In this document: positions 1 to 64,000 of the stretch, piece by piece
Position numbering within the stretch: position 1 is the first letter of the stretch
Layout: every line of letters begins with the position of its first letter
Source of the DNA: Ailanthus altissimus
Taxonomy: Eukaryota > Streptophyta > Magnoliopsida > Sapindales > Simaroubaceae
DNA length: 64,000 nt
Assembly (NCBI GenBank): GCA_946807835.1
Contig: OX327699.1
Span: 25,842,014-25,906,013 of the forward strand
Direction of reading: 5' to 3'
Program-made: the position numbers and the translations under genes
Notes under the pieces: model-generated
What the model saw: the letters and a program-made list of their open reading frames with translations, nothing else
What the model was told of the DNA's origin: nothing
The model's database searches: none

Positions 1-2774
1 TCATGGTAAGAGAGAAGATTCCATCTATAATTATGTAAATATTACAAGCATATTATTATGATTTATATATTTGAGTTACTGTTTTATTTACTTTTACGTA
101 TCAATATTTGAGAGTATAGGCATAGCGACGTGATGCATGGATATGAAACATTCTCATACAAGCTCTTAAGATTCATGAACTAAGCTGTAATATTTCATAT
201 ACAAATTGATTGACAAAGTTAAGCTTTCAAGTGCAAGGTCTAAAATGATGCAACTATTTTCATAGTTAACGAAACTAGGAATAAGTTAAGCACGCCTGAA
301 AAGCATTATTACAATGTCAATAATAATATTCTTCTCTGCAAATTAATTGTTTTTACACATGCTATGGAAGGTATTTCCTCCATTAGCTATAGGAAAATGA
401 AGAACCCTTTCCGTAGATGCCATTGGACCAATTCTACTTAGACAACTCAATCTCTCCTATGAACAGGTAAAATCTTAACTTTTATCATAATTAACACGAG
501 TAAACTTAGCGTACTAAAATTTATTCAATTATAAAATTTTTAAAGAAGAAAAAAAAATATATATATATATATATAATAAAAAAGTATTTTATTAATAATA
601 AAAAAACTGAAAATATGAAATTATCATTAATAAATACTAATATCAAAAAATTTCTACTAAGTTATAATTAGAAAGAAAGAAAATATAAAAAAAATTTTAC
701 AGTGTTTCATGATTGACCTTATGAAAATTAACATGTTTTAATTAAAACGCAACAATTTAAAAAAAAAAATTAAAAAAAGGTTAAAAAAAGACTCTGTGAG
801 TAAATACATATATATTCAAAATATGTTTCTTACTTTATATTATATTAACTACAACATTATAACGTAAAAGAAAACTTGTTTTAGGACATACTAAGGTTGG
901 AATAATTTGTTTAAAATTAATAAAAACTATTTATTATTCAAACATAATATATATATATATATGCAACTATTGCTTTATGGCAATAAAGTAAGATATGATA
1001 ATTAAACCGGCATTGCTAAATATTAAGTAAATGAAATCAAATATAAAACAAATTGTTTTAGCCAATCAGTAGAAAATGTGAAGCACTGCCACGAAAAGAA
1101 ATATCCATTAGCAGAAAAATTCAACAACCGAAATGTATAATCTCTTTGATCTAATGCCAATAATGACCATTAAAAAAAAAAATAGCTTCAAGGAACTGAA
1201 AAAGAAACATACAACTATAATAATTTCATAAAAGAAATTTATTTGAAATATAACTAAACTTCCCAAACCATAAATAAATATATGCATGCTCTCATTAACT
1301 TGATGGAAAAAAATAGCAAGTCATGAATCAGTATCATATATATTCCTGCCACTAAAAGTCTCGACGTGCTCTTCTTCTTTTATTTTCAAATTTTCAACAA
1401 AAAAAAAAAAACTAAGCCTATTAATTAAACACGTAGCAAAATAACAAAACTACAATGGAATTGTATTCAAACATAAACTGATATAATTATTAACTCAACT
1501 AAAATGAAAATTATATATCTATAAATATCAAATTTATTTAATTAGTTAATCCACTCACAATTTCAATAAATTAATTTTAATTTTTTTCAAATTCTTCCTT
1601 TTGTCCAACATTTTCTCCCTTCCTATAACGCAAAAAAAAAAAGAGAAATAAATGAGAATTCACAAAATTAAAAACTAACCTTTAATAAAATTAGTGTTAT
1701 AAAAATATATATTCTTATCATGAATACATTTCACTACCTCTAAACTCACATCTCAATATCTTTAACTCACAATTGTCTTCATTTAATAATCACTTTTTCT
1801 TAATTTTTTTTCTACATACATCTTCTTTTTAATTTTTCATACACATGTCTTTTTTTATTATTAATTATCTCTTTTTTTTTTACAAATATATCCTTAAATA
1901 TTATGCACTTTAAAATTTCAAGATTCATCTCATTTTCTTATCTTTAAATTTTTTTCAATATAAAAAAAAGTTTACTGTTCTGTAAGAACGGGTATTGCAT
2001 CTACAGACTTCAAAATTGTTTTTTACAATTATTTGTAGAGCCATTTTATGGCCTTTGCCAAACTCGTTAATGGATTTTTCTTTGGACCCAGATTGGTAGC
2101 ATGATCTGGATCTTCTCTTGCCAGCACAGAAATCATCTGGAGATTAAAACTTCATTCGAATTGCCGATGAAACAAGTTTTTTTCCATGTCTTTTCACACA
2201 GCATTATATCCTGTGATCCTGTCTTGATACTTTTATTTGAAAGTTGAACATTCAAGAACTGGCTCAATAAAATCGATCATCTGAATTGTATCTCTGATTT
2301 GTCGATGTGCAGAAAATCTATAGCCAACATTCCCTGATGAAAGAAACCACTCTCAAACCATCCATGGATGATATTCCATTAAGTATATCAGCTGTGCATT
2401 TGCTCGAACTCTTTTGAACATACATTCTCATTAACATGCAACCTGCACATTCCAGAACTTGACCATACCACTACATATATAAATATCAGATATGATAAGG
2501 GCAAGTTCAGTATCAAAGTGCTGTAAACAACAAACTCCCACAGTATAGAACCATTCTCAGAGATTGCTGAGTTCGGATTACAATAAACCATGCATCAAAT
2601 ATTATTACAATATCAATAGTAATTATAATATCCTCCAAGAGGATTCGATTGTTGCTAACATATAATATCAAGGTAAAATTCTCAAGTAGTTCATTTACCC
2701 ATGCATTGATGGTTTAAATGTCCATGACATTGCTATCATTAACATAAACTCCTCCATTTGACTTTGAGCTGAAG
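1..2774. other. AT-rich 3' flank of NAC-1, no gene seen
   Basis: The stretch is very AT-rich, with poly-A and TA tracts (for example around 556-574 and 948-962). Bases about 120-350 resemble the 3' flank of NAC-2 (about 7110-7260), so this looks like an old NAC downstream flank. The less AT-rich block at 2000-2774 may contain the NAC-1 3' UTR; its end at about 2610-2710 also resembles the NAC-2 3' flank. The short open frame at 2388-2591 has no recognisable domain and I do not call it. Confidence 0.6.
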
Positions 2775-5237
2775 TCAATAGTAAGGGTTTGCCGAGTTCC
2801 TTTCACAAGAGTAGTCATCCTGGAAAGCCCTTTCTGAATTGATCAGGCTATCTACCTGCTCAATTTCAAACTCGGAATTCAACAAATGACAACCATTACT
2901 AAGGACGCTAAAATATGAGTATCCCTGTTCTGGATAAATTGGTGACTGCTGTGAAGAGAATGAGTCATTATCCAGCACATTGTAGTTGTTACTTGCATTC
3001 AATTCTGCAAATACCAAAGGTTCTGCCAAAAAAGTAGTTTTGTTGGCATGATTTATAAAATAAGAAACCAAATGCTGATTTGATGGTGGCTGTGACTCCA
3101 AATCAGTATTTAGTGGAGGTTGTGAAACCAAATGCCGATTTGGTGGTGACTGTGTCCCCAAATCAGGATTTCGTAGTGGTTGTGAAACCAAATGCTGATT
3201 TGGTAATGGCTGTGTCTCCAAATCAGGATTTGGTAGTAGTTGAGAAACTGTGTTAGAATTTTCTACAATATGATTTCCATAATGAGAAATCAAAGGGTGA
3301 TTTTGAAGTAGTTGCAACTCTGAGGAAGCATTTTGCACAACATGATTTCTAGAGTCGGAAATGAAATCATGATTTGGTAGTGGCAGAAATTCTGAGGGGT
3401 TTTTTTCTACATTATGGTTCCCGGAACAATAAAAAATATTGTGATTTGGTACCAATTGAGACTCGGAGGAATTATTTTCTACAATATGATTTCTGAAAGA
3501 AGAAATTACATTGTAATTCCCGAATGGTTGTGATTCTGTAGAAGTATTTTCTGTCACGTAATTTGTAAAATAAGAAGTCAAATTGTGATTTTGACATATC
3601 TGGAACTCGGGGGAAGTATTTTCTGAAACATAACTTTTGGAAAGTCGAGAGTCCAAAGAAATATCTTCGGCAAAATGACTTTGAGAAATCAGTTTCTCAT
3701 TTGGTAGTATTTGCAATTTTGGGGAAGTATTTTTTACAGTCTGATTTCCAGAAATAGAAATCAAACTGTCATATGGAAGTAGTTGTGGGTCTAGGGAAAC
3801 ATTTGCTGTAACGTGAATTGTAGAATCACAAACCATATAGTCATTTGATAATAACTGCAACCCTGGGGAAGTATTTTCTAGGGTGTGATTTGTAGAATAA
3901 GAAATGAAATCGCGATTCCATGGTGGCTGTGCCTCTGGAAAAGCAATTTCAGCAGAATGATTACGATAACAAGAAATGAAATGGTCACTAAGTGGTGGTT
4001 GAGTTTCATACTGATTTCTATTAGAAACCAACTGTTGATTCGGTGGTGGTTGTGCCTCTGGAAAAGCAATTTCAGCAGCATAATTACGAGAACAATAAAT
4101 GAAATGGTCACTGGGTGGTGGTTGAGTTTCATGCTGATTTCTATTAGAAACCAACTGTTGATTCGGTGGTGGTTGTGCCTCTGGAAAAGCAATTTCAGCA
4201 GCATGATTACGAGAACAAGAAATGAAATGGTCACTGGGTGGTGGTTGAGTTTCATGCTGATTTGTAATAGAAACCAACTGTTGACTTGGTGGTGGTGTCG
4301 ACTCCGATAAAATATTACCGGTAACATGAATTCTTGATGGAGAAACCAAATGTTGACTTGATTGACCATCATTTGTTGAAATAGGATGCTTGTTATCTCG
4401 TTTTCTTACGCGACATACAACAAACTCCTCCTGTAGAAATAAAAACAAACAAAAAAAAAAGCAAAAATAAGCTCACCGTTTGGAATGTATAATCAATCAT
4501 TTTCCGGCAACAGCTGATTAACACTTCCGGAATATTACTTCTCACCGCATTAAACTTAATGAGTAACTTCTTATCGATGTCGAACTTCAAAAGAGAAAAC
4601 ATTTTTTTTAAAAATAACATAAGATCTGAGTTCTGGGCATGGAACTGATAAGTAATGAAGTTCAAAACAAAACCAAATACACTTGGCAATAATTTCTAAA
4701 AGAAATGAACTTCGATACCTTAAAATCTGGGTTGTGCTGGGCATGGAACTGATGCATAACCCACTCGGTCTTTGCTTCCTTGGGATTAGGACCATGACAG
4801 TAGAAAAGCAAAATGGTTTTGCCACCGATCACTTGGTTACTATCCTTTGCCTTGATCTTCGAACCTCTGCCAGTGACTTTCCAGTATCCTTCATTTGTTC
4901 TTCTGTGTTCGCGGTTACTCTTTGCATACTTGTAATATGGTTTACAGAAAAAGTACCACACTTGTTCCTTAGAGTTGATCTTTGATTTCCCTGCATCAAG
5001 ACAAAACAACGACTTAGTTTTGAAAACTAGTTACAGCATTTGGTTGAACTAATTGAATGAAGAATAAGTTGGTTACTTACAAGGCAAGTCCCGAGGCTCA
5101 TGTTTGTAGATATCGATCTCCGCAATTGCGTAATGGATGAAAGCGGGGTCAAGCCTCTTCTTCTCCAAACAATGGATGATATTTTCATTACTGGGTTGAA
5201 ATCCAAACCCCAAGTAACTTTCTTCTGTTGGTTCCAT
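2775..5237 (-). CDS. NAC-domain transcription factor with long repeat tail (NAC-1)
   Basis: Spliced model on the minus strand: exon 1 5237-5081, exon 2 4990-4719, exon 3 4430-2775, giving 694 aa. All junctions are GT-AG and the reading frame joins exactly (the split codon restores the NAC motif DLPW). Residues 1-145 are a divergent NAC DNA-binding domain: GFGFQPSNE (subdomain A), EIDIYKHEPRDLPW (B/C), YWKVTGRG (D) and WVMHQFHAQ (E), then EEFVVCRV. NAC proteins are plant transcription factors whose C-terminal part regulates transcription. The tail here is about 550 residues, far longer than a usual NAC tail, rich in Gln, Pro, Asn and Ser, and built of degenerate repeats of about 20-25 residues with an NHxxEN core. 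Three consecutive 41-residue copies are near identical. No membrane segment is evident. The domain assignment is firm. The DNA target and function are unknown. Confidence 0.85.
3935..4300 (-). repeat. 123-bp in-frame tandem repeat in NAC-1 exon 3
   Basis: Three copies with a period of exactly 123 bp (41 codons); landmark positions are 3981, 4104 and 4227. Each encodes a segment with QPPPNQQLVSNRNQ, ETQPP and DHFI. High identity between copies means recent amplification or gene conversion. Flanking parts of the exon show older, diverged versions of the same unit. Confidence 0.92.
4619..4662 (-). repeat. Copy of exon-2 3' end inside NAC-1 intron 2
   Basis: Intron 2 holds a degenerate duplicate of the end of exon 2 (about 4719-4757). 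Both share a stretch with TCTGGGCATGGAACTGAT-like sequence and encode QFHAQ followed by a short acidic tail. The same micro-duplication is in unit B (about 17519-17562), so it predates the large duplication. It could act as a cryptic exon end, but no evidence shows use. Confidence 0.7.
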
Positions 5238-7354
5238 ACAATGGAGAAAAGAGAGAGTGAGAGCTGTGATCAGTAATTTGATGGGAAGAAAATTGGCTAT
5301 GCAAGAATGAGTGAGTGAAGCGATCACTCATTTATTTGACAATGGGTCCACGGTCTTGCTTTACTGAATTCTAACGCGTGCCATTGCTTCAGTAATAGAA
5401 TTTGACGTTTCCTCCAACGCGTTAAGTAGGATATCACGTGATGACGGAGTCACGCTACCAAGGGCCTCTATGCTAGACACTTTTAACTACTGCTATCTTT
5501 TTTTCATTTTTTTTAATCTTTGGGAGACCCCACCTTTCCCTTGTAAGATTCCTCTTTGCCTTTTGAGTCCAAGTGACAAGGGATTGGAATTAGTGGAAAA
5601 ATTAGTGTACAAGTCTGTGTAAACTCACTTGGATTGGAGCTACCTGAAATCTAGAATCTTTTGTTACTTTTGCTCTCTTTCTCTGCAACTTCCTCTCCTG
5701 AGGGAGGGATGATTATGAAGATTGACGACCAAGAAAATAATGACAATGACATGTACATTGTAATACAGTGATAATATTCTTGATTTATAATTTTTATTTC
5801 TCACATGGGAACATCTGTAAATGCTGACTGTTCTCATTCTTTCAGACTAAATGTGGTGAAATATTTTTTTAGGCGCGTGTGTGTATATATATATATATAT
5901 AACCGAACTATCATGCAAGAGAGAAGTTAATCCATTTGTAATAGATGTATTTCATATTAACAAGTATAATCTCATTTATATTTTAAATTATGATTATAAT
6001 TTCTTAAGAGTTTATTCCATGTTAGATAAATTGTGGTGATGTGATAGAGTCTTTTTATATAGAAGGGGACAATATAAAGAAGAGTATTCCCTCTGCCTAC
6101 TGAATTAGTAAAAAAATCGAAAGGCATGTCTACTTAAAATTGCAAGTAATTGCATGGGATTGGCTAGCCTAAAGTGTGATTCTAGTATCTTCCTTCTCTG
6201 AGTGCTCGAGTCCAAGTCTTCGCCACTGTGTAAAGCATATGATGGATTTTAATTTATGGTTTGAAGGAGATGTCCCCCGGAACTCAGAATTGATTTTGGT
6301 TTCGAAAGCCATTCGTTGCAGATTCTCTCAGGGGCAGAACAAAATTTTTTTAACTGGGACAGTCAAAATGTGAAATACCGAAAAAAAAAGTTAAATATTT
6401 GTCTAATTTCGTAATTGGAAATTATTGTTTGTCTATTATAAATATTAGCATATTATTGTAATATTTTAAAAAAAATTCTACAATTAGGGACTATATACAA
6501 AAAGCAAAAAAAAAAATAAGAAGGCCAAAACCTATAATAAATAACTGCAGAATTAACATATAATTATATATTCACATTAGTAACAAATTTTTGTGGGATC
6601 CTGAGGGGCCAAGTCCCTCCAGCCCTTAATGTAGAAATCGTAAGAACTCTTCTGACTGTCTATTGAGGTTTGATTCTGCCAGAGTCTGTTGAACTAGTCA
6701 ATTCATGTTGCAGTTTTGAATACCCAGTAATAGCACGGTGAAGCACTAAACTAGCTGAAGCTAAATGCACAAGTATAAGCTCAAGCAGAACCTCTACCTT
6801 GTAGTACTACTCATCCCTCAAGATCATGTTTTGCACAAAACAAATGGAGTCGTTGACGACTTATTCCTGTGAAGGGGTAGCTCAAGACAATTGATATGAA
6901 GTATATGCCTATGCCTATTTAGGTTGAGATAACAGGAAGAACGTGTACTGCAAAGATCTCATATACAAAAAACTCATTACCATTCACGGATGTAAGAGGA
7001 TAGATTTCACAGGTATATGAACCATTCACATCTTTGCTTGTTTTTTTTTTGAACAAGAATCTTTATTTCCATTAAAACAAGCTCCCCGTTTCATGAACTA
7101 AGGCCGCACCACTTACATAACGAAATGGATAGACAAGTTGAGCAGTTGAGCTTTCAACTGTTGCAAAATAAGGCGCGCCAAACTGACCATACTAGGAATA
7201 AAATAAAGCACGTGCTAAGCATTATGACAATATCAATAGCTATATTCTCCTAGAGAATTTGATATTTATTTACCCATATTATTGGAGTAATATTTCTCCA
7301 TTAGCTAAAGGAGAATATTCATTTACTCAGGTGTAGGCGGTTTCGGTGTTTCTA
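5238..7354. other. Region between NAC-1 promoter and NAC-2 3' end
   Basis: The NAC-1 promoter and 5' leader lie just after 5237. A piece homologous to 5419-5505 reappears at 17039-17125 fused to the truncated NAC-1'. Bases about 5890-6410 and 6550-7000 have counterparts at 20555-21110 and 21125-21545. A TA microsatellite sits at about 5884-5901. No coding gene is supported; the open frame at 6176-6373 is matched only by a disrupted counterpart at 20.84-21.1 kb. Confidence 0.6.
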
Positions 7355-10300
7355 TCACTGCTGTCCCCAAAAGGAACTTCTGTGGCGGATTTTGACTGAG
7401 TTGAATCCAAGAGGAAGAGCATGTCCAGTTTCTTCAAGAGGGCATTTGTCATGGACAGCCCATTGTGAATTCACATCTTCTTGCTCACTGTCAAATTGAA
7501 AATTCAACGCATTACAGTTGTTACTAAATCCATCAGAGTATGAGGATGATCTCTGTTCCACAGTAGCTGGGGAAAATATCCCAGAAAAAGAACCCTGGTC
7601 CAACCAATTACAGCCAGAAAGTGCATCGTGTTCTGTATTAGTTGGTGACTGCAGTGCAGGGAAAGAGTTATAATCCATCTGATTATAACCGTACTGTGCA
7701 TCAAATTGTGCAAGTAGCATAGGTTCCACCTATAACCACAGAGGAAGAAACATCAGTTCTCCAAATGTTTCTCATGCACAAAATACATAAGTTTAACATT
7801 TGAAATTCTTTTGAAAGCATAGTCATTCTACCTCAGAAAAAATATGTTCTATAGTTTGATCTCTAAAATCAGAAATCAAATACTGACTTGGTAGTTGTTG
7901 AGATTCTACCTGAAATAAGAATCATGGCACGCATAAGCATTACTTCTGGATGTATTTCTCATCATTATGGATATTAATTGATACTGAAAAAGGATTATAA
8001 ATGCAAGCTTTTTCTTACCCATGGAGAAATATTTTCTACAACATGATTTGTAGAATTTGAAGCCAAATGGTGACTTGGTATTAGTTGTGATTCTTCCTGA
8101 AATACAAACCATTGACAAAGTAACATTAGTTCTGAATGTTTCTCAGGCACTACATGTTTAAGTTACATTGGTAACTACCCACAAGTCACGTTCTTTCTCA
8201 CCGTTGGAAGATTATTTTCTGCAACATGATTTCTATCGTCAGAAGTCAAAGAATAACTTAGTAGTTGATATCCTACCTGAAGTAAAGACCATGAACAAAG
8301 AAGCATTAAATTCTGGATATGTTATATCATATATCACATATGCAAGTTGATATTAAAGAGCGCCTATAAGTTGAGCTTTTTCTCACCCCAGGAGAAATAT
8401 TTTCTGCAACATGATTTCTAGAAGCAGAAGCCAAAATGTGATCTTCCTGAAATAAGAACATAGATAGCATTAGTTTCAAATATGTTTCTCATGTACTACA
8501 TGTATAAGTTCATTATGAAATCTGACTACAAGGTACGTTCTTACTCACCCTTGAAAAAATATTTTCTGCAACATGATTTCTAAGCATTGATTCTACACAA
8601 CATTGAATTGGCAATTGACAATTTAAGCATAAATTATTCTCTTTCTTACCCCCTGAGCAGTATTTTCTGCAACATGATTTCTAGAATCAAAAGGTATGTG
8701 ACTTGGTGGTTGCTGAGGTTCTACCTGAAATCAAATGGCGAAGAATTACTAATTTAAGATGTTATTCACATACACAAAATGTATAACTTAATATTGGAAC
8801 TGCCCATAAGGTACATATGCTTCATCTCACCCTTAGATAGGTATTTTCTGCAACATGATTTCTAATAGTAGAAATCATAAAAGCACCTGCTATTTTTTCA
8901 TTTTCTACCTGAAAGAGATAGCCACAAACAAATAAGCATTGATCATTGAAAGGTTCCTTATACACAACACTTATGAATTGGTATTTGACAATTTAAGCAT
9001 AAATTGTTCTCTTTCTTACCCCTTGAGCAGTATTTTCTGCAACAAGATTTCTAAAATCAAAAGGCATGTGACTTGGTAGTTGCTGAGGTTCTACCTGAAA
9101 TCAAATGGTGAAGAAGTACTAATTTAAGATGTGATTCGCATACACAAAATTTATAACTTAATATTGGAACTGCCCATAAGGTACATATGCTATGTCTCAC
9201 CCTTAAATAGGTATTTTCTGCAACATGATTTCTACTAGTAGAAATCATAAAATCACCTGCTACTTTTTCATTTTCTACCTGAAAGAGATAACCGCAAACA
9301 AATAAGCATTGGTCATTGAAAGGTTCCTTATACACAGCATTTATGCATTGGTAATTGACAATTTAAGTATAACTTGTTCTCTTACTTACCCCTTGAGGTG
9401 TATTTTCTGCAACATGATTTCTAGAATCAAAAGGCATGTGATTTGGTAGTTGCTGAGGTTCTACCTGAAATCAAATGGTGAAGAAGCATTAATTGAAGAT
9501 GTGATTCGTATACACAAATTGTACAACTTAATATTGGAACTGCCCATAAGGTATATATGCTTTGTCTCACCCTTAAATAGGTATTTTCTGCAACATGATT
9601 TCTAAAATTAGAAGTCATATGATCATCACTAGGTAGTTGTTGAGATTCTACCTGAAGTAAGAACCAAAAGCCAATAAGCATCTTTTTATAATATGTTCCT
9701 AATGAACTACATGTACATATTGACATTGAAATCTTAAAACAAATTTCTTCTCACCCTTGAAAAAATATTTTCTTCAACATGATTCAAAATATTAGAAGCC
9801 AAATGGTGACTTGATTGACCATCATCACAGGTTGAAATTTTAGGCTTGTTTTTTGTTTTTCTTTCTATGCGGCAGATAACAAAATCCTTCTACACAAATG
9901 AAAGTTCAAAGCAATATGAGCTCACAATCTAGAATGTTGTATCAATTATTTTCCAGAAAAGACAAATTTTCATTAATTCTGCTAGTATAATACATATCAA
10001 ACTTCCAGAAAAAAAATACAACAGATTCTTATTCATCAAAATAAACTCATATGCACGTTGAGTTTACTTAGTCTCATCCATGTGATTTTCAAAAAAAAAA
10101 AAAAAATAATGTGATTGGAGTAAAAAACAAAGCTTTCAATTTCTCGTAAATTACACATGAATTCCACATAAATGAACTTAAGTTTGCAACTTAGGCTGCC
10201 TAATGAGACCAACCAATCAAAATCAAAATCCAGGCACCCTCACCAGTCATTTAAATCGTCAAAACAACATTATAATCATGAAGGGGGACCGAATATTTAG

Positions 10301-10972
10301 CCTTTCGCTAAATTCAATAAAGTATATTAGCTAAAATTATTAGAAACATACATTCCACGAGTAACCCATCACTAAAGCAAGGATATCAATATAACCCATA
10401 ACAAATCATAGCAATATGCACAACAGTTCAGACAATTGAAATAGCAATTACCTTATGAAGACGGTTGTACTCGCAACGAAACTCATGCATGACCCATTCA
10501 GCCTTGTGCTTCTTAGAAGCATTACCATGTTCGCAGAAAACCAAAAATTTCTTTTTACCAACCACATCCTTGCTTTTTTTGGCAAAAATTTTACAACCTT
10601 GACCTGTAACTTTCCAATATCCTGTCTTGGTTCTTCTGCGGACAAGCGTACCTTTGTCATTCTTGTAATAAGGTGCGCAAAAGAAGTACCAGACCAGTTC
10701 CTCCGACTGAATTGCAGAAAGTCCTACATCACAAGCAAAATAAAACGAAAAAATTATTATCATTTTTGCGATTGCCTTGGTGGGTGTTTGATATGAGCCT
10801 GACTGATAGTATGATCGTGGTACTTACGGGGTAATTCGGAAGGTTCGAAGTTGTAAATATTAACTTCGTTAATTGTTTGGACGGAGAAATCAGGGTCAAG
10901 TGTTTTCTTGTTGAGAAGACTGATGATTTCAACGTCTTTCGGCTGGAATCTGTATCCAACGAGATCTCCCAT
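7355..10972 (-). CDS. NAC-domain transcription factor with mini-exon repeat tail (NAC-2)
   Basis: Spliced model: 10972-10828, 10723-10452, 9889-9755, then mini-exons 9651-9571, 9464-9390, 9278-9201, 9094-9020, 8908-8831, 8724-8650, 8446-8387, 8276-8202, 8096-8019, 7909-7832, and last exon 7729-7355, about 559 aa. Every intron after exon 2 is phase 0 with GT-AG ends. The NAC domain (residues 1-145) shows GYRFQPKD, EVNIYNFEP, GYWKVTGQG and WVMHEFRCEYN, then KDFVICRI. The usual Trp after LP in subdomain C is Arg. Each mini-exon encodes about 20-27 residues, usually starting VE and containing an RNHVAEN-like core. The last exon is acidic and Gln/Asn/Ser rich, like a transcription activation region. 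Actual splicing could skip mini-exons without frameshift; the model assumes all usable ones are included. The function is not known. Confidence 0.82.
7832..9651 (-). repeat. Array of symmetric phase-0 mini-exons
   Basis: Ten usable mini-exons (lengths 81, 75, 78, 75, 78, 75, 60, 75, 78, 78 bp), all multiples of three and all bounded by phase-0 introns, plus one dead unit. Two types alternate at the 5' side: a 75-bp type (VEPQQLP...RNHVAENTAQG) and a 78-81-bp type (VENEKVAG or VESQQLP...RNHVAENTYLR). The two-exon plus two-intron module recurs with a period of about 370 bp (exon starts 9464, 9094, 8724). Introns also resemble each other, so whole modules were amplified. Confidence 0.88.
8549..8596 (-). 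pseudogene. Dead mini-exon in NAC-2
   Basis: This 48-bp piece still encodes the 3' half of a mini-exon (RNHVAEN core) and keeps a good GTGAGT donor, but its 5' half and acceptor AG are gone. The sequence before it is intron-like and joins straight into the exon. The only nearby AG would shift the frame. The same defect sits at about 23119-23166 in unit B, so it arose before the segmental duplication. Confidence 0.75.
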
Positions 10973-11471
10973 TTCGAATTGATTAGGGAGAGTGCAATGG
11001 GGCTAAGCTTGCTTTTCTGTATCTCTGGTTTTAATGGAAGAATTTAGAATTAGATAGAGGGAAGGGAAAATCATTTTATATACGCACAAAGGCTAAAGCC
11101 ACCGCCTTAAAACTTAGATCTTGTCTCCGACGCCGTTAAGTAGAGTAAGCCGTTGGTGAGAATTTAGATGGTAAGGGGTCTGTTAACGACCGTTAATAAC
11201 GGCGTGGCTGTTGAATGACGTGTGGTTTTAAGTGTTAACATCGTACAACTACAATCAGCTTTCCAGCTAAGAGTGTCCATCTCCTTCTTGCAGAAGGAGT
11301 GGCGCTGGAGAGGTCAAAAGACTTTTTCACACGTGTCCCCTTCCTCCGGAAGTACTAGAATCTTCCTCTACTCCTTTTGTTTTGTTTCTAAGGACCATGC
11401 TAATAAGATGGCATTTCACAAATTTCAAAAAGAAAATGACATTTGGACGGGTTAATAGTTGTTTTTAAATT
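10973..11471. promoter_or_regulatory. NAC-2 upstream region
   Basis: This contains the NAC-2 5' leader and promoter (transcription leftward). The block at about 11100-11450 is conserved at 25300-25620 (upstream of NAC-2') and, from about 11200, again at 18605-18860, including an ACACGTGTCCCC motif with a CACGTG G-box-like core in all three. Three-fold conservation shows shared ancestry; regulatory use of the CACGTG core is inferred. Confidence 0.5.
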
Positions 11472-11610
11472 GAGCATGGGGGCTCAGCCAAGTTGGCTAA
11501 GCCCCCCAAGGACTCACATCCCCACCTGGGTTCGACTCCCCCTTCCCCCCAGGTGGTGCGAAAATGTTGATAAATTTGTAATCCCCCCTTCAAAAAAAAA
11601 AAAAAAAAAA
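11472..11610 (+). mobile_element. tRNA-derived SINE with poly-A tail
   Basis: A 139-bp insertion begins GAGCATGGGGGCTCAG, carries a perfect RNA polymerase III B box (GGTTCGACTCC at 11529-11539) and a weaker A-box-like TTGGCTAAG, and ends in a run of about 19 A. It is flanked by an exact 18-bp target duplication, AATAGTTGTTTTTAAATT (11454-11471 and 11611-11628). The paralogous position in unit B (about 18894-18915) has one copy of the target and no insert. It is not a functional tRNA gene: there is no cloverleaf anticodon arm. Confidence 0.92.
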
Positions 11611-11745
11611 AATAGTTGTTTTTAAATTAATTAAGTCTGTTTTTAATTTATATTACGTATATTCAATTACAATAATTTGAAAAGAAATGTTTGATTTATT
11701 TTAAATATCACTGTACTCTTTAATTTATATTGCAAATATTTTTTA

Positions 11746-12900
11746 AGGATAAGTATAATTTTATCCTCATGTTTTGAGTTAATTAATAATTTTATTTTGA
11801 TTAAATTTAAAATATTAATTTTTGTTATAATTCTTTAATTTTTTCTGTCAATTTAGACGAAAAATATACATTTATTATTTTACCCACAATAGTAACACAC
11901 ATAAAAATATATAAAATATATTTAAATTGACACATGTCATTATATGATTTGTTATAAATAACACGTGTCATCGTATAATTTATTTTATTATTAATAAAAT
12001 AAATTAAAAATAAAACTGACACTGTCACTGTCACCAAAAAACGACAGCTTGCCGACCACCATTTTTTAATGATACACCAACAACAAAAATTTATTAAATT
12101 TACATCATTAGACTCCATTTTTCTTGATCTACATAATGGTGAGATCATTTTTGATAAAAAAAAGGACCAAAAAATAGTTTTAAATGATGGAGAGAGGCGG
12201 CGGCCACCGCCGATCGCCGTTAAACAGTGAGGCGGTGACTTTGCACCGCCGAAATTTGATCTCACCACTGTGTAGATCAAGAAAGATAGAGTTCAATGAT
12301 GTAAAGTTGATAAATTTTTGTTATCGACATATCGCAAAAAAAAGGTAGTCGGCGGTTGGCAGGCTGTCGTTTTCCGGCGACAGTGCTAGTTTTTATTTTT
12401 AATTTTTTTATAATTTAATTTATTTACAAATTATTGTAAAAAAAAAATAAACCAATTACATGGTGACACATGTTTAAAAGTACTAATCATATTTTAACAC
12501 GTATCATATTGTTAAAGTTTATTTTTAAATTTATATTAAATTAAATTAATAGATGAGATTGTGCTACGTGTTTGAAAAGACAATGAATGGATAAGATTTT
12601 GTCACGAATTCAATAGGTCATTTTGACACGTGTCATATTGTTAAAATTTATTTTTAAAATTATATTAAATTAAATTAATGGATGAGATTGTGCCACGTAT
12701 TTGAAAAGACAATGAATGGATAAGATTTTGTCACGTGTTCAATGAATAATTTTTTTGTATGGTTAAATTATATTTTTATCCCTCCATCATTAAAACTAAC
12801 GACAAAAATTAATAAATTATAACAAAATTGAGTATTTTAGATCTAATCGGGATAAGTTGTTAATTAGTCCAAAATATAAGGATAAATTTGTACTTATCCC
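11746..12900. mobile_element. Fold-back MULE-like nonautonomous element
   Basis: A 1155-bp element with long imperfect inverted arms. The left end AGGATAAGTATAA matches the complement of the right end (GGGATAAGTACAA), and pairing continues for several hundred bases, including the CACTGTC..CGACAG blocks near 12015-12060 and 12345-12380. The outer flanks carry an identical 9-bp duplication, TATTTTTTA (11737-11745, 12901-12909), the size expected for Mutator-like elements. The centre (about 12155-12260) is GC-rich. No transposase is visible; the open frame at 11825-12280 lies across an arm and is not a gene. Unit B has the uninterrupted site at about 19055-19090. Confidence 0.85.
12491..12748. 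repeat. 129-bp tandem duplication inside the fold-back element
   Basis: Two copies, starting at 12491 and 12620, share blocks such as TCATATTGTTAAA and GAAAAGACAATGAATGGATA at constant 129-bp spacing. They lie in the right arm only, so the right arm is longer than the left. Confidence 0.85.
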
Positions 12901-13064
12901 TATTTTTTATTCTAATTAGTACGACACCTAAGTCTTTTCTATGTTTTTGTTTGTTAAAGTATTTAAATGTTCATGTCAGTTCCGTTAACCCTCTAAAAAC
13001 TCTCCCAACCAAAAACTTAAAAATAGTCGCCGTCAATATCTCTCTCTCACTTTGTTTTTTTTTA

Positions 13065-13880
13065 AGATTAAGGACGAGAAAAAAAAAATTGGGTAATCAA
13101 AAAATCGAATTGAATCAGCTAATTTGATTCGGTTCGATTCTTCTTTTTGTCACAAAAATTTGATTCGATTATATTTTTTTTAAAATTAACTGATCAAGTT
13201 CAGTTCCAGTTCGATTTAAAAAAAAAATTAACCGAACCAGTTTAACCGATTTTTTAATTATATTAATAAAAAAATTTTAATTTATCTCAAATTAAATAAA
13301 TTATAATTATGTTAATATGAAATAGACCCAAAAATTAGGTCAAAAAATTATTTACTAAATTATTTAGACAAATAAATTAAAAAAAGCCTACAATTTAAAA
13401 TAAAAAATCAAAAACAGTATAAAATTTTAAATATTTATATAATATATAAGAACAAATTTAGTAATTTATATAATGTGTAATGAATTTTTTTTAATTATAT
13501 AATATATAACGTGTAATATGTAATAATTTAGTCAATTTAATTTGTTAAAGACATATAATATATAAGACCAACTTTAGTGCCTTATATAATGTGTAATGAT
13601 TTTTTTATTATTATATAATATATTAATTTAGTCAACTTAATTTTTTAAATATAAGAACAAATTTAGTAACTTATGTAACGTGTAATAAAAAAATTATAAA
13701 AAAATGATCTATTTGGACAAATAAATATAAAAAAGCCCATAATTTAAAATAATAAAAAAAGTCAAAAAACCGAACTGGACCGAACCTACAAAAATTGGTT
13801 CGGTCCAGTTCAATTTTTTTTCTTAAAAAAATTGGTTTTGATTTTACTTATTCAAAAAATTGAACTAGACCGTACCCACC
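13065..13880. mobile_element. MITE-like AT-rich region with GGTTCGGT termini
   Basis: Both ends carry related GGTTCGGTTCGATT / AACCGAACTGGACCGAACC motifs in opposite orientation (about 13125-13245 and 13770-13870), around an AT-rich core. The core holds about three diverged copies of a roughly 100-bp unit (starting near 13445, 13555 and 13650) with the phrase TATAATGTGTAATGA. No target duplication was found, so family and exact ends are uncertain. Confidence 0.5.
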
Positions 13881-15492
13881 CTTTATTGAATATGACTATT
13901 TTAGCCCATCTCTAGTGGTCTGCGAAACACTTCTTACTCTCTCTTAATAACTTTAGGTTTTATTTTTCTGACTTATTTTCTATTTCCTTCACTATATGTT
14001 TGTTTCGGCCGGCCGAGTTAGATTCGGGGAGTTTTTAGCCTCGATCAAGTTTCCTAGGCCCTCACCATGTCACCTCAGCCTGGCCAAGCTCCTCCGACCA
14101 CCGCTAGGAATTTTTTCTAACAATTTCTTTGATTGGGTTCGACCGCTTTGTTTCTCGACGGCAACTGAAGCAACTAGGTTGCACTTTGCCTTCACCTTCT
14201 TAAAAACAAGACATCTCACTGATCGGTTCTGGCCCAACCATACCACCATTGATGTGTTCCCACCTTTGTCCATCCTCTGAACCCACCACCGAGCTAACCG
14301 CCATCAAGTACTTGCCCTTGTATTTGAGCAAATAATGCTCATTACAGTTGCACTCCTGTCTATTCTAATGCGAAATAAGCATCAGTGGCTTTCAAACTAC
14401 TTCATAGTTGCCGCTTTGAGCAACCATTTTATTTGGGTTTATATTTTGTTTGTTATGTTGTGAATGTACTATTGTTGTATATATTACCAACTTGATAAGG
14501 TATGAGTTTGTATTAGACGGAGATTGTATATGTATTTTGGTGATTATATCTCTTTTGTGTGAGGATGATTTTTATTCCTCTTGTTCGATAACTTTTTTAT
14601 TTTCCCACTTATGTGTGTAATTTTTTTTTTTTTTGTTAGGGTATAGTCTCTTTTACGTGAGCGTATGACTTCTCGTCTTAATATAAGTAGAATGTAAAAA
14701 ATTTTATTTGTGGATGGTCCCTAATTATGAGTTATTATTTTTTTTAGAAATTTTTTTTAAAATATAATTTAAATTTAAATGTTTGTTAATAAATTTATAT
14801 TTAAGTTATCCTGATAATTCTATACTTGGTAGTCTCTGTAATCTTGATTTTTGTCAATAATATTAAATTACTTAAAAAAATATATCTAAATGTCCTTACA
14901 TTAAAATAAACGAAAGAAATTAACAGACAGGAGCGTCTCAATCATTTTTGAAACCATAAGAATTTTTTAATAACCCGCAGGACCACAGGGTCCATAAGTC
15001 AATAATCCATTCTTTTGAGATGAGTTGTTTCTTTTGTTACTACCTATTAAAATTGTATTAAAGAATAATAACTAACGATTTTAATATGTTCATAGTTTAG
15101 GACATATTAATTGTAAAATGTTTTTTTTTTCTAATTTAATGTTTATGAAACGTTTTATATAAATTAAATATATTGTGCATAATTTTATTTACTGTATTAA
15201 CGGTTTATCTTTCGTCATTAATAATAGGGTAAGTTAGTATTATAAAATAATTCAATCGTATATTATGAAATGGTGCGGTTATAGAGGACATTTGTTGCAA
15301 TATTTTAAAATCGAGGCTTTTATTGGTAAAAAAGTTATGTAAGTATCTATATTAAAACCCCCCTCCCCATAAAAAAAATCTATATTAAAGGGGTTGAATT
15401 TTTGGAACCTTCGCATTGTAAACATTTGAAGATATAAGATTCAATTTTGACGGTGATGAGAAGGTTTTTTTTTAAAAAATTCAGATGTAATA
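13881..15492. other. Intergenic, no supported gene
   Basis: A GC-richer patch at about 13980-14320 contains a 94-codon open frame (13996-14280) with no recognised domain. The rest is AT-rich. A poly-C/poly-A tract lies near 15357-15375. I see no gene that I can support. Confidence 0.5.
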
Positions 15493-15750
15493 TTATAAAA
15501 TTTTTATAATATTATATGATAAGTTTATTGATATATATTAATAATTATTGGGATGTTTTATAAAAATAAGATAAAATTTTTGAGAGTCTTTCAAATTTAT
15601 TATTTTAATAATAGAGATACAATAAAATATTTTATAATATTATATAATAAATTTATTGATATATATTAATAATTATTGAGACGTTTTATAAAAATAAGAT
15701 AAAATTTTTAAAAGTCTTTTGAATTTATTATTTTAATAATAGAAATACAA
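15493..15750. repeat. 128-bp tandem repeat, two copies
   Basis: Two head-to-tail copies of an AT-rich 128-bp unit. Landmarks such as TTATTGATATATATTAATAA and GTTTTATAAAAATAAGATAA recur 128 bp apart with a few substitutions. The unit has no coding content. Confidence 0.9.
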
Positions 15751-16721
15751 TAAGACTTATTATAAAGAAAATATCTACTTTTATAATAAAAAAATAAAGA
15801 AATTCGACTTTTAAGCAAAATAAATTTAACTTAAAAAAAAAAATTATCTCACAAAATCAAAAAATTAATTGACACAAGAGAATTATTACATAAAAAATTA
15901 ACAGGTTACAAAAATTCCAACACAAGATTACAGACAAATTACACCCAATCCTCAAACTACCGCAACACCAACAATCAAAACCACCATTGCAGTATATAAA
16001 AAATTGGATCTGAAATATGGCCGGCGGCAAAGCTAGGTGGCCGGGAGACAATGCATCTGAGATATGACCGAGCGCATATCAGAAAAAACAATTTACAGGC
16101 GCATCCGACTATTGGTGGCACAGGCCGGATCTCGAAAAAACAGTCTACAGACGCAAGCGACAGTTTTCGGAGAGTGATCAACAAAGGACTGGTGGCATTT
16201 CGGAGAGATCCGACGAGCACAGCGCAGATTTGGGCAAGGCAAAGGAGGCGACTGTCTTCTCTGCCTCTTGTCGTGAACATGGGCGAGTCGGCTAATGGGA
16301 CCATAAAAGGCCAGTGAGACGGCGAGGACTGGTGAAAGAACTCACCAAAGATGTAAAAGTCGATTGAGAAAAATAAAGAAAACTAAGAACTGTAAATGAG
16401 AAAAAAAAAAAAAACAGTAACAAGAAAGAGAAACAAAAGCTCAAAGAAGAAATAAATAAAAGGTGGGTGTCCATTGGAGAGAGACACAAGGTCCCTCTCC
16501 GGTGGACAATGGAGCGGCTAGGTTTTTTCTAGTAAAAGTTAGAGAGAGGCGAGAGACGTTTTGTTCCGCGTGGGTTTTACAACCTTAACTTAATGATCCA
16601 ATAAAAAGCCATGGTGATGAGAAGGATGATTGATGTATTTATTGTACAAATTGAAGAACTGAAATTTAATGAAATATCTTCCCATTGTAAAGTTTTGGGA
16701 TGGAGATGTTACACTCATGTC
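15751..16721. other. Intergenic, GC-richer block of unknown origin
   Basis: Bases 16010-16330 are markedly GC-richer than the surroundings and contain a short degenerate repeat (GAAAAAACA..TTACAGGCGCA near 16081 and a close variant about 53 bp later). Open frames exist on both strands, but neither shows a known domain. The last about 130 bases before unit B contain a short exon-like open stretch ending at a GTAAGA donor-like site (about 16726). The nature is unknown; a captured gene piece or old transposon interior is possible. Confidence 0.4.
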
Positions 16722-17038
16722 ATGGTAAGAGAGAAGATTCCATCTATAATTATGTATATATTACAAGCATTTTATTATGATTTATATATTTGAGTTACTG
16801 TTTTATTTACTTTTACGCATCAATATTTGAGAGTATAGGCATAGCGACGTGATGCATAGATATGAAACATTCTCATACAAGCTGTTAAGATTCATGAAAT
16901 AAGCTGCAATATTACATATACAAATTGATTGACAAAGTTAAGCTTTCAAGTGCAAGGTCTAAAATGATGCAACCATTTTCGTAGATAACGAAGCTAGGAA
17001 TTATAAGTTATAAAGCACGCCTGAAAAGCATGCTACCG

Positions 17039-17125
17039 GCGTTAAGTAGGATACCAGGTGGTGACAGTCATGCTACCGAGAGCCTCTGTGGTAGACTCTA
17101 TTAACATTTTTGCTATATTTTTATT
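17039..17125 (-). other. NAC promoter fragment fused to NAC-1' exon 3
   Basis: Bases 17039-17125 align with the NAC-1 promoter at 5419-5505 (shared GCGTTAAGTAGGATA, GCTACC, GCCTCT, GCTAT landmarks). On one side they join exon 3 at ATGCTGATTTG (the equivalent of about 4254), and on the other side the NAC 3' flank (the equivalent of about 305). The orientation is the same as in a normal promoter, as if a neighbouring NAC gene had once begun here. Confidence 0.85.
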
Positions 17126-18140
17126 TTTATGCTGATTTGTATTAGAAACCAACTGTTGACTTGGTGGTAGTGGCGTTGGCTCCGATAAAACATTACTGGA
17201 AACATGAATTCTCAATGAAGAAACCCAATGCTGACTTGATTGACCTTCATCATTTGTTGAAATAGGATGCTTGTTATCTCGTCTTCTTTTAACGCGACAC
17301 ACAACAAACTCCTCTTGTAAAAAAATTAAAGCCAAAAAAAAGAAAAAGCAAAAAATAAGCTCACTGTTTAGAATGTATAATCAATCTTTTTCCGGCAACA
17401 GCTGATTAACACTTTCAGAACATTACTTCCCACCGCATTAAACTTAATGAGTAGCTTCTTATCGATATCAAATAAGTCAATGTCGAACTTCAAAAGAGAA
17501 AACATTTTTTTAAAAAATAACATAAGATCTGAGTTCTGGGCATGGAACTGATAGGTAATGAAGTTCAAAACAAAACCAAATACACTTGGCAATAATTTCT
17601 AAAAGAAATGAACTTCGATACCTTAAAATCTGGGTTGTGCTGGGCATGGAACTGATGCATAACCCACTCGGTCTTTGCTTCCTTGGGATTAGGACCATGA
17701 CGGTAGAAAAGCAAAATGGTTTTGCCACCGATCACTTGGTTACTATCCTTTGCCTTGATCTTCGAACCTCTGCCAGTGACTTTCCAGTATCCTTCATTTG
17801 TTCTTCTGTGTTCGCGGTTACTCTTTGCATACTTGTAATATGGTTTACAGAAAAAGTACCACACTTGTTCCTTAGAGTTGATCTTTGATTTCCCTGCATC
17901 AAGACAAAACAACGACTTAGTTTTGAAAACTAGTTACAGCATTTGGTTGAACTAATTGAATGAAGAATTAGTGGGTTACTTACAAGGCAAGTCCCGAGGC
18001 TCATATTTGTAGATATCGATCTCCGCAATCGCGTAATGGGTGACAGCAGGGTCGAGCCTCTTCTTCTCCAAACAATGGATGATAGTTTCATTACTGGGTT
18101 GAAATCCAAATCCGAAGTAACTTTCCTCTGTTGGTTCCAT
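17042..18140 (-). pseudogene. Truncated chimeric NAC-1 copy (NAC-1')
   Basis: Exon 1 (18140-17984) and exon 2 (17893-17622) are intact and encode a complete NAC domain nearly identical to NAC-1. The exon 3 acceptor has changed from CAG to CAA; a substitute AG a few bases downstream (exon from about 17311) would keep frame with loss of one Glu. Exon 3 keeps only about 60 codons up to the first repeat, then runs into a piece of NAC promoter and stops at 17042. If expressed, it would make a NAC domain with almost no regulatory tail, of the kind that could act as a dominant competitor. That role is inference. It may equally be a dead copy. Confidence 0.8.
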
Positions 18141-21100
18141 AGGTAATTTGATGAGAAAATTAGCCGTAAGAACGAGTGGGTGAAGCAATCACTCATTTAT
18201 ATGACAATTGGTCAACGGTTTTGCTTTACTGAATTCCAACGCGTGCTGCAGTAATAGAATTTGACGTGTCCTCCAACTAAGTTGAGTAGAATATTAAATA
18301 ATTATTCAACGATAAAAAATATAATAATTAATTTTAAAATTTATATTATTATTTTTAATTAATAATTATTTAACATATTTTAAAATATATAATATTATTT
18401 TTAATCCATTTTTAAATATGTAGTATTGCTCTTATAAAATAATTCAATCAAATATTATAAAATAGCCGTTAATATCGACATGAAATATCAAGTAAGTGGC
18501 TGTCGAACGACGTGCCATGAAATTTCAAGATTGTGGTTTTTTTTTTTTTTATAATATACGGGAAGAAAGATTCAAACTTAAATTTTTAAGATAAACTATA
18601 AACTCTTTTACTAACGGCGTGGTTTTAAGTGTTATTATCGTACAACTACAATCAGCTTTCAGTTAAAGAGTGTCTCCTTCTTGGAGAAGGAGTGACATTG
18701 GAGAAGTCAAGAGACTTTTGACACGTGTCCCCTTCCTCCGAAAATACCAGTAAATTAATACTATTAGAATCTTCTACTCCTTTTGTTTTGTTTTCAACGA
18801 CTATGCTTAGATGGCATTCAACCATTTTCAAAAAGGAAAAGAAAATGGCGTTGGACATTCGTATACAATGTTAATATTAGTTGCCGATTGAATTTATAGT
18901 TGTTTTTAAATTAATTAAATCTTTTTTTAAAATTTATTTTATGTAAATACAATTATAATAATTTGAAATAAAATAATTAATTTAAAATAATAATTAATAT
19001 AATTATAATTGACACTAAAACTTTTAAATATTACCGTACTCTTCAATTTATATAGCAAATATTTATTTATTTTAAGTAGTATGACATTTAACATATTTTT
19101 AACTTTTTTATAGTTAAAATATTTAAATGACACTTTAATATCATTTACGTTTAAAGTCTTTTTATTATACGTAAGTATATTTATAAAGTATTCATAACTT
19201 GAAAATAGAGAACACAATAAGATAATTATTTTATTCTCATCCTCAATTTTAATGTCAATTATTTTAAAGTTAATGATAAATTTATTGAAAGCATCTATAT
19301 AATCTTTTATTTAAGTTACCTTAGACATAGACAATTAATTTAACTTCTTCTTAATAATAGATGATTCGCTGATGAATTCGTCATATAAAGGCCATCAAGT
19401 TTTTTTTTCAAGACTCAAGATCGTTTTTTCTCTAACCACCTTCTTTAGAATTTCATGACTCAAAGATAATAATACTATAGTACTATGGATTCTTTTTTTA
19501 ATGATTTCTCTGTTTAAGCCATTAAGTTTTGTAAATTTCTTCTCTTTATTGGTTTGAGTTTCCTCAAGGGTTCAATTTAACCATTGATTTACTAATATAA
19601 CTATAACACTTACCTTATATAGATTGAAATCATTTATCCTATTGAATCTTTTTTTATTTTATACTTTATGAGTTGCTATGGTTAAACTAACATATACTCT
19701 AATACCAATTTTTTTGCAGGTTTTAACGTGTAATCTAAGAAATTCTTAACACTTTGTGAAAGTTTTTTTACTTACAAGCAACCAAGAATAATAAAAATTA
19801 TACAAGCAAGAAGATAAATAATTAATCAAGCAAAGAACGCACACAATCAATGTACATGATTCGACAAACCACTTACGTCCACAGTGGATTTGATTCGTAA
19901 CTTCTTTATTCCATTTTTTTGTACACAAAGAACCCACAAGAAATATAAGAAATATTTAAATACCCAAGAGCTATTAAATATTTATTTCATACTATCTTGT
20001 GTACTCAAATTACTCAAGTATGATCTAAACTCTCTATTATCTCTTTTGTTGATGTTTTGATGTTTAATGAATTCTAAAAAATTATAAGGGTTTATATAAT
20101 GTTAATACCGACCATAGAAATTTTAAACTTAGTTAGAATAAGAATTCACACGTTATAAGAGTTCAAAATCGACTTTAAGATGTAATTCTACAAAAAATGA
20201 GTTTTTCCAAATAGGCAACGTTGCAACTCAGGAGCTAATGCTACAACTTTCAAACGTGAAATTGAGTCAACATTGCGACATTGAGCATACTGAAATTGGC
20301 GCCTGGCACTGAGTTCTCAGCGTCATGGCGTTCAGACGAGTCAAGTCTTCTCTTATACTTTCGTGCCCTTTCTCGCATTCGATTTTCATTTTTAATCATT
20401 GCTTGTTCATTTAAAGTATTCTTAACCTCATCTCAACTCATTCTTTTCTAACTCAATATCAAACTTGATCTTAACTTTAATTCACCAAATTTTAACATAA
20501 ATAAATATTTAAATATATAAATATATTTTTATATATGTTTAGCAGCTGTTATCTTTTAACCAAACAATCATGCAACAGAGAAGAAATCCATTTGTAGATG
20601 TATTTTATGTTACCGAGTGTACTCTGATTTATATTTTAAATTATGGTTATAATTTTTGAGAGTTTATTCCATGTTCGATATATTGTAGCGATGTGATGGA
20701 GTCTTTTCATAAAGAAGGGGACAATATAGAGAAAAGTATCCCCTCTTCCTTCTTTATGAGTAGTAAAAAAAATTCAAAAGGCATGTCTGCTTTAAATTGC
20801 AAGTAATTGTCTGGGATTGGCTAGACTAAAGTGTGATTCTTGTATCTTCCTTCTCTGCCCTGTCTAAGGCTTCGCCATTGTATAAAGCATATGATGGATT
20901 TTATTTATGGTTTGAAGGAGGTGTCCCCCGGAATTTCAGAATTGATTTTGGTTTCTAAAGCCATTCGTTGTAGATTCTCTCAGGGGCAGAACCTAATTTT
21001 TGAAACGGGTATTCAAAATGTGAAATACCGGAAAAAGAGAACACAAGGTTTATTGTTTGTCTACTTCCGCAATTGGGGGCCTGACGCAAAAAGCAAAGGC

Positions 21101-21965
21101 CAAAACCTATAATTCATAGCTTAAGGACTAACATATAATTATATGTTCATATTAGTGACAAGTTTTTCTGGGATCTCGAGGGGCCAAGGCCCCTCCAGCC
21201 CTGAGCGTAGAAATCATAAGAACAAATCTTGCTGTCTGTTGAGGTTTGAATCTGCCAGAGTCCGTTGAACTCGTCAACTCATGTTGCAGTTTTCAATACC
21301 CAGTAATATCACGGTGAAGCAGTTAACTAGCAGAAGCTAAATGCACAAGTGGTAGCTCGCAGAACCTCTACCTTGTAGTTTTACTTTTTACTTATCCCTC
21401 AAGATACTCTGTTTTGCACAAAACAAATGGGGTCGTTTAGGACTTATTCCTGTGATGGGGTAGCTCAAGACAATTGATATGAAGTATATGCATATTTAGG
21501 TTGCCATAACATGAAGAACGTGTATAGCAAAGATCTCATATACAAAACACTCATTGCCATTCACGTATGAAGAGGATGGATTTCACTCGGTATATATGAA
21601 CCATTCACATCTTTGCTTGTTTTCATTTCGAACAAGAATATTTATTTCCATTAAAACAAGCTCCCGTTTCATGAACTGGGGCACACCACTTACATACCGA
21701 ACACCACTTGCATACCGAAATGGATGGACAAGTTGAGCAGTTGAGCTTTCACCTGTTATAAAACAAGGCGGGCCAAACTGACTATTCTTGTAGATAACAA
21801 AGCTAGGAATATAGCATAGCATGTGCCAAGCATTATTACAATATTAATAGCGATATTCTCCTAGAGAATTTGATTTTTATTTACCCATACTATTGAAGTA
21901 ATATTCTCCATTAGCCATTGAAGAATATTCAATTTACTCAGGTGTAGGCAGTTTCAGTGTCTTTG
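18141..21965. other. NAC-1' upstream region, AT-rich inserts and NAC-2' 3' flank
   Basis: Bases 18141-18290 match the NAC-1 promoter. Bases 18290-18600 are AT-rich and new. Bases 18605-19130 match the DNA upstream of NAC-2 in unit A (11.2-11.73 kb and 12.90-12.97 kb, with both unit A insertions absent). Bases 19130-20540 have no counterpart; the block near 19840-19900 has phrases seen in plant LTR elements (ACTTACGTCCAC), but no LTR pair was found. Bases 20545-21960 match 5.89-7.35 kb. No intact gene was seen. Confidence 0.6.
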
Positions 21966-24900
21966 TCACTGCTGTCCCAAAAGGAACTTCTGTGGCTGAT
22001 TTTGACTGAATTGACTCCAGAAGGAAGAGCATGTCCAGTTTCTTCAAGAGGGTATTTGTCATGGACAGCCCATTGTGAATTCACATCTTCCTGCTCAAAA
22101 TTGAAAATTCAACGCATTACAGTAGCTACTAAATCAGTCAGAGTCCGAGAATGATCTGTGTAGTTGGAGAATGTAGTCCAGAAAAAGAACTCTGGTCCAA
22201 CAAATTACAGCCAGAAAGTGCATTGTGTTCTATATTAACAGGTGACTGCAGTGCAGAGAAAGAGTTATAATCCATCTGATTATAACAGTACTCTGCATCA
22301 AATTGTGCAAGTAGCATAGGTTCCACCTGTATAACCACAGAGGAAGAAACATCAGTTCTCGAATGTTTCTCATGCACAAAATACACAAGTTTAAAATTTG
22401 AAATTCTTTTGAAAGCATAGTCATTCTACCTCAGAAAAAATATGTTCTGTAGCTTGATCTCTAAAATCAGAAATCAAATAGTGACTTGGTTGTTGTTGAG
22501 ATTCTACCTGAAATAAGAATCATGGCACGCATAAGCATTACTTCTGGATGTATTTCTCATCATTATGGATATTAATTGATACTGAAAAAGGATTATAAAT
22601 GCAAGCTTTTTCTTACCCATGGAGAAATATTTTCTACAACATGATTTGTAGAATTTGAAGCCAAATGGTGACTTGGTATTAGTTGTGATTCTTCCTGAAA
22701 TACAAACCATTGAAAAAGTAGCATTAGTTCTGAATGTTTCTAGGCACTACATGTTTAAGTTATATTTGTAACTACCCACAAGTCACGTTCTTTCTCACCA
22801 ATTGGAAGATTATTTTCTGCAACATGATTTATATCGTCAGAAGTCAAAGAATGACTTAGTAGTTGATATCCTACCTGAAGTAAAGACCATGAACAAAGAA
22901 GCATTAAATTCTGGATATGATATATCATATATTACATATGCAAGTTGATATTAAAGAGCGCTCATAAGTTGAGCTTTTTCTCACCCCAGGAGAAATATTT
23001 TCTGCAACATGATTTCTAGAAGCAGAAGCCAAAATGTGATCTTCCTGAAATAAGAACATAGATAGCATTAGTTTCAAATATGATTATGAATCTGCCTACA
23101 AGGTACATTCTTTCTCACCCTTGAAAAAATATTTTCTGCAACATGTTTTCTAAGCATTGATTATACACAACATGTATGAATTGGTATTTGACAATTTAAG
23201 CATAAATTATTCTCTTTCTTACCCCTTGAGCAGTATTTTCTGCAACAAGATTTCTAGAATCAAAAGGCATGTGATTTGGTGGTTGCTGAGGTTCTATCTG
23301 AAATCAAATGGCGAAGAAGTACTAATTTAAGATGTTATTCGCATACAAAAAATGTATAACTTAATATTGGAACTGCCCATGAGGTACATATGCTTCGTCT
23401 CACCCTTAAATAGGTATTTTCTGCAACATGATTTCTAACAGTAGAAATCATAAAAGCACCTGCTACTTTTTCATTTTCTACCTGAAAGAGGTAACCGCAA
23501 ACAAATAAGCATTGATCATTGAAAGATTCCTTATACACAACATTTATGAATTGGTATTTGAAAATTTAAGCATAAATTGTTCTCTTTCTTACCCCTTGAG
23601 CAGTATTTTCTGCAACATGATTTCTAGAATCAATAGGCATGTGACTTGGTAGTTGCTGAGGTTCTACCTGAAATCAAATGGCGAAGAAGTACTAATATAA
23701 GATGTGATTTGCATACACAAAAAATGTATAACTTAATATTGGAATTGCCCATAAGATACGTGTGCTCTGTCTCACCCTTAAATAGGTATTTTCTGCAACA
23801 TGATTTCTGAGATTAGAAGTCATATGATCATCACTAGATAGTTGTTGAGATTCTACCTGAAGTAAAAACTGAAAGCTAATAAGCATCTTTTTTTAGAATA
23901 TTTTGAATGAACTACATGGACATATTGATATTGAAATCTTAAAACAAATTTCTTCTCACCCTTGAAAAAATATTTTCTTCAACATGATTCATAATATTAG
24001 AAGCCAAATGGTGACTTGATTGACCATCATCACGGGTTGAAATTTTAAGCTTGTTTTTTGTTTTTCTTTCTATGCGGCAGAAAACAAAATCCTTCTACAC
24101 AAATGAAAGTTCAAAGCAATATGAGCTCACAATCTAGAATGTTGTATCAATTATTATCCAGAAAAGACAAATTTTCATTAATTCTGATAGTATAATACAT
24201 ACCAAACTTCTAGGAGAAACAAAATACAACAGATTCTTATTCATCAAAATAAACTCATATGCACATTGATTTTACCTAGTCTCATCCATAATGATTTTCC
24301 CAAAAAAAAAAAAAAATATGTGATTGGAGTCCAAAACAAAGCTTTCAATTTCTCCTAAATTACACATGAATTCCACATAAATGAACTTAAGTTTGCAACT
24401 TAGGCTGCCTAATGAGACCAATCAATCAAATCAAAATTCAGGCACCCTCACCAGTCATTTCAATCTTCAAACAGCGTTATAATCACGAGGAGGAACTGAA
24501 TATTTAGCCTTTCGCTAAATTCAATAAAGTATATTAGCTGAAATTATTAGAAACTTACATTCCACGAGTAACCCATCACTAAAGCAAGGATAATAATATA
24601 ACCCATAACAAATCATAGCAATATGCACAACAGTTCAGACAATTGAAGTTCATGGTGAGTGCCAAATTATAGCAATTACCTTATGAAGACGGTTGTACTC
24701 GCAACGAAACTCATGCATGACCCATTCAGCCTTGTGCTTCTTAGAAGCATTGCCATGTTCGCAGAAAATCAAGAATTTCTTTTTACCAACCACATCTTTA
24801 CTTTTTTTGGCAAAAATATTACAACCTTGACCCGTAACTTTTCAATATCCTGTCTTGATTTTTCTGCGGACAAGCGTACCTTTGTTATTCTTGTAATAAG

Positions 24901-25196
24901 GTGCACAAAAGAAGTACCAGACCAATTCGTCCGACTGAATTGCAGAAAGTCCAGCATCACAAGCAAAATAAAACGAAAAAATTATTATCATTTTTGCGAT
25001 TGCCTTGGTGGGTGTTTGATATTAGCCTGATAGTATGGTCGTGGTACTTACTGGGTAATTTGAAATGTTCGAAGTTGTAAATGTTAACTTCGTTTATTGC
25101 TTGGACGGAGTAATCAGGGTCAAGTCTTTTCTTGTTGAGAAGACTGATCATTTCTTCGTCTTTCGGCTGGAATCTGTATCCAACGAGATTTCCCAT
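21966..25196 (-). pseudogene. Decayed NAC-2 copy (NAC-2')
   Basis: Homologous exons: 25196-25052, about 24950-24676, 24094-23960, mini-exons 23856-23776, 23667-23593, 23481-23404, 23297-23223, 23044-22985, 22874-22799, 22694-22617, 22507-22430, last exon from 22326. Lesions: the exon 2 acceptor reads CTG instead of TAG; the conserved YWKVTG Trp codon is TGA (24844-24842); mini-exon 22874-22799 is 76 bp, a +1 frameshift; the last exon has a deletion giving an early stop near 22138. One module (two mini-exons) fewer than NAC-2 is present. Most mini-exons are nonetheless intact, so decay of the NAC domain is recent or the tail persisted by chance. Confidence 0.88.
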
Positions 25197-25889
25197 TTCG
25201 GATTGATTAGGGAGAGTGCAGAGACTAAGCTTGCTTTGCTGAATTTAGAATTAGACAGCGGGAAGGGAAGATCATTTTATATACGCACGCATGCTAAAGC
25301 AACCGCCTAAAAACTTGATCTTTTCTCCGACGCCGTTAAGTAGAGCAAGCCGTTGGTGAGAATTGAGATGGATCAGTTAATTACCAGACCGTTAACTTTT
25401 AAGTATTAAGTGTTAACATCGTACAATTACAATCAGCTTTCCAGTCAAGAGTGTCTCCGTCTTGCAGAAGGAGTGACGTTGGAGAAGTCAAAAGACTTTT
25501 TGACACGTGTCCCCTTCCTTCCGAAGTTGTTTGCTAATAGCAGTAAATTAATACTACTAGAACCTTCTACTCCTTTTGTTTTGTTTCTCACAAGCTAAGA
25601 TGGCGTTCCACAATTTTAAACTACTAAAAAATCAACTCACTATATTGACCACTATTTCAAAATGGTCGTAAACCATGTTAATATAAACCTTAGAAATGGT
25701 TGTTAAAAAGAAAAAAAAGAGAGATAAAGAGAAACTTTTTTTTTTTTGAAACTGATAAAGAGAAACCTTAAAATTAGATATGATCGCTTAAAAAAAGGAC
25801 TATATTAAAATAATTATAGATAAGCAGAAATTATTAAAATTTTATACACTACACGTGATTCATCACTAAAGCAAAGATATTAAAAAAAT
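25197..25889. other. NAC-2' upstream region and a NAC intron relic
   Basis: Bases 25197-25620 match the NAC-2 promoter region. Beyond that, about 25826-25885 resembles NAC-2 intron 2 (about 24540-24600, with ATCACTAAAGCAA), and the same intron seems to resume at about 27083-27122. This suggests remains of a further NAC copy split by the element at 25890-27080. Confidence 0.5.
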
Positions 25890-27080
25890 CGGTTAGAAAT
25901 GGCAAAGTAGGAATGGGCTCCCTTCAAATAAGGTATTTTTTTATAAAATTAAAATGAGATATAAAAAAAAATTATTTTTTAAATTATTAATAAAATAAAA
26001 ATAAAATTAAGCCTTCTCGTTCCATTCTCGCCTCGCGCTCTATTTTATATATATATTAAATATAATTTTTAATATATAGCTAAATAGTTTACCAATTTTT
26101 TATTTTATAATTTGTATTTAATTAAGTTATTAAAAAATATTTTAATAATATAATTTTATTAATAAAAACTAAAAATATTTAACAAAAAAATATAAATTCA
26201 ATATTAAATACTTTTATATTTTAGTTAAGCCGTCAGTCATTATTAATTTTATTCTTTCAAACTCTCATCAAATTTCTTTATATGCTCTCTTTGTTTTTTC
26301 ATCAAACTTGTTCTTTTGTTTTGAATAAAAAATTTAAAATTATAACAAAATTAATTTTGATATAATCTAGATTTGCATTTAATATAAGTGATAAATTTAT
26401 AAGTCCTCATTGTAATAAAATACATCCAACGATATTAGAAGTTTTGATATTTGCTCAATATTATTTATGAAAAAAATTAAGGTATGACATATAACTATTT
26501 ATTATTTGTAAACAAATTTAATTTTTTATTTTATTTAATTTTAACCAACTAATTCTAATATGATTTGTTTTTATTATCTAGTCTAAATTCAAGTTCTTTT
26601 ATAAAAATTCAATTTCTCATATTTATTGGAGATATTAATAAAAATAAACTTCATTCTAATTTTTTATAAATTTAATTGTGTTAAACTATTTATTACATTA
26701 TCTAAAAGAAGTTAAAAGTGGTTTGTTTGTTTTTAGGAATAAAATCTTAATCTCATGATTTTTAATGAGAGAAGATAAAGTAATTAATAGAATGATCAAG
26801 GATATTAAGTATTAGAACATTATTTAAATTATTTTATTTTATTTATATTATTTAAAAATAATATCTTTTATTTTAACTTATTAGTTTGATTTTTTATTTA
26901 TTATAATATAAATTAATTTTATATTATTAAAATTTATAAATATAAATTAATATTTAATATTAATAAAAATAAAGAATGGAGAGAGATGAAGAAATTATTT
27001 CCATCATCCCTGCCCGCTATATTTTTATGGGGAATAAGGTAAAAATGAAACTTAAAATAAACCGCCCCATTACCATTCCT
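25890..27080. mobile_element. AT-rich nonautonomous element, copy 1
   Basis: This 1.2-kb AT-rich block shares both its end regions with 32045-32800 in the opposite orientation. The left part matches the complement of about 32640-32790 (GAGATATAAAAAAAA.. and TTAAGCCT blocks), and the right part matches the complement of about 32195-32330 (TATTAATATTAAATATTAAT block). Ends carry GGAATGGG/CCATTCC-type motifs in inverted orientation. It has no coding capacity. The class (hAT-like or other) is not settled because no clean target duplication was found. Confidence 0.6.
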
Positions 27081-27782
27081 AAAACTAATAACAAAACACA
27101 GCAATACAGTTCAGACAATTACACTTCATTTTCAGTAATGACCATCTTTAGAAATAACCCTCTTTGAGAAGCAATGACCGTATTTTGTAAAATGACTGCA
27201 TTTATTAAAAATAACCAAAACGGAAAGTTTATGAACTCCGTTGAAATAAAATTCTTATAAGAGTATTATTCGTATGAAACGACCATCTAGAAACGTATTA
27301 AGCACATTTCTGCTACTAAAAACACCATATCATAAAAAGTATGTTTATTTTAAAGATAAATTTAGAAAACTAATTAAAACGCAATATTAAACGCTTCCGA
27401 ACTACTTACAGCCTTTCTTGTTAAGAAAAAATGCTACAACAAACAGGCAGCTCTTTCTTGCATTTAGAAAATCAAAACTGGATATGTGCGACTGTTTCAC
27501 TAGCAGCAGCAAATGTAAATTCACAAGGCAAAAATATCACTTGTTATTTCTATTTTCTTCCCATTTTAAAATACAAAAGAAGCTTCTACAGATCAACCTA
27601 TAAACTCAGATGAACCAGCATCAGGACAACTCCAATTCAAAAGAATGACAAAAACAATGGTTCCTTTAGTCTCTCCCTCAATTAAAAGCCACAACTCAAT
27701 TTTTGCAAGAGACATCTACAAAAAAAAAAAAAAACACAACAGGAAATAGTAAAATCTGCCAGTGGAATGTAACTTTTGGCAA
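27081..27782. other. Intergenic and PP2A 3' UTR
   Basis: The left part has a NAC-intron-like scrap (about 27083-27122). From about 27400 the composition becomes that of a transcribed 3' UTR for the minus-strand PP2A gene. No separate gene is seen. Confidence 0.5.
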
Positions 27783-31000
<3,218 letters not shown>

Positions 31001-32044
31001 TGTTTTTGGAGATTTCGATTGTTCGCGAGGCTTTGAGATGGTTCGGTAATGGGACGGCTTGGGAGTTAGAAGTACAGAGAAGGAGGAAATGGAGGGTTCA
31101 GGTCATGGTAGATTCAGAGTTAGGGTTAGGGTTTGGAGAGAGAAAAAAAGAAGAGTGGGTGGATTTGGTTTGGCCCTCGAGCTCAGTTGTAATGTTGTTG
31201 GTTACAGTTGAGCATTATTTTTGTTATCAGAACGGACGATTAATGATTTTATAGAATGGTCCCTAAACCTTTATGTATTTAGGGTTATTTCTTGTAGTTC
31301 TAAAATGTTTTCATTTTGGCCCAGTAGGATTGGCCATTGGTTTAATTGTTAAAAGAAAAGTCTATATAATTCAAGAATCAAGATAAAAAGTTATGGACCT
31401 CAAATACATGTAACCAATAGGAAAGAGTCACGTCTTATGGACCTCACAATACCTGCCCTCCACATTAATTAATTATTTTAAATAATATTTTAATTTTTTT
31501 TAATCAAATAATGTATGAAATAGGTATTAAGACAGTGGTATAATATAAATTTTAAAATTATTTATTATATTATTTAATAATAATATAATTTTTAAAATTA
31601 TTTATTATTTAAAAAATTTAGTAATGTAACATTATTAATTGCTCTATTTTTTTTAACTATATAAATTATTGGCCAAGGAATAGGCTCTACCACTCATGAA
31701 TCGTCCTCTGTCAATAACAAAACTTTATCTTTAAGCGATATTAGCTCCATGTCAAGTGAAGTAAAATGGGTAATTAATTTATTATCCAGGAATGAATGAT
31801 TGAATGAATTCATTTTTAGATATACACTTTTTCTCTCCATTTTAATCTTATTTTCTTTATTCTACTTCTCTATTGGGTGTAAGTAAACCCAGGAGCTAAC
31901 ACTTTAGCAATACTTCGCAATCACTTAGTATCAAAACGTCGTTGCCCACACACTCTCACCACCGCTTGCCGCTAACTTTCTTCATCTAGCAGCTTCAAAT
32001 TTATTCCCTCTCTTTATTTCTCAATTTCATATTATCTTATTTAG
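31001..32044. other. PP2A promoter/5' leader and AT-rich spacer
   Basis: The first about 200 bases upstream of the PP2A ATG are GC-balanced, fitting a 5' UTR. Beyond 31250 the DNA is AT-rich, with two short direct repeats at about 31545-31620 (TTTTAAAATTATTTATTAT). There is no gene. Confidence 0.5.
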
Positions 32045-32800
32045 CGTGGGTAATGCCGTAATGGGACGGAATAAGGGCGGGAGGCCTTTCCTGTAGCTTA
32101 TCTTATTCTTTATTTTAAATTTCGTTTCTTATCCTATTTTTTAAAAAAAGTTTAAGAGGACAGAACGAAGAGTCCCGTATAGAGAATTTTTTTCATCCCT
32201 GTCATATTTTATATTTATTAATATTAAATATTAATTTATATTCATAAATTTTAATAATATAAATTTTTTTTCTCTATTATGATTAAAAAATAAAGTATTA
32301 AATTAATAAATTAGAATAATATAACAATATTTTTTAATAATGTCAATAGTAATTAGTAAATAAATTTTTAAATAAATAACAAATAAAATTCAAAAAATAA
32401 GAATTTAAATAATATAATACCTAACATCATTAATTTTTTTGTTAATTATCTTATATTTTCATTAAAATTATTGTCGCTTAATTAAAAAATAAAAGTCTTT
32501 TTATCATTTATAATTAAAAAAAAATTGATTTTATTGTATATTTTTATTTTCATTCATAAAAAATATATTATTAAAGTATGTCATAGTTAAATATAAATTA
32601 TAAATAAAACTAATAAATTATTTTAATATATTCATAAAAAATGAGGTGGGGAGGCTTAATCCATTTTTGCTTTATTAAAAAAAATTAAAAATAATTTTTT
32701 TTATATCTTATTTAATTTTCACAAAAATCATCCAATCTTCACCCCATTTGGGGGGAGCCTCATGAATTCTCATCCCCACGGAGCATTTTACCTTCTCTAA
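32045..32800. mobile_element. AT-rich nonautonomous element, copy 2 (inverted)
   Basis: This is a shorter relative of the element at 25890-27080, inserted in the opposite orientation. The ends carry GGGACGGAATAAGGGCGGG (left, about 32061) and GGGGGGAGCC..CCCCACGG (right, about 32751). The AT-rich interior is shared with copy 1. No open reading frame. Confidence 0.6.
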
Positions 32801-33418
32801 TCTTGTTGGTTTTTAGCTATGACTTAGATTTACTTAATTAAGCTCGACTCACTTCAACACTCAAATGCAAATTTTATATGTTTGTGTTCTAACCCCCCGA
32901 ATTTAAACCTGAATAGTTTATTATTACATCTAATATTCTAATTGCAAATAAATTGATTAATTTATATGAGGCAATAATTCATATGCTTTTTTTTTTTTGT
33001 TTACTAGTTAATTGAATAAGCAAAAGTAAATTATTGTTAGAAAAAAAGGCAATAATTCACAGGCAATTATTATAGTGATATATGTTCATAAAAAAAAAGC
33101 TAAGATATCGTTATATCTTAAAAAACAAATTAGTAAAGCATAAAATATAATATAAATAATCTAGATTCACCTTTAAATACTATTTCCATCTTATTGAGTT
33201 ATTTCCCCCTTTTTTTTCTTTAGGTGTCGAAACAAAAAACCAAAGGGTGAACACACATTGAAATCATTACTATTAGAAAGACAGGTGGGGCTACGAGGTG
33301 CTGATGGTGGTGATGACCCAAAAGTGCGCATAACAAAAGCCGACAGCAAAAGCAAAAGTCACTCTTTCCTGCAGCCTGCCTTCGGTCTCAGAGTCTCACC
33401 TAGCTGTTTGTGGCCACG
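32801..33418. other. Upstream region of the cyclo-ligase gene
   Basis: AT-rich to about 33230, then a leader-like stretch before the ATG at 33419. No other gene is seen. An alternative upstream start for a longer transit peptide is not evident. Confidence 0.45.
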
Positions 33419-35672
33419 ATGAACAGAAGCAGCAGCAGCAGTAACCCAGAACAACAAGAACATCTGGATTCAATTTTCAAGCAGAAAAAGATCATCCGAT
33501 CCCAAGTCCGCAAGACCCTCAAGTCCATGGACCCCTCCCTTAGATCCCATGAAGGTCATTGACATTTTTGTTCCACTCCGATCTCATCACAGTATATATT
33601 GATTTTAGTTATTGTCATGTTTGTTTGTTTCGCGGCATCATCTTCAAGAAATAAATTGAATTCATATGGAGCAGCTTTCTTTTTATATAGTACTGTGCTA
33701 GATGACTAATAGTAAATTTATGTGTTGGTCATGCTATTTTGGTTTCAGATAATGCAATCCAGAACATTGTTTTGGAAGCCCCGTGGTTTAAATCTAGTCA
33801 GAGATTATGTGCCTATATAAGCTGCAGTGCGCTGCGTGAAGTTGATACATCAAAACTGTTGTCTGAAATCCTGCAAGCACCAGCCAAAGGTCTGTTCTGT
33901 ATCCTACCTTGGGTACATTATCTTTGGGATGCTCTGTGCTGATAAAATTTGGTATTGAGAATTTGGTTTTTCTGATAAATGGGGTGAAACCTAGTAAATT
34001 TGTATGTTTTGAACTCACAATTTTAATGTTGATAGATCTCCTTTTGCTTTTTGTTTATCTTTTTCCTTCTAGTAATTTGTATTTTGCTTAAAGGTTTTTT
34101 TTAAAACTTTTCTTTAGTAACTAAAGTACTTGATAGCCATGTATGCTTTTGTTTGCTTCTGGTGATTCTTATTATATATTCATAACTGTATTTAGATGGT
34201 GATATGAAGACGAGGAAGAAGCTTTATGTGCCACGTGTGGAGGACAAGAATAGTCACATGCGAATGTTCCACATCTCAAGTGTTGATGACCTAATTGCTA
34301 ATTCAATGAATATTTTGGAACCGGCTCCAGTGGGTGCTAGTGGAAATGAACGAGAAGATGGTATATTTTTGTTCAATATGTTATGGAATGTGCTTGCTTT
34401 GTATCATACATGCGACACACACAAAATAAGTTGCAAAGGAAATGAATTTTGCATATATTCTATGATCATATTATTTCTGCAATGCTCTCATAATGCCAAA
34501 ACACAGATCGGTTACCTAAATCTACAACAATTTCATATTTTGAAGCCTCTTTTCATGAAAAACATGTTTATGTTATTGTAATATAAACTAACAGGAAAAA
34601 CATTTCCCACTTTGGCTTTGTGTCTGACTATTATGAATTTTGATGATCTCTCGTATTGCAGTAATGCAGGCAAATGAGCCAGTGGATTTATTCCTCTTAC
34701 CTGGTATAGCAGTCATTTTTCTCGTTTTTCCTTTTCATATTTCGTATGTATAGTTTAGAAATGGAACTGTATTCAATCATATATATCTGGTAAATTTTTC
34801 TAGGACTAGCATTTGACAGATCTGGGAGACGCTTGGGCCGTGGTGGAGGGTAAGGCTTACACTGTTTTGGCCTGGTGGAAAGTTGTTAAGCCTCTGTGGT
34901 AATGTAATATGAGTTATGGAGAAAGCACACATACACACACATCATAGATATCTGAAGAAACTGGTATATATTTGTTATTGAACCTTTATCTGAAGCTTTT
35001 GCCCACAGGTTAGTTGCCTCTTGAGTCTCTGACCCTCTTGTAGCTACTTGTACATAAAATATAAGACCAATAAAATGATTCTTTTTGGCCATGTAGTTGA
35101 GATACCACTAAGATTGCTGAATTTTGACGTCTGGAAACTATCATCTCTGGATATCCCAAATTATCAATTGATTCTCAAAAATATTTCTTATCCAGTTTTT
35201 ATGCTTTGGGCACACTTCTCTTTCTTTTTCCCCTTTGCTGTAACTTTCTCTCCAAAACCTTAACTTTATGTGGATTGTTGTATCTTGCCTTAATTTGTGC
35301 ATCTTTCTGTTAATGTATGTGATAAACAAAAGCTATTATGACACCTTCCTGAAGAATTACCAAGAGCTTGCAAAGGAAAGAAATTGGAGGCAACCCCTCT
35401 TAGGTATGAATTACTTCTGATTCACTTTTCCTTGTGTAATATGAAAAGCAATTGGATAACTTATCATATTGTGTCTCTAATTTGAATCAAATATCCTGAT
35501 TATATCATTTCTATATATTGACTTTGGTTTTGCAGTTGCTCTGTCATATTCTCTACAGATCATGGATGAAGGAGTTATATCAGTTACTCCAAATGACATG
35601 CCAATGGATGCACTTGTATCCCCATCGGGTGTAATTCCCATTAACTCAGCTGCCTTAGACAGGTGCACTTAG
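33419..35672 (+). CDS. 5FCL: 5-formyltetrahydrofolate cyclo-ligase
   Basis: Seven exons: 33419-33554, 33749-33889, 34196-34360, 34662-34703, 34804-34849, 35333-35403, 35536-35672. All junctions are GT-AG and in frame, giving 245 aa. Family signs: N-terminal KKIIRSQVRKTLKSM helix, RKKLYVPRVEDK, VDLFLLPGLAFDRSGRRLGRGGG (split over two exons) followed by YYDTFL, and MPMDALVSPSGVIP. The enzyme uses ATP to convert 5-formyl-THF to 5,10-methenyl-THF, recycling a folate by-product linked to photorespiration; the plant form is usually mitochondrial. The N-terminus here is Ser-rich but short, so targeting is uncertain. The last exon ends by reading through a GT-containing sequence (AGGTGCACTTAG); a further 3' exon in place of this end is possible. 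Confidence 0.9.
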
Positions 35673-36655
35673 TGACTCTGCTAATAGATGAGTTCTGATT
35701 CCATTTTTGTCTTCTTCCTTTTTGATAAGAATGATTCCATTTTTTTCTCCTCCAATTGATTTAACACAATCATTAGGATGCAACTTTGATGCTGGTTTTT
35801 GAAATCAAACCTAAATGCTCTCTTCAATGGGATAATTGGAAACTTGCAAACTGCTCGGCCTGTAAGCTGTCTAGAGGATTACATGGTTTGTTAAATGTTT
35901 GAATTCAAGGTTTTGCTCTATCAAAGGAATGGAATGAAGGCTCTGACATGCCATTGTTGGGAGGCCATGGCTGACTGTCCACTGATCACTACCTTTGGCG
36001 TTTCAGAACGAGTTCCGGATATTTGTATTTTGTTGTATGAAATTAACATGTTTGAGATGTTATAATGATGAGTGAAGAGGAACTGACGCCACATTGTTTC
36101 ATTTTCACAAAATGCTACATTTCTGATTGTAACTTCTCAAGAATTCCACTTGTTTCTCGGTAAGACCATCAAGTCTTTTTCTTTCATTTTTAATGAATTG
36201 TTGGTGTGTCAGGTTATGGAGTCAACGAATATGTTATCTGCTGAAGCATTTAACTTGCTTTCTGAAACTCTCATACTGATGAACCCGTACTTATTTTTGG
36301 GTTTAATATCACTGATATTTTTAGATGTGGCTAGCGACCCTTTAACATTCAGCCATTGGCACCATCTGAAAGTCAAAATAAGTTACTAAGTTACTGACAA
36401 TTACTGGACTTTCATTTTTAAGTCCTGTGTGCAGCTGCTGATGATTACTGGACTTGGTCATTGGAGTTCCTTCTCTTCAAGCTCCTGCCTAAATGTTCGA
36501 AAGGACCGAATCTGGACCAATTGGAAAAACTCTCAAGGCAATTAAGACTTGTTTTAGAGATAAATAACCGTGGGCACTGGCACACAGCTACTAATTTCGC
36601 TACCATATTAAGGCTTAACGGTTATATGGTCATGTGTTAGCTTAGAATTTCCAAG
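35673..36655. other. Cyclo-ligase 3' region, no gene seen
   Basis: Probably 3' UTR or an alternative last intron of the upstream gene, followed by spacer. The open frame at 36150-36389 has no recognisable domain. Confidence 0.45.
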
Positions 36656-36914
36656 AATTTTATGCTTCAGGATTATTGTTTGTCCTCTAAGGTTGCTCAT
36701 TACCGACAAGCTCACCCAAAATTACCATAAGGTTGATCAATGCGTAAATGATAATCTTTCCTAACTATTCCAATGACTAACCTCTTCATAGCTGTAAAGT
36801 TTACTGAGTCAATTTTTGACAACATTCAAAATTACCATCTATTGGTCTATCATAGACTAATTCGCATCTCATTGAAGATTGCAGCACAAGCTGTAAATTC
36901 CAGCTTCCTATATT
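36656..36914. repeat. Direct repeat of 38454-38716
   Basis: About 260 bp (GCTTCAGGATT, GTTGCTCATTAC, TTGATCAATGCGTAAATGAT and so on) recur in the same orientation 1.8 kb downstream at 38454-38716 with few changes. In the right copy it directly follows the receptor-kinase exon relic, which indicates its source. Confidence 0.92.
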
Positions 36915-37605
36915 AACCACGTGAAAACCTTATTATTAATTCAGAAACTGCAGAATGACTGGTTATTGAAAAGTGACGAGGACTGAAGTGAATAACTCTC
37001 TGCTAGACTATGGCTATCGGTAGCTTGGCCCCTTCTTGCACTGACATGAATATAGTCTTTAGGCGGCTCTGAAGGTTTACTGCTTTGTTCAGCTGGCTCG
37101 TTACTAGCAGCAGAACTTGCTTCCGCTTCAGCTTTCGAACCACCATTTTCATTTTTTGATCCTGATGTTTTCATCCGTTTACCATTTGAATGATTCTGCA
37201 ACAAACAAAAGATATGGTTTCATAATCAAAATACAGAGTCAAAAGATAATATGAACATAGACACAACCCACGTTTCGTTTTATCTGAACCCACATCAAGT
37301 GAGATTATTTTTCCCATGTTATCTGAACATCCACATCTGAAGAAGTACAAAGACCCTAATTTTGAGAAATCCTCCAGATATCTAAGGATAAAAACAAAAT
37401 ACGTTTCTTTCCTTCTCCTTTTCAGTTGTTAATTATGAAAACTACAAAAGAACTAAAATTCCAGAAAGAGTTTTCATAAACAAATCAATATTCAAAGCCT
37501 AAAAACTAGCCTTTCTTTTCGTTTACTTTCCTTGATTTACTCAGAAGCCAAATAGCAAGAAAACAATTACCAGTTCTAATCTCACATCCTTAAGAGTTCA
37601 ATCAA
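36915..37605 (-). pseudogene. Copied bHLH79 exon 2 with flanking introns
   Basis: Bases 36915-37605 match 43798-44495: part of intron 2, the whole of exon 2 (copy at about 37001-37200) and part of intron 1. The copied exon still reads GSKNENGG...[22 protein letters not shown], with an Arg-to-Ser change in the basic region, but its donor has lost two bases (GTAA to GTTA context) and no other bHLH exon accompanies it. Orientation matches the parent gene. It cannot make a bHLH protein by itself. Confidence 0.92.
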
Positions 37606-37870
37606 ACCTGTTTGAATAATACAAATTCTAATCCCCCCCAAGTTGTGGTTTATCTTTATCATTTATGTCTTTTGGGTATGTTTATGGAGCTTGAATCCTC
37701 TGTAGATCATTGGGCAATGCACAGATGAAACGCACAATGAGAGGAGCATAAAAGAGAGTAGCTATTGGCACCCTCGAAATCCCCTTTATTTACAACACCC
37801 TGTCAAATAATTTGGGAAATGATTTTAATCCTAAGCACATATTTTGATTCCTTAAATACCCTTAGCTCAC

Positions 37871-37871
<1 letters not shown>

Positions 37872-37904
<33 letters not shown>
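37872..37904 (+). repeat. Poly-C tract (about 33 C)
   Basis: An uninterrupted run of about 33 C. The complementary strand is poly-G and could form G-quadruplexes. The length is probably approximate, since such runs are poorly sequenced. The proline-rich open frame across it (37765-37995) is an artefact. Confidence 0.9.
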
Positions 37905-37906
<2 letters not shown>

Positions 37907-38311
37907 TTCACACACATAATTCTCCATTACTCGTCATAAAAACTTTTGGCCCCTTGTTTTTTTCCATCTACCAATATAAATCTCAAATGCTATGATATTT
38001 TCTTTATCATAATTTTATTTTTTTGTTATGAAGCGCGAGGAAAATAAATTGTGGTTATACTGTCTAAGAAACTTGTCGCAATGCAATATCTCTTCTTAAG
38101 GATTCCAATGTCGTTTTGAAAATTAGATATCATTGACAAATAAATAGAATAGTATACATCCCTTTGTATATTTGATTTTATTGTTTCTTTTCTTCATTTT
38201 CCGCCTTTTCTTTTATTACAGAAAAAAATTTCCAGTCGGGACGGGAGTTATAGAGTCTGAGCCTTTTCATATAGCAATTGATCATTTTTTGTTTTTTCAT
38301 TTTCGAACAGT

Positions 38312-38440
38312 GGATACATGGCCCCGGAGTATGCAATGGAAGGACTATTTTCAGTCAAATCAGATGTTTTCAGTTTCGGAGTTCTTATCCTAGAGATTAT
38401 AAGTGGGAGAAGGAATTCTGGATTTTACATTTACGAGCTT
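38312..38440 (+). pseudogene. Receptor-like kinase exon relic
   Basis: Right after an acceptor-like CAG (38308-38310), the sequence reads [11 protein letters not shown], then a [17 protein letters not shown] stretch and SGRRNSGFY. This is kinase subdomains VIII-IX as in cysteine-rich (DUF26) or S-domain receptor kinases, whose matching exon starts at the same point. It runs into stops after about 43 codons, and no other kinase exon lies nearby. It is an isolated captured exon. Confidence 0.85.
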
Positions 38441-38453
38441 TATATTTGATTAT

Positions 38454-38716
38454 AATTTTATGCTTCAGGATTCTTGCTCGTTCTCTAAGGTTGCTCATTA
38501 CTGACAAGCTCACCGAAATTACTATAAGGTTGATCAATGCGTAAATGATAAATCTTTCCTAACTATTCCCATGACTAACCTCTTCATAGCTACAAAGTTT
38601 ACTGAGTCAATTTTTGACAAAATTCAAAATTACCAGGTATTGGTCTATCATAGACTAATTCACATCTCATTGAAGATTGCATCACAAGCTGTAAATTCTA
38701 GCTTTCTATATTAAGA
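38454..38716. repeat. Direct repeat partner of 36656-36914
   Basis: This is the right copy of the 0.26-kb direct repeat. It begins a few bases after the stop of the kinase relic. No coding content. Confidence 0.9.
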
Positions 38717-39069
38717 TTAGGTAGGAAATCTCTCTTTTCCCCTACTAATTGTTAATTGACCATGTCATCTCTAGAAAAACAGTAAGGCCACCCTGCTGGG
38801 TCAATATCTTGACCAAGTATTTTCTGCTATGTCTACAAATTTTATCACTACCAGAAGCAGCTATGATGTTATTATCATCTTGTCCCAGCGTCAGAAAACC
38901 AACTAACCTCAATCCGTTTCCACTCTTTGCGTTATTTTAATATAAGCAAGAAAAATTTATCCTGGATTTCACACTAGAAAGAGCATTATATATGGATTCA
39001 CAGCCTTTCATCCATCAAAGCATCCTGTTACTCAAAAGTCATTTTGCAGCTTAGAACTTAATCTCTGCC

Positions 39070-39738
39070 ATGAGTTCCTCATCAATCTCACTCTTCTGGC
39101 TGCTATGCTGCCTGATAGTATTAATGATTCTCCCTTTCCCATCCCATTCAGCTGATCCTGATCCTTTACAGGACTTCTGTGTTGCAGATTTGAATGCCTC
39201 CATATCTCTCAATGGTTTTCCCTGCAAACCTGTTGGACAAGTAACTTCAGATGATTTTTTCTTCGATGGACTGAGCAAAGAGGGAAACACATCAACCATC
39301 TTTGGAGCAACGGTAACTCCAGCTAACGTTCTTGCGTTTCCAGGACTGAATACTCTCGGAATTTCAATGAACCGAGTGGATTTTGCCCCTGGTGGAGTCA
39401 ACCCACCTCATTCTCATCCTCGCGCAACTGAGTCCGGTATAATTATTGAAGGAAAGCTGCTTGTTGGATTCATATCAACTAACAATGTGTTTTACTCTAA
39501 AGTTTTGAGTGCTGGGCAGATGTTTGTTATTCCCAGAGGACTTGTTCACTTCCAGCGTAATGTTGGAGAGGAAAAGGCTCTCGCCTTCACTGCTTTCAAC
39601 AGTCACTTACCTGGCGCTGTGGTCGTTCCCACAACTCTATTTGCTTCAACACCTTCAATACCTAATGAAGTGTTAACCAAAGCCCTCCAAGTAGATGATT
39701 ATTTGATCAATACCATAAAATCCAAGCTCGGTTCTTGA
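39070..39738 (+). CDS. Germin-like protein
   Basis: A single uninterrupted frame of 222 aa, the usual germin-like length. Residues 1-27 form a secretion signal (hydrophobic core [14 protein letters not shown], cleavage near SHSA). The mature start DPDPLQDFC and later FPCKPV carry the two Cys that pair in germins. The cupin metal site is complete: [14 protein letters not shown] (two His and a Glu) and [10 protein letters not shown] (third His). NAS and NTS are possible N-glycosylation sites. Germin-like proteins are secreted, wall-associated manganese cupins, often with superoxide dismutase or other activity; the substrate here is not predictable. TESGIIIEG in place of the more usual TEIxxVLEG is a mild divergence. 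A decayed relative sits at 41.84-42.04 kb, so a small cluster once existed. Confidence 0.94.
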
Positions 39739-39956
39739 GCAATTCTTATATGTATTTTGAAGATTGTGAAATAATGATGGGTTGGCACCCTTTACTATCT
39801 CAGATGTGATGTATAAGACATTTCTTTTATAATAATGCCAGTTTATAAAGTTGGTATTCCAACTATGTAATCGTAGCAATTCTCTTTATTTTATGTAATA
39901 AATATTGAATAAAGAAAAAACCGCTACTGTTAAATATTTATGAAGATGAAAGATCA

Positions 39957-40040
39957 ATACAATAAAATCCAAGTTTGGTTCTTGAGCAATTTTTAGATGT
40001 AGTTTGAAGATGGTGAGATGGTGAAATGGTGAATGGTTGA
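39957..40040 (+). repeat. Copy of the germin-like gene 3' end
   Basis: About 80 bp repeating 39708-39785, which spans the last codons, the stop codon and the start of the 3' UTR (shared ATAAAATCCAAG and GGTTCTTGAGCAATT). It is a local direct duplication 249 bp downstream and non-coding in this context. Confidence 0.88.
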
Positions 40041-40322
40041 CATACAACATGAATTAAAAATTAGAAATCAAATAAACTTTTAGTTCTTAATTTATGTTCC
40101 GGATTATCAATTCAGTAGTCATTTTTGGTGTTAAAAAAATGAAATGAAAATCCCGAGAAATATATTTAATACAGGTTTTAACTACAACATGTTGGTACTT
40201 TGAAAACTACAAGAATGTGAAGCATGAGAATTAGGTGAAGAAGTGTACTTTCAAAGAGAGTGCATTGCATTTTATGGGCACTGTTTGTTCCAATCGAAAG
40301 AACAAAGGCACTGTGACGAAGT

Positions 40323-41308
40323 ATGGCCGATTCCTATGGTCTTGCTTTTGATTATATATTGTCGGGATTGAGGTACAGTGATGATGAAGTTTCACGTCTG
40401 AAAAAAAAGAAAAAAGAAACACCAAGTGTTTGTTTAGGAAGAGAAAACTTCACTTGGTTCTTGATTTAGACCACACGCTACTTCACTCTAGGAAGGTTAA
40501 GAAGTTGGCGATTGAAGAGAAATATTTGAATGAGAAAGTTGATTCTCTGGCAAATATATCCAAGGGCAGTTTGTTCAAATTGCATGATGATGGTTTCTTG
40601 GTGAAGTTGAGGCCTTACGTACGGACTTTTCTTGAAGAAGCAAGAAACCCGTTTGAGATGTATGTATGCACGATGGGTTCTCGATGTTACGCCATGAAGG
40701 TTTCCAAGTTGCGGATTGTAAATACTTCAATTCTAGGATCATTGCAAGTGAAGGTTTCAAGGAAAGAGACAGAAAAGATCTTAATCTTGTAATGGGACAG
40801 GAAAATGGCATTGTTATTCTTGATGATACAGAAAGCGTGTGGAGTGGCCATTTCGAGAATTTGATAGCAGTGGGCAAATACGACTACTTCAAAGAAAGTA
40901 AAGATGCAAGCTTATTCTGTGGAGAAGGCTGACGAGAGTGAGAGTAATGGGGCATTAGCAAATATTCTTAGGGTTTTGAAAACACTGCATTGGGTGTTTT
41001 TTGACAATCCCGCCAACATCAATAGCGGAGGTGTTCGAAGTTAGTTGGCGAAAATTCGAGGTGGCATTCTCAGGGGGCTGTACTTCAGTGATGCGGAGGA
41101 GTTTCCTTTAATCTGGTCCAGGGAAGAAGAGATGGGAGCTGTATGCACAACAATAATTGACTCCTCAGTTGCACATGTAGTCTCATCAAATACACACTGA
41201 GGATTGTTGGTGTGCAGTGCAAGAGAGAAGCATTTGGTGCATCCAAGGTGGATCGACGCTGCCTATTTCCTTCGGCGCAGGCAGCCTGAAGATGCTTATT
41301 TTCCATGA
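40323..41308 (+). pseudogene. CPL4-like RNA polymerase II CTD phosphatase, broken
   Basis: The sequence encodes, in shifting frames, an FCP1-type phosphatase domain followed by a BRCT-like region. It shows RKRKLHLVLDLDHTLLHS with the DxDxT catalytic motif, LVKLRPYVRTFLEEA, MYVCTMGSR, YFNSRIIASE and IVILDDTESVW, then a tail with LRVLKTLHWVFFDNPANI and HPRWIDAAYF. Such enzymes dephosphorylate the RNA polymerase II C-terminal domain in the nucleus. Frameshifts occur near 40.40-40.43 kb (at a poly-A run) and 40.69 kb, and there are several stops after 40929. It lacks introns, which suits a retrocopy or an intron-poor CPL4-like gene; no poly-A tail was found. The name is by recognition of motifs, not by alignment. 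Confidence 0.82.
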
Positions 41309-41839
41309 ACAGTGAAGAATTTTGTAGTTCCACGCTTAAGCTATTCTTTGATTGTTTGCTATGTATTAAGTTTAATAAAATTGTTGATGATTTTACCACG
41401 TTACTTGATGTTTCACATTCAATCAAAAATGTAGCAGCAATTCTTTACTTGATTACAATTAATAAAGTTAAAAGCAATTTTCAATTTTCATGCTTCCTGA
41501 TTTTGTTTCGACTTTCCAGTTTCTGTATTGAACAAGTTTCTTTTTGTATTTCGATGATGAAGTATGCATGAAATGATGAAAGTATCTTTCATTGTATATG
41601 GAATGATAAAATTGGAAATAATCTGCTTATATCGATTCTCTATTGAGCTTACTGCTTTTGTTATGCATTTGTGCTGTTGTCTCCACTTCAGATTATGGAT
41701 GAATATCTTATACTAATGGTGTCGTGCTGCTGCATGAATCACTCGAAATGGCACACTAAAGGAAGATACTAGATATTGTAAAACTATTCCCATAAATTTC
41801 ATCCTTGTTGCCGCTAATGGTATTCTTGTTTACTTGATG

Positions 41840-42036
41840 CAATAGTTAATTTTGATGATTTTTTCTCCAATGGGATGAGCAAAGACGAATGCTTAATAAA
41901 TAATCTTGGACTGAGTGATTGCAGCTGATACTCTCACATGTCCTGGATCTGAAAACATTAAGCATTTCTATAAACTTCCATTCGTATTTGCCCCTAGATT
42001 CGGCCGCCAGCGTCTACGATAGGTGGTCAGGCGACA
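41840..42036 (+). pseudogene. Germin-like relic
   Basis: A degenerate stretch follows the functional gene's middle: NFDDFFSNGMSK parallels [11 protein letters not shown], and DNA after it parallels the [20 protein letters not shown] segment with indels and frame changes (shared GATGATTTTTTCT, GGGATGAGCAAAGA, TTTGCCCCTRG). No signal peptide or C-terminal half is left. It is the remnant of a tandem germin-like copy. Confidence 0.72.
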
Positions 42037-42446
42037 CTTATTTTGTGTTACTTTGAGGTTTTGATTGCTGGGACCCTTTGTTATGTTCCACATTTCTCTC
42101 ACTCATACTAGGTGATTATTCATTATCATTGTTATTTTTTTATCTCATGAAGTTGATTCATTAAAATTTCTTTAACACAATGCTTCTCTGAAAGAGTTCA
42201 AGAACTGAATTCACTGTAGACAATTTTGTTTAAAACCTGAACAAAAAAGAATAGAGTACAGAGTCTCCAGTCTGACGATACATATAAAGATGAGATGCGT
42301 TTTCTACAAATGATTAGATAATACAAACTTAAGAATGGTTTTGCATGTAAAAAGAAACAAATAGCAACTCTCCCCTGAGATAGACAAATCAGACAACTAA
42401 ACTTGCTGCTTAATCAACCAACAATGCCAAGGAGGGTCATCTAACA

Positions 42447-45210
42447 TTATGTTGCTCTTTCAAAACTTCCACCACTCTGCATATGCAGCCATTCGGTTTG
42501 TGATCCTTGAGCATACTCCCTTGCTGCTTGTGAGCTAAAAACCATTCCAGCAGCATCAAATGGCGGTGCACCAAGCTAAAATACCAGAAGAAAGGAGTAG
42601 TTTTAGAGCACAGATTTTCCGAGAAAACTTGTATGTATTATTGTACATAGTTGAATTAAAAAGAAAACATTAGGATAAGGGATATTTGAACTACGTTTTT
42701 ATAAAATCAAATTTCATAATCTAAAAGACTTGTGATTTGTTTTTCTTCTAGAGGAAGATATAGAGATAACCCTAACCTCACAGAGAGGCAGCATGAAAAA
42801 AATAAAGTTTTTAGATGCTTTGAAGTCTAAAACAGTCAAATAAAAACATCTTGGTACGGTTTATCAATAGATTTCATAATGATGAAAATGTTTAATGTTC
42901 ACTTAGCATGGACAGGCTCATTCCAAGGAGTTGCTCAATCGCTAACTCCCTCAGAAACCACCAACCAAACCTCCAAAGGATCCAATGTTAAAATGGTCAT
43001 AGGAGCATCTAACTAACATATTATATCCTCAAGTTTAATAAACTACTAAATCTTAGGTCTAGCAGTAGTCCACAGTTTCAATCCCAGTGCACGCACACTC
43101 AAATGTGACCTAAGGATTTCTAGGTGAAAAGAATGTTATTGATAGACTTACATCTTTTGGATGAAATCCTTCAAAGGTAGGGTTCAAGCTCATCCTTGAA
43201 TTGACGGCTTCTAACTTCATCGACAGGAACTGCAAGAGTAAAATCATATGGAATAAATTGAGGTTCTATAACATAAAGAAGAAAAATACCAAAAATGGCC
43301 ATAGACGTATAAGGGGGTAGATTCATACCTCAACCTGCCGCTGCAATGACTGGATGTAATTAATTATTTCATCAAGAACAAGTGCTTTTCCAATAACCTG
43401 ATTGTGAGTAAAGTACATCAATATATTAAGAGATCACAGTAGGAACTTGAATAAAATAAACAACAAAGAGGAGGTGCTTAATTTATAAAATTTCTTCCTA
43501 AGGCTAAATAATATAGAATTACAGCATGACCTTAAAATTCTGGCAAGAAAATTAACTGAACAACATTACATACCTTATTACATCCAGGGACCAGATCTTG
43601 TAGAATCATCATCCTCTCGCTAATTTTTTCTCTTCTAGCCTGCATAAAAAAAGAGTATGTTATGCAGTATGTTTACAAATTGAATAAAGTATACTACTTA
43701 CCATCCTACCTTTATAATAGAAGAGCCAAGAAAAGTAGAGAAAAGTTCTTATAAAAAAGAAGTGATAACAATTTCCCATCTATTGGTATCAATGGTTTAT
43801 TAACCACGTGAAAGCCTTATTATTAATTCAGAAACGGCAGAACGATTAATAATTGAAAAGTGACGACGACTGAAGCAAATTACTCTCTCTGCTAGACTAT
43901 GGCTATCAGTAGCTTGGCCCCTTCTTGCTCTGACATGAATGTAGTCTTTAGGCGGCTCTGAAGGTTTACTGCTTTGTTCTGCTGGCTTGTTACCAGCAGC
44001 AGAACTTGCTTCCGCTTCAGCTTTTAAACCACCATTTTCATTTTTTGATCCTGATGTTTTCCTCCGTTTACCATTTGAGTCATTCTGCAACAAACAAAAG
44101 ATATGGCTCCATAATCAAAATACAGAATCAAAAGATAATATGAACATAGACACAACCCACATTTCGTTTTATCTGAACTCGTATCAAGGGATATTATTTT
44201 TCCCATGTTATTTGAATATTCACATCTGAAGAAGTACAAAGGCCCTAATTTTGAGAAACCATCCTGATATCTAAGGATAAAAATAAAATACATGTTTCTT
44301 TCCTTCTCCTTTTCAGTTGTTAATTATGAAAACTATAAAGGAACTAAAATTCCAGAAAGAGTTCTCATAAACAAATCAATATTCAAAGCCGAAAAACTAG
44401 CCTTTCTTTTCGTTTACTTTCCTTGATTTACTCAGAAGCCAAATAGCAAGGAAATAATAACCAGTTCTAATCTCACATCTTTAAGAGTTCAATCATTTGG
44501 AACCTTTAGAAAGACAAGAAATCCCCCCAGTCAACTGAGTATAACACAACTAATTGTGCGTTCCATGAACTCAAAAACCAAATCAACACCAAACCGTTAT
44601 CAGAAAATTTCCTTTTTCCTCTATTTTCCTTAATATTGGGCTCAAATTCCCTAGGATTCAAGTAGATTAGCCACAAACAAAAGGTATACCAAAATCAATC
44701 TTCAATTATATCCCAAGTAAGCCTCAATAAATTTTCGTATGTTCCCTTTGTCTCTCTCTCTCTCTCTCAACTTAAATCTAATCAAAACAAAATACATCCA
44801 TTGAAATTTTATGTTTCTTTTCCTTCCATCAATCAAACATGTTCAAACCGCCGCTTAAAAAATACATAAATAAATAAATAAATTGAAAGCAAAAACAACA
44901 AAATTAGACTTACCAAGTCATTGGCACTGGTAGTAGTAGAAAGCATCTTAGAAGATTCATCTTCAGAGCTCAAATCCCTTCTCTTCCTTCCAGACCCACC
45001 ACCACCACTCTGCTCCGTGATCGTTGATTCCTCCACCGACGCGTCTCTGGGACCCGAACTCTCCCCGAACCCGTGACCCATATTGCCCATTCGGAGCCCC
45101 ACATCACCAGCACCGCCACCGTTGATTGGATAAGGCCAAATCTCCGCCAAACTGTAGGAAGATGGGTTGGCTGCAGAGAAAGATGACTCGTTTACTAGCG
45201 GAGGATCCAT
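42447..45210 (-). CDS. bHLH79: bHLH transcription factor, bHLH79 type
   Basis: Six exons: 45210-44914, 44084-43884, 43639-43574, 43397-43329, 43229-43152, 42575-42447; all phase 0 and GT-AG, total 279 aa. The N-terminus [19 protein letters not shown] and the end TEWLHMQ match my memory of Arabidopsis bHLH79. The basic region is [16 protein letters not shown] followed by [10 protein letters not shown] (His, Glu and Arg for E-box contact present), then the helix-loop-helix [35 protein letters not shown]. The acidic/Ser-rich segment before the bHLH is a typical disordered activation region. It is a nuclear dimerising DNA-binding protein of the BEE/CIB-like subgroup; the exact process it controls cannot be read here. 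Exon 2 has been copied to 36.9-37.6 kb. Confidence 0.95.
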
Positions 45211-48200
45211 TTCAAATGACCCAAGTTCATATATAATTTTTTTTTTACAAAAAAAGGTGTGAATCCGGTTTTGGATTCGGATCCGGGAATTGAGGGCCTC
45301 AAATGGATGAGTTAAGAGTTCGTTTTTCAGAGAGCGGAGAAAGTTAGTTAGTGAGTGAGAGAGAGTGAGGTTTAGTGAGTCGATGGGGTTTATTTAAGAA
45401 GTTGGGATTAAGAGAGAGAAAGTGAAGGTTTTTGTTTTTGTGAAGTTGATGGACAGAGAAAGCAAAGAGACAGACTCACTGTAAGGCTGATGAAGAAGCT
45501 TAAGTGATTTTCTTTTCTTTTCTAATTTTTGGGGGGTGCGCACTGTTCACCCATGCGCTCTCTAGTTTTTACCGATTCTTTCTTTTTTGAGTTTGATATT
45601 ACCTACTTCTTTAAGTATGTTATTGATGAACTTTTGCCCAGTTAATTGTTTTTCCTTATTTTTAACAATATTTCATTAGTTCCAAGGAAAATTTTAAATT
45701 CTTTTTTTTTTTGACCTTTTTGTTAAATTTGGATATCATCATCTTTAATAAAAATAAATACCTAAATTTTAAAATAACATAATAAATAATTATTATTTAA
45801 GTTCTACCTGCAAAATATTTTACGTCTCAATCGATGTCACTGAGTTATATAATTTTCGAGTAAAAATCTTGAGTGAATTATAAATATGATTGTTTTTTAA
45901 CTTAAGAAATTCAATAATGGTGGAAAGGGAAATTTTTTATAAAAAACAAATAGCATAATGAGTGCGCAGTGCGCATACGGTGCTTTTAAGACAATACCTT
46001 TTCGCTTGCAGTGTAATTGAGTGAGGTTTTCTCGGAGGATCTATATGAAGCAATATTATAAACAACCTCGAGAATATATGAATTACTATAATCGCGCTAT
46101 TAACATAACACGTGTTCGAATGGCTGATTCCAAATACTTCCTGATTAAAGGGTCAGCGAGTAGATTGTTTAGATATAGCCGAGAACGTATAGAAGGTAGG
46201 AAAATGGGAGTCATGGGATCACGCGCCGCAAGTACAGTGTACAAAGATGGGAAGGCACACACCCGGTTCACCTTGTCCTTTTATACAAATATCTCTCATA
46301 TCATTAATGGATGATTAATTAATAATTTTATTTTTAAAAAAATAAAAAGATTCTTTTTAATGTTATATCAATCTACAGCTATATATTCATGAGAAATCTA
46401 TCGCAATATAAATAATAATATATATTACAGCGTAGTTTATAAATTTAAACTGAAAAAATATCAAATTTATTTCAATAAAAATTATAAGTATCTACCTCTA
46501 TCTATATATAAAAAGGAATTTAAACCTTATTCCTCAAATTACAAGTTAAGGTTATCCACCGCTTAAACAATGGGCCATGGGCAAAAAGATAATTAACTAA
46601 TTTATGTCTTTTCAAACAATTTAATGTACCACAAATTTTAACCCGAAAAAGGAAAAAGCGAAAGAATCTGGCGTGTGATTAATTTAATTGATAAGGAAAG
46701 AGTAGAGTTGAAAATTTATTTGGATGATATGATGTTGTTTACATTCCTTATTATATTCCTTACATGTAAGGTGGACGTAGCTATTTGAAGCAAATTTTAT
46801 GTGAATTGACATTTGAATTTGGTTAAGTTTTGCATTGGGGCAATCACTTTCTCAAAGATTATGGGGAGCCAAATCTTTTCCTAAGCAAGCATCCTTTTTA
46901 TTAAATCAAAACATGAGTTGCGGATAATGACAGTCTAACTATGAAATTATTGCTTGGACCTCTTTTTTACTACAGCCTTTTATGAGTTATTTCAATTCAA
47001 TCAAAACACCTCATCACCTTTGATCATAATCATAAAAACAAGGATGATTTTTGTTTTGTCAGTAGATTTTGAATTACAAATACATCAACAGTTGAGATAA
47101 GCTTTCAGTTTTAAGGCATCATCGATCAATGATTCAATCACAACTGCCTGCCCAATGCCTAACCTTGTCTATTTTATATGGATATATTCTTGCTTGTCAC
47201 GAGATTAAAAACTGAAAGAAACACAATTGTCATACATTGCGCCTAACTTGCCTATCAAAAAATTGTACGCTTGGCTAAGCAAATGCAACCAATCACTAAG
47301 AAAGCCTCTTGTTTCCATGCCCTAAAAGAAGCCATCGATTATGGGGATGGTTTCCAAACATCATGTGCCTAATTATTCTAGTCTTTTCTAGAGTCAAGAG
47401 TAAGTGGGGATTTGCATTGACATTGCCTTTATTCTCTTCTTAACTGGGATTTAAAAACGTGCTCAAAAACTTTCGTTTTTTGGTACGGGGACGTTAATAT
47501 TTTGGCTTGTAATATATATATGTCACATCTCGTCCCCCTCATCCTCATGCAAAATTTAACATGCTAGTCATCGCTAAAGCGATGTTCCTCTACCTCTTTG
47601 TAAATTATCATTCTTACGTCGATGTATGATGTATCATGTTTTAATACATATACATAGGAAGAGGATAGGAATCTTTTCAGGCTTTTTGCTCAATATTTAT
47701 TAGTGCAAACCATGGTAATTAAAATTTAATTCTATTAATGTACCCCCCCCCCCCAAAAAAAAGTGATCAGGAAACTGCTGAGTACCTTTTATTTAAATGT
47801 ATTGTGTGAACGTGAAATGAAGAATAACTTTGGATAAACTAAAAAAATGAAAGTGCCTTTTATTTAAGCCAGAGATAAAAGGATGGTTTCAGAGTTCACT
47901 TTCATTGCCAACGGAGATGCGTCCCTTAGCCTAACTAGTGTTGGTAGAAAGTTCACGTCTTGTGAAACGTTTCGAGGATGAATGGAAATTTCTAGATTAT
48001 GTTCTCTTTCTCCGGAATTAGTTGGGATCTACAGGATACAAAAAAGGTTGAAGAGTTTGTATTTACGCATGGACTTGCGACAAGTAGTTAGGTTGATCTG
48101 TAAGTGGAAGGATAGACGTTTCTTAGTTTTAGTAAGAAGAGGAGAGAACTTGTTTTCAGAAAGTGAATGATCAGTTGTTTGGGCTCTCACTTGAATACTG

Positions 48201-49240
48201 CACAAACAAAAAGCACTGGCTGGGGCTAGCATGGCTCTATACCAGGCTCAGGCTTTAGATTCAAATAGCTTGGGGGTTGTTTCATAAAGCCCAATTCGTT
48301 AAACTTCAGACAAGAATGTAAGACACGGCATGGAATGGTTGCCAGATGTCCGGTGTTTATATAATGGGCATAGAAAAGCAAATAGAGCTGACCCCAGAAA
48401 GAAACAGAGGCAGATGTCCCACTCCTTGATTGAGGGGAGGCCCCATTGTTCAGGCTTAGTAAATAATTTGGGGGCCAGACCCTGTCAAAAAGTGCTTGCT
48501 TATAATCTTTTCCACTAAAATCAGATGATACAGGATCAATTAAATTTTTTTTCTTTCCAGAAACTAGTTTACGTGATCTGTTTGGACCCCTCCTTTTGGT
48601 TGATCAAACGAAAAGAATGAAGGCAATTGATTGATTTATTCGAATTTTGAGATCAATTCACTTAATAAAAACCTGATCAAATTTGAGAAATCTCCATCTT
48701 ATCATTGATTGAGGACTGCATACACTATAAAATGCCTAGAAATGCACAACCACGAGGTTCTGGGTTTCTGGCCAAGGACATACACACACTCACAAGTCAT
48801 AAAAAGAGCTGTTATGAAGCTTGCACTGCTACTGATAACCTTTCGTTTGGAAGGGCAGCAAATACAGCTAAAATTTTGCATCATAAAAGGAGAGGGACAA
48901 CCCTGTATGCTATAAACAACAGCATCTCCTAAATTTGCCAGTCAAATGAAGGTTGGACCTGCATGCCAGTAAAATCATTAGTGCCAAAAATAAATGACCT
49001 TGCAGGACATGACCCCTGTACTCAGAAATAAAACGTGAAATTATTGACCTAGCGATGAGAGCATGTCTCCCTCTCTTTCGTTAGTGAGGACTGAGGATCC
49101 TGCTAGTCCGGTGATCAACCACAGCACGCCACATTCCACTCCAATGACCCGTGAAATTAAAGCAACACTGCTCTATTATGTTCGTCCTATGCCACTAATT
49201 AATCCGTGTGTAATGAAACTTCACCCTCGGAATAACAGAC
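45211..49240. other. bHLH79 upstream region and long spacer
   Basis: The bHLH79 leader lies just after 45210 and contains a GAGAGAG-rich pyrimidine/purine tract (about 45356-45420). The rest to 49240 has no gene I can support. Open frames at 46021-46314 and 47982-48170 lack domains. A C13/A9 tract lies at about 47743-47763. A moderately GC-rich block at 48300-49200 is not recognisable. Confidence 0.5.
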
Positions 49241-51590
49241 TGCTGAAATGTATATACGGCATTTGTATATACATGGTTATTATTAGAATATGAAAATTTA
49301 GATAGTCTTTTAAATTAGGATTGATAAGCCTTTTAATTAGGATTGATAGCTTCCCCTAAATAATGTTGTATTTTCTTCAATGTTTAATATACAAGAATTC
49401 TTTCTTTCTTTTTATTAGTTCACATGGTATCACACTAACTCTTGGTATCTAATTCGTCATTTTCAGACAGCATCACCTTTTGTTTTCAGGCCACCGTGCT
49501 CTTTTCCTTTTTTCAGTGGTCGTGACCTTAGGTTTGCAATCATTGGTGACTCGCCAGTAAAACCCCCACTGTCTTCAGGCGGAGTCGGCGAGCAAAACCC
49601 TGCAGTCACATCACTATTAGTCACCAGATTGTCATGGTCGAAAAACTACCGTCGATGTCAAAAATTGCTTGTGTTATCAACAAGTTTCTCATTTCTTCTT
49701 CTCTCTGATCTGTGATTTAATATGAATATTGAAAAATTCAAAACAAGTCACGTTCCTAGATTGTTAATAGTTAACTCCTCAGTCTTAGCCTCTCAGTCAC
49801 AGAATTATTTAAAAAAAGAACAAGACGATCGTGGGAGAAGTCACCCCAAGTGTAATTAGTGTCATCAGTGGAAACATACCTAAAAAAATGTTATAAGTTA
49901 CATGGAAACCCTTATTGGGCTGTCAATATTGCTTAAATTGATCACTTTGAAATCGCGGACAAACAATTTCTATCATTGACTCTTACTGGTTCTAATTATG
50001 AGGACTATCTTAAATATTAAGCAGCTAAGCAGTCTACTTCCTCTATTGCTTCTGTTGCACATATTGATAATTCAGCCGTGTGCCTTACTCAATTCTCATC
50101 TCTAGGACTATAGGTTCTTGATTTTAGTGTCTTAGATCATATTTCTAGTAACATTTGATTACTTTATTGTATTTCTAAGTCTAGATCATTACCATTTGTT
50201 ACTTTAGCTAATAGGTCCAACACTATTGCTAAAGCAATTAGTCGAGCATATTCTCTTCCTTCATTACCTTTAGATCCTATTCTCTATATTTCACATTGTC
50301 TTTTTAATCTTATATTGTTAGTAAACTCACTCGTTTTTTAAATTGTGCTATTACTTTTGTTGATAAATCTGCTCTTATACAGAACTATAGTACGAGACAA
50401 ATGATTGACACAGGATGTGAGTCACAGGGGTTTTATCATCTCAGTCTTCCTCAATGAAATGAATGAGTTAGTTTATTGACAGAGTCATCTTAGTCTTCAT
50501 CGCTTTTTGTATAGTTTAAAACAATCTCATTGCATTTGGTTTGGTCATTTGATAATTGTTATCTAAGAGTTTAGCATGATTTAAAGTGAGTCAGATCATT
50601 CTGTTTTTTATAGGCATACATCACAAGGACAATGCATATATTTTGTAGTATACGTTAATGATATTGCCATTACAAGAAATGATCAGAATGGTATTAAACA
50701 ATTGAAAAAACACATTTTCAATAATTTTTAGATCAAAGATTTGCGATTACTCAAAATACTTTTTTGATATAGAGGTTGCTTAGTCTAACTATGTGATTGT
50801 TATTTTTTAAAAAAAAATATGCTTTGAATATTTTAGAAGAAATAAAGACATTGAATTGCAGACCATATAGCAATGGTGCACCAGTAAAGGTTTACTACAT
50901 GAGAATAATGGTTAAAGACAAGTTGTTGAATACTTAGATGCTGATTGAATAAGTTTTCTATCAGATAGACATTCTATTACTAGATATTATATTATTATTG
51001 AAAGAAACCTTATATTATAAAATAAAAAAAAGAAGTAAGGCATTGCCAGTCAAGTGCAGAAACATAATATCGTGCCATAGCCTTGGCAACATATGAGCTT
51101 ATATAGTTAAAACGGTTGATTCAAGAATTAAAATTTACAGACATATTACAAATGAAGTTATTCTATGATAATTAAGTTATATTTCACATTTCATCTAACT
51201 CAGTGTTTCGTGAAAAGACTAAGTATATAAAAATTAATTATCATTTTATTTGAATTTTTTTTTATCTAATTGTATTTTCATCAATTATGTCAGCTCAAAT
51301 GATCAGGTAATAGATATCCTTATTAAATCTCTCATGAGTCTTCGAATTAATTTTATTTGTAACAAACTTAACGTATATGATTTATATATTTCAGCTTGAG
51401 GAGGAGTATTGAAATGTATATTTAGTATTTGTATATATATAATTAATATTATAGAATTAAGAAAATTTAGATAGTATTCCAAATTAGGATTAATAAGCCT
51501 TCTAACTAGAATTGATATATAATGTTGTATTTTCTTTGATATTTAATATACAAAAATTCAAAATTCTTTTTTTCTCTCTATTAGTTCGCA
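49241..51590 (+). mobile_element. Internally deleted Ty1/copia retrotransposon
   Basis: The 5' LTR is 49241-49424 and the 3' LTR 51407-51590, both 184 bp and clearly related (ATTAGGATTGATA..CCTT and TTTAATATACAA blocks). Flanking 5-mers CAGAC and TAGAC look like a target duplication with one change. The primer-binding remnant TGGTATCAC follows the 5' LTR, and a purine tract GAGGAGGAGT precedes the 3' LTR. The interior has stops throughout. It shows a gag/protease remnant (about 49.86-50.45 kb, SKSRSLPFVTLANRS-type segment), then jumps to the C-terminal half of reverse transcriptase and RNase H (about 50.5-51.37 kb). Integrase and the first half of reverse transcriptase are missing. It cannot move on its own. 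Confidence 0.87.
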
Positions 51591-52095
51591 TAGACCAATT
51601 AGCAATTCAATTTCCTTCAATGCTTGATGCTATAATGTTTACAAGTCAAATTGCAAGTGGGTCCTAAGTTTTAAAGCCAAATATTTGAGTAATCAATTCT
51701 AGATTTCTGATTGTGGAGAAGAAGAAGAATAATAAATGAGAAGAAAGGTAAATATTTCAAAAGGACCAGGCAAACAATATTAAATCAACTAAAATTCAAG
51801 AGATGGTAAAAGAACAGAAAAGAAACTATAAGAATGATATGCCAAAAGGAAATGGGTTCTCTGTTTCTAAAGCTCAATAATCATCAAGTAATTGTTATAG
51901 ATTTAGACCACTTAGAAAAGGTACCATCTGCCAATCAAGTGAATTGACAAAAAGAAACCGAATTCTTGCCCTAATGTTTTTTAGCCAAAACTCATGTACA
52001 AAAGCTATAGGTAGCACAATACAACAATGCTATTATAGTTTGTAAACTTTTGTATACTAAACTGGAAATGCTTTTCAACTTCCAAGTCATCCACT
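51591..52095. other. Spacer and dynein light chain 3' UTR
   Basis: This holds the 3' target duplication of the copia element at its left edge, and from about 51900 probably the 3' UTR of the minus-strand gene. No gene is seen. Confidence 0.5.
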
Positions 52096-53091
52096 TCAAT
52101 CCGCTTTTTGTACAATGGTCTTAAACAAAAGAATATACAACTTCTGATCCATTGAAAAATATATAAACCCACCAACTGAATGCGTAACAAAAGACCCAAA
52201 ACTTGTCCCCACGATACAGTGCCACGCCGGCCCATAAACCCCATCAAACTCCTGCAAAAGAAAAAGAAAAGAAATGGCAAACCCCACAAACTCATCAGTA
52301 ATCAATCATAAACTCAAAAACTCAGATTTTTATTTTTATTTTTTTAAACTATACCATAAAATTATCACCAAGAAATGACCGTGCAATTAATAAAACTTAA
52401 TTACCTTCTTTAGAGTGAGTGCAAGGGTTTTGGCAGTGAACTTTTCTAAGCTATCATAAGTCTTTCTTGCACAATCAACTGCATGGATCTGCATAAATGG
52501 CGGCATATCAACTGAAACAATTTTCACCCCGCAATTTGCAAGAACATCTGCCAACTCTACTTGTGAGCCACAGAAGGATCTTCTTCTGCCTAATGTAACT
52601 GAAACTCTCTTTAAATCTTGCCCTTCATGTTGTAGACCCTTCACGTCTTTATCTTTCACAAATAGTACTTTCTTACTGTCGTGTGCCTCCTCATGAGCCT
52701 CCTTTTTACTATTCACTGACCCTCCTTTGACTGATTTCTTTAGCACCTCTTTAGATGCTTCCTTTGTTGTTCTGCTCTCTTTTCCACTTCTAGCACCAGC
52801 TGTTTTCTGGGGTAGGTTGCTTTGTATTTTATTGAGCAAAAGCTTGGAGGAATCAGAATCAGCAGACTTTGTCAAGGCTTTGGCTTGCAAATGGATGTCT
52901 ACGGTAGGTGAATTGATTATTTGTTTTTGAGATGTTCGTGTTTTCGTGTGATAAAGATTCAATCTTGTGAAGTTATTACTCATATAATAAAAGGGTTTAG
53001 ATGATCTTGAGGCAGCTGGGTTTGTTTCCTTTGTTGTTGGGTGACTGGTTTTGGATATGGCGTTAGCCTGCTTTCTGAGGGTGGGATCCAT
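52096..53091 (-). CDS. LC8-type dynein light chain with long basic N-terminal extension
   Basis: Two exons: 53091-52405 and 52251-52096, phase 0, total 280 aa. The last about 85 residues form a dynein light chain (DLC/LC8) domain: [23 protein letters not shown], then [33 protein letters not shown] and [15 protein letters not shown]8 proteins are homodimeric hubs that bind short peptide motifs in partners; flowering plants lack dynein heavy chains but keep this family. The first about 190 residues are Lys/Ser/Thr-rich, low complexity and probably disordered, much longer than the about 90-aa canonical LC8. No organelle signal is obvious. Confidence 0.93.
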
Positions 53092-54474
53092 AGATGGGTT
53101 ATAGTCTTTGGGCTGCTGCTATGAGTATGAAGCGTCTGTGTTATTTTGGTTGGTGTTTGTGTAAGGGGATAAGAAGAAAATGAAGAAGGTAAGGGTTAAT
53201 GTTGTTGTTGTTGTTGGCTTCTTGGTTTTGTTTTGCCTATTTGTTTGGGGCTTTGGGTTGGAAATGTGTGATTTTTTTTTTTTGGTGAGGGATGATGATG
53301 GTGAGTGATGTGTGTGGCGTTCAGTGGATTGAGACTTGTGTGGTGAGATAGGACGGAGATCCAGGGGCCGCTTTTCTTTTTCTTCTCTTTCGTTCTTCTT
53401 ACATGCTTAAGAGGTGCAGGTAATGGAGGTAATGTGATGTTTTGACTGTTGACTTGATCTATTTGAAGAATTATCAGCTGGTTGAGGTTGTACTGTAAGC
53501 TTAAGAAAGAGACCACTAGCTCAGCAAATCTAACAGTCCTACATCAATTACCGAAAATGGCCAAAAAGATGAGCGGACAGTGGGGTCGTTTGAGATAGCA
53601 CGGCCGAAAAGATGGACAAAGTTAATTGCAGACAACCAACTCTCGCTCATTTGATGTTGTATCCTTAAATTTCGACCCTCGTGTCCTCTTATTATACGAG
53701 TTTAACTTCAAGAGAATTGGTCCATAGCCATTCGTGATGGGATTGCTTAGTTAATTAATCTAAGAAGGACAAATACAAACAAACAGCACATGCAATGGCA
53801 GAAGCATAATGATAGTTCCCCCTTTATATAAAATCCCAAAGTGTTGTGGCCCATACGTCCGTCCAAATCAAATGAATTAATTAAGATTCCACTTATTGCT
53901 TGGGTATTATTATGCAACCTAAATGTTTTTGACATTTTCTATGCGTTAGGAGTTGTGGGTGGCTTTTCCAGTATTTGAAATCTCCCACGAATTCTCTCGG
54001 ATGATTTGTCATTAAAAAAGTTGCTAGAGCGCATCATCCATGAAAAAACTTAAATATATAGAGAAAATAATCATACAAATGGAAACACACAGTGTTTCTT
54101 AATTCACTCAACCTACCAGCAGCATGAATATGTCAATGTGATGGACCTTTGAATAACATTGAATTTACAAGTTTGCCGTTGTTGAAAAACACACGCTTCA
54201 CTAATTTGTTACCGGTGCTCCATGGCAGGATACACAACACACTGGATATCGGTTTCCAGTAAAAAAATGATAATGGAACAGTATAGTCTCATTCATCTGA
54301 AGAAAGGTTGTAATAGTCTTGGTGGTATTCAGCATGATATGTGACCACCGACCAGAAGGGTCTCACATCAACGTAAACTTCGTGTGAGTACTCTCCAATT
54401 GCTGCAGGCCAGGATCAAATATTAGCCTCAGGTACAGAATTTTTTTTTATCACAGTGGTGTAAGCAGGTAGATT
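53092..54474. other. Dynein light chain leader/promoter and spacer
   Basis: A GTT trinucleotide repeat (about 53201-53215) and a poly-T run (about 53272-53282) lie in the presumed leader. Beyond this no gene is seen, until the 3' UTR of the next minus-strand gene (about 54290-54474). Confidence 0.5.
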
Positions 54475-56995
54475 CTAATTCCACGGACTTAGCTGCCGAG
54501 CATCTCTAAATCCAGATGTTCCACCAGATGCTGCAGGGGACGGAGAAGATGCAATGTAATTTGTTCCTGATACAGATACTGCAGGCAGATTCCCAGAATT
54601 CCCTTGATGGCCTGTAGGAGCAAAGCGCGATGGACTACTAGTAACTCCCAAACTTGCTCGAGAAGGGTGTGGAACCTATATGCAAGTGCAATAACTGAAA
54701 AAATGAATGACGGAACTTGCAACATCAAAAGATTTTAAAATCATCCAATGTGTCATTTCATGAAAACTTTCGTACAAAGAATTTCTGGATCCAAAACATT
54801 GATGATGTATGGCAAGCAAGCATGTATGGGTATATTGTTTTAAGGATTCTAAATGAATTATTTGTTCCAGTAAGCTTTAATGTCAATATTCAAAACTAAA
54901 CCTTTTTCACTTCTAAATATAAACAAAATGCTCCAAGAATACTATTTAATAGAACCTAGATGGAACATACATCCTTTTTCTCTATATCAGGCCCAAGTTT
55001 TACTAGCTGATAGCTGGATTTTCAGTATCTTTAAAATCTCGCAGATGAAGCACGCATAGCACATTAGCACCCTTGAAGAAAAGGGGGAGGTTTTCATACT
55101 TGATATCCTAGCTGATCTCAACACTAGCCTTGTTATATGAGTTGCAGCCATGTGGTGTAAATGTTAATAAAACTACTACATCTATGATTGTTGATAACTG
55201 AAAACAGTTATGAAAATGACAGGATTAGTACTAATACAATCTTAAGTTGTACTGATTGTATAACTTGTAATGCACTTGATTTATATGATCACAGTAATCT
55301 TAGAAAATTTCAATAGATATGGAAACAGAACAATCAGTTGGAATCCATTCCTTCAATACATGGTCAAGCTAACCTTATCCTGCAGTAATCATATAATTTG
55401 GAAAAAAAATAAATGGGAACACAAAAAAATAAGCAACAAGCAGCAAGAAATTTCACTAATTTGTTTAAAAGAAATAGTAACAGATATATGTTACCGCAAT
55501 GTGTTGAAAATAGGTGGGCCTTCTAAGAGAAGACTCTGAAGATGGTGACATGCTGCTCATTCTAAGCATGTGGCGTGAATGAGCATTTTGGTTTGAAGCA
55601 TCTTCTGCTTCTGCTCCTTCTGTATCACCACAAAGATTTGCCTCTGAGCCTGTTCTAGGAGTGGTATGCCTAGTCATCAACCCAGAGTCATTTGTGACAT
55701 CCACTTGAAGGGTACCAGATGGACGAGTCGCCATTCCTTGCATAGAATTACGTCTCCTTAACTCCTCATCAGCATTCAATATCTACCAAGAACCATTATC
55801 AAACTTTAGTTCTTACCAGCACAAAACATGAGCCAAGCACGGTATCCAAAATTCTATTCTAACACAAAATAAGAATAAAAGCAAAGCTCACTTGCTTCAG
55901 AGCTTGTACTAGATTATGCTTTTTTGCATTCAGAGTTTCCAGCTTCTCCTCAATTTCCTTTTTCCTTTTCTCTTTATCATCTTGCACATCTACTTTATAA
56001 CTTGTCTAATTAATAAAAAAAATAACAAACAAACCATTAACAAAAACAGCTCAAAAGAAAAGAAAAAAAAAACACAACCTTAAAATCAATTACTTGTTAT
56101 CAAAACTGTAATCAGTTTGAGAATATGCCTTGAGGTGAGGATAAACGAAAGATTCTAGTTCCCAAATCAACGTGAGTAATCTTACAGGCAAATGATGCAA
56201 CTTCTTAAATTACTTCTCTATTCATTAATTTTCCCGTTACATTGATCCAATTTTATTAAGAGTAATACTATGCATCCCAAATTTATATCTAAAATTGTAT
56301 AATAAAAGTAATGTATCAAATAAATATTAGGTGATAAAATAATATAAATTCTTAAAATTAATATTTACTTGACACATCAGTTTTTGGTGTGGTAGGAATC
56401 TATTAATAAACCAAAATTAAGAGTTTTTTTTCCAAAAAATAATAAAAAAATAAAATCCAATAAAATGAGTAAAGGTTTCGCTTTTGAATACCTGTTCATT
56501 GGGGTTAGCCGGTTCAGACCGCTCAGCCAGTTCAGGCCGCTCAGCCGGTTTGTCAACTATCTCCGAAGATTGCAATTTCCCATCGCCATCCACCGCATCA
56601 ACCGCTTTATCCACTGCCACCACAGCTTCTTTTACCGGTCTCACCAAACAATCGTCACCGTCCAATTTTTCCTGATCCTTGACATCTTCAATTTTATCAA
56701 CATTCCCGCCCTCTTCTTGACAATCACCAGCTTTATCGGTCTCACCTGATTGGGGCTGAAGAAGAGATAACCCATTAGGCTTCTCGGTTTGAGATTGCGG
56801 TATAGAGTTAGATTTAGGGTTGAAAGTGACGGTGCTGGCGGTGGAGCGGAGGCAGAGGCGGGAGAGGGCTCTGGTGCGGCGGGTTAAAAGGGTTTTGAAA
56901 TCTTTGAGAGAGATCTTGGGGGTCGGCATTAGCCATCGACGAGGCACGTCCGGGACCCTGTGAAGGTTCCCTCTGTAAAGAGATATCGCCACCAT
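54475..56995 (-). CDS. Conserved plant protein of unknown function
   Basis: Four exons: 56995-56492, 56005-55892, 55782-55495, 54675-54475, all phase 0 and GT-AG, total 368 aa. The N-terminus MVAISLYRGNLHRVPDVPRR followed by WLMPTPKISLKDFK is a motif I associate with an uncharacterised plant family. Residues about 175-215 are a charged coiled-coil-like helix (KEKRKKEIEEKLETLNAKKHN is its core). The remainder is Ser/Pro/Thr-rich and likely disordered, with a repeated-looking Asp/Glu/Val region at 90-165. There are no membrane segments, signal peptide or catalytic motif. Coordinated phase-0 exons and conserved start make it a real gene; the function is unknown. Confidence 0.86.
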
Positions 56996-57026
56996 TTTGT
57001 AGTTTTTTTTTTTTGTGGTGGGGGGT

Positions 57027-57062
<36 letters not shown>
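57027..57062 (+). repeat. Poly-G tract (about 36 G) in the leader of the 54.5-57.0 kb gene
   Basis: A run of about 36 G begins 32 bp upstream of the ATG at 56995. As the gene reads leftward, its transcript would carry poly-C here if transcription starts beyond it. Together with flanking GGGGGTGG it forms a G-quadruplex-prone tract. The exact length is uncertain. Confidence 0.9.
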
Positions 57063-57063
<1 letters not shown>

Positions 57064-58100
57064 GGGGGTGGTGTTGTGAATTCTTGATTCTTAATTCTTA
57101 AATTCTGTTTGTCTGTTTGTGCTGTGAAGTCTTTTGTATTTGAGCAACATGTATTGCATTTGCATCTGGGTTAGTAACTAATTGTCGGTTTTTATGGCTG
57201 TTTTTATTTTTGGCTACCACAAACGACTGCTCGTCTCCAACTCCAACCAAGTAAATCAACTTATTTAATTTTCTCTCTTTAAAAATCTACCACCCATTTT
57301 ATTCTTAAGCTTAAAAATAATACCTTAAATGTTTTTTTGAAAAAAATTATTAAAAATAAAATTTTGTTAGTCTTTTTTTTTCAAGATATTATTAAATGTT
57401 GATAGAGTTCAAACAAGGTTTTAGGACAATATTCGTTTTTATATATATTTTGCAATTTTTTTTGTTTTGCATTTTAATTTTGAGAGAAGTATTTGAATTT
57501 AAGTTTTTAATATTAAAAATAAATATATTTTTTTGTAATTAAAGAATTGTTATAAATATTAAATCCAATAAGTATTACAAAAAAAAATCAAAAAAGAGAT
57601 ATTAAGACATTACCCTTCTTAAAATTTTTAATTACATTTACCAATCAATTGTGATCTATCCTTTGTCTCCTTTAATTATTAGACTAGGATTATGATCACA
57701 ACAACAGGTATGCTTTGTTACTATTTTATTTCTACACTATTTAGCATTATGCATTTTGGCACTAAAATCTCAATTGACAGTTCTCTGAGTGAAAATTTTC
57801 CAGTTATGAAATATTATATATGAGAGAAGATCTATAATTCGACTACGTCTCTCAATGAAGAGATATAGAAGTAGTAACAATAATAAAAGAAAGGTCAGTT
57901 TATCCTCGGAAGGAGCAGCTCTTCATGTATAATAATGGTGCGCTTTACTGCTTAGTCGTATAAAATCAGTAAGATCTCTTCATTTTGGTGTTTTAAATTC
58001 AGAGAAGCATAATATGGCTAAAAATATCAAACGCCAGAGAAACGGGTGTTGCTACAAATCTCAATATGATTTCAATTAATACTCTGACTTGGGAAAAAAC
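57063..58100. other. AT-rich spacer
   Basis: Promoter of the left gene, then AT-rich DNA and the 3' UTR of the MYB gene. No gene was recognised. Confidence 0.5.
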
Positions 58101-59905
58101 TCAGTTATAGAAGGATTCATCCCAGAGGCTAGGAAACTCCAAGAACATCTCATTTTCTCGGTCGAGCATGGCTTCCACAAATGAAGTGTTTGCAGATGAT
58201 GAAGCTGCAAACTCATGGCTTGGGACTCCAAAATCCATTCCTTGAACTTCATTATTCACCTGAGCAAGAGTGTCATTGTTGTTCAGGTTTTGTGGTATCA
58301 CATTTTGAGTGTGGTTATTAGTGAAGTTCTCCGTTGAACATTCCACCAAGTTGTCTGGTCCTTTTTTATTTTGTTCTCTTGGACCATCCGCAGATAAAAG
58401 CTCATCTTCAAGTAGAAAATCTTGCCAAGTAAAATTTAGTGGTGACTTCTCTTGTCCTGCTGTGGAACAAGTTGATGAAGAAGAAGATGATGAGCCTTCA
58501 TTAAAGAATTGATGAGGTGATGTTGACTCCTGATTATTAGTACACTTGGAGGCTTCTGTCACCAGTCTTATGGCTTGAATCTCAGCAAGAAGATCCATTG
58601 AATTGCTGTTACTATAATCGTTCATGAGGTTATCCTGGATTGGCTCTACTTTTGGTGACACCATTGTTGTTGTCATCAAATGAGTGCTGTTAATGTTTGA
58701 AAACACCTGAAATGGCGGTTGATGTTGTTCCAGTTTCGGCATAAATGCATTCTTCATGTCTCTGCTGAGAGATCCGATTCGGGTTCCAGATTTCAGGAGT
58801 CCAATGTTACCATAGTCAGCTAGGATTTGAGAGAAAGGTTTGTGGGTGACAGGATCTATTCCCATTTCGGTAAGCTTCTTTTTCAGCTTAGTGTTCCAGT
58901 AATTTTTCACATCATTGTCTGTTCTCCCAGGAAGCTGTTGGGCTATGATAGACCACCTGGACCGCAAAGCAGTCATTATTTTTGCGCTAATAACATAAAC
59001 CGGTAGTTGAAACAGTTGGGATCACCTTGTATGTCTCATAGCAGGCAGTTATGTTTGTTATCATGATCATGGATGTGTTTATGTACTTTTCCTTTTGTGC
59101 TGTAATTTAATTATTAGTAATAACAGTATTCAAAGACAGAACCATAAGTTGGCCACCATTTGGTTATAGTTTTTCATTTTTCTTTCCTCAAATGTAAAGG
59201 AACCAAACTAAGTCAATGGAGCCTCAGCAAAAGTGGTCATACTGAAAACTTCAGGGAGATTTTCCACTTATTTAGAAGAGCAAATTTATTCCTGCCAAAA
59301 TCGATTTACAAGCCATAAAATCCCTCAGTTCAGATTTTTTTTTCATTGTATTTGTACAAGGTGTGCTATTAGCTTATCTAGGAATAGGATTTTGACATTA
59401 AAAAAGTTTCTCCCCAGTAGAAAAATAACATAGAAAAAGTCGATAGAAGAAAGGATAATATTTTAAAAAAAAAAAATCACATTGAAGTAATCGAAGGAAG
59501 AGGTAACTTACTGACCTGCTACCAATGGCTGCATGAAGCCTAATAATCAATTCCTCTTCTTGGGGTGTGAAGCTATCATGCTTAAGATCTGGCCTCAGGT
59601 AATTAGTCCACCTAAGTCTGCAACTCTTGCCACATCTCCTAAGCCCTGTAGAACATGCTCACATGTGGCATTGAAGTTCATTCCAAAAAATCAAAATGGT
59701 TAGTCCTTAAAATATTGAAAAATCATGATACTAATTCTATGCCTATCAAAATCATAGAACTTCCAAATTAACCTGCTATTTTTGGAACAGCAGTCCAATT
59801 TCCGGCTCCATGTTTCGATACGTATGCAAGTATCTTTGCATCTTCCTCTGCACTCCAAACACCCCTTTTCACGTTCAGCTTGTCACAACAAGGGGGTCTC
59901 CCCAT
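58101..59905 (-). CDS. MYB35: R2R3-MYB transcription factor, MYB35/TDF1 type
   Basis: Three exons: 59905-59773, 59645-59516, 58956-58101; GT-AG and in frame, 372 aa. [18 protein letters not shown] opens a canonical R2 repeat (Trp at WSAEED, NWTAV, LRWTNYL). R3 follows with [28 protein letters not shown] and [11 protein letters not shown]. The continuation [20 protein letters not shown] is the conserved post-MYB segment of the MYB35/MYB80 group, and LKHDSF plus a tail with [12 protein letters not shown] fits MYB35 (TDF1) better than MYB80. In Arabidopsis TDF1 is a nuclear regulator of tapetum development and pollen formation; in asparagus the orthologue is tied to male sex. The intron positions are those usual for R2R3-MYBs. 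It appears intact. Confidence 0.93.
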
Positions 59906-60773
59906 TTTATCTTTGGACACAAATTTGGTTAATATCAAATAGGTTACAAAAAACAAATTAACATAGAAGTAAAAAAAAATGTTGATGATGAATATATATA
60001 CTAAGGGGTACTGAACTTGAAACTTGTTTTGCAAAATGCTCTTCTGGAGGAAGAAGGGGAAGAAGGATGTGGGTTAAAGTTATAACAACTGTGGAGGCAA
60101 GAAAAGCATGGGGACTTCGCTCCCATTAAATTACATTTGCATGATGAAATATGGCATCTTCGCATTTCAGATGAATTTCGATTTAGACTTTAATTGTTCT
60201 TTCTCCAAGAGCATTTGATATTCAGGTTCAAATCGGGTGAATTATTTGGTTAAACTTAGAGATATTATCAGTGAAATAACATAAATTATTCATTGTGTAA
60301 AAGAAAATGAATTCAGTTTAAGTTCCTGAGAGTCACAAGTTGGATGAGATCAACTATTTTAAACAGGATGAGATTTAAGTAATAGAAGAATCAATATAGA
60401 AAACTGATGTGGGTGTACTTGCAACTTGAATTCACCACATCTGTGTGAACTTGTGAAATTTTAGCTGTTAATAAAACTATCTAGAATCTAAACTAAATGA
60501 TATTATGTATGATTTCTACATTGTACGTATTCAGTACTTGTGGGAATAATAAAAATAACTTGCAGGAATTCTAAATCATCAGAATATTCATATGGGAAAT
60601 ACGGCATCATGTTGGTAAATAATAGATGTATAACATAAGGCTGAAACTTTGATTTGATATATGAGCTATAAAAGACTTGTGTAGCCCACTTCTTTGAATT
60701 GCTAGTACAGCCTAAATAAATTTGTTGTTTTTCTTTATTAATTGGGTAAGGTATATAATAGACAATAAGGAGA
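59906..60773. promoter_or_regulatory. MYB35-type gene upstream region
   Basis: About 0.9 kb upstream of the MYB start codon, AT-rich, with no other gene. Tapetum-specific elements cannot be assigned by eye. Confidence 0.4.
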
Positions 60774-60975
60774 TCAACCACAGTTCCAAAAGCAAAAGCA
60801 AAGCAGAGCAAGATCAGTCATGGCAGCATCTTGAATGCATCTGGGGAAGCATTTTTTCCCACAATCAGCAAGCGTACATCCAGTGCAATGGAGCTCCTCC
60901 ATGCATTAGCACACGGCACCATCACCATCAATTTAGCTGACAGAATAAGCACAAGAACGAAGAAATGGATCTCAA
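60774..60975 (-). pseudogene. Possible relic of a secreted cysteine-rich peptide gene
   Basis: Two adjacent frames on the minus strand fit one small secreted protein. At about 60972-60902, FFVLVLILSAKLMVMV then PCANA looks like a signal peptide with an Ala-x-Ala cleavage site. After a one-base frame change, 60905-60774 reads a Cys-rich segment (HCTGCTLADCGKKCFPRC) ending LCFCFWNCG and a stop. No ATG opens the signal-like frame and the Cys frame has a stop just upstream, so the gene is broken or a further exon is missing. The family is not identified. Confidence 0.33.
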
Positions 60976-61228
60976 TATGTCATCATCAGTAAGCTTCCTA
61001 TTTCAATAGATTTAAGGCTTATATTTTTTTCTTTTGGACTTTCATTTTGTGCTGAGCAGCTTTTATATATATAATCTAATCTAATAATTTACGTAATTTA
61101 TTATATGATGAATAATATTGTTACGTGATACTATTTACTCAATTCACAATTTTTACACAATTTATAATATGTTATAGAATCTTAACATGTATTTAAAATT
61201 TTTCATATAATAAACTACGTAGGTCATT

Positions 61229-61264
<36 letters not shown>

Positions 61265-61982
61265 GCTGAGAAAAATGAAAATGCGTATTTTTTTAAATGA
61301 ATAATGCCATTCAATCCCCATTTATATATTTAATTTTCAATTTATTTGATTTCTCTATTTCCTCTCTTAGTCTCCAACTCTCTATTATTTGAGAAAAAAA
61401 TTACTACTTTAAGTTTTGAGTAAATATTGAATATCTAATTTAATTTTTAGCTTTTAAAAACGTCTTATAGGAATAAAAATATTGCATTTCAAAAACAAAA
61501 ATAATAACAAAAAAGTAGTAAAAATAATGTAATTAAATATTATAAAAAATTTAGGGACATAATTAGTATATTAAAATAAAAACAAGAACGAAATAGACAA
61601 TTTTACTTATAAAAGATTAAAGCACTACTCAGCCGTTACTTTTGAATCTCTCGGCTCTGAAAGTGGTCATCTAAAGAAATTGAAAAATGTTTCAAAGAAT
61701 TTGCAACTCTATAAGAGATTTGTTGAAGTAGAAAGCGTTTTGATTTCACTCCTCGTTAAGAATATTGTTTTTAAATTAAAAATGATTATTAAACGTGTTA
61801 AAAACAATTACTAAACATATTAAAAATGATTAAAATTGTTTGAACTTTCACATAACATCAAACTTCACACTTTTATTATTATCGAATGAGACTACAAAAT
61901 TTTTTTAATTTTTTTTTAAAAAAAAAATTGCCACAAGTAATAACAATACTATCATAGATGTGATCAAAATTTAGTTACTTTT
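60976..61982. other. AT-rich spacer with TA microsatellite
   Basis: Contains a TA run at about 61227-61261. No gene is seen before the LTR. Confidence 0.5.
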
Positions 61983-62375
61983 TGTTGATAATTGGCACTG
62001 TATGCCAGTTACATAATTGTTGGCACATGGTGTCAGTAATGTGCCAGTAATAGTGGACAGTTATTTCTTGACTGTCCATTATGCTAAACTCTTCCTAAAA
62101 ATGAGAGAATTTAACAATTTATTTTTTAATATAAATTAAAAAGAGTTTTTAAGTGATTTAAGAGAATTTGGTGTATTGGAGTTTTGATTGTAAGGTTAAA
62201 ATATTACAATACTTGTATTCTCCATTTTTAATAGTAAAAGATTCTTCTGTCTTCGGCCGTAGACGTAGGCTAAAAGCCGAACCACGTAATTTTGTGTTTG
62301 TTTTATTTTTATTTTTATTATTTTTCTCAATTTCGTTTTAGCTGCGACCCTGCATCACCCCTCAATTTCCTAACA
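61983..62375 (+). repeat. 5' LTR of a Tork/Tnt1-like copia element
   Basis: It begins TGTTGATAATTGGC and ends TTCCTAACA, so the ends are inverted (TGTT..AACA). Near its end is the phrase GACGTAGGC..GCCGAACCACGTAA typical of Tork-lineage LTRs. It is followed by AG and then the primer-binding site. The 3' LTR and the target duplication lie outside the window, so the left edge is inferred. Confidence 0.78.
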
Positions 62376-62377
62376 AG

Positions 62378-62390
62378 TGGTATCAGAGCT
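62378..62390 (+). promoter_or_regulatory. Retrotransposon primer-binding site
   Basis: TGGTATCAGAGCT complements the 3' end of initiator methionine tRNA, the standard primer of plant Ty1/copia reverse transcription. It lies two bases after the LTR end. Confidence 0.93.
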
Positions 62391-62405
62391 TTTGGTTGAA
62401 TGAGG

Positions 62406-62500
62406 TTACTATTCATATATACAGTTACTATTTACGTATATAATTACTGTTCATAAGTACGGATACTATTCATACGTATGGATACTATTCATGTGAAACG
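62406..62500 (+). repeat. 19-bp tandem repeat in the copia leader
   Basis: Five copies (starts 62406, 62425, 62444, 62463, 62482) of a unit like TTACTATTCATACGTATGG. They lie between the primer-binding site and gag, where packaging signals are expected. Confidence 0.9.
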
Positions 62501-62549
62501 ATGGGAGTCGATCCTAGCAGAAAGCAGTTCGTGGTGAAAAGCAATAGTG

Positions 62550-64000
62550 GCAAAATACGAAGTTGAGAAGTTCAATGGAGGTAATTTTACATTGTGAAAA
62601 ATGAAAATAAGGGCAATTTTAAAAAAAAAAATAAGTACTTAGAAGCAATTGATGAAAAGTCCACTGGTATCACTGATGATATCAAGTGGAATGAGATTGA
62701 CAATAATGCGGTTGCTGATATGCATCTAGCACTTGCTGATAACGTGCTATCCAGTGTGGCAGAAAAGAAAACAGCAAAAGAGATCTGGGATACTCTTATA
62801 AAATTGTATGAGGCTAAATCTTTGCACAATAAGATCTTCTTAAAAAGAAGATTGTATACTTTTCGAATGGCAGAATCCACTTCAGTGACAAAGAACATCA
62901 ACACGTTAAATACTCTATTTTCTCAACTCACTTCCTTGGGGCATAAAATAAAGGTAGGTGAACGTGCGGAGATTTTACTTCAAAGCCTACCAGATTCGTA
63001 TGATCAACTCATCATCAACTTGACGAATAATATCCTAACGGACTTTTTAGTCTTCGATGATGTTACAGCTACTGTACTGAGAGAAGAACGAAGACGAAAA
63101 AATAAAGAAGACAAACAGGAATTTTCGCAGCAAGCAGAAGCTTTGACAATGATGAGAGGTAGATAAACAGAACGTGGCCCTAGTAGGAGTCAAAATCATG
63201 GTAGACCAAAATCCAGAAGTAAAAAGAATGTCAAGTGCTACCATTGTGGTAAAAAATACCATCTGAAGAAGGATTACTGGGGATTGAAGAAAAGTACAGA
63301 GGACAAACCGCAAGGGAATATTGCAAGCACCTCAGATGATGGTGAAATTTTATACAGCGAGGCAGCAATAGTTGTTGAAAGCAGAAAACAGTTCTCTGAT
63401 GTATGGCTCATGGATTCTGGAGTTACATGGCACATGACCTCTAAGAGAGAATGGTTCCATCAATATGAACTTATCTCTGGAGGATCTGTATATATGGGAA
63501 TGATCATGCTTTGGAAATCGTTGGAATAGGATTCATCAAGATGAAGATGTACGATGGTACTATTCGTATTATCCAAGAGGTGCGACATGTGAAAAGCCTC
63601 AAGAAGAATCTTTTGTCATTAGGACAATTAGATAACATTGGGTGTAAGACGCAAATTGAAAATGAGACAATGAAAATTCTCAAAGGCGCGCTTGTAGTAA
63701 TGAAGGCAGAAAAGGTTGCTGCAAATTTGTATATGCTTAATGGAGAAACACTGCAGGAAGGAGATGCATCTGTTGCATCAACTAGTTCAGCAGAAGAGTC
63801 AACGATAATATGGCATCGCAAATTGAGCCATATGTCGGAACGAGGTTTGAAAATTCTCTCTGATCAAAATTTACTTCCTGGGCTCAAATCGATTCATTTA
63901 CCTTTCTGTGAGCACTGTGTCACAAGTAAGCAGCACAGATTAAAGTTCAGCACATCCAGTTCTAGAAGTAAAGAAATTCTAGAATTGATCCACTCTGATG
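62550..64000 (+). pseudogene. Copia gag-pol, decayed and cut by the window edge
   Basis: Gag begins at about 62550 (KYEVEKFNGG). A stop at 62595 replaces the conserved Trp, and a poly-A run (62621-62631) shifts the frame. Gag then runs to a stop at 63166. Downstream comes a zinc knuckle CYHCGKKYHLKKDYW, whose last Cys is Tyr. The protease motif is DSGVTWHMT, Val replacing the usual Ala. A one-base frameshift sits near 63498. The pre-integrase zinc-finger region follows, with WHRKLSHMSERG and CEHCVTSKQHR. Integrase, reverse transcriptase and RNase H would follow outside the window. The lineage is Tork/Tnt1-like by gag and LTR features. It is not autonomous. Confidence 0.9.

What the first reader, a model, noticed from the sequence alone, without database searches (positions are those of the whole stretch)
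7832..9651. Mini-exon array: a repeat-built NAC tail cut into symmetric phase-0 exons
Ten usable 60-81-bp exons, all multiples of three and all in phase 0, each encode one about 25-residue unit, mostly with an RNHVAEN-like core. Any subset can be spliced in or out without breaking the frame, so this gene could make many tail variants from one NAC DNA-binding domain. This resembles repeat exons of titin- or tropoelastin-like genes more than any NAC gene I know. Exon structure is seen directly; alternative splicing is inference.
Basis: partly seen in the sequence, partly recalled or inferred. Interest (0 to 1): 0.9.

Follow-up and report, generated by a model that had tools for sequence, protein, structure and literature searches.

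The report
Plant regulator gene with mini-exon tail
A plant gene-switch protein has a tail built from near-copies of one 25-amino-acid unit, ten of them each on its own tiny exon that could be added or dropped without spoiling the message; relatives in mango, pistachio, maple and citrus carry related units, but it is not yet shown that this gene is spliced in different ways.

Summary
The minus strand carries a complete 14-exon NAC gene (10972-7355, 559 aa). Exons 4-13 (9651-7832) are ten mini-exons of 60-81 nt, all multiples of three, all phase 0, each one repeat unit. Ten of the eleven array introns are 102-111 nt; one of 203 nt holds a broken unit. Many introns resemble each other, so exon+intron modules were duplicated.

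A unit profile scored only in NAC proteins labelled Sapindales or unlabelled (0 of 44 other rows). Eight non-Citrus protein pairs are identical outside gaps; six of these have an in-frame difference at the E|V boundary where this gene's mini-exons begin. Most are cross-annotation comparisons, not proven isoforms of one gene.

So the symmetric cassette design is confirmed and probably shared with relatives. Splicing variation in this gene is untested, and the units show no protein-level purifying selection (small counts). Filed as a new variant of a known kind: a repeat-exon array in a plant transcription factor.

The parts
10828..10972 (-). gene B exon 1: start codon and first part of the NAC domain; ends in phase 1
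   Evidence: NAM domain
10452..10723 (-). gene B exon 2: central NAC domain (GYWKVTG)
9755..9889 (-). gene B exon 3 (135 nt): end of NAC domain (KDFVICRIERK) plus first repeat unit
   Evidence: a 45-aa block of like content is absent in one of two Pistacia models
9571..9651 (-). mini-exon 1 (exon 4, 81 nt)
9390..9464 (-). mini-exon 2 (exon 5, 75 nt)
9201..9278 (-). mini-exon 3 (exon 6, 78 nt)
9020..9094 (-). mini-exon 4 (exon 7, 75 nt), core RNLVAEN
8831..8908 (-). mini-exon 5 (exon 8, 78 nt)
8650..8724 (-). mini-exon 6 (exon 9, 75 nt)
8549..8592 (-). broken further unit inside the 203-nt intron 9: donor kept, no acceptor that keeps the frame
8387..8446 (-). mini-exon 7 (exon 10, 60 nt)
8202..8276 (-). 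mini-exon 8 (exon 11, 75 nt)
8019..8096 (-). mini-exon 9 (exon 12, 78 nt)
7832..7909 (-). mini-exon 10 (exon 13, 78 nt), degenerate core, weak donor
7355..7729 (-). gene B exon 14 (375 nt): C-terminal part and stop
   Evidence: alignment with relatives
8604..9643 (-). three copies of a 300-nt repeat spaced 370 bp, each step holding two mini-exons
   Evidence: (family D1)
21950..25196 (-). gene B', decayed second copy, about 90% identical (ends approximate); 8 recognisable mini-exons between 23856 and 22430, 7 of 8 multiples of 3; NAC exon 2 without acceptor AG and with an in-frame stop; frameshifts in one mini-exon and in the last exon
2775..5237 (-). gene A: sister NAC gene, exons 5237-5081, 4990-4719, 4430-2775; 13 profile-scored units, all in the last, 1656-nt exon
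17042..18141 (-). gene A', copy of A cut short early in the repeat tail

Best explanation
Gene B is a NAC transcription-factor gene of a plant related to Sapindales. Its C-terminal tail grew by repeated duplication of an exon+intron module. Each module is one 20-27-residue unit between AG and GT in phase 0, so modules can be gained or lost in the genome, or skipped in the pre-mRNA, without breaking the frame. SHOWN: the module structure, similar introns, a two-exon (about 370-bp) difference between B and its copy B', and a unit without a usable acceptor whose omission leaves the flanking exons in frame. INFERRED: the exons are spliced into one 14-exon mRNA; the tail is flexible and hydrophilic (GRAVY -0.74; 34 acidic, 14 K/R and 16 H of 251 residues) on a DNA-binding NAC domain; its length is set mainly by exon number in the genome and secondarily by cassette skipping, as protein models of relatives suggest.
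For: Complete 14-exon model with a 559-aa open frame; NAM domain; NAC structures as sequence matches. Intron similarity, 37 of 55 pairs with z above 3; 370-bp blocks. B' lacks two of the ten mini-exons. Relatives, pairs 100% identical outside gaps: absent block of 45 aa (Pistacia P0032/P0059), 46 aa (Xanthoceras P0020/P0041), 50 aa (Acer P0086/P0093), 50 aa (Mangifera P0034/P0040, labelled X1 and X2), 29 aa beginning VR and ending VQ like a retained intron (Mangifera P0047/P0049, one LOC), 4 aa at SSE|VESQ (Mangifera P0058/P0062, one LOC); in P0032 and P0034 the printed gap must be slid by 1 and 9 identical residues to reach the boundary. A stray Q at M|V between two Pistacia copies (P0007/P0029) and inside P0071, as a doubled CAG acceptor would give.
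Against: No transcript of this gene. No skip of a single 26-aa unit within one gene: P0063 and P0070 (P. atlantica) lack exactly such a unit against P0032 or P0053 (P. vera), different species. Two of eight identical pairs differ elsewhere (P0010/P0013, P0036/P0053), and the 87-aa block of P0058/P0062 does not start at E|V. Xanthoceras and Acer pairs come from different annotations. The units show no protein-level constraint: B/B' dN 0.039, dS 0.024 (18 against 3 changes); tandem copies pooled dN/dS 0.99; all pairs 0.389/0.252, not independent. B' keeps a tidy array although its NAC part is dead, so tidiness does not prove recent use. 18 of 55 intron pairs do not exceed z 3. The exon 13 donor is weak.
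Confidence: 0.65

Rival explanations
1. Constitutive array: all ten mini-exons are always spliced in; the modular design is a by-product of exon+intron duplication, and tail length varies between genes and species, not between transcripts.
For: Even short introns (10 of 11 at 102-111 nt) with good sites; B and B' differ by a genomic two-exon step; scored unit numbers differ widely between related proteins (1 to 13).
Against: Protein models of relatives with whole-block differences, two of the pairs under one LOC name; weak donor of exon 13.
Confidence: 0.4
2. Gene B is recently silenced and its array a relic like that of B'.
For: Copy B' is dead, A' is truncated, one unit in B is broken, and the units evolve without visible protein constraint.
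Against: B keeps start, stop and GT-AG at all 13 introns with no frameshift and an intact NAM domain; NAC exons B/B' give dN/dS 0.48; a TATA-like stretch stands about 100 nt before the ATG (by eye).
Confidence: 0.22
3. Artefact: a tandem repeat whose units merely look like exons.
For: Tandem arrays are common in this stretch (26 TRF rows in 1-20000); the exons were picked for AG/GT and open frame.
Against: 10 of 10 exon lengths are multiples of 3 against 4 of 11 array introns; neutral simulation; the unit recurs in NAC proteins of other genera.
Confidence: 0.03

Closest known systems
Repeat-tailed NAC proteins of Anacardiaceae (Pistacia P0071 = LOC116136180, P0007, P0032; Mangifera P0058 = LOC123211313, P0047 = LOC123203999)
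   Same: NAC domain; tail blocks of about 26 residues that begin with V[EGQD], E|V or M|V boundaries, in-frame block differences between models
   Different: Unit sequence has drifted (the unit profile scores only 1 unit in P0071 and 5 in P0058; the other blocks were seen by eye); exon borders inferred from proteins only, no DNA seen
Citrus repeat-tailed NAC proteins (P0001-P0004, P0011)
   Same: RNHVAEN core repeated in the tail; models differ in tail content
   Different: Six Citrus pairs that I picked join at HVA|EN, with Q or K at the joint in 4 and E in 2; Q or K fits a phase-1 acceptor within the core rather than whole mini-exons. Five of the six compare different species or annotations, and other Citrus gaps join elsewhere
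Gene A in this window
   Same: Sister NAC gene with a similar unit (13 scored)
   Different: Whole tail in one 1656-nt exon, only two introns
Titin- and tropoelastin-type repeat-exon genes (recalled)
   Same: Many short symmetric exons of one phase, each a repeat unit
   Different: Animal structural proteins with proven combinatorial splicing; here a plant transcription factor without transcript data
Arabidopsis MAF1/FLM mutually exclusive exons (passages of PMC3266260)
   Same: Exon choice alters a plant transcription factor
   Different: Two exclusive exons, not an array of ten cassettes
Litchi LcNAC34 (14 exons) and Zanthoxylum ZbNAC080 (eight introns, short exons), passages of PMC10379382 and PMC9103986
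   Same: NAC genes of Sapindales with unusually many exons
   Different: No repeat array mentioned in the passages seen; relationship to gene B not tested

Membership tests
NAC transcription factors | NAM domain PF02365 above its gathering score | tested here: met
   104.5 bits against cut-off 27, residues 5-131
NAC transcription factors | sequence match to solved NAC domains | tested here: met
   NAC domain-containing protein 92 E 1.4e-24 and 19 E 1.4e-21, among 4 matched sequences
NAC transcription factors | DNA binding | not testable with these tools
   needs an assay
Sapindales repeat-tail NAC clade | NAC domain groups with repeat-bearing Sapindales proteins | tested here: met
   31 of 37 rows (genes A and B, 27 labelled Sapindales, 2 unlabelled) split from six other NACs with support 100/99; place of B inside is unresolved; midpoint root
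Sapindales repeat-tail NAC clade | tail contains the 25-residue unit | tested here: met
   11 scored units in B; 144 hits in 57 of 142 proteins at 8 bits; 0 of 44 rows not labelled Sapindales (10 of them unlabelled); iterated profile gives no hit in the shuffled part of three shuffled sets
Membrane-bound NAC (NTM1/NTL type; definition recalled) | C-terminal transmembrane helix | tested here: not met
   highest 19-residue hydropathy mean 0.6, at residue 47 within the NAC domain
Titin/tropoelastin-type repeat-exon genes (definition recalled) | array of short symmetric exons of one phase | tested here: met
   10 of 10 exons, phase 0
Titin/tropoelastin-type repeat-exon genes (definition recalled) | combinatorial inclusion of the exons in mRNA | not testable with these tools
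   no transcript of this organism held; protein models of relatives only

The most novel reading that the evidence does not exclude
A plant transcription factor whose regulatory tail is dosed by counting: up to ten interchangeable phase-0 mini-exons are spliced in variable number, so that one DNA-binding domain carries tails of different length, while the exon number itself ratchets up and down in the genome by unequal exchange between modules. In the same window a sister gene amplified a similar unit a second way, within one intron-free exon, and Citrus models hint at a third, a splice acceptor hidden inside the repeat core: one clade with three ways to vary one protein tail.
Probability: 0.27. 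Interest if true: 0.8.

Novelty: new variant of a known kind. Interest (0 to 1): 0.6.

Why it matters
Combinatorial repeat-exon arrays are known to me mainly from animal structural proteins (recalled), and plant alternative splicing has been argued to have only a limited role in expanding the proteome (abstract passage of PMC2674458). A transcription factor with ten interchangeable tail exons, beside a sister that encodes a similar tail without tail introns, is a natural pair for asking whether the exon design itself matters: one clade, neighbouring genes, with and without the means to splice. It also bears on how flexible regulatory tails lengthen and shorten in evolution without frameshifts.

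Tried and rejected
Rejected: chance repeat; membrane-bound NAC; 'unique to this gene'; use of the broken unit as an in-frame exon (44 or 17 nt). Left open: that gene A lost its tail introns through a cDNA copy. A keeps two upstream introns and has none in the tail, but A and the Citrus proteins lack the 'VE' seen at the joints in B (by eye), and A's nearest row in the tree, Citrus P0085 (94/85), has no unit scored at 8 bits, so growth within an exon is at least as likely.

Led nowhere: viral-contig scan with alignment A1 (83 pattern matches, none a relative); paper searches for NAC mini-exons and microexons (2 and 2 papers, judged by listing), for symmetric exons and Sapindales NAC repeats (0 and 0), and for mango and citrus NAC structure (listings only: 19 of 19, 15 of 42 and 10 of 32 papers seen). 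The species was not identified; identities to the 27 hits are 31-52%. P0028 is a low-complexity stray.

Limits: one search listed 120 of 211 proteins; one search scored only the 7994 candidates sharing most words. All 140 held proteins went into; the tree used 35 of them plus genes A and B, and several rows were cut early or at a default length. The gap of B' against B was placed by the aligner and can slide within the repeat; whether B gained or B' lost the block is open. In one search the un-iterated profile also gave hits in the shuffled sets (14 at 8 bits); only for the iterated profile did I check that its 18 hits lie in the part left unshuffled. My 'about 18 units' for gene A (note) was by eye; 13 are scored.

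Full report
WHAT IS THERE. The window is plant DNA of 33% G+C. On the minus strand a 14-exon model runs from 10972 to 7355 and encodes 559 amino acids. Residues 5-131 are a NAM domain (104.5 bits); the four solved-structure matches are all NAC or NAM proteins. Exons 1 and 2 are the NAC core, exon 3 ends the NAC domain and carries a first repeat unit, exons 4-13 are the ten mini-exons of the finding, exon 14 is a 375-nt terminal exon. The finding's coordinates are exact to the base.

THE ARRAY. Mini-exon lengths in order are 81, 75, 78, 75, 78, 75, 60, 75, 78, 78 nt, all phase 0 on both sides. Ten of ten follow CAG; nine of ten are followed by GTRAG, exon 13 by GTAGAATG. Ten of the 11 array introns are 102-111 nt. 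Nine of the 11 bring an in-frame stop if retained and the other two shift the frame; 4 of 11 intron lengths are multiples of 3 against 10 of 10 exon lengths. A further unit at 8592-8549 kept its donor but has no acceptor that keeps the frame (44 or 17 nt); leaving it out joins exons 9 and 10 in frame.

ORIGIN. A 300-nt repeat recurs three times at a 370-bp step, two exons and two introns per step, at 93% and 85% identity to the first. Introns 4/6/8 are 88-92% alike and introns 5/7 91%. Of all 55 intron pairs, 37 exceed z 3 against shuffled sequence and 18 do not (range 0.2-34, ends trimmed). So the module that multiplied is exon plus intron, probably single modules first and two-exon blocks later; introns of the oldest modules have drifted far.

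THE SECOND COPY. A self-comparison of the window shows genes A and B both duplicated downstream. B' (about 25196-21950) is roughly 90% identical to B. Its NAC exon 2 lacks the acceptor AG and has an in-frame stop, and there are frameshifts in one mini-exon and in the last exon. Eight mini-exons are recognisable, 7 of 8 multiples of 3. Against B, the equivalents of exons 5 and 6 are missing; the aligner puts both gap edges into introns, but within such a repeat the gap can slide, and whether B gained or B' lost the block is open. Either way exon number changed by a whole two-exon step, which leaves the frame alone.

THE SISTER GENE. Gene A (5237-2775) has two introns in the NAC part and then one 1656-nt exon with 13 scored units, with internal repeats of 123 and 60 bp. 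In the tree it joins Citrus P0085 (94/85), in which no unit scored at 8 bits. A probably grew its array inside an exon, so two neighbours amplified a similar unit by two routes.

RELATIVES. Three protein searches found relatives in Citrus, Pistacia, Mangifera, Acer, Dipteronia, Xanthoceras and Litchi. A unit profile from B, iterated once, gives 144 hits in 57 of 142 proteins at 8 bits; 0 of 44 rows not labelled Sapindales are hit (10 of these are unlabelled), and its 18 hits in three shuffled sets all start before residue 150, in the part left unshuffled. Before iteration the profile gave 14 hits in the shuffled sets at 8 bits, whose places I did not check. In a NAC-domain tree of 37 rows, 31 (A, B, 27 labelled Sapindales and two unlabelled proteins) split from six other NACs, among them one of Mangifera and one of Citrus, with support 100/99. 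The searches reach only proteins sharing short words, so 'Sapindales only' describes these results.

PROTEIN MODELS OF RELATIVES. I compared all 140 held proteins pairwise. Twelve pairs are 100% identical outside gaps; eight are not Citrus. Six of these eight include a difference at a boundary like that between mini-exons: 45 aa absent before VESQ in Pistacia (P0032/P0059), 46 aa in Xanthoceras (P0020/P0041), 50 aa in Acer (P0086/P0093, which also differ at the C-terminus), 50 aa in Mangifera (P0034/P0040), 29 aa that reads like a retained intron in Mangifera (P0047/P0049) and 4 aa in Mangifera (P0058/P0062). In P0032 and P0034 the printed gap must be slid by 1 and 9 identical residues. Against: P0010/P0013 and P0036/P0053 differ elsewhere, and a second, 87-aa block of P0058/P0062 does not start at E|V. 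Only P0047/P0049 and P0058/P0062 carry one LOC name; the Xanthoceras and Acer pairs come from different annotations. The 45-46-aa blocks match exon 3 of gene B (135 nt) in place and size. One exact 26-aa unit is absent from P0063 and P0070 (P. atlantica) against P. vera models, so between species. Pistacia P0071 shows about ten blocks of 26 or so residues from V to M, some with a stray Q before V (by eye), as a doubled CAG acceptor would give; the profile scores only one of them. That 'isoform X' names mark RNA-seq-guided predictions is recalled, not checked.

CITRUS. Six pairs that I picked for it join at HVA|EN; the joint is Q in two, K in two and E in two. Q or K (codon form NAA) is what a phase-1 acceptor after GCAG would give; E does not discriminate. 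Five of the six compare different species or annotations, and other Citrus gaps (for example P0039/P0043, P0045/P0075, P0079/P0081) join elsewhere. No Citrus DNA was available, so the hidden acceptor is a hypothesis.

SELECTION. B against B': mini-exons 21 differences in 600 sites (3.5%), array introns 56 in 1027 (5.5%), NAC exons 31 in 552 (5.6%), last exon 31 in 361 (8.6%). dN/dS is 0.48 for exons 1-3, 0.85 for the last exon, 1.66 for the mini-exons (18 against 3 changes); tandem copies within B pooled give 0.99. The units look conserved as DNA with splice sites and frame, not as protein sequence. This speaks for length or composition mattering more than exact residues, or for relaxed constraint; the numbers are too small to choose, and half the B/B' path belongs to a dead gene.

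HOW IT MOST LIKELY WORKS. The NAC domain would bind DNA as in other NACs (family knowledge). The 251 residues of the ten mini-exons are rich in S, N, E, V, Q and P, acidic on balance and hydrophilic, and no stretch looks like a membrane helix: a flexible regulatory tail by inference. My estimates, from no call: 0.85 that the mini-exons are true exons, 0.5 that this gene makes detectable skipped forms, 0.2 that such skipping is regulated and matters.

LITERATURE. Passages of the litchi NAC survey (PMC10379382) report 1-14 exons, LcNAC34 having 14. Passages of the Zanthoxylum survey (PMC9103986) report one NAC gene with eight introns and short exons, and five adjacent tandem NAC genes. Neither passage mentions a repeat array. 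The ten paper searches were made; no title or abstract start listed there describes this array. Only open-licence papers are held, so this is weak evidence of absence.

VERDICT.

Noticed in passing
window 2775-5237 and 17042-18141: Gene A carries a similar repeat tail in one uninterrupted exon with 123-bp and 60-bp internal repeats; its copy A' is cut short and ends in about 85 bp (17039-17122) that resemble A's own upstream region (5419-5502, 80%).
   Followed up: partly
window 21950-25196: Decayed second copy B' of the mini-exon gene, with one two-exon block fewer.
   Followed up: yes
Citrus proteins P0001/P0008, P0003/P0009, P0011/P0016, P0011/P0018, P0050/P0060, P0074/P0079: In these six picked pairs the shorter form joins at the HVA|EN repeat core with Q, K or E at the joint, which hints at a 3' splice site inside the repeat core.
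   Followed up: partly
window 36911-37604 and 43798-44495; 36656-36916 and 38454-38714: Two dispersed duplications at about 93% identity, the longer one overlapping an ORF at 43800-44093 without a Pfam match.
   Followed up: no
window 11990-12147 and 12257-12414: Inverted repeat with arms of about 160 bp (78% alike) close together, looking like a small foldback element.
   Followed up: no
window 62594-63999: Copia-type retrotransposon coding region (gag, pre-integrase and Pol beta-barrel domains) running off the window.
   Followed up: no
window 7832-7909: The donor of mini-exon 10 (GTAGAATG) resembles the start of several other mini-exons (GTAGAATC) more than a usual donor, as if this boundary were once read straight through.
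   Followed up: no
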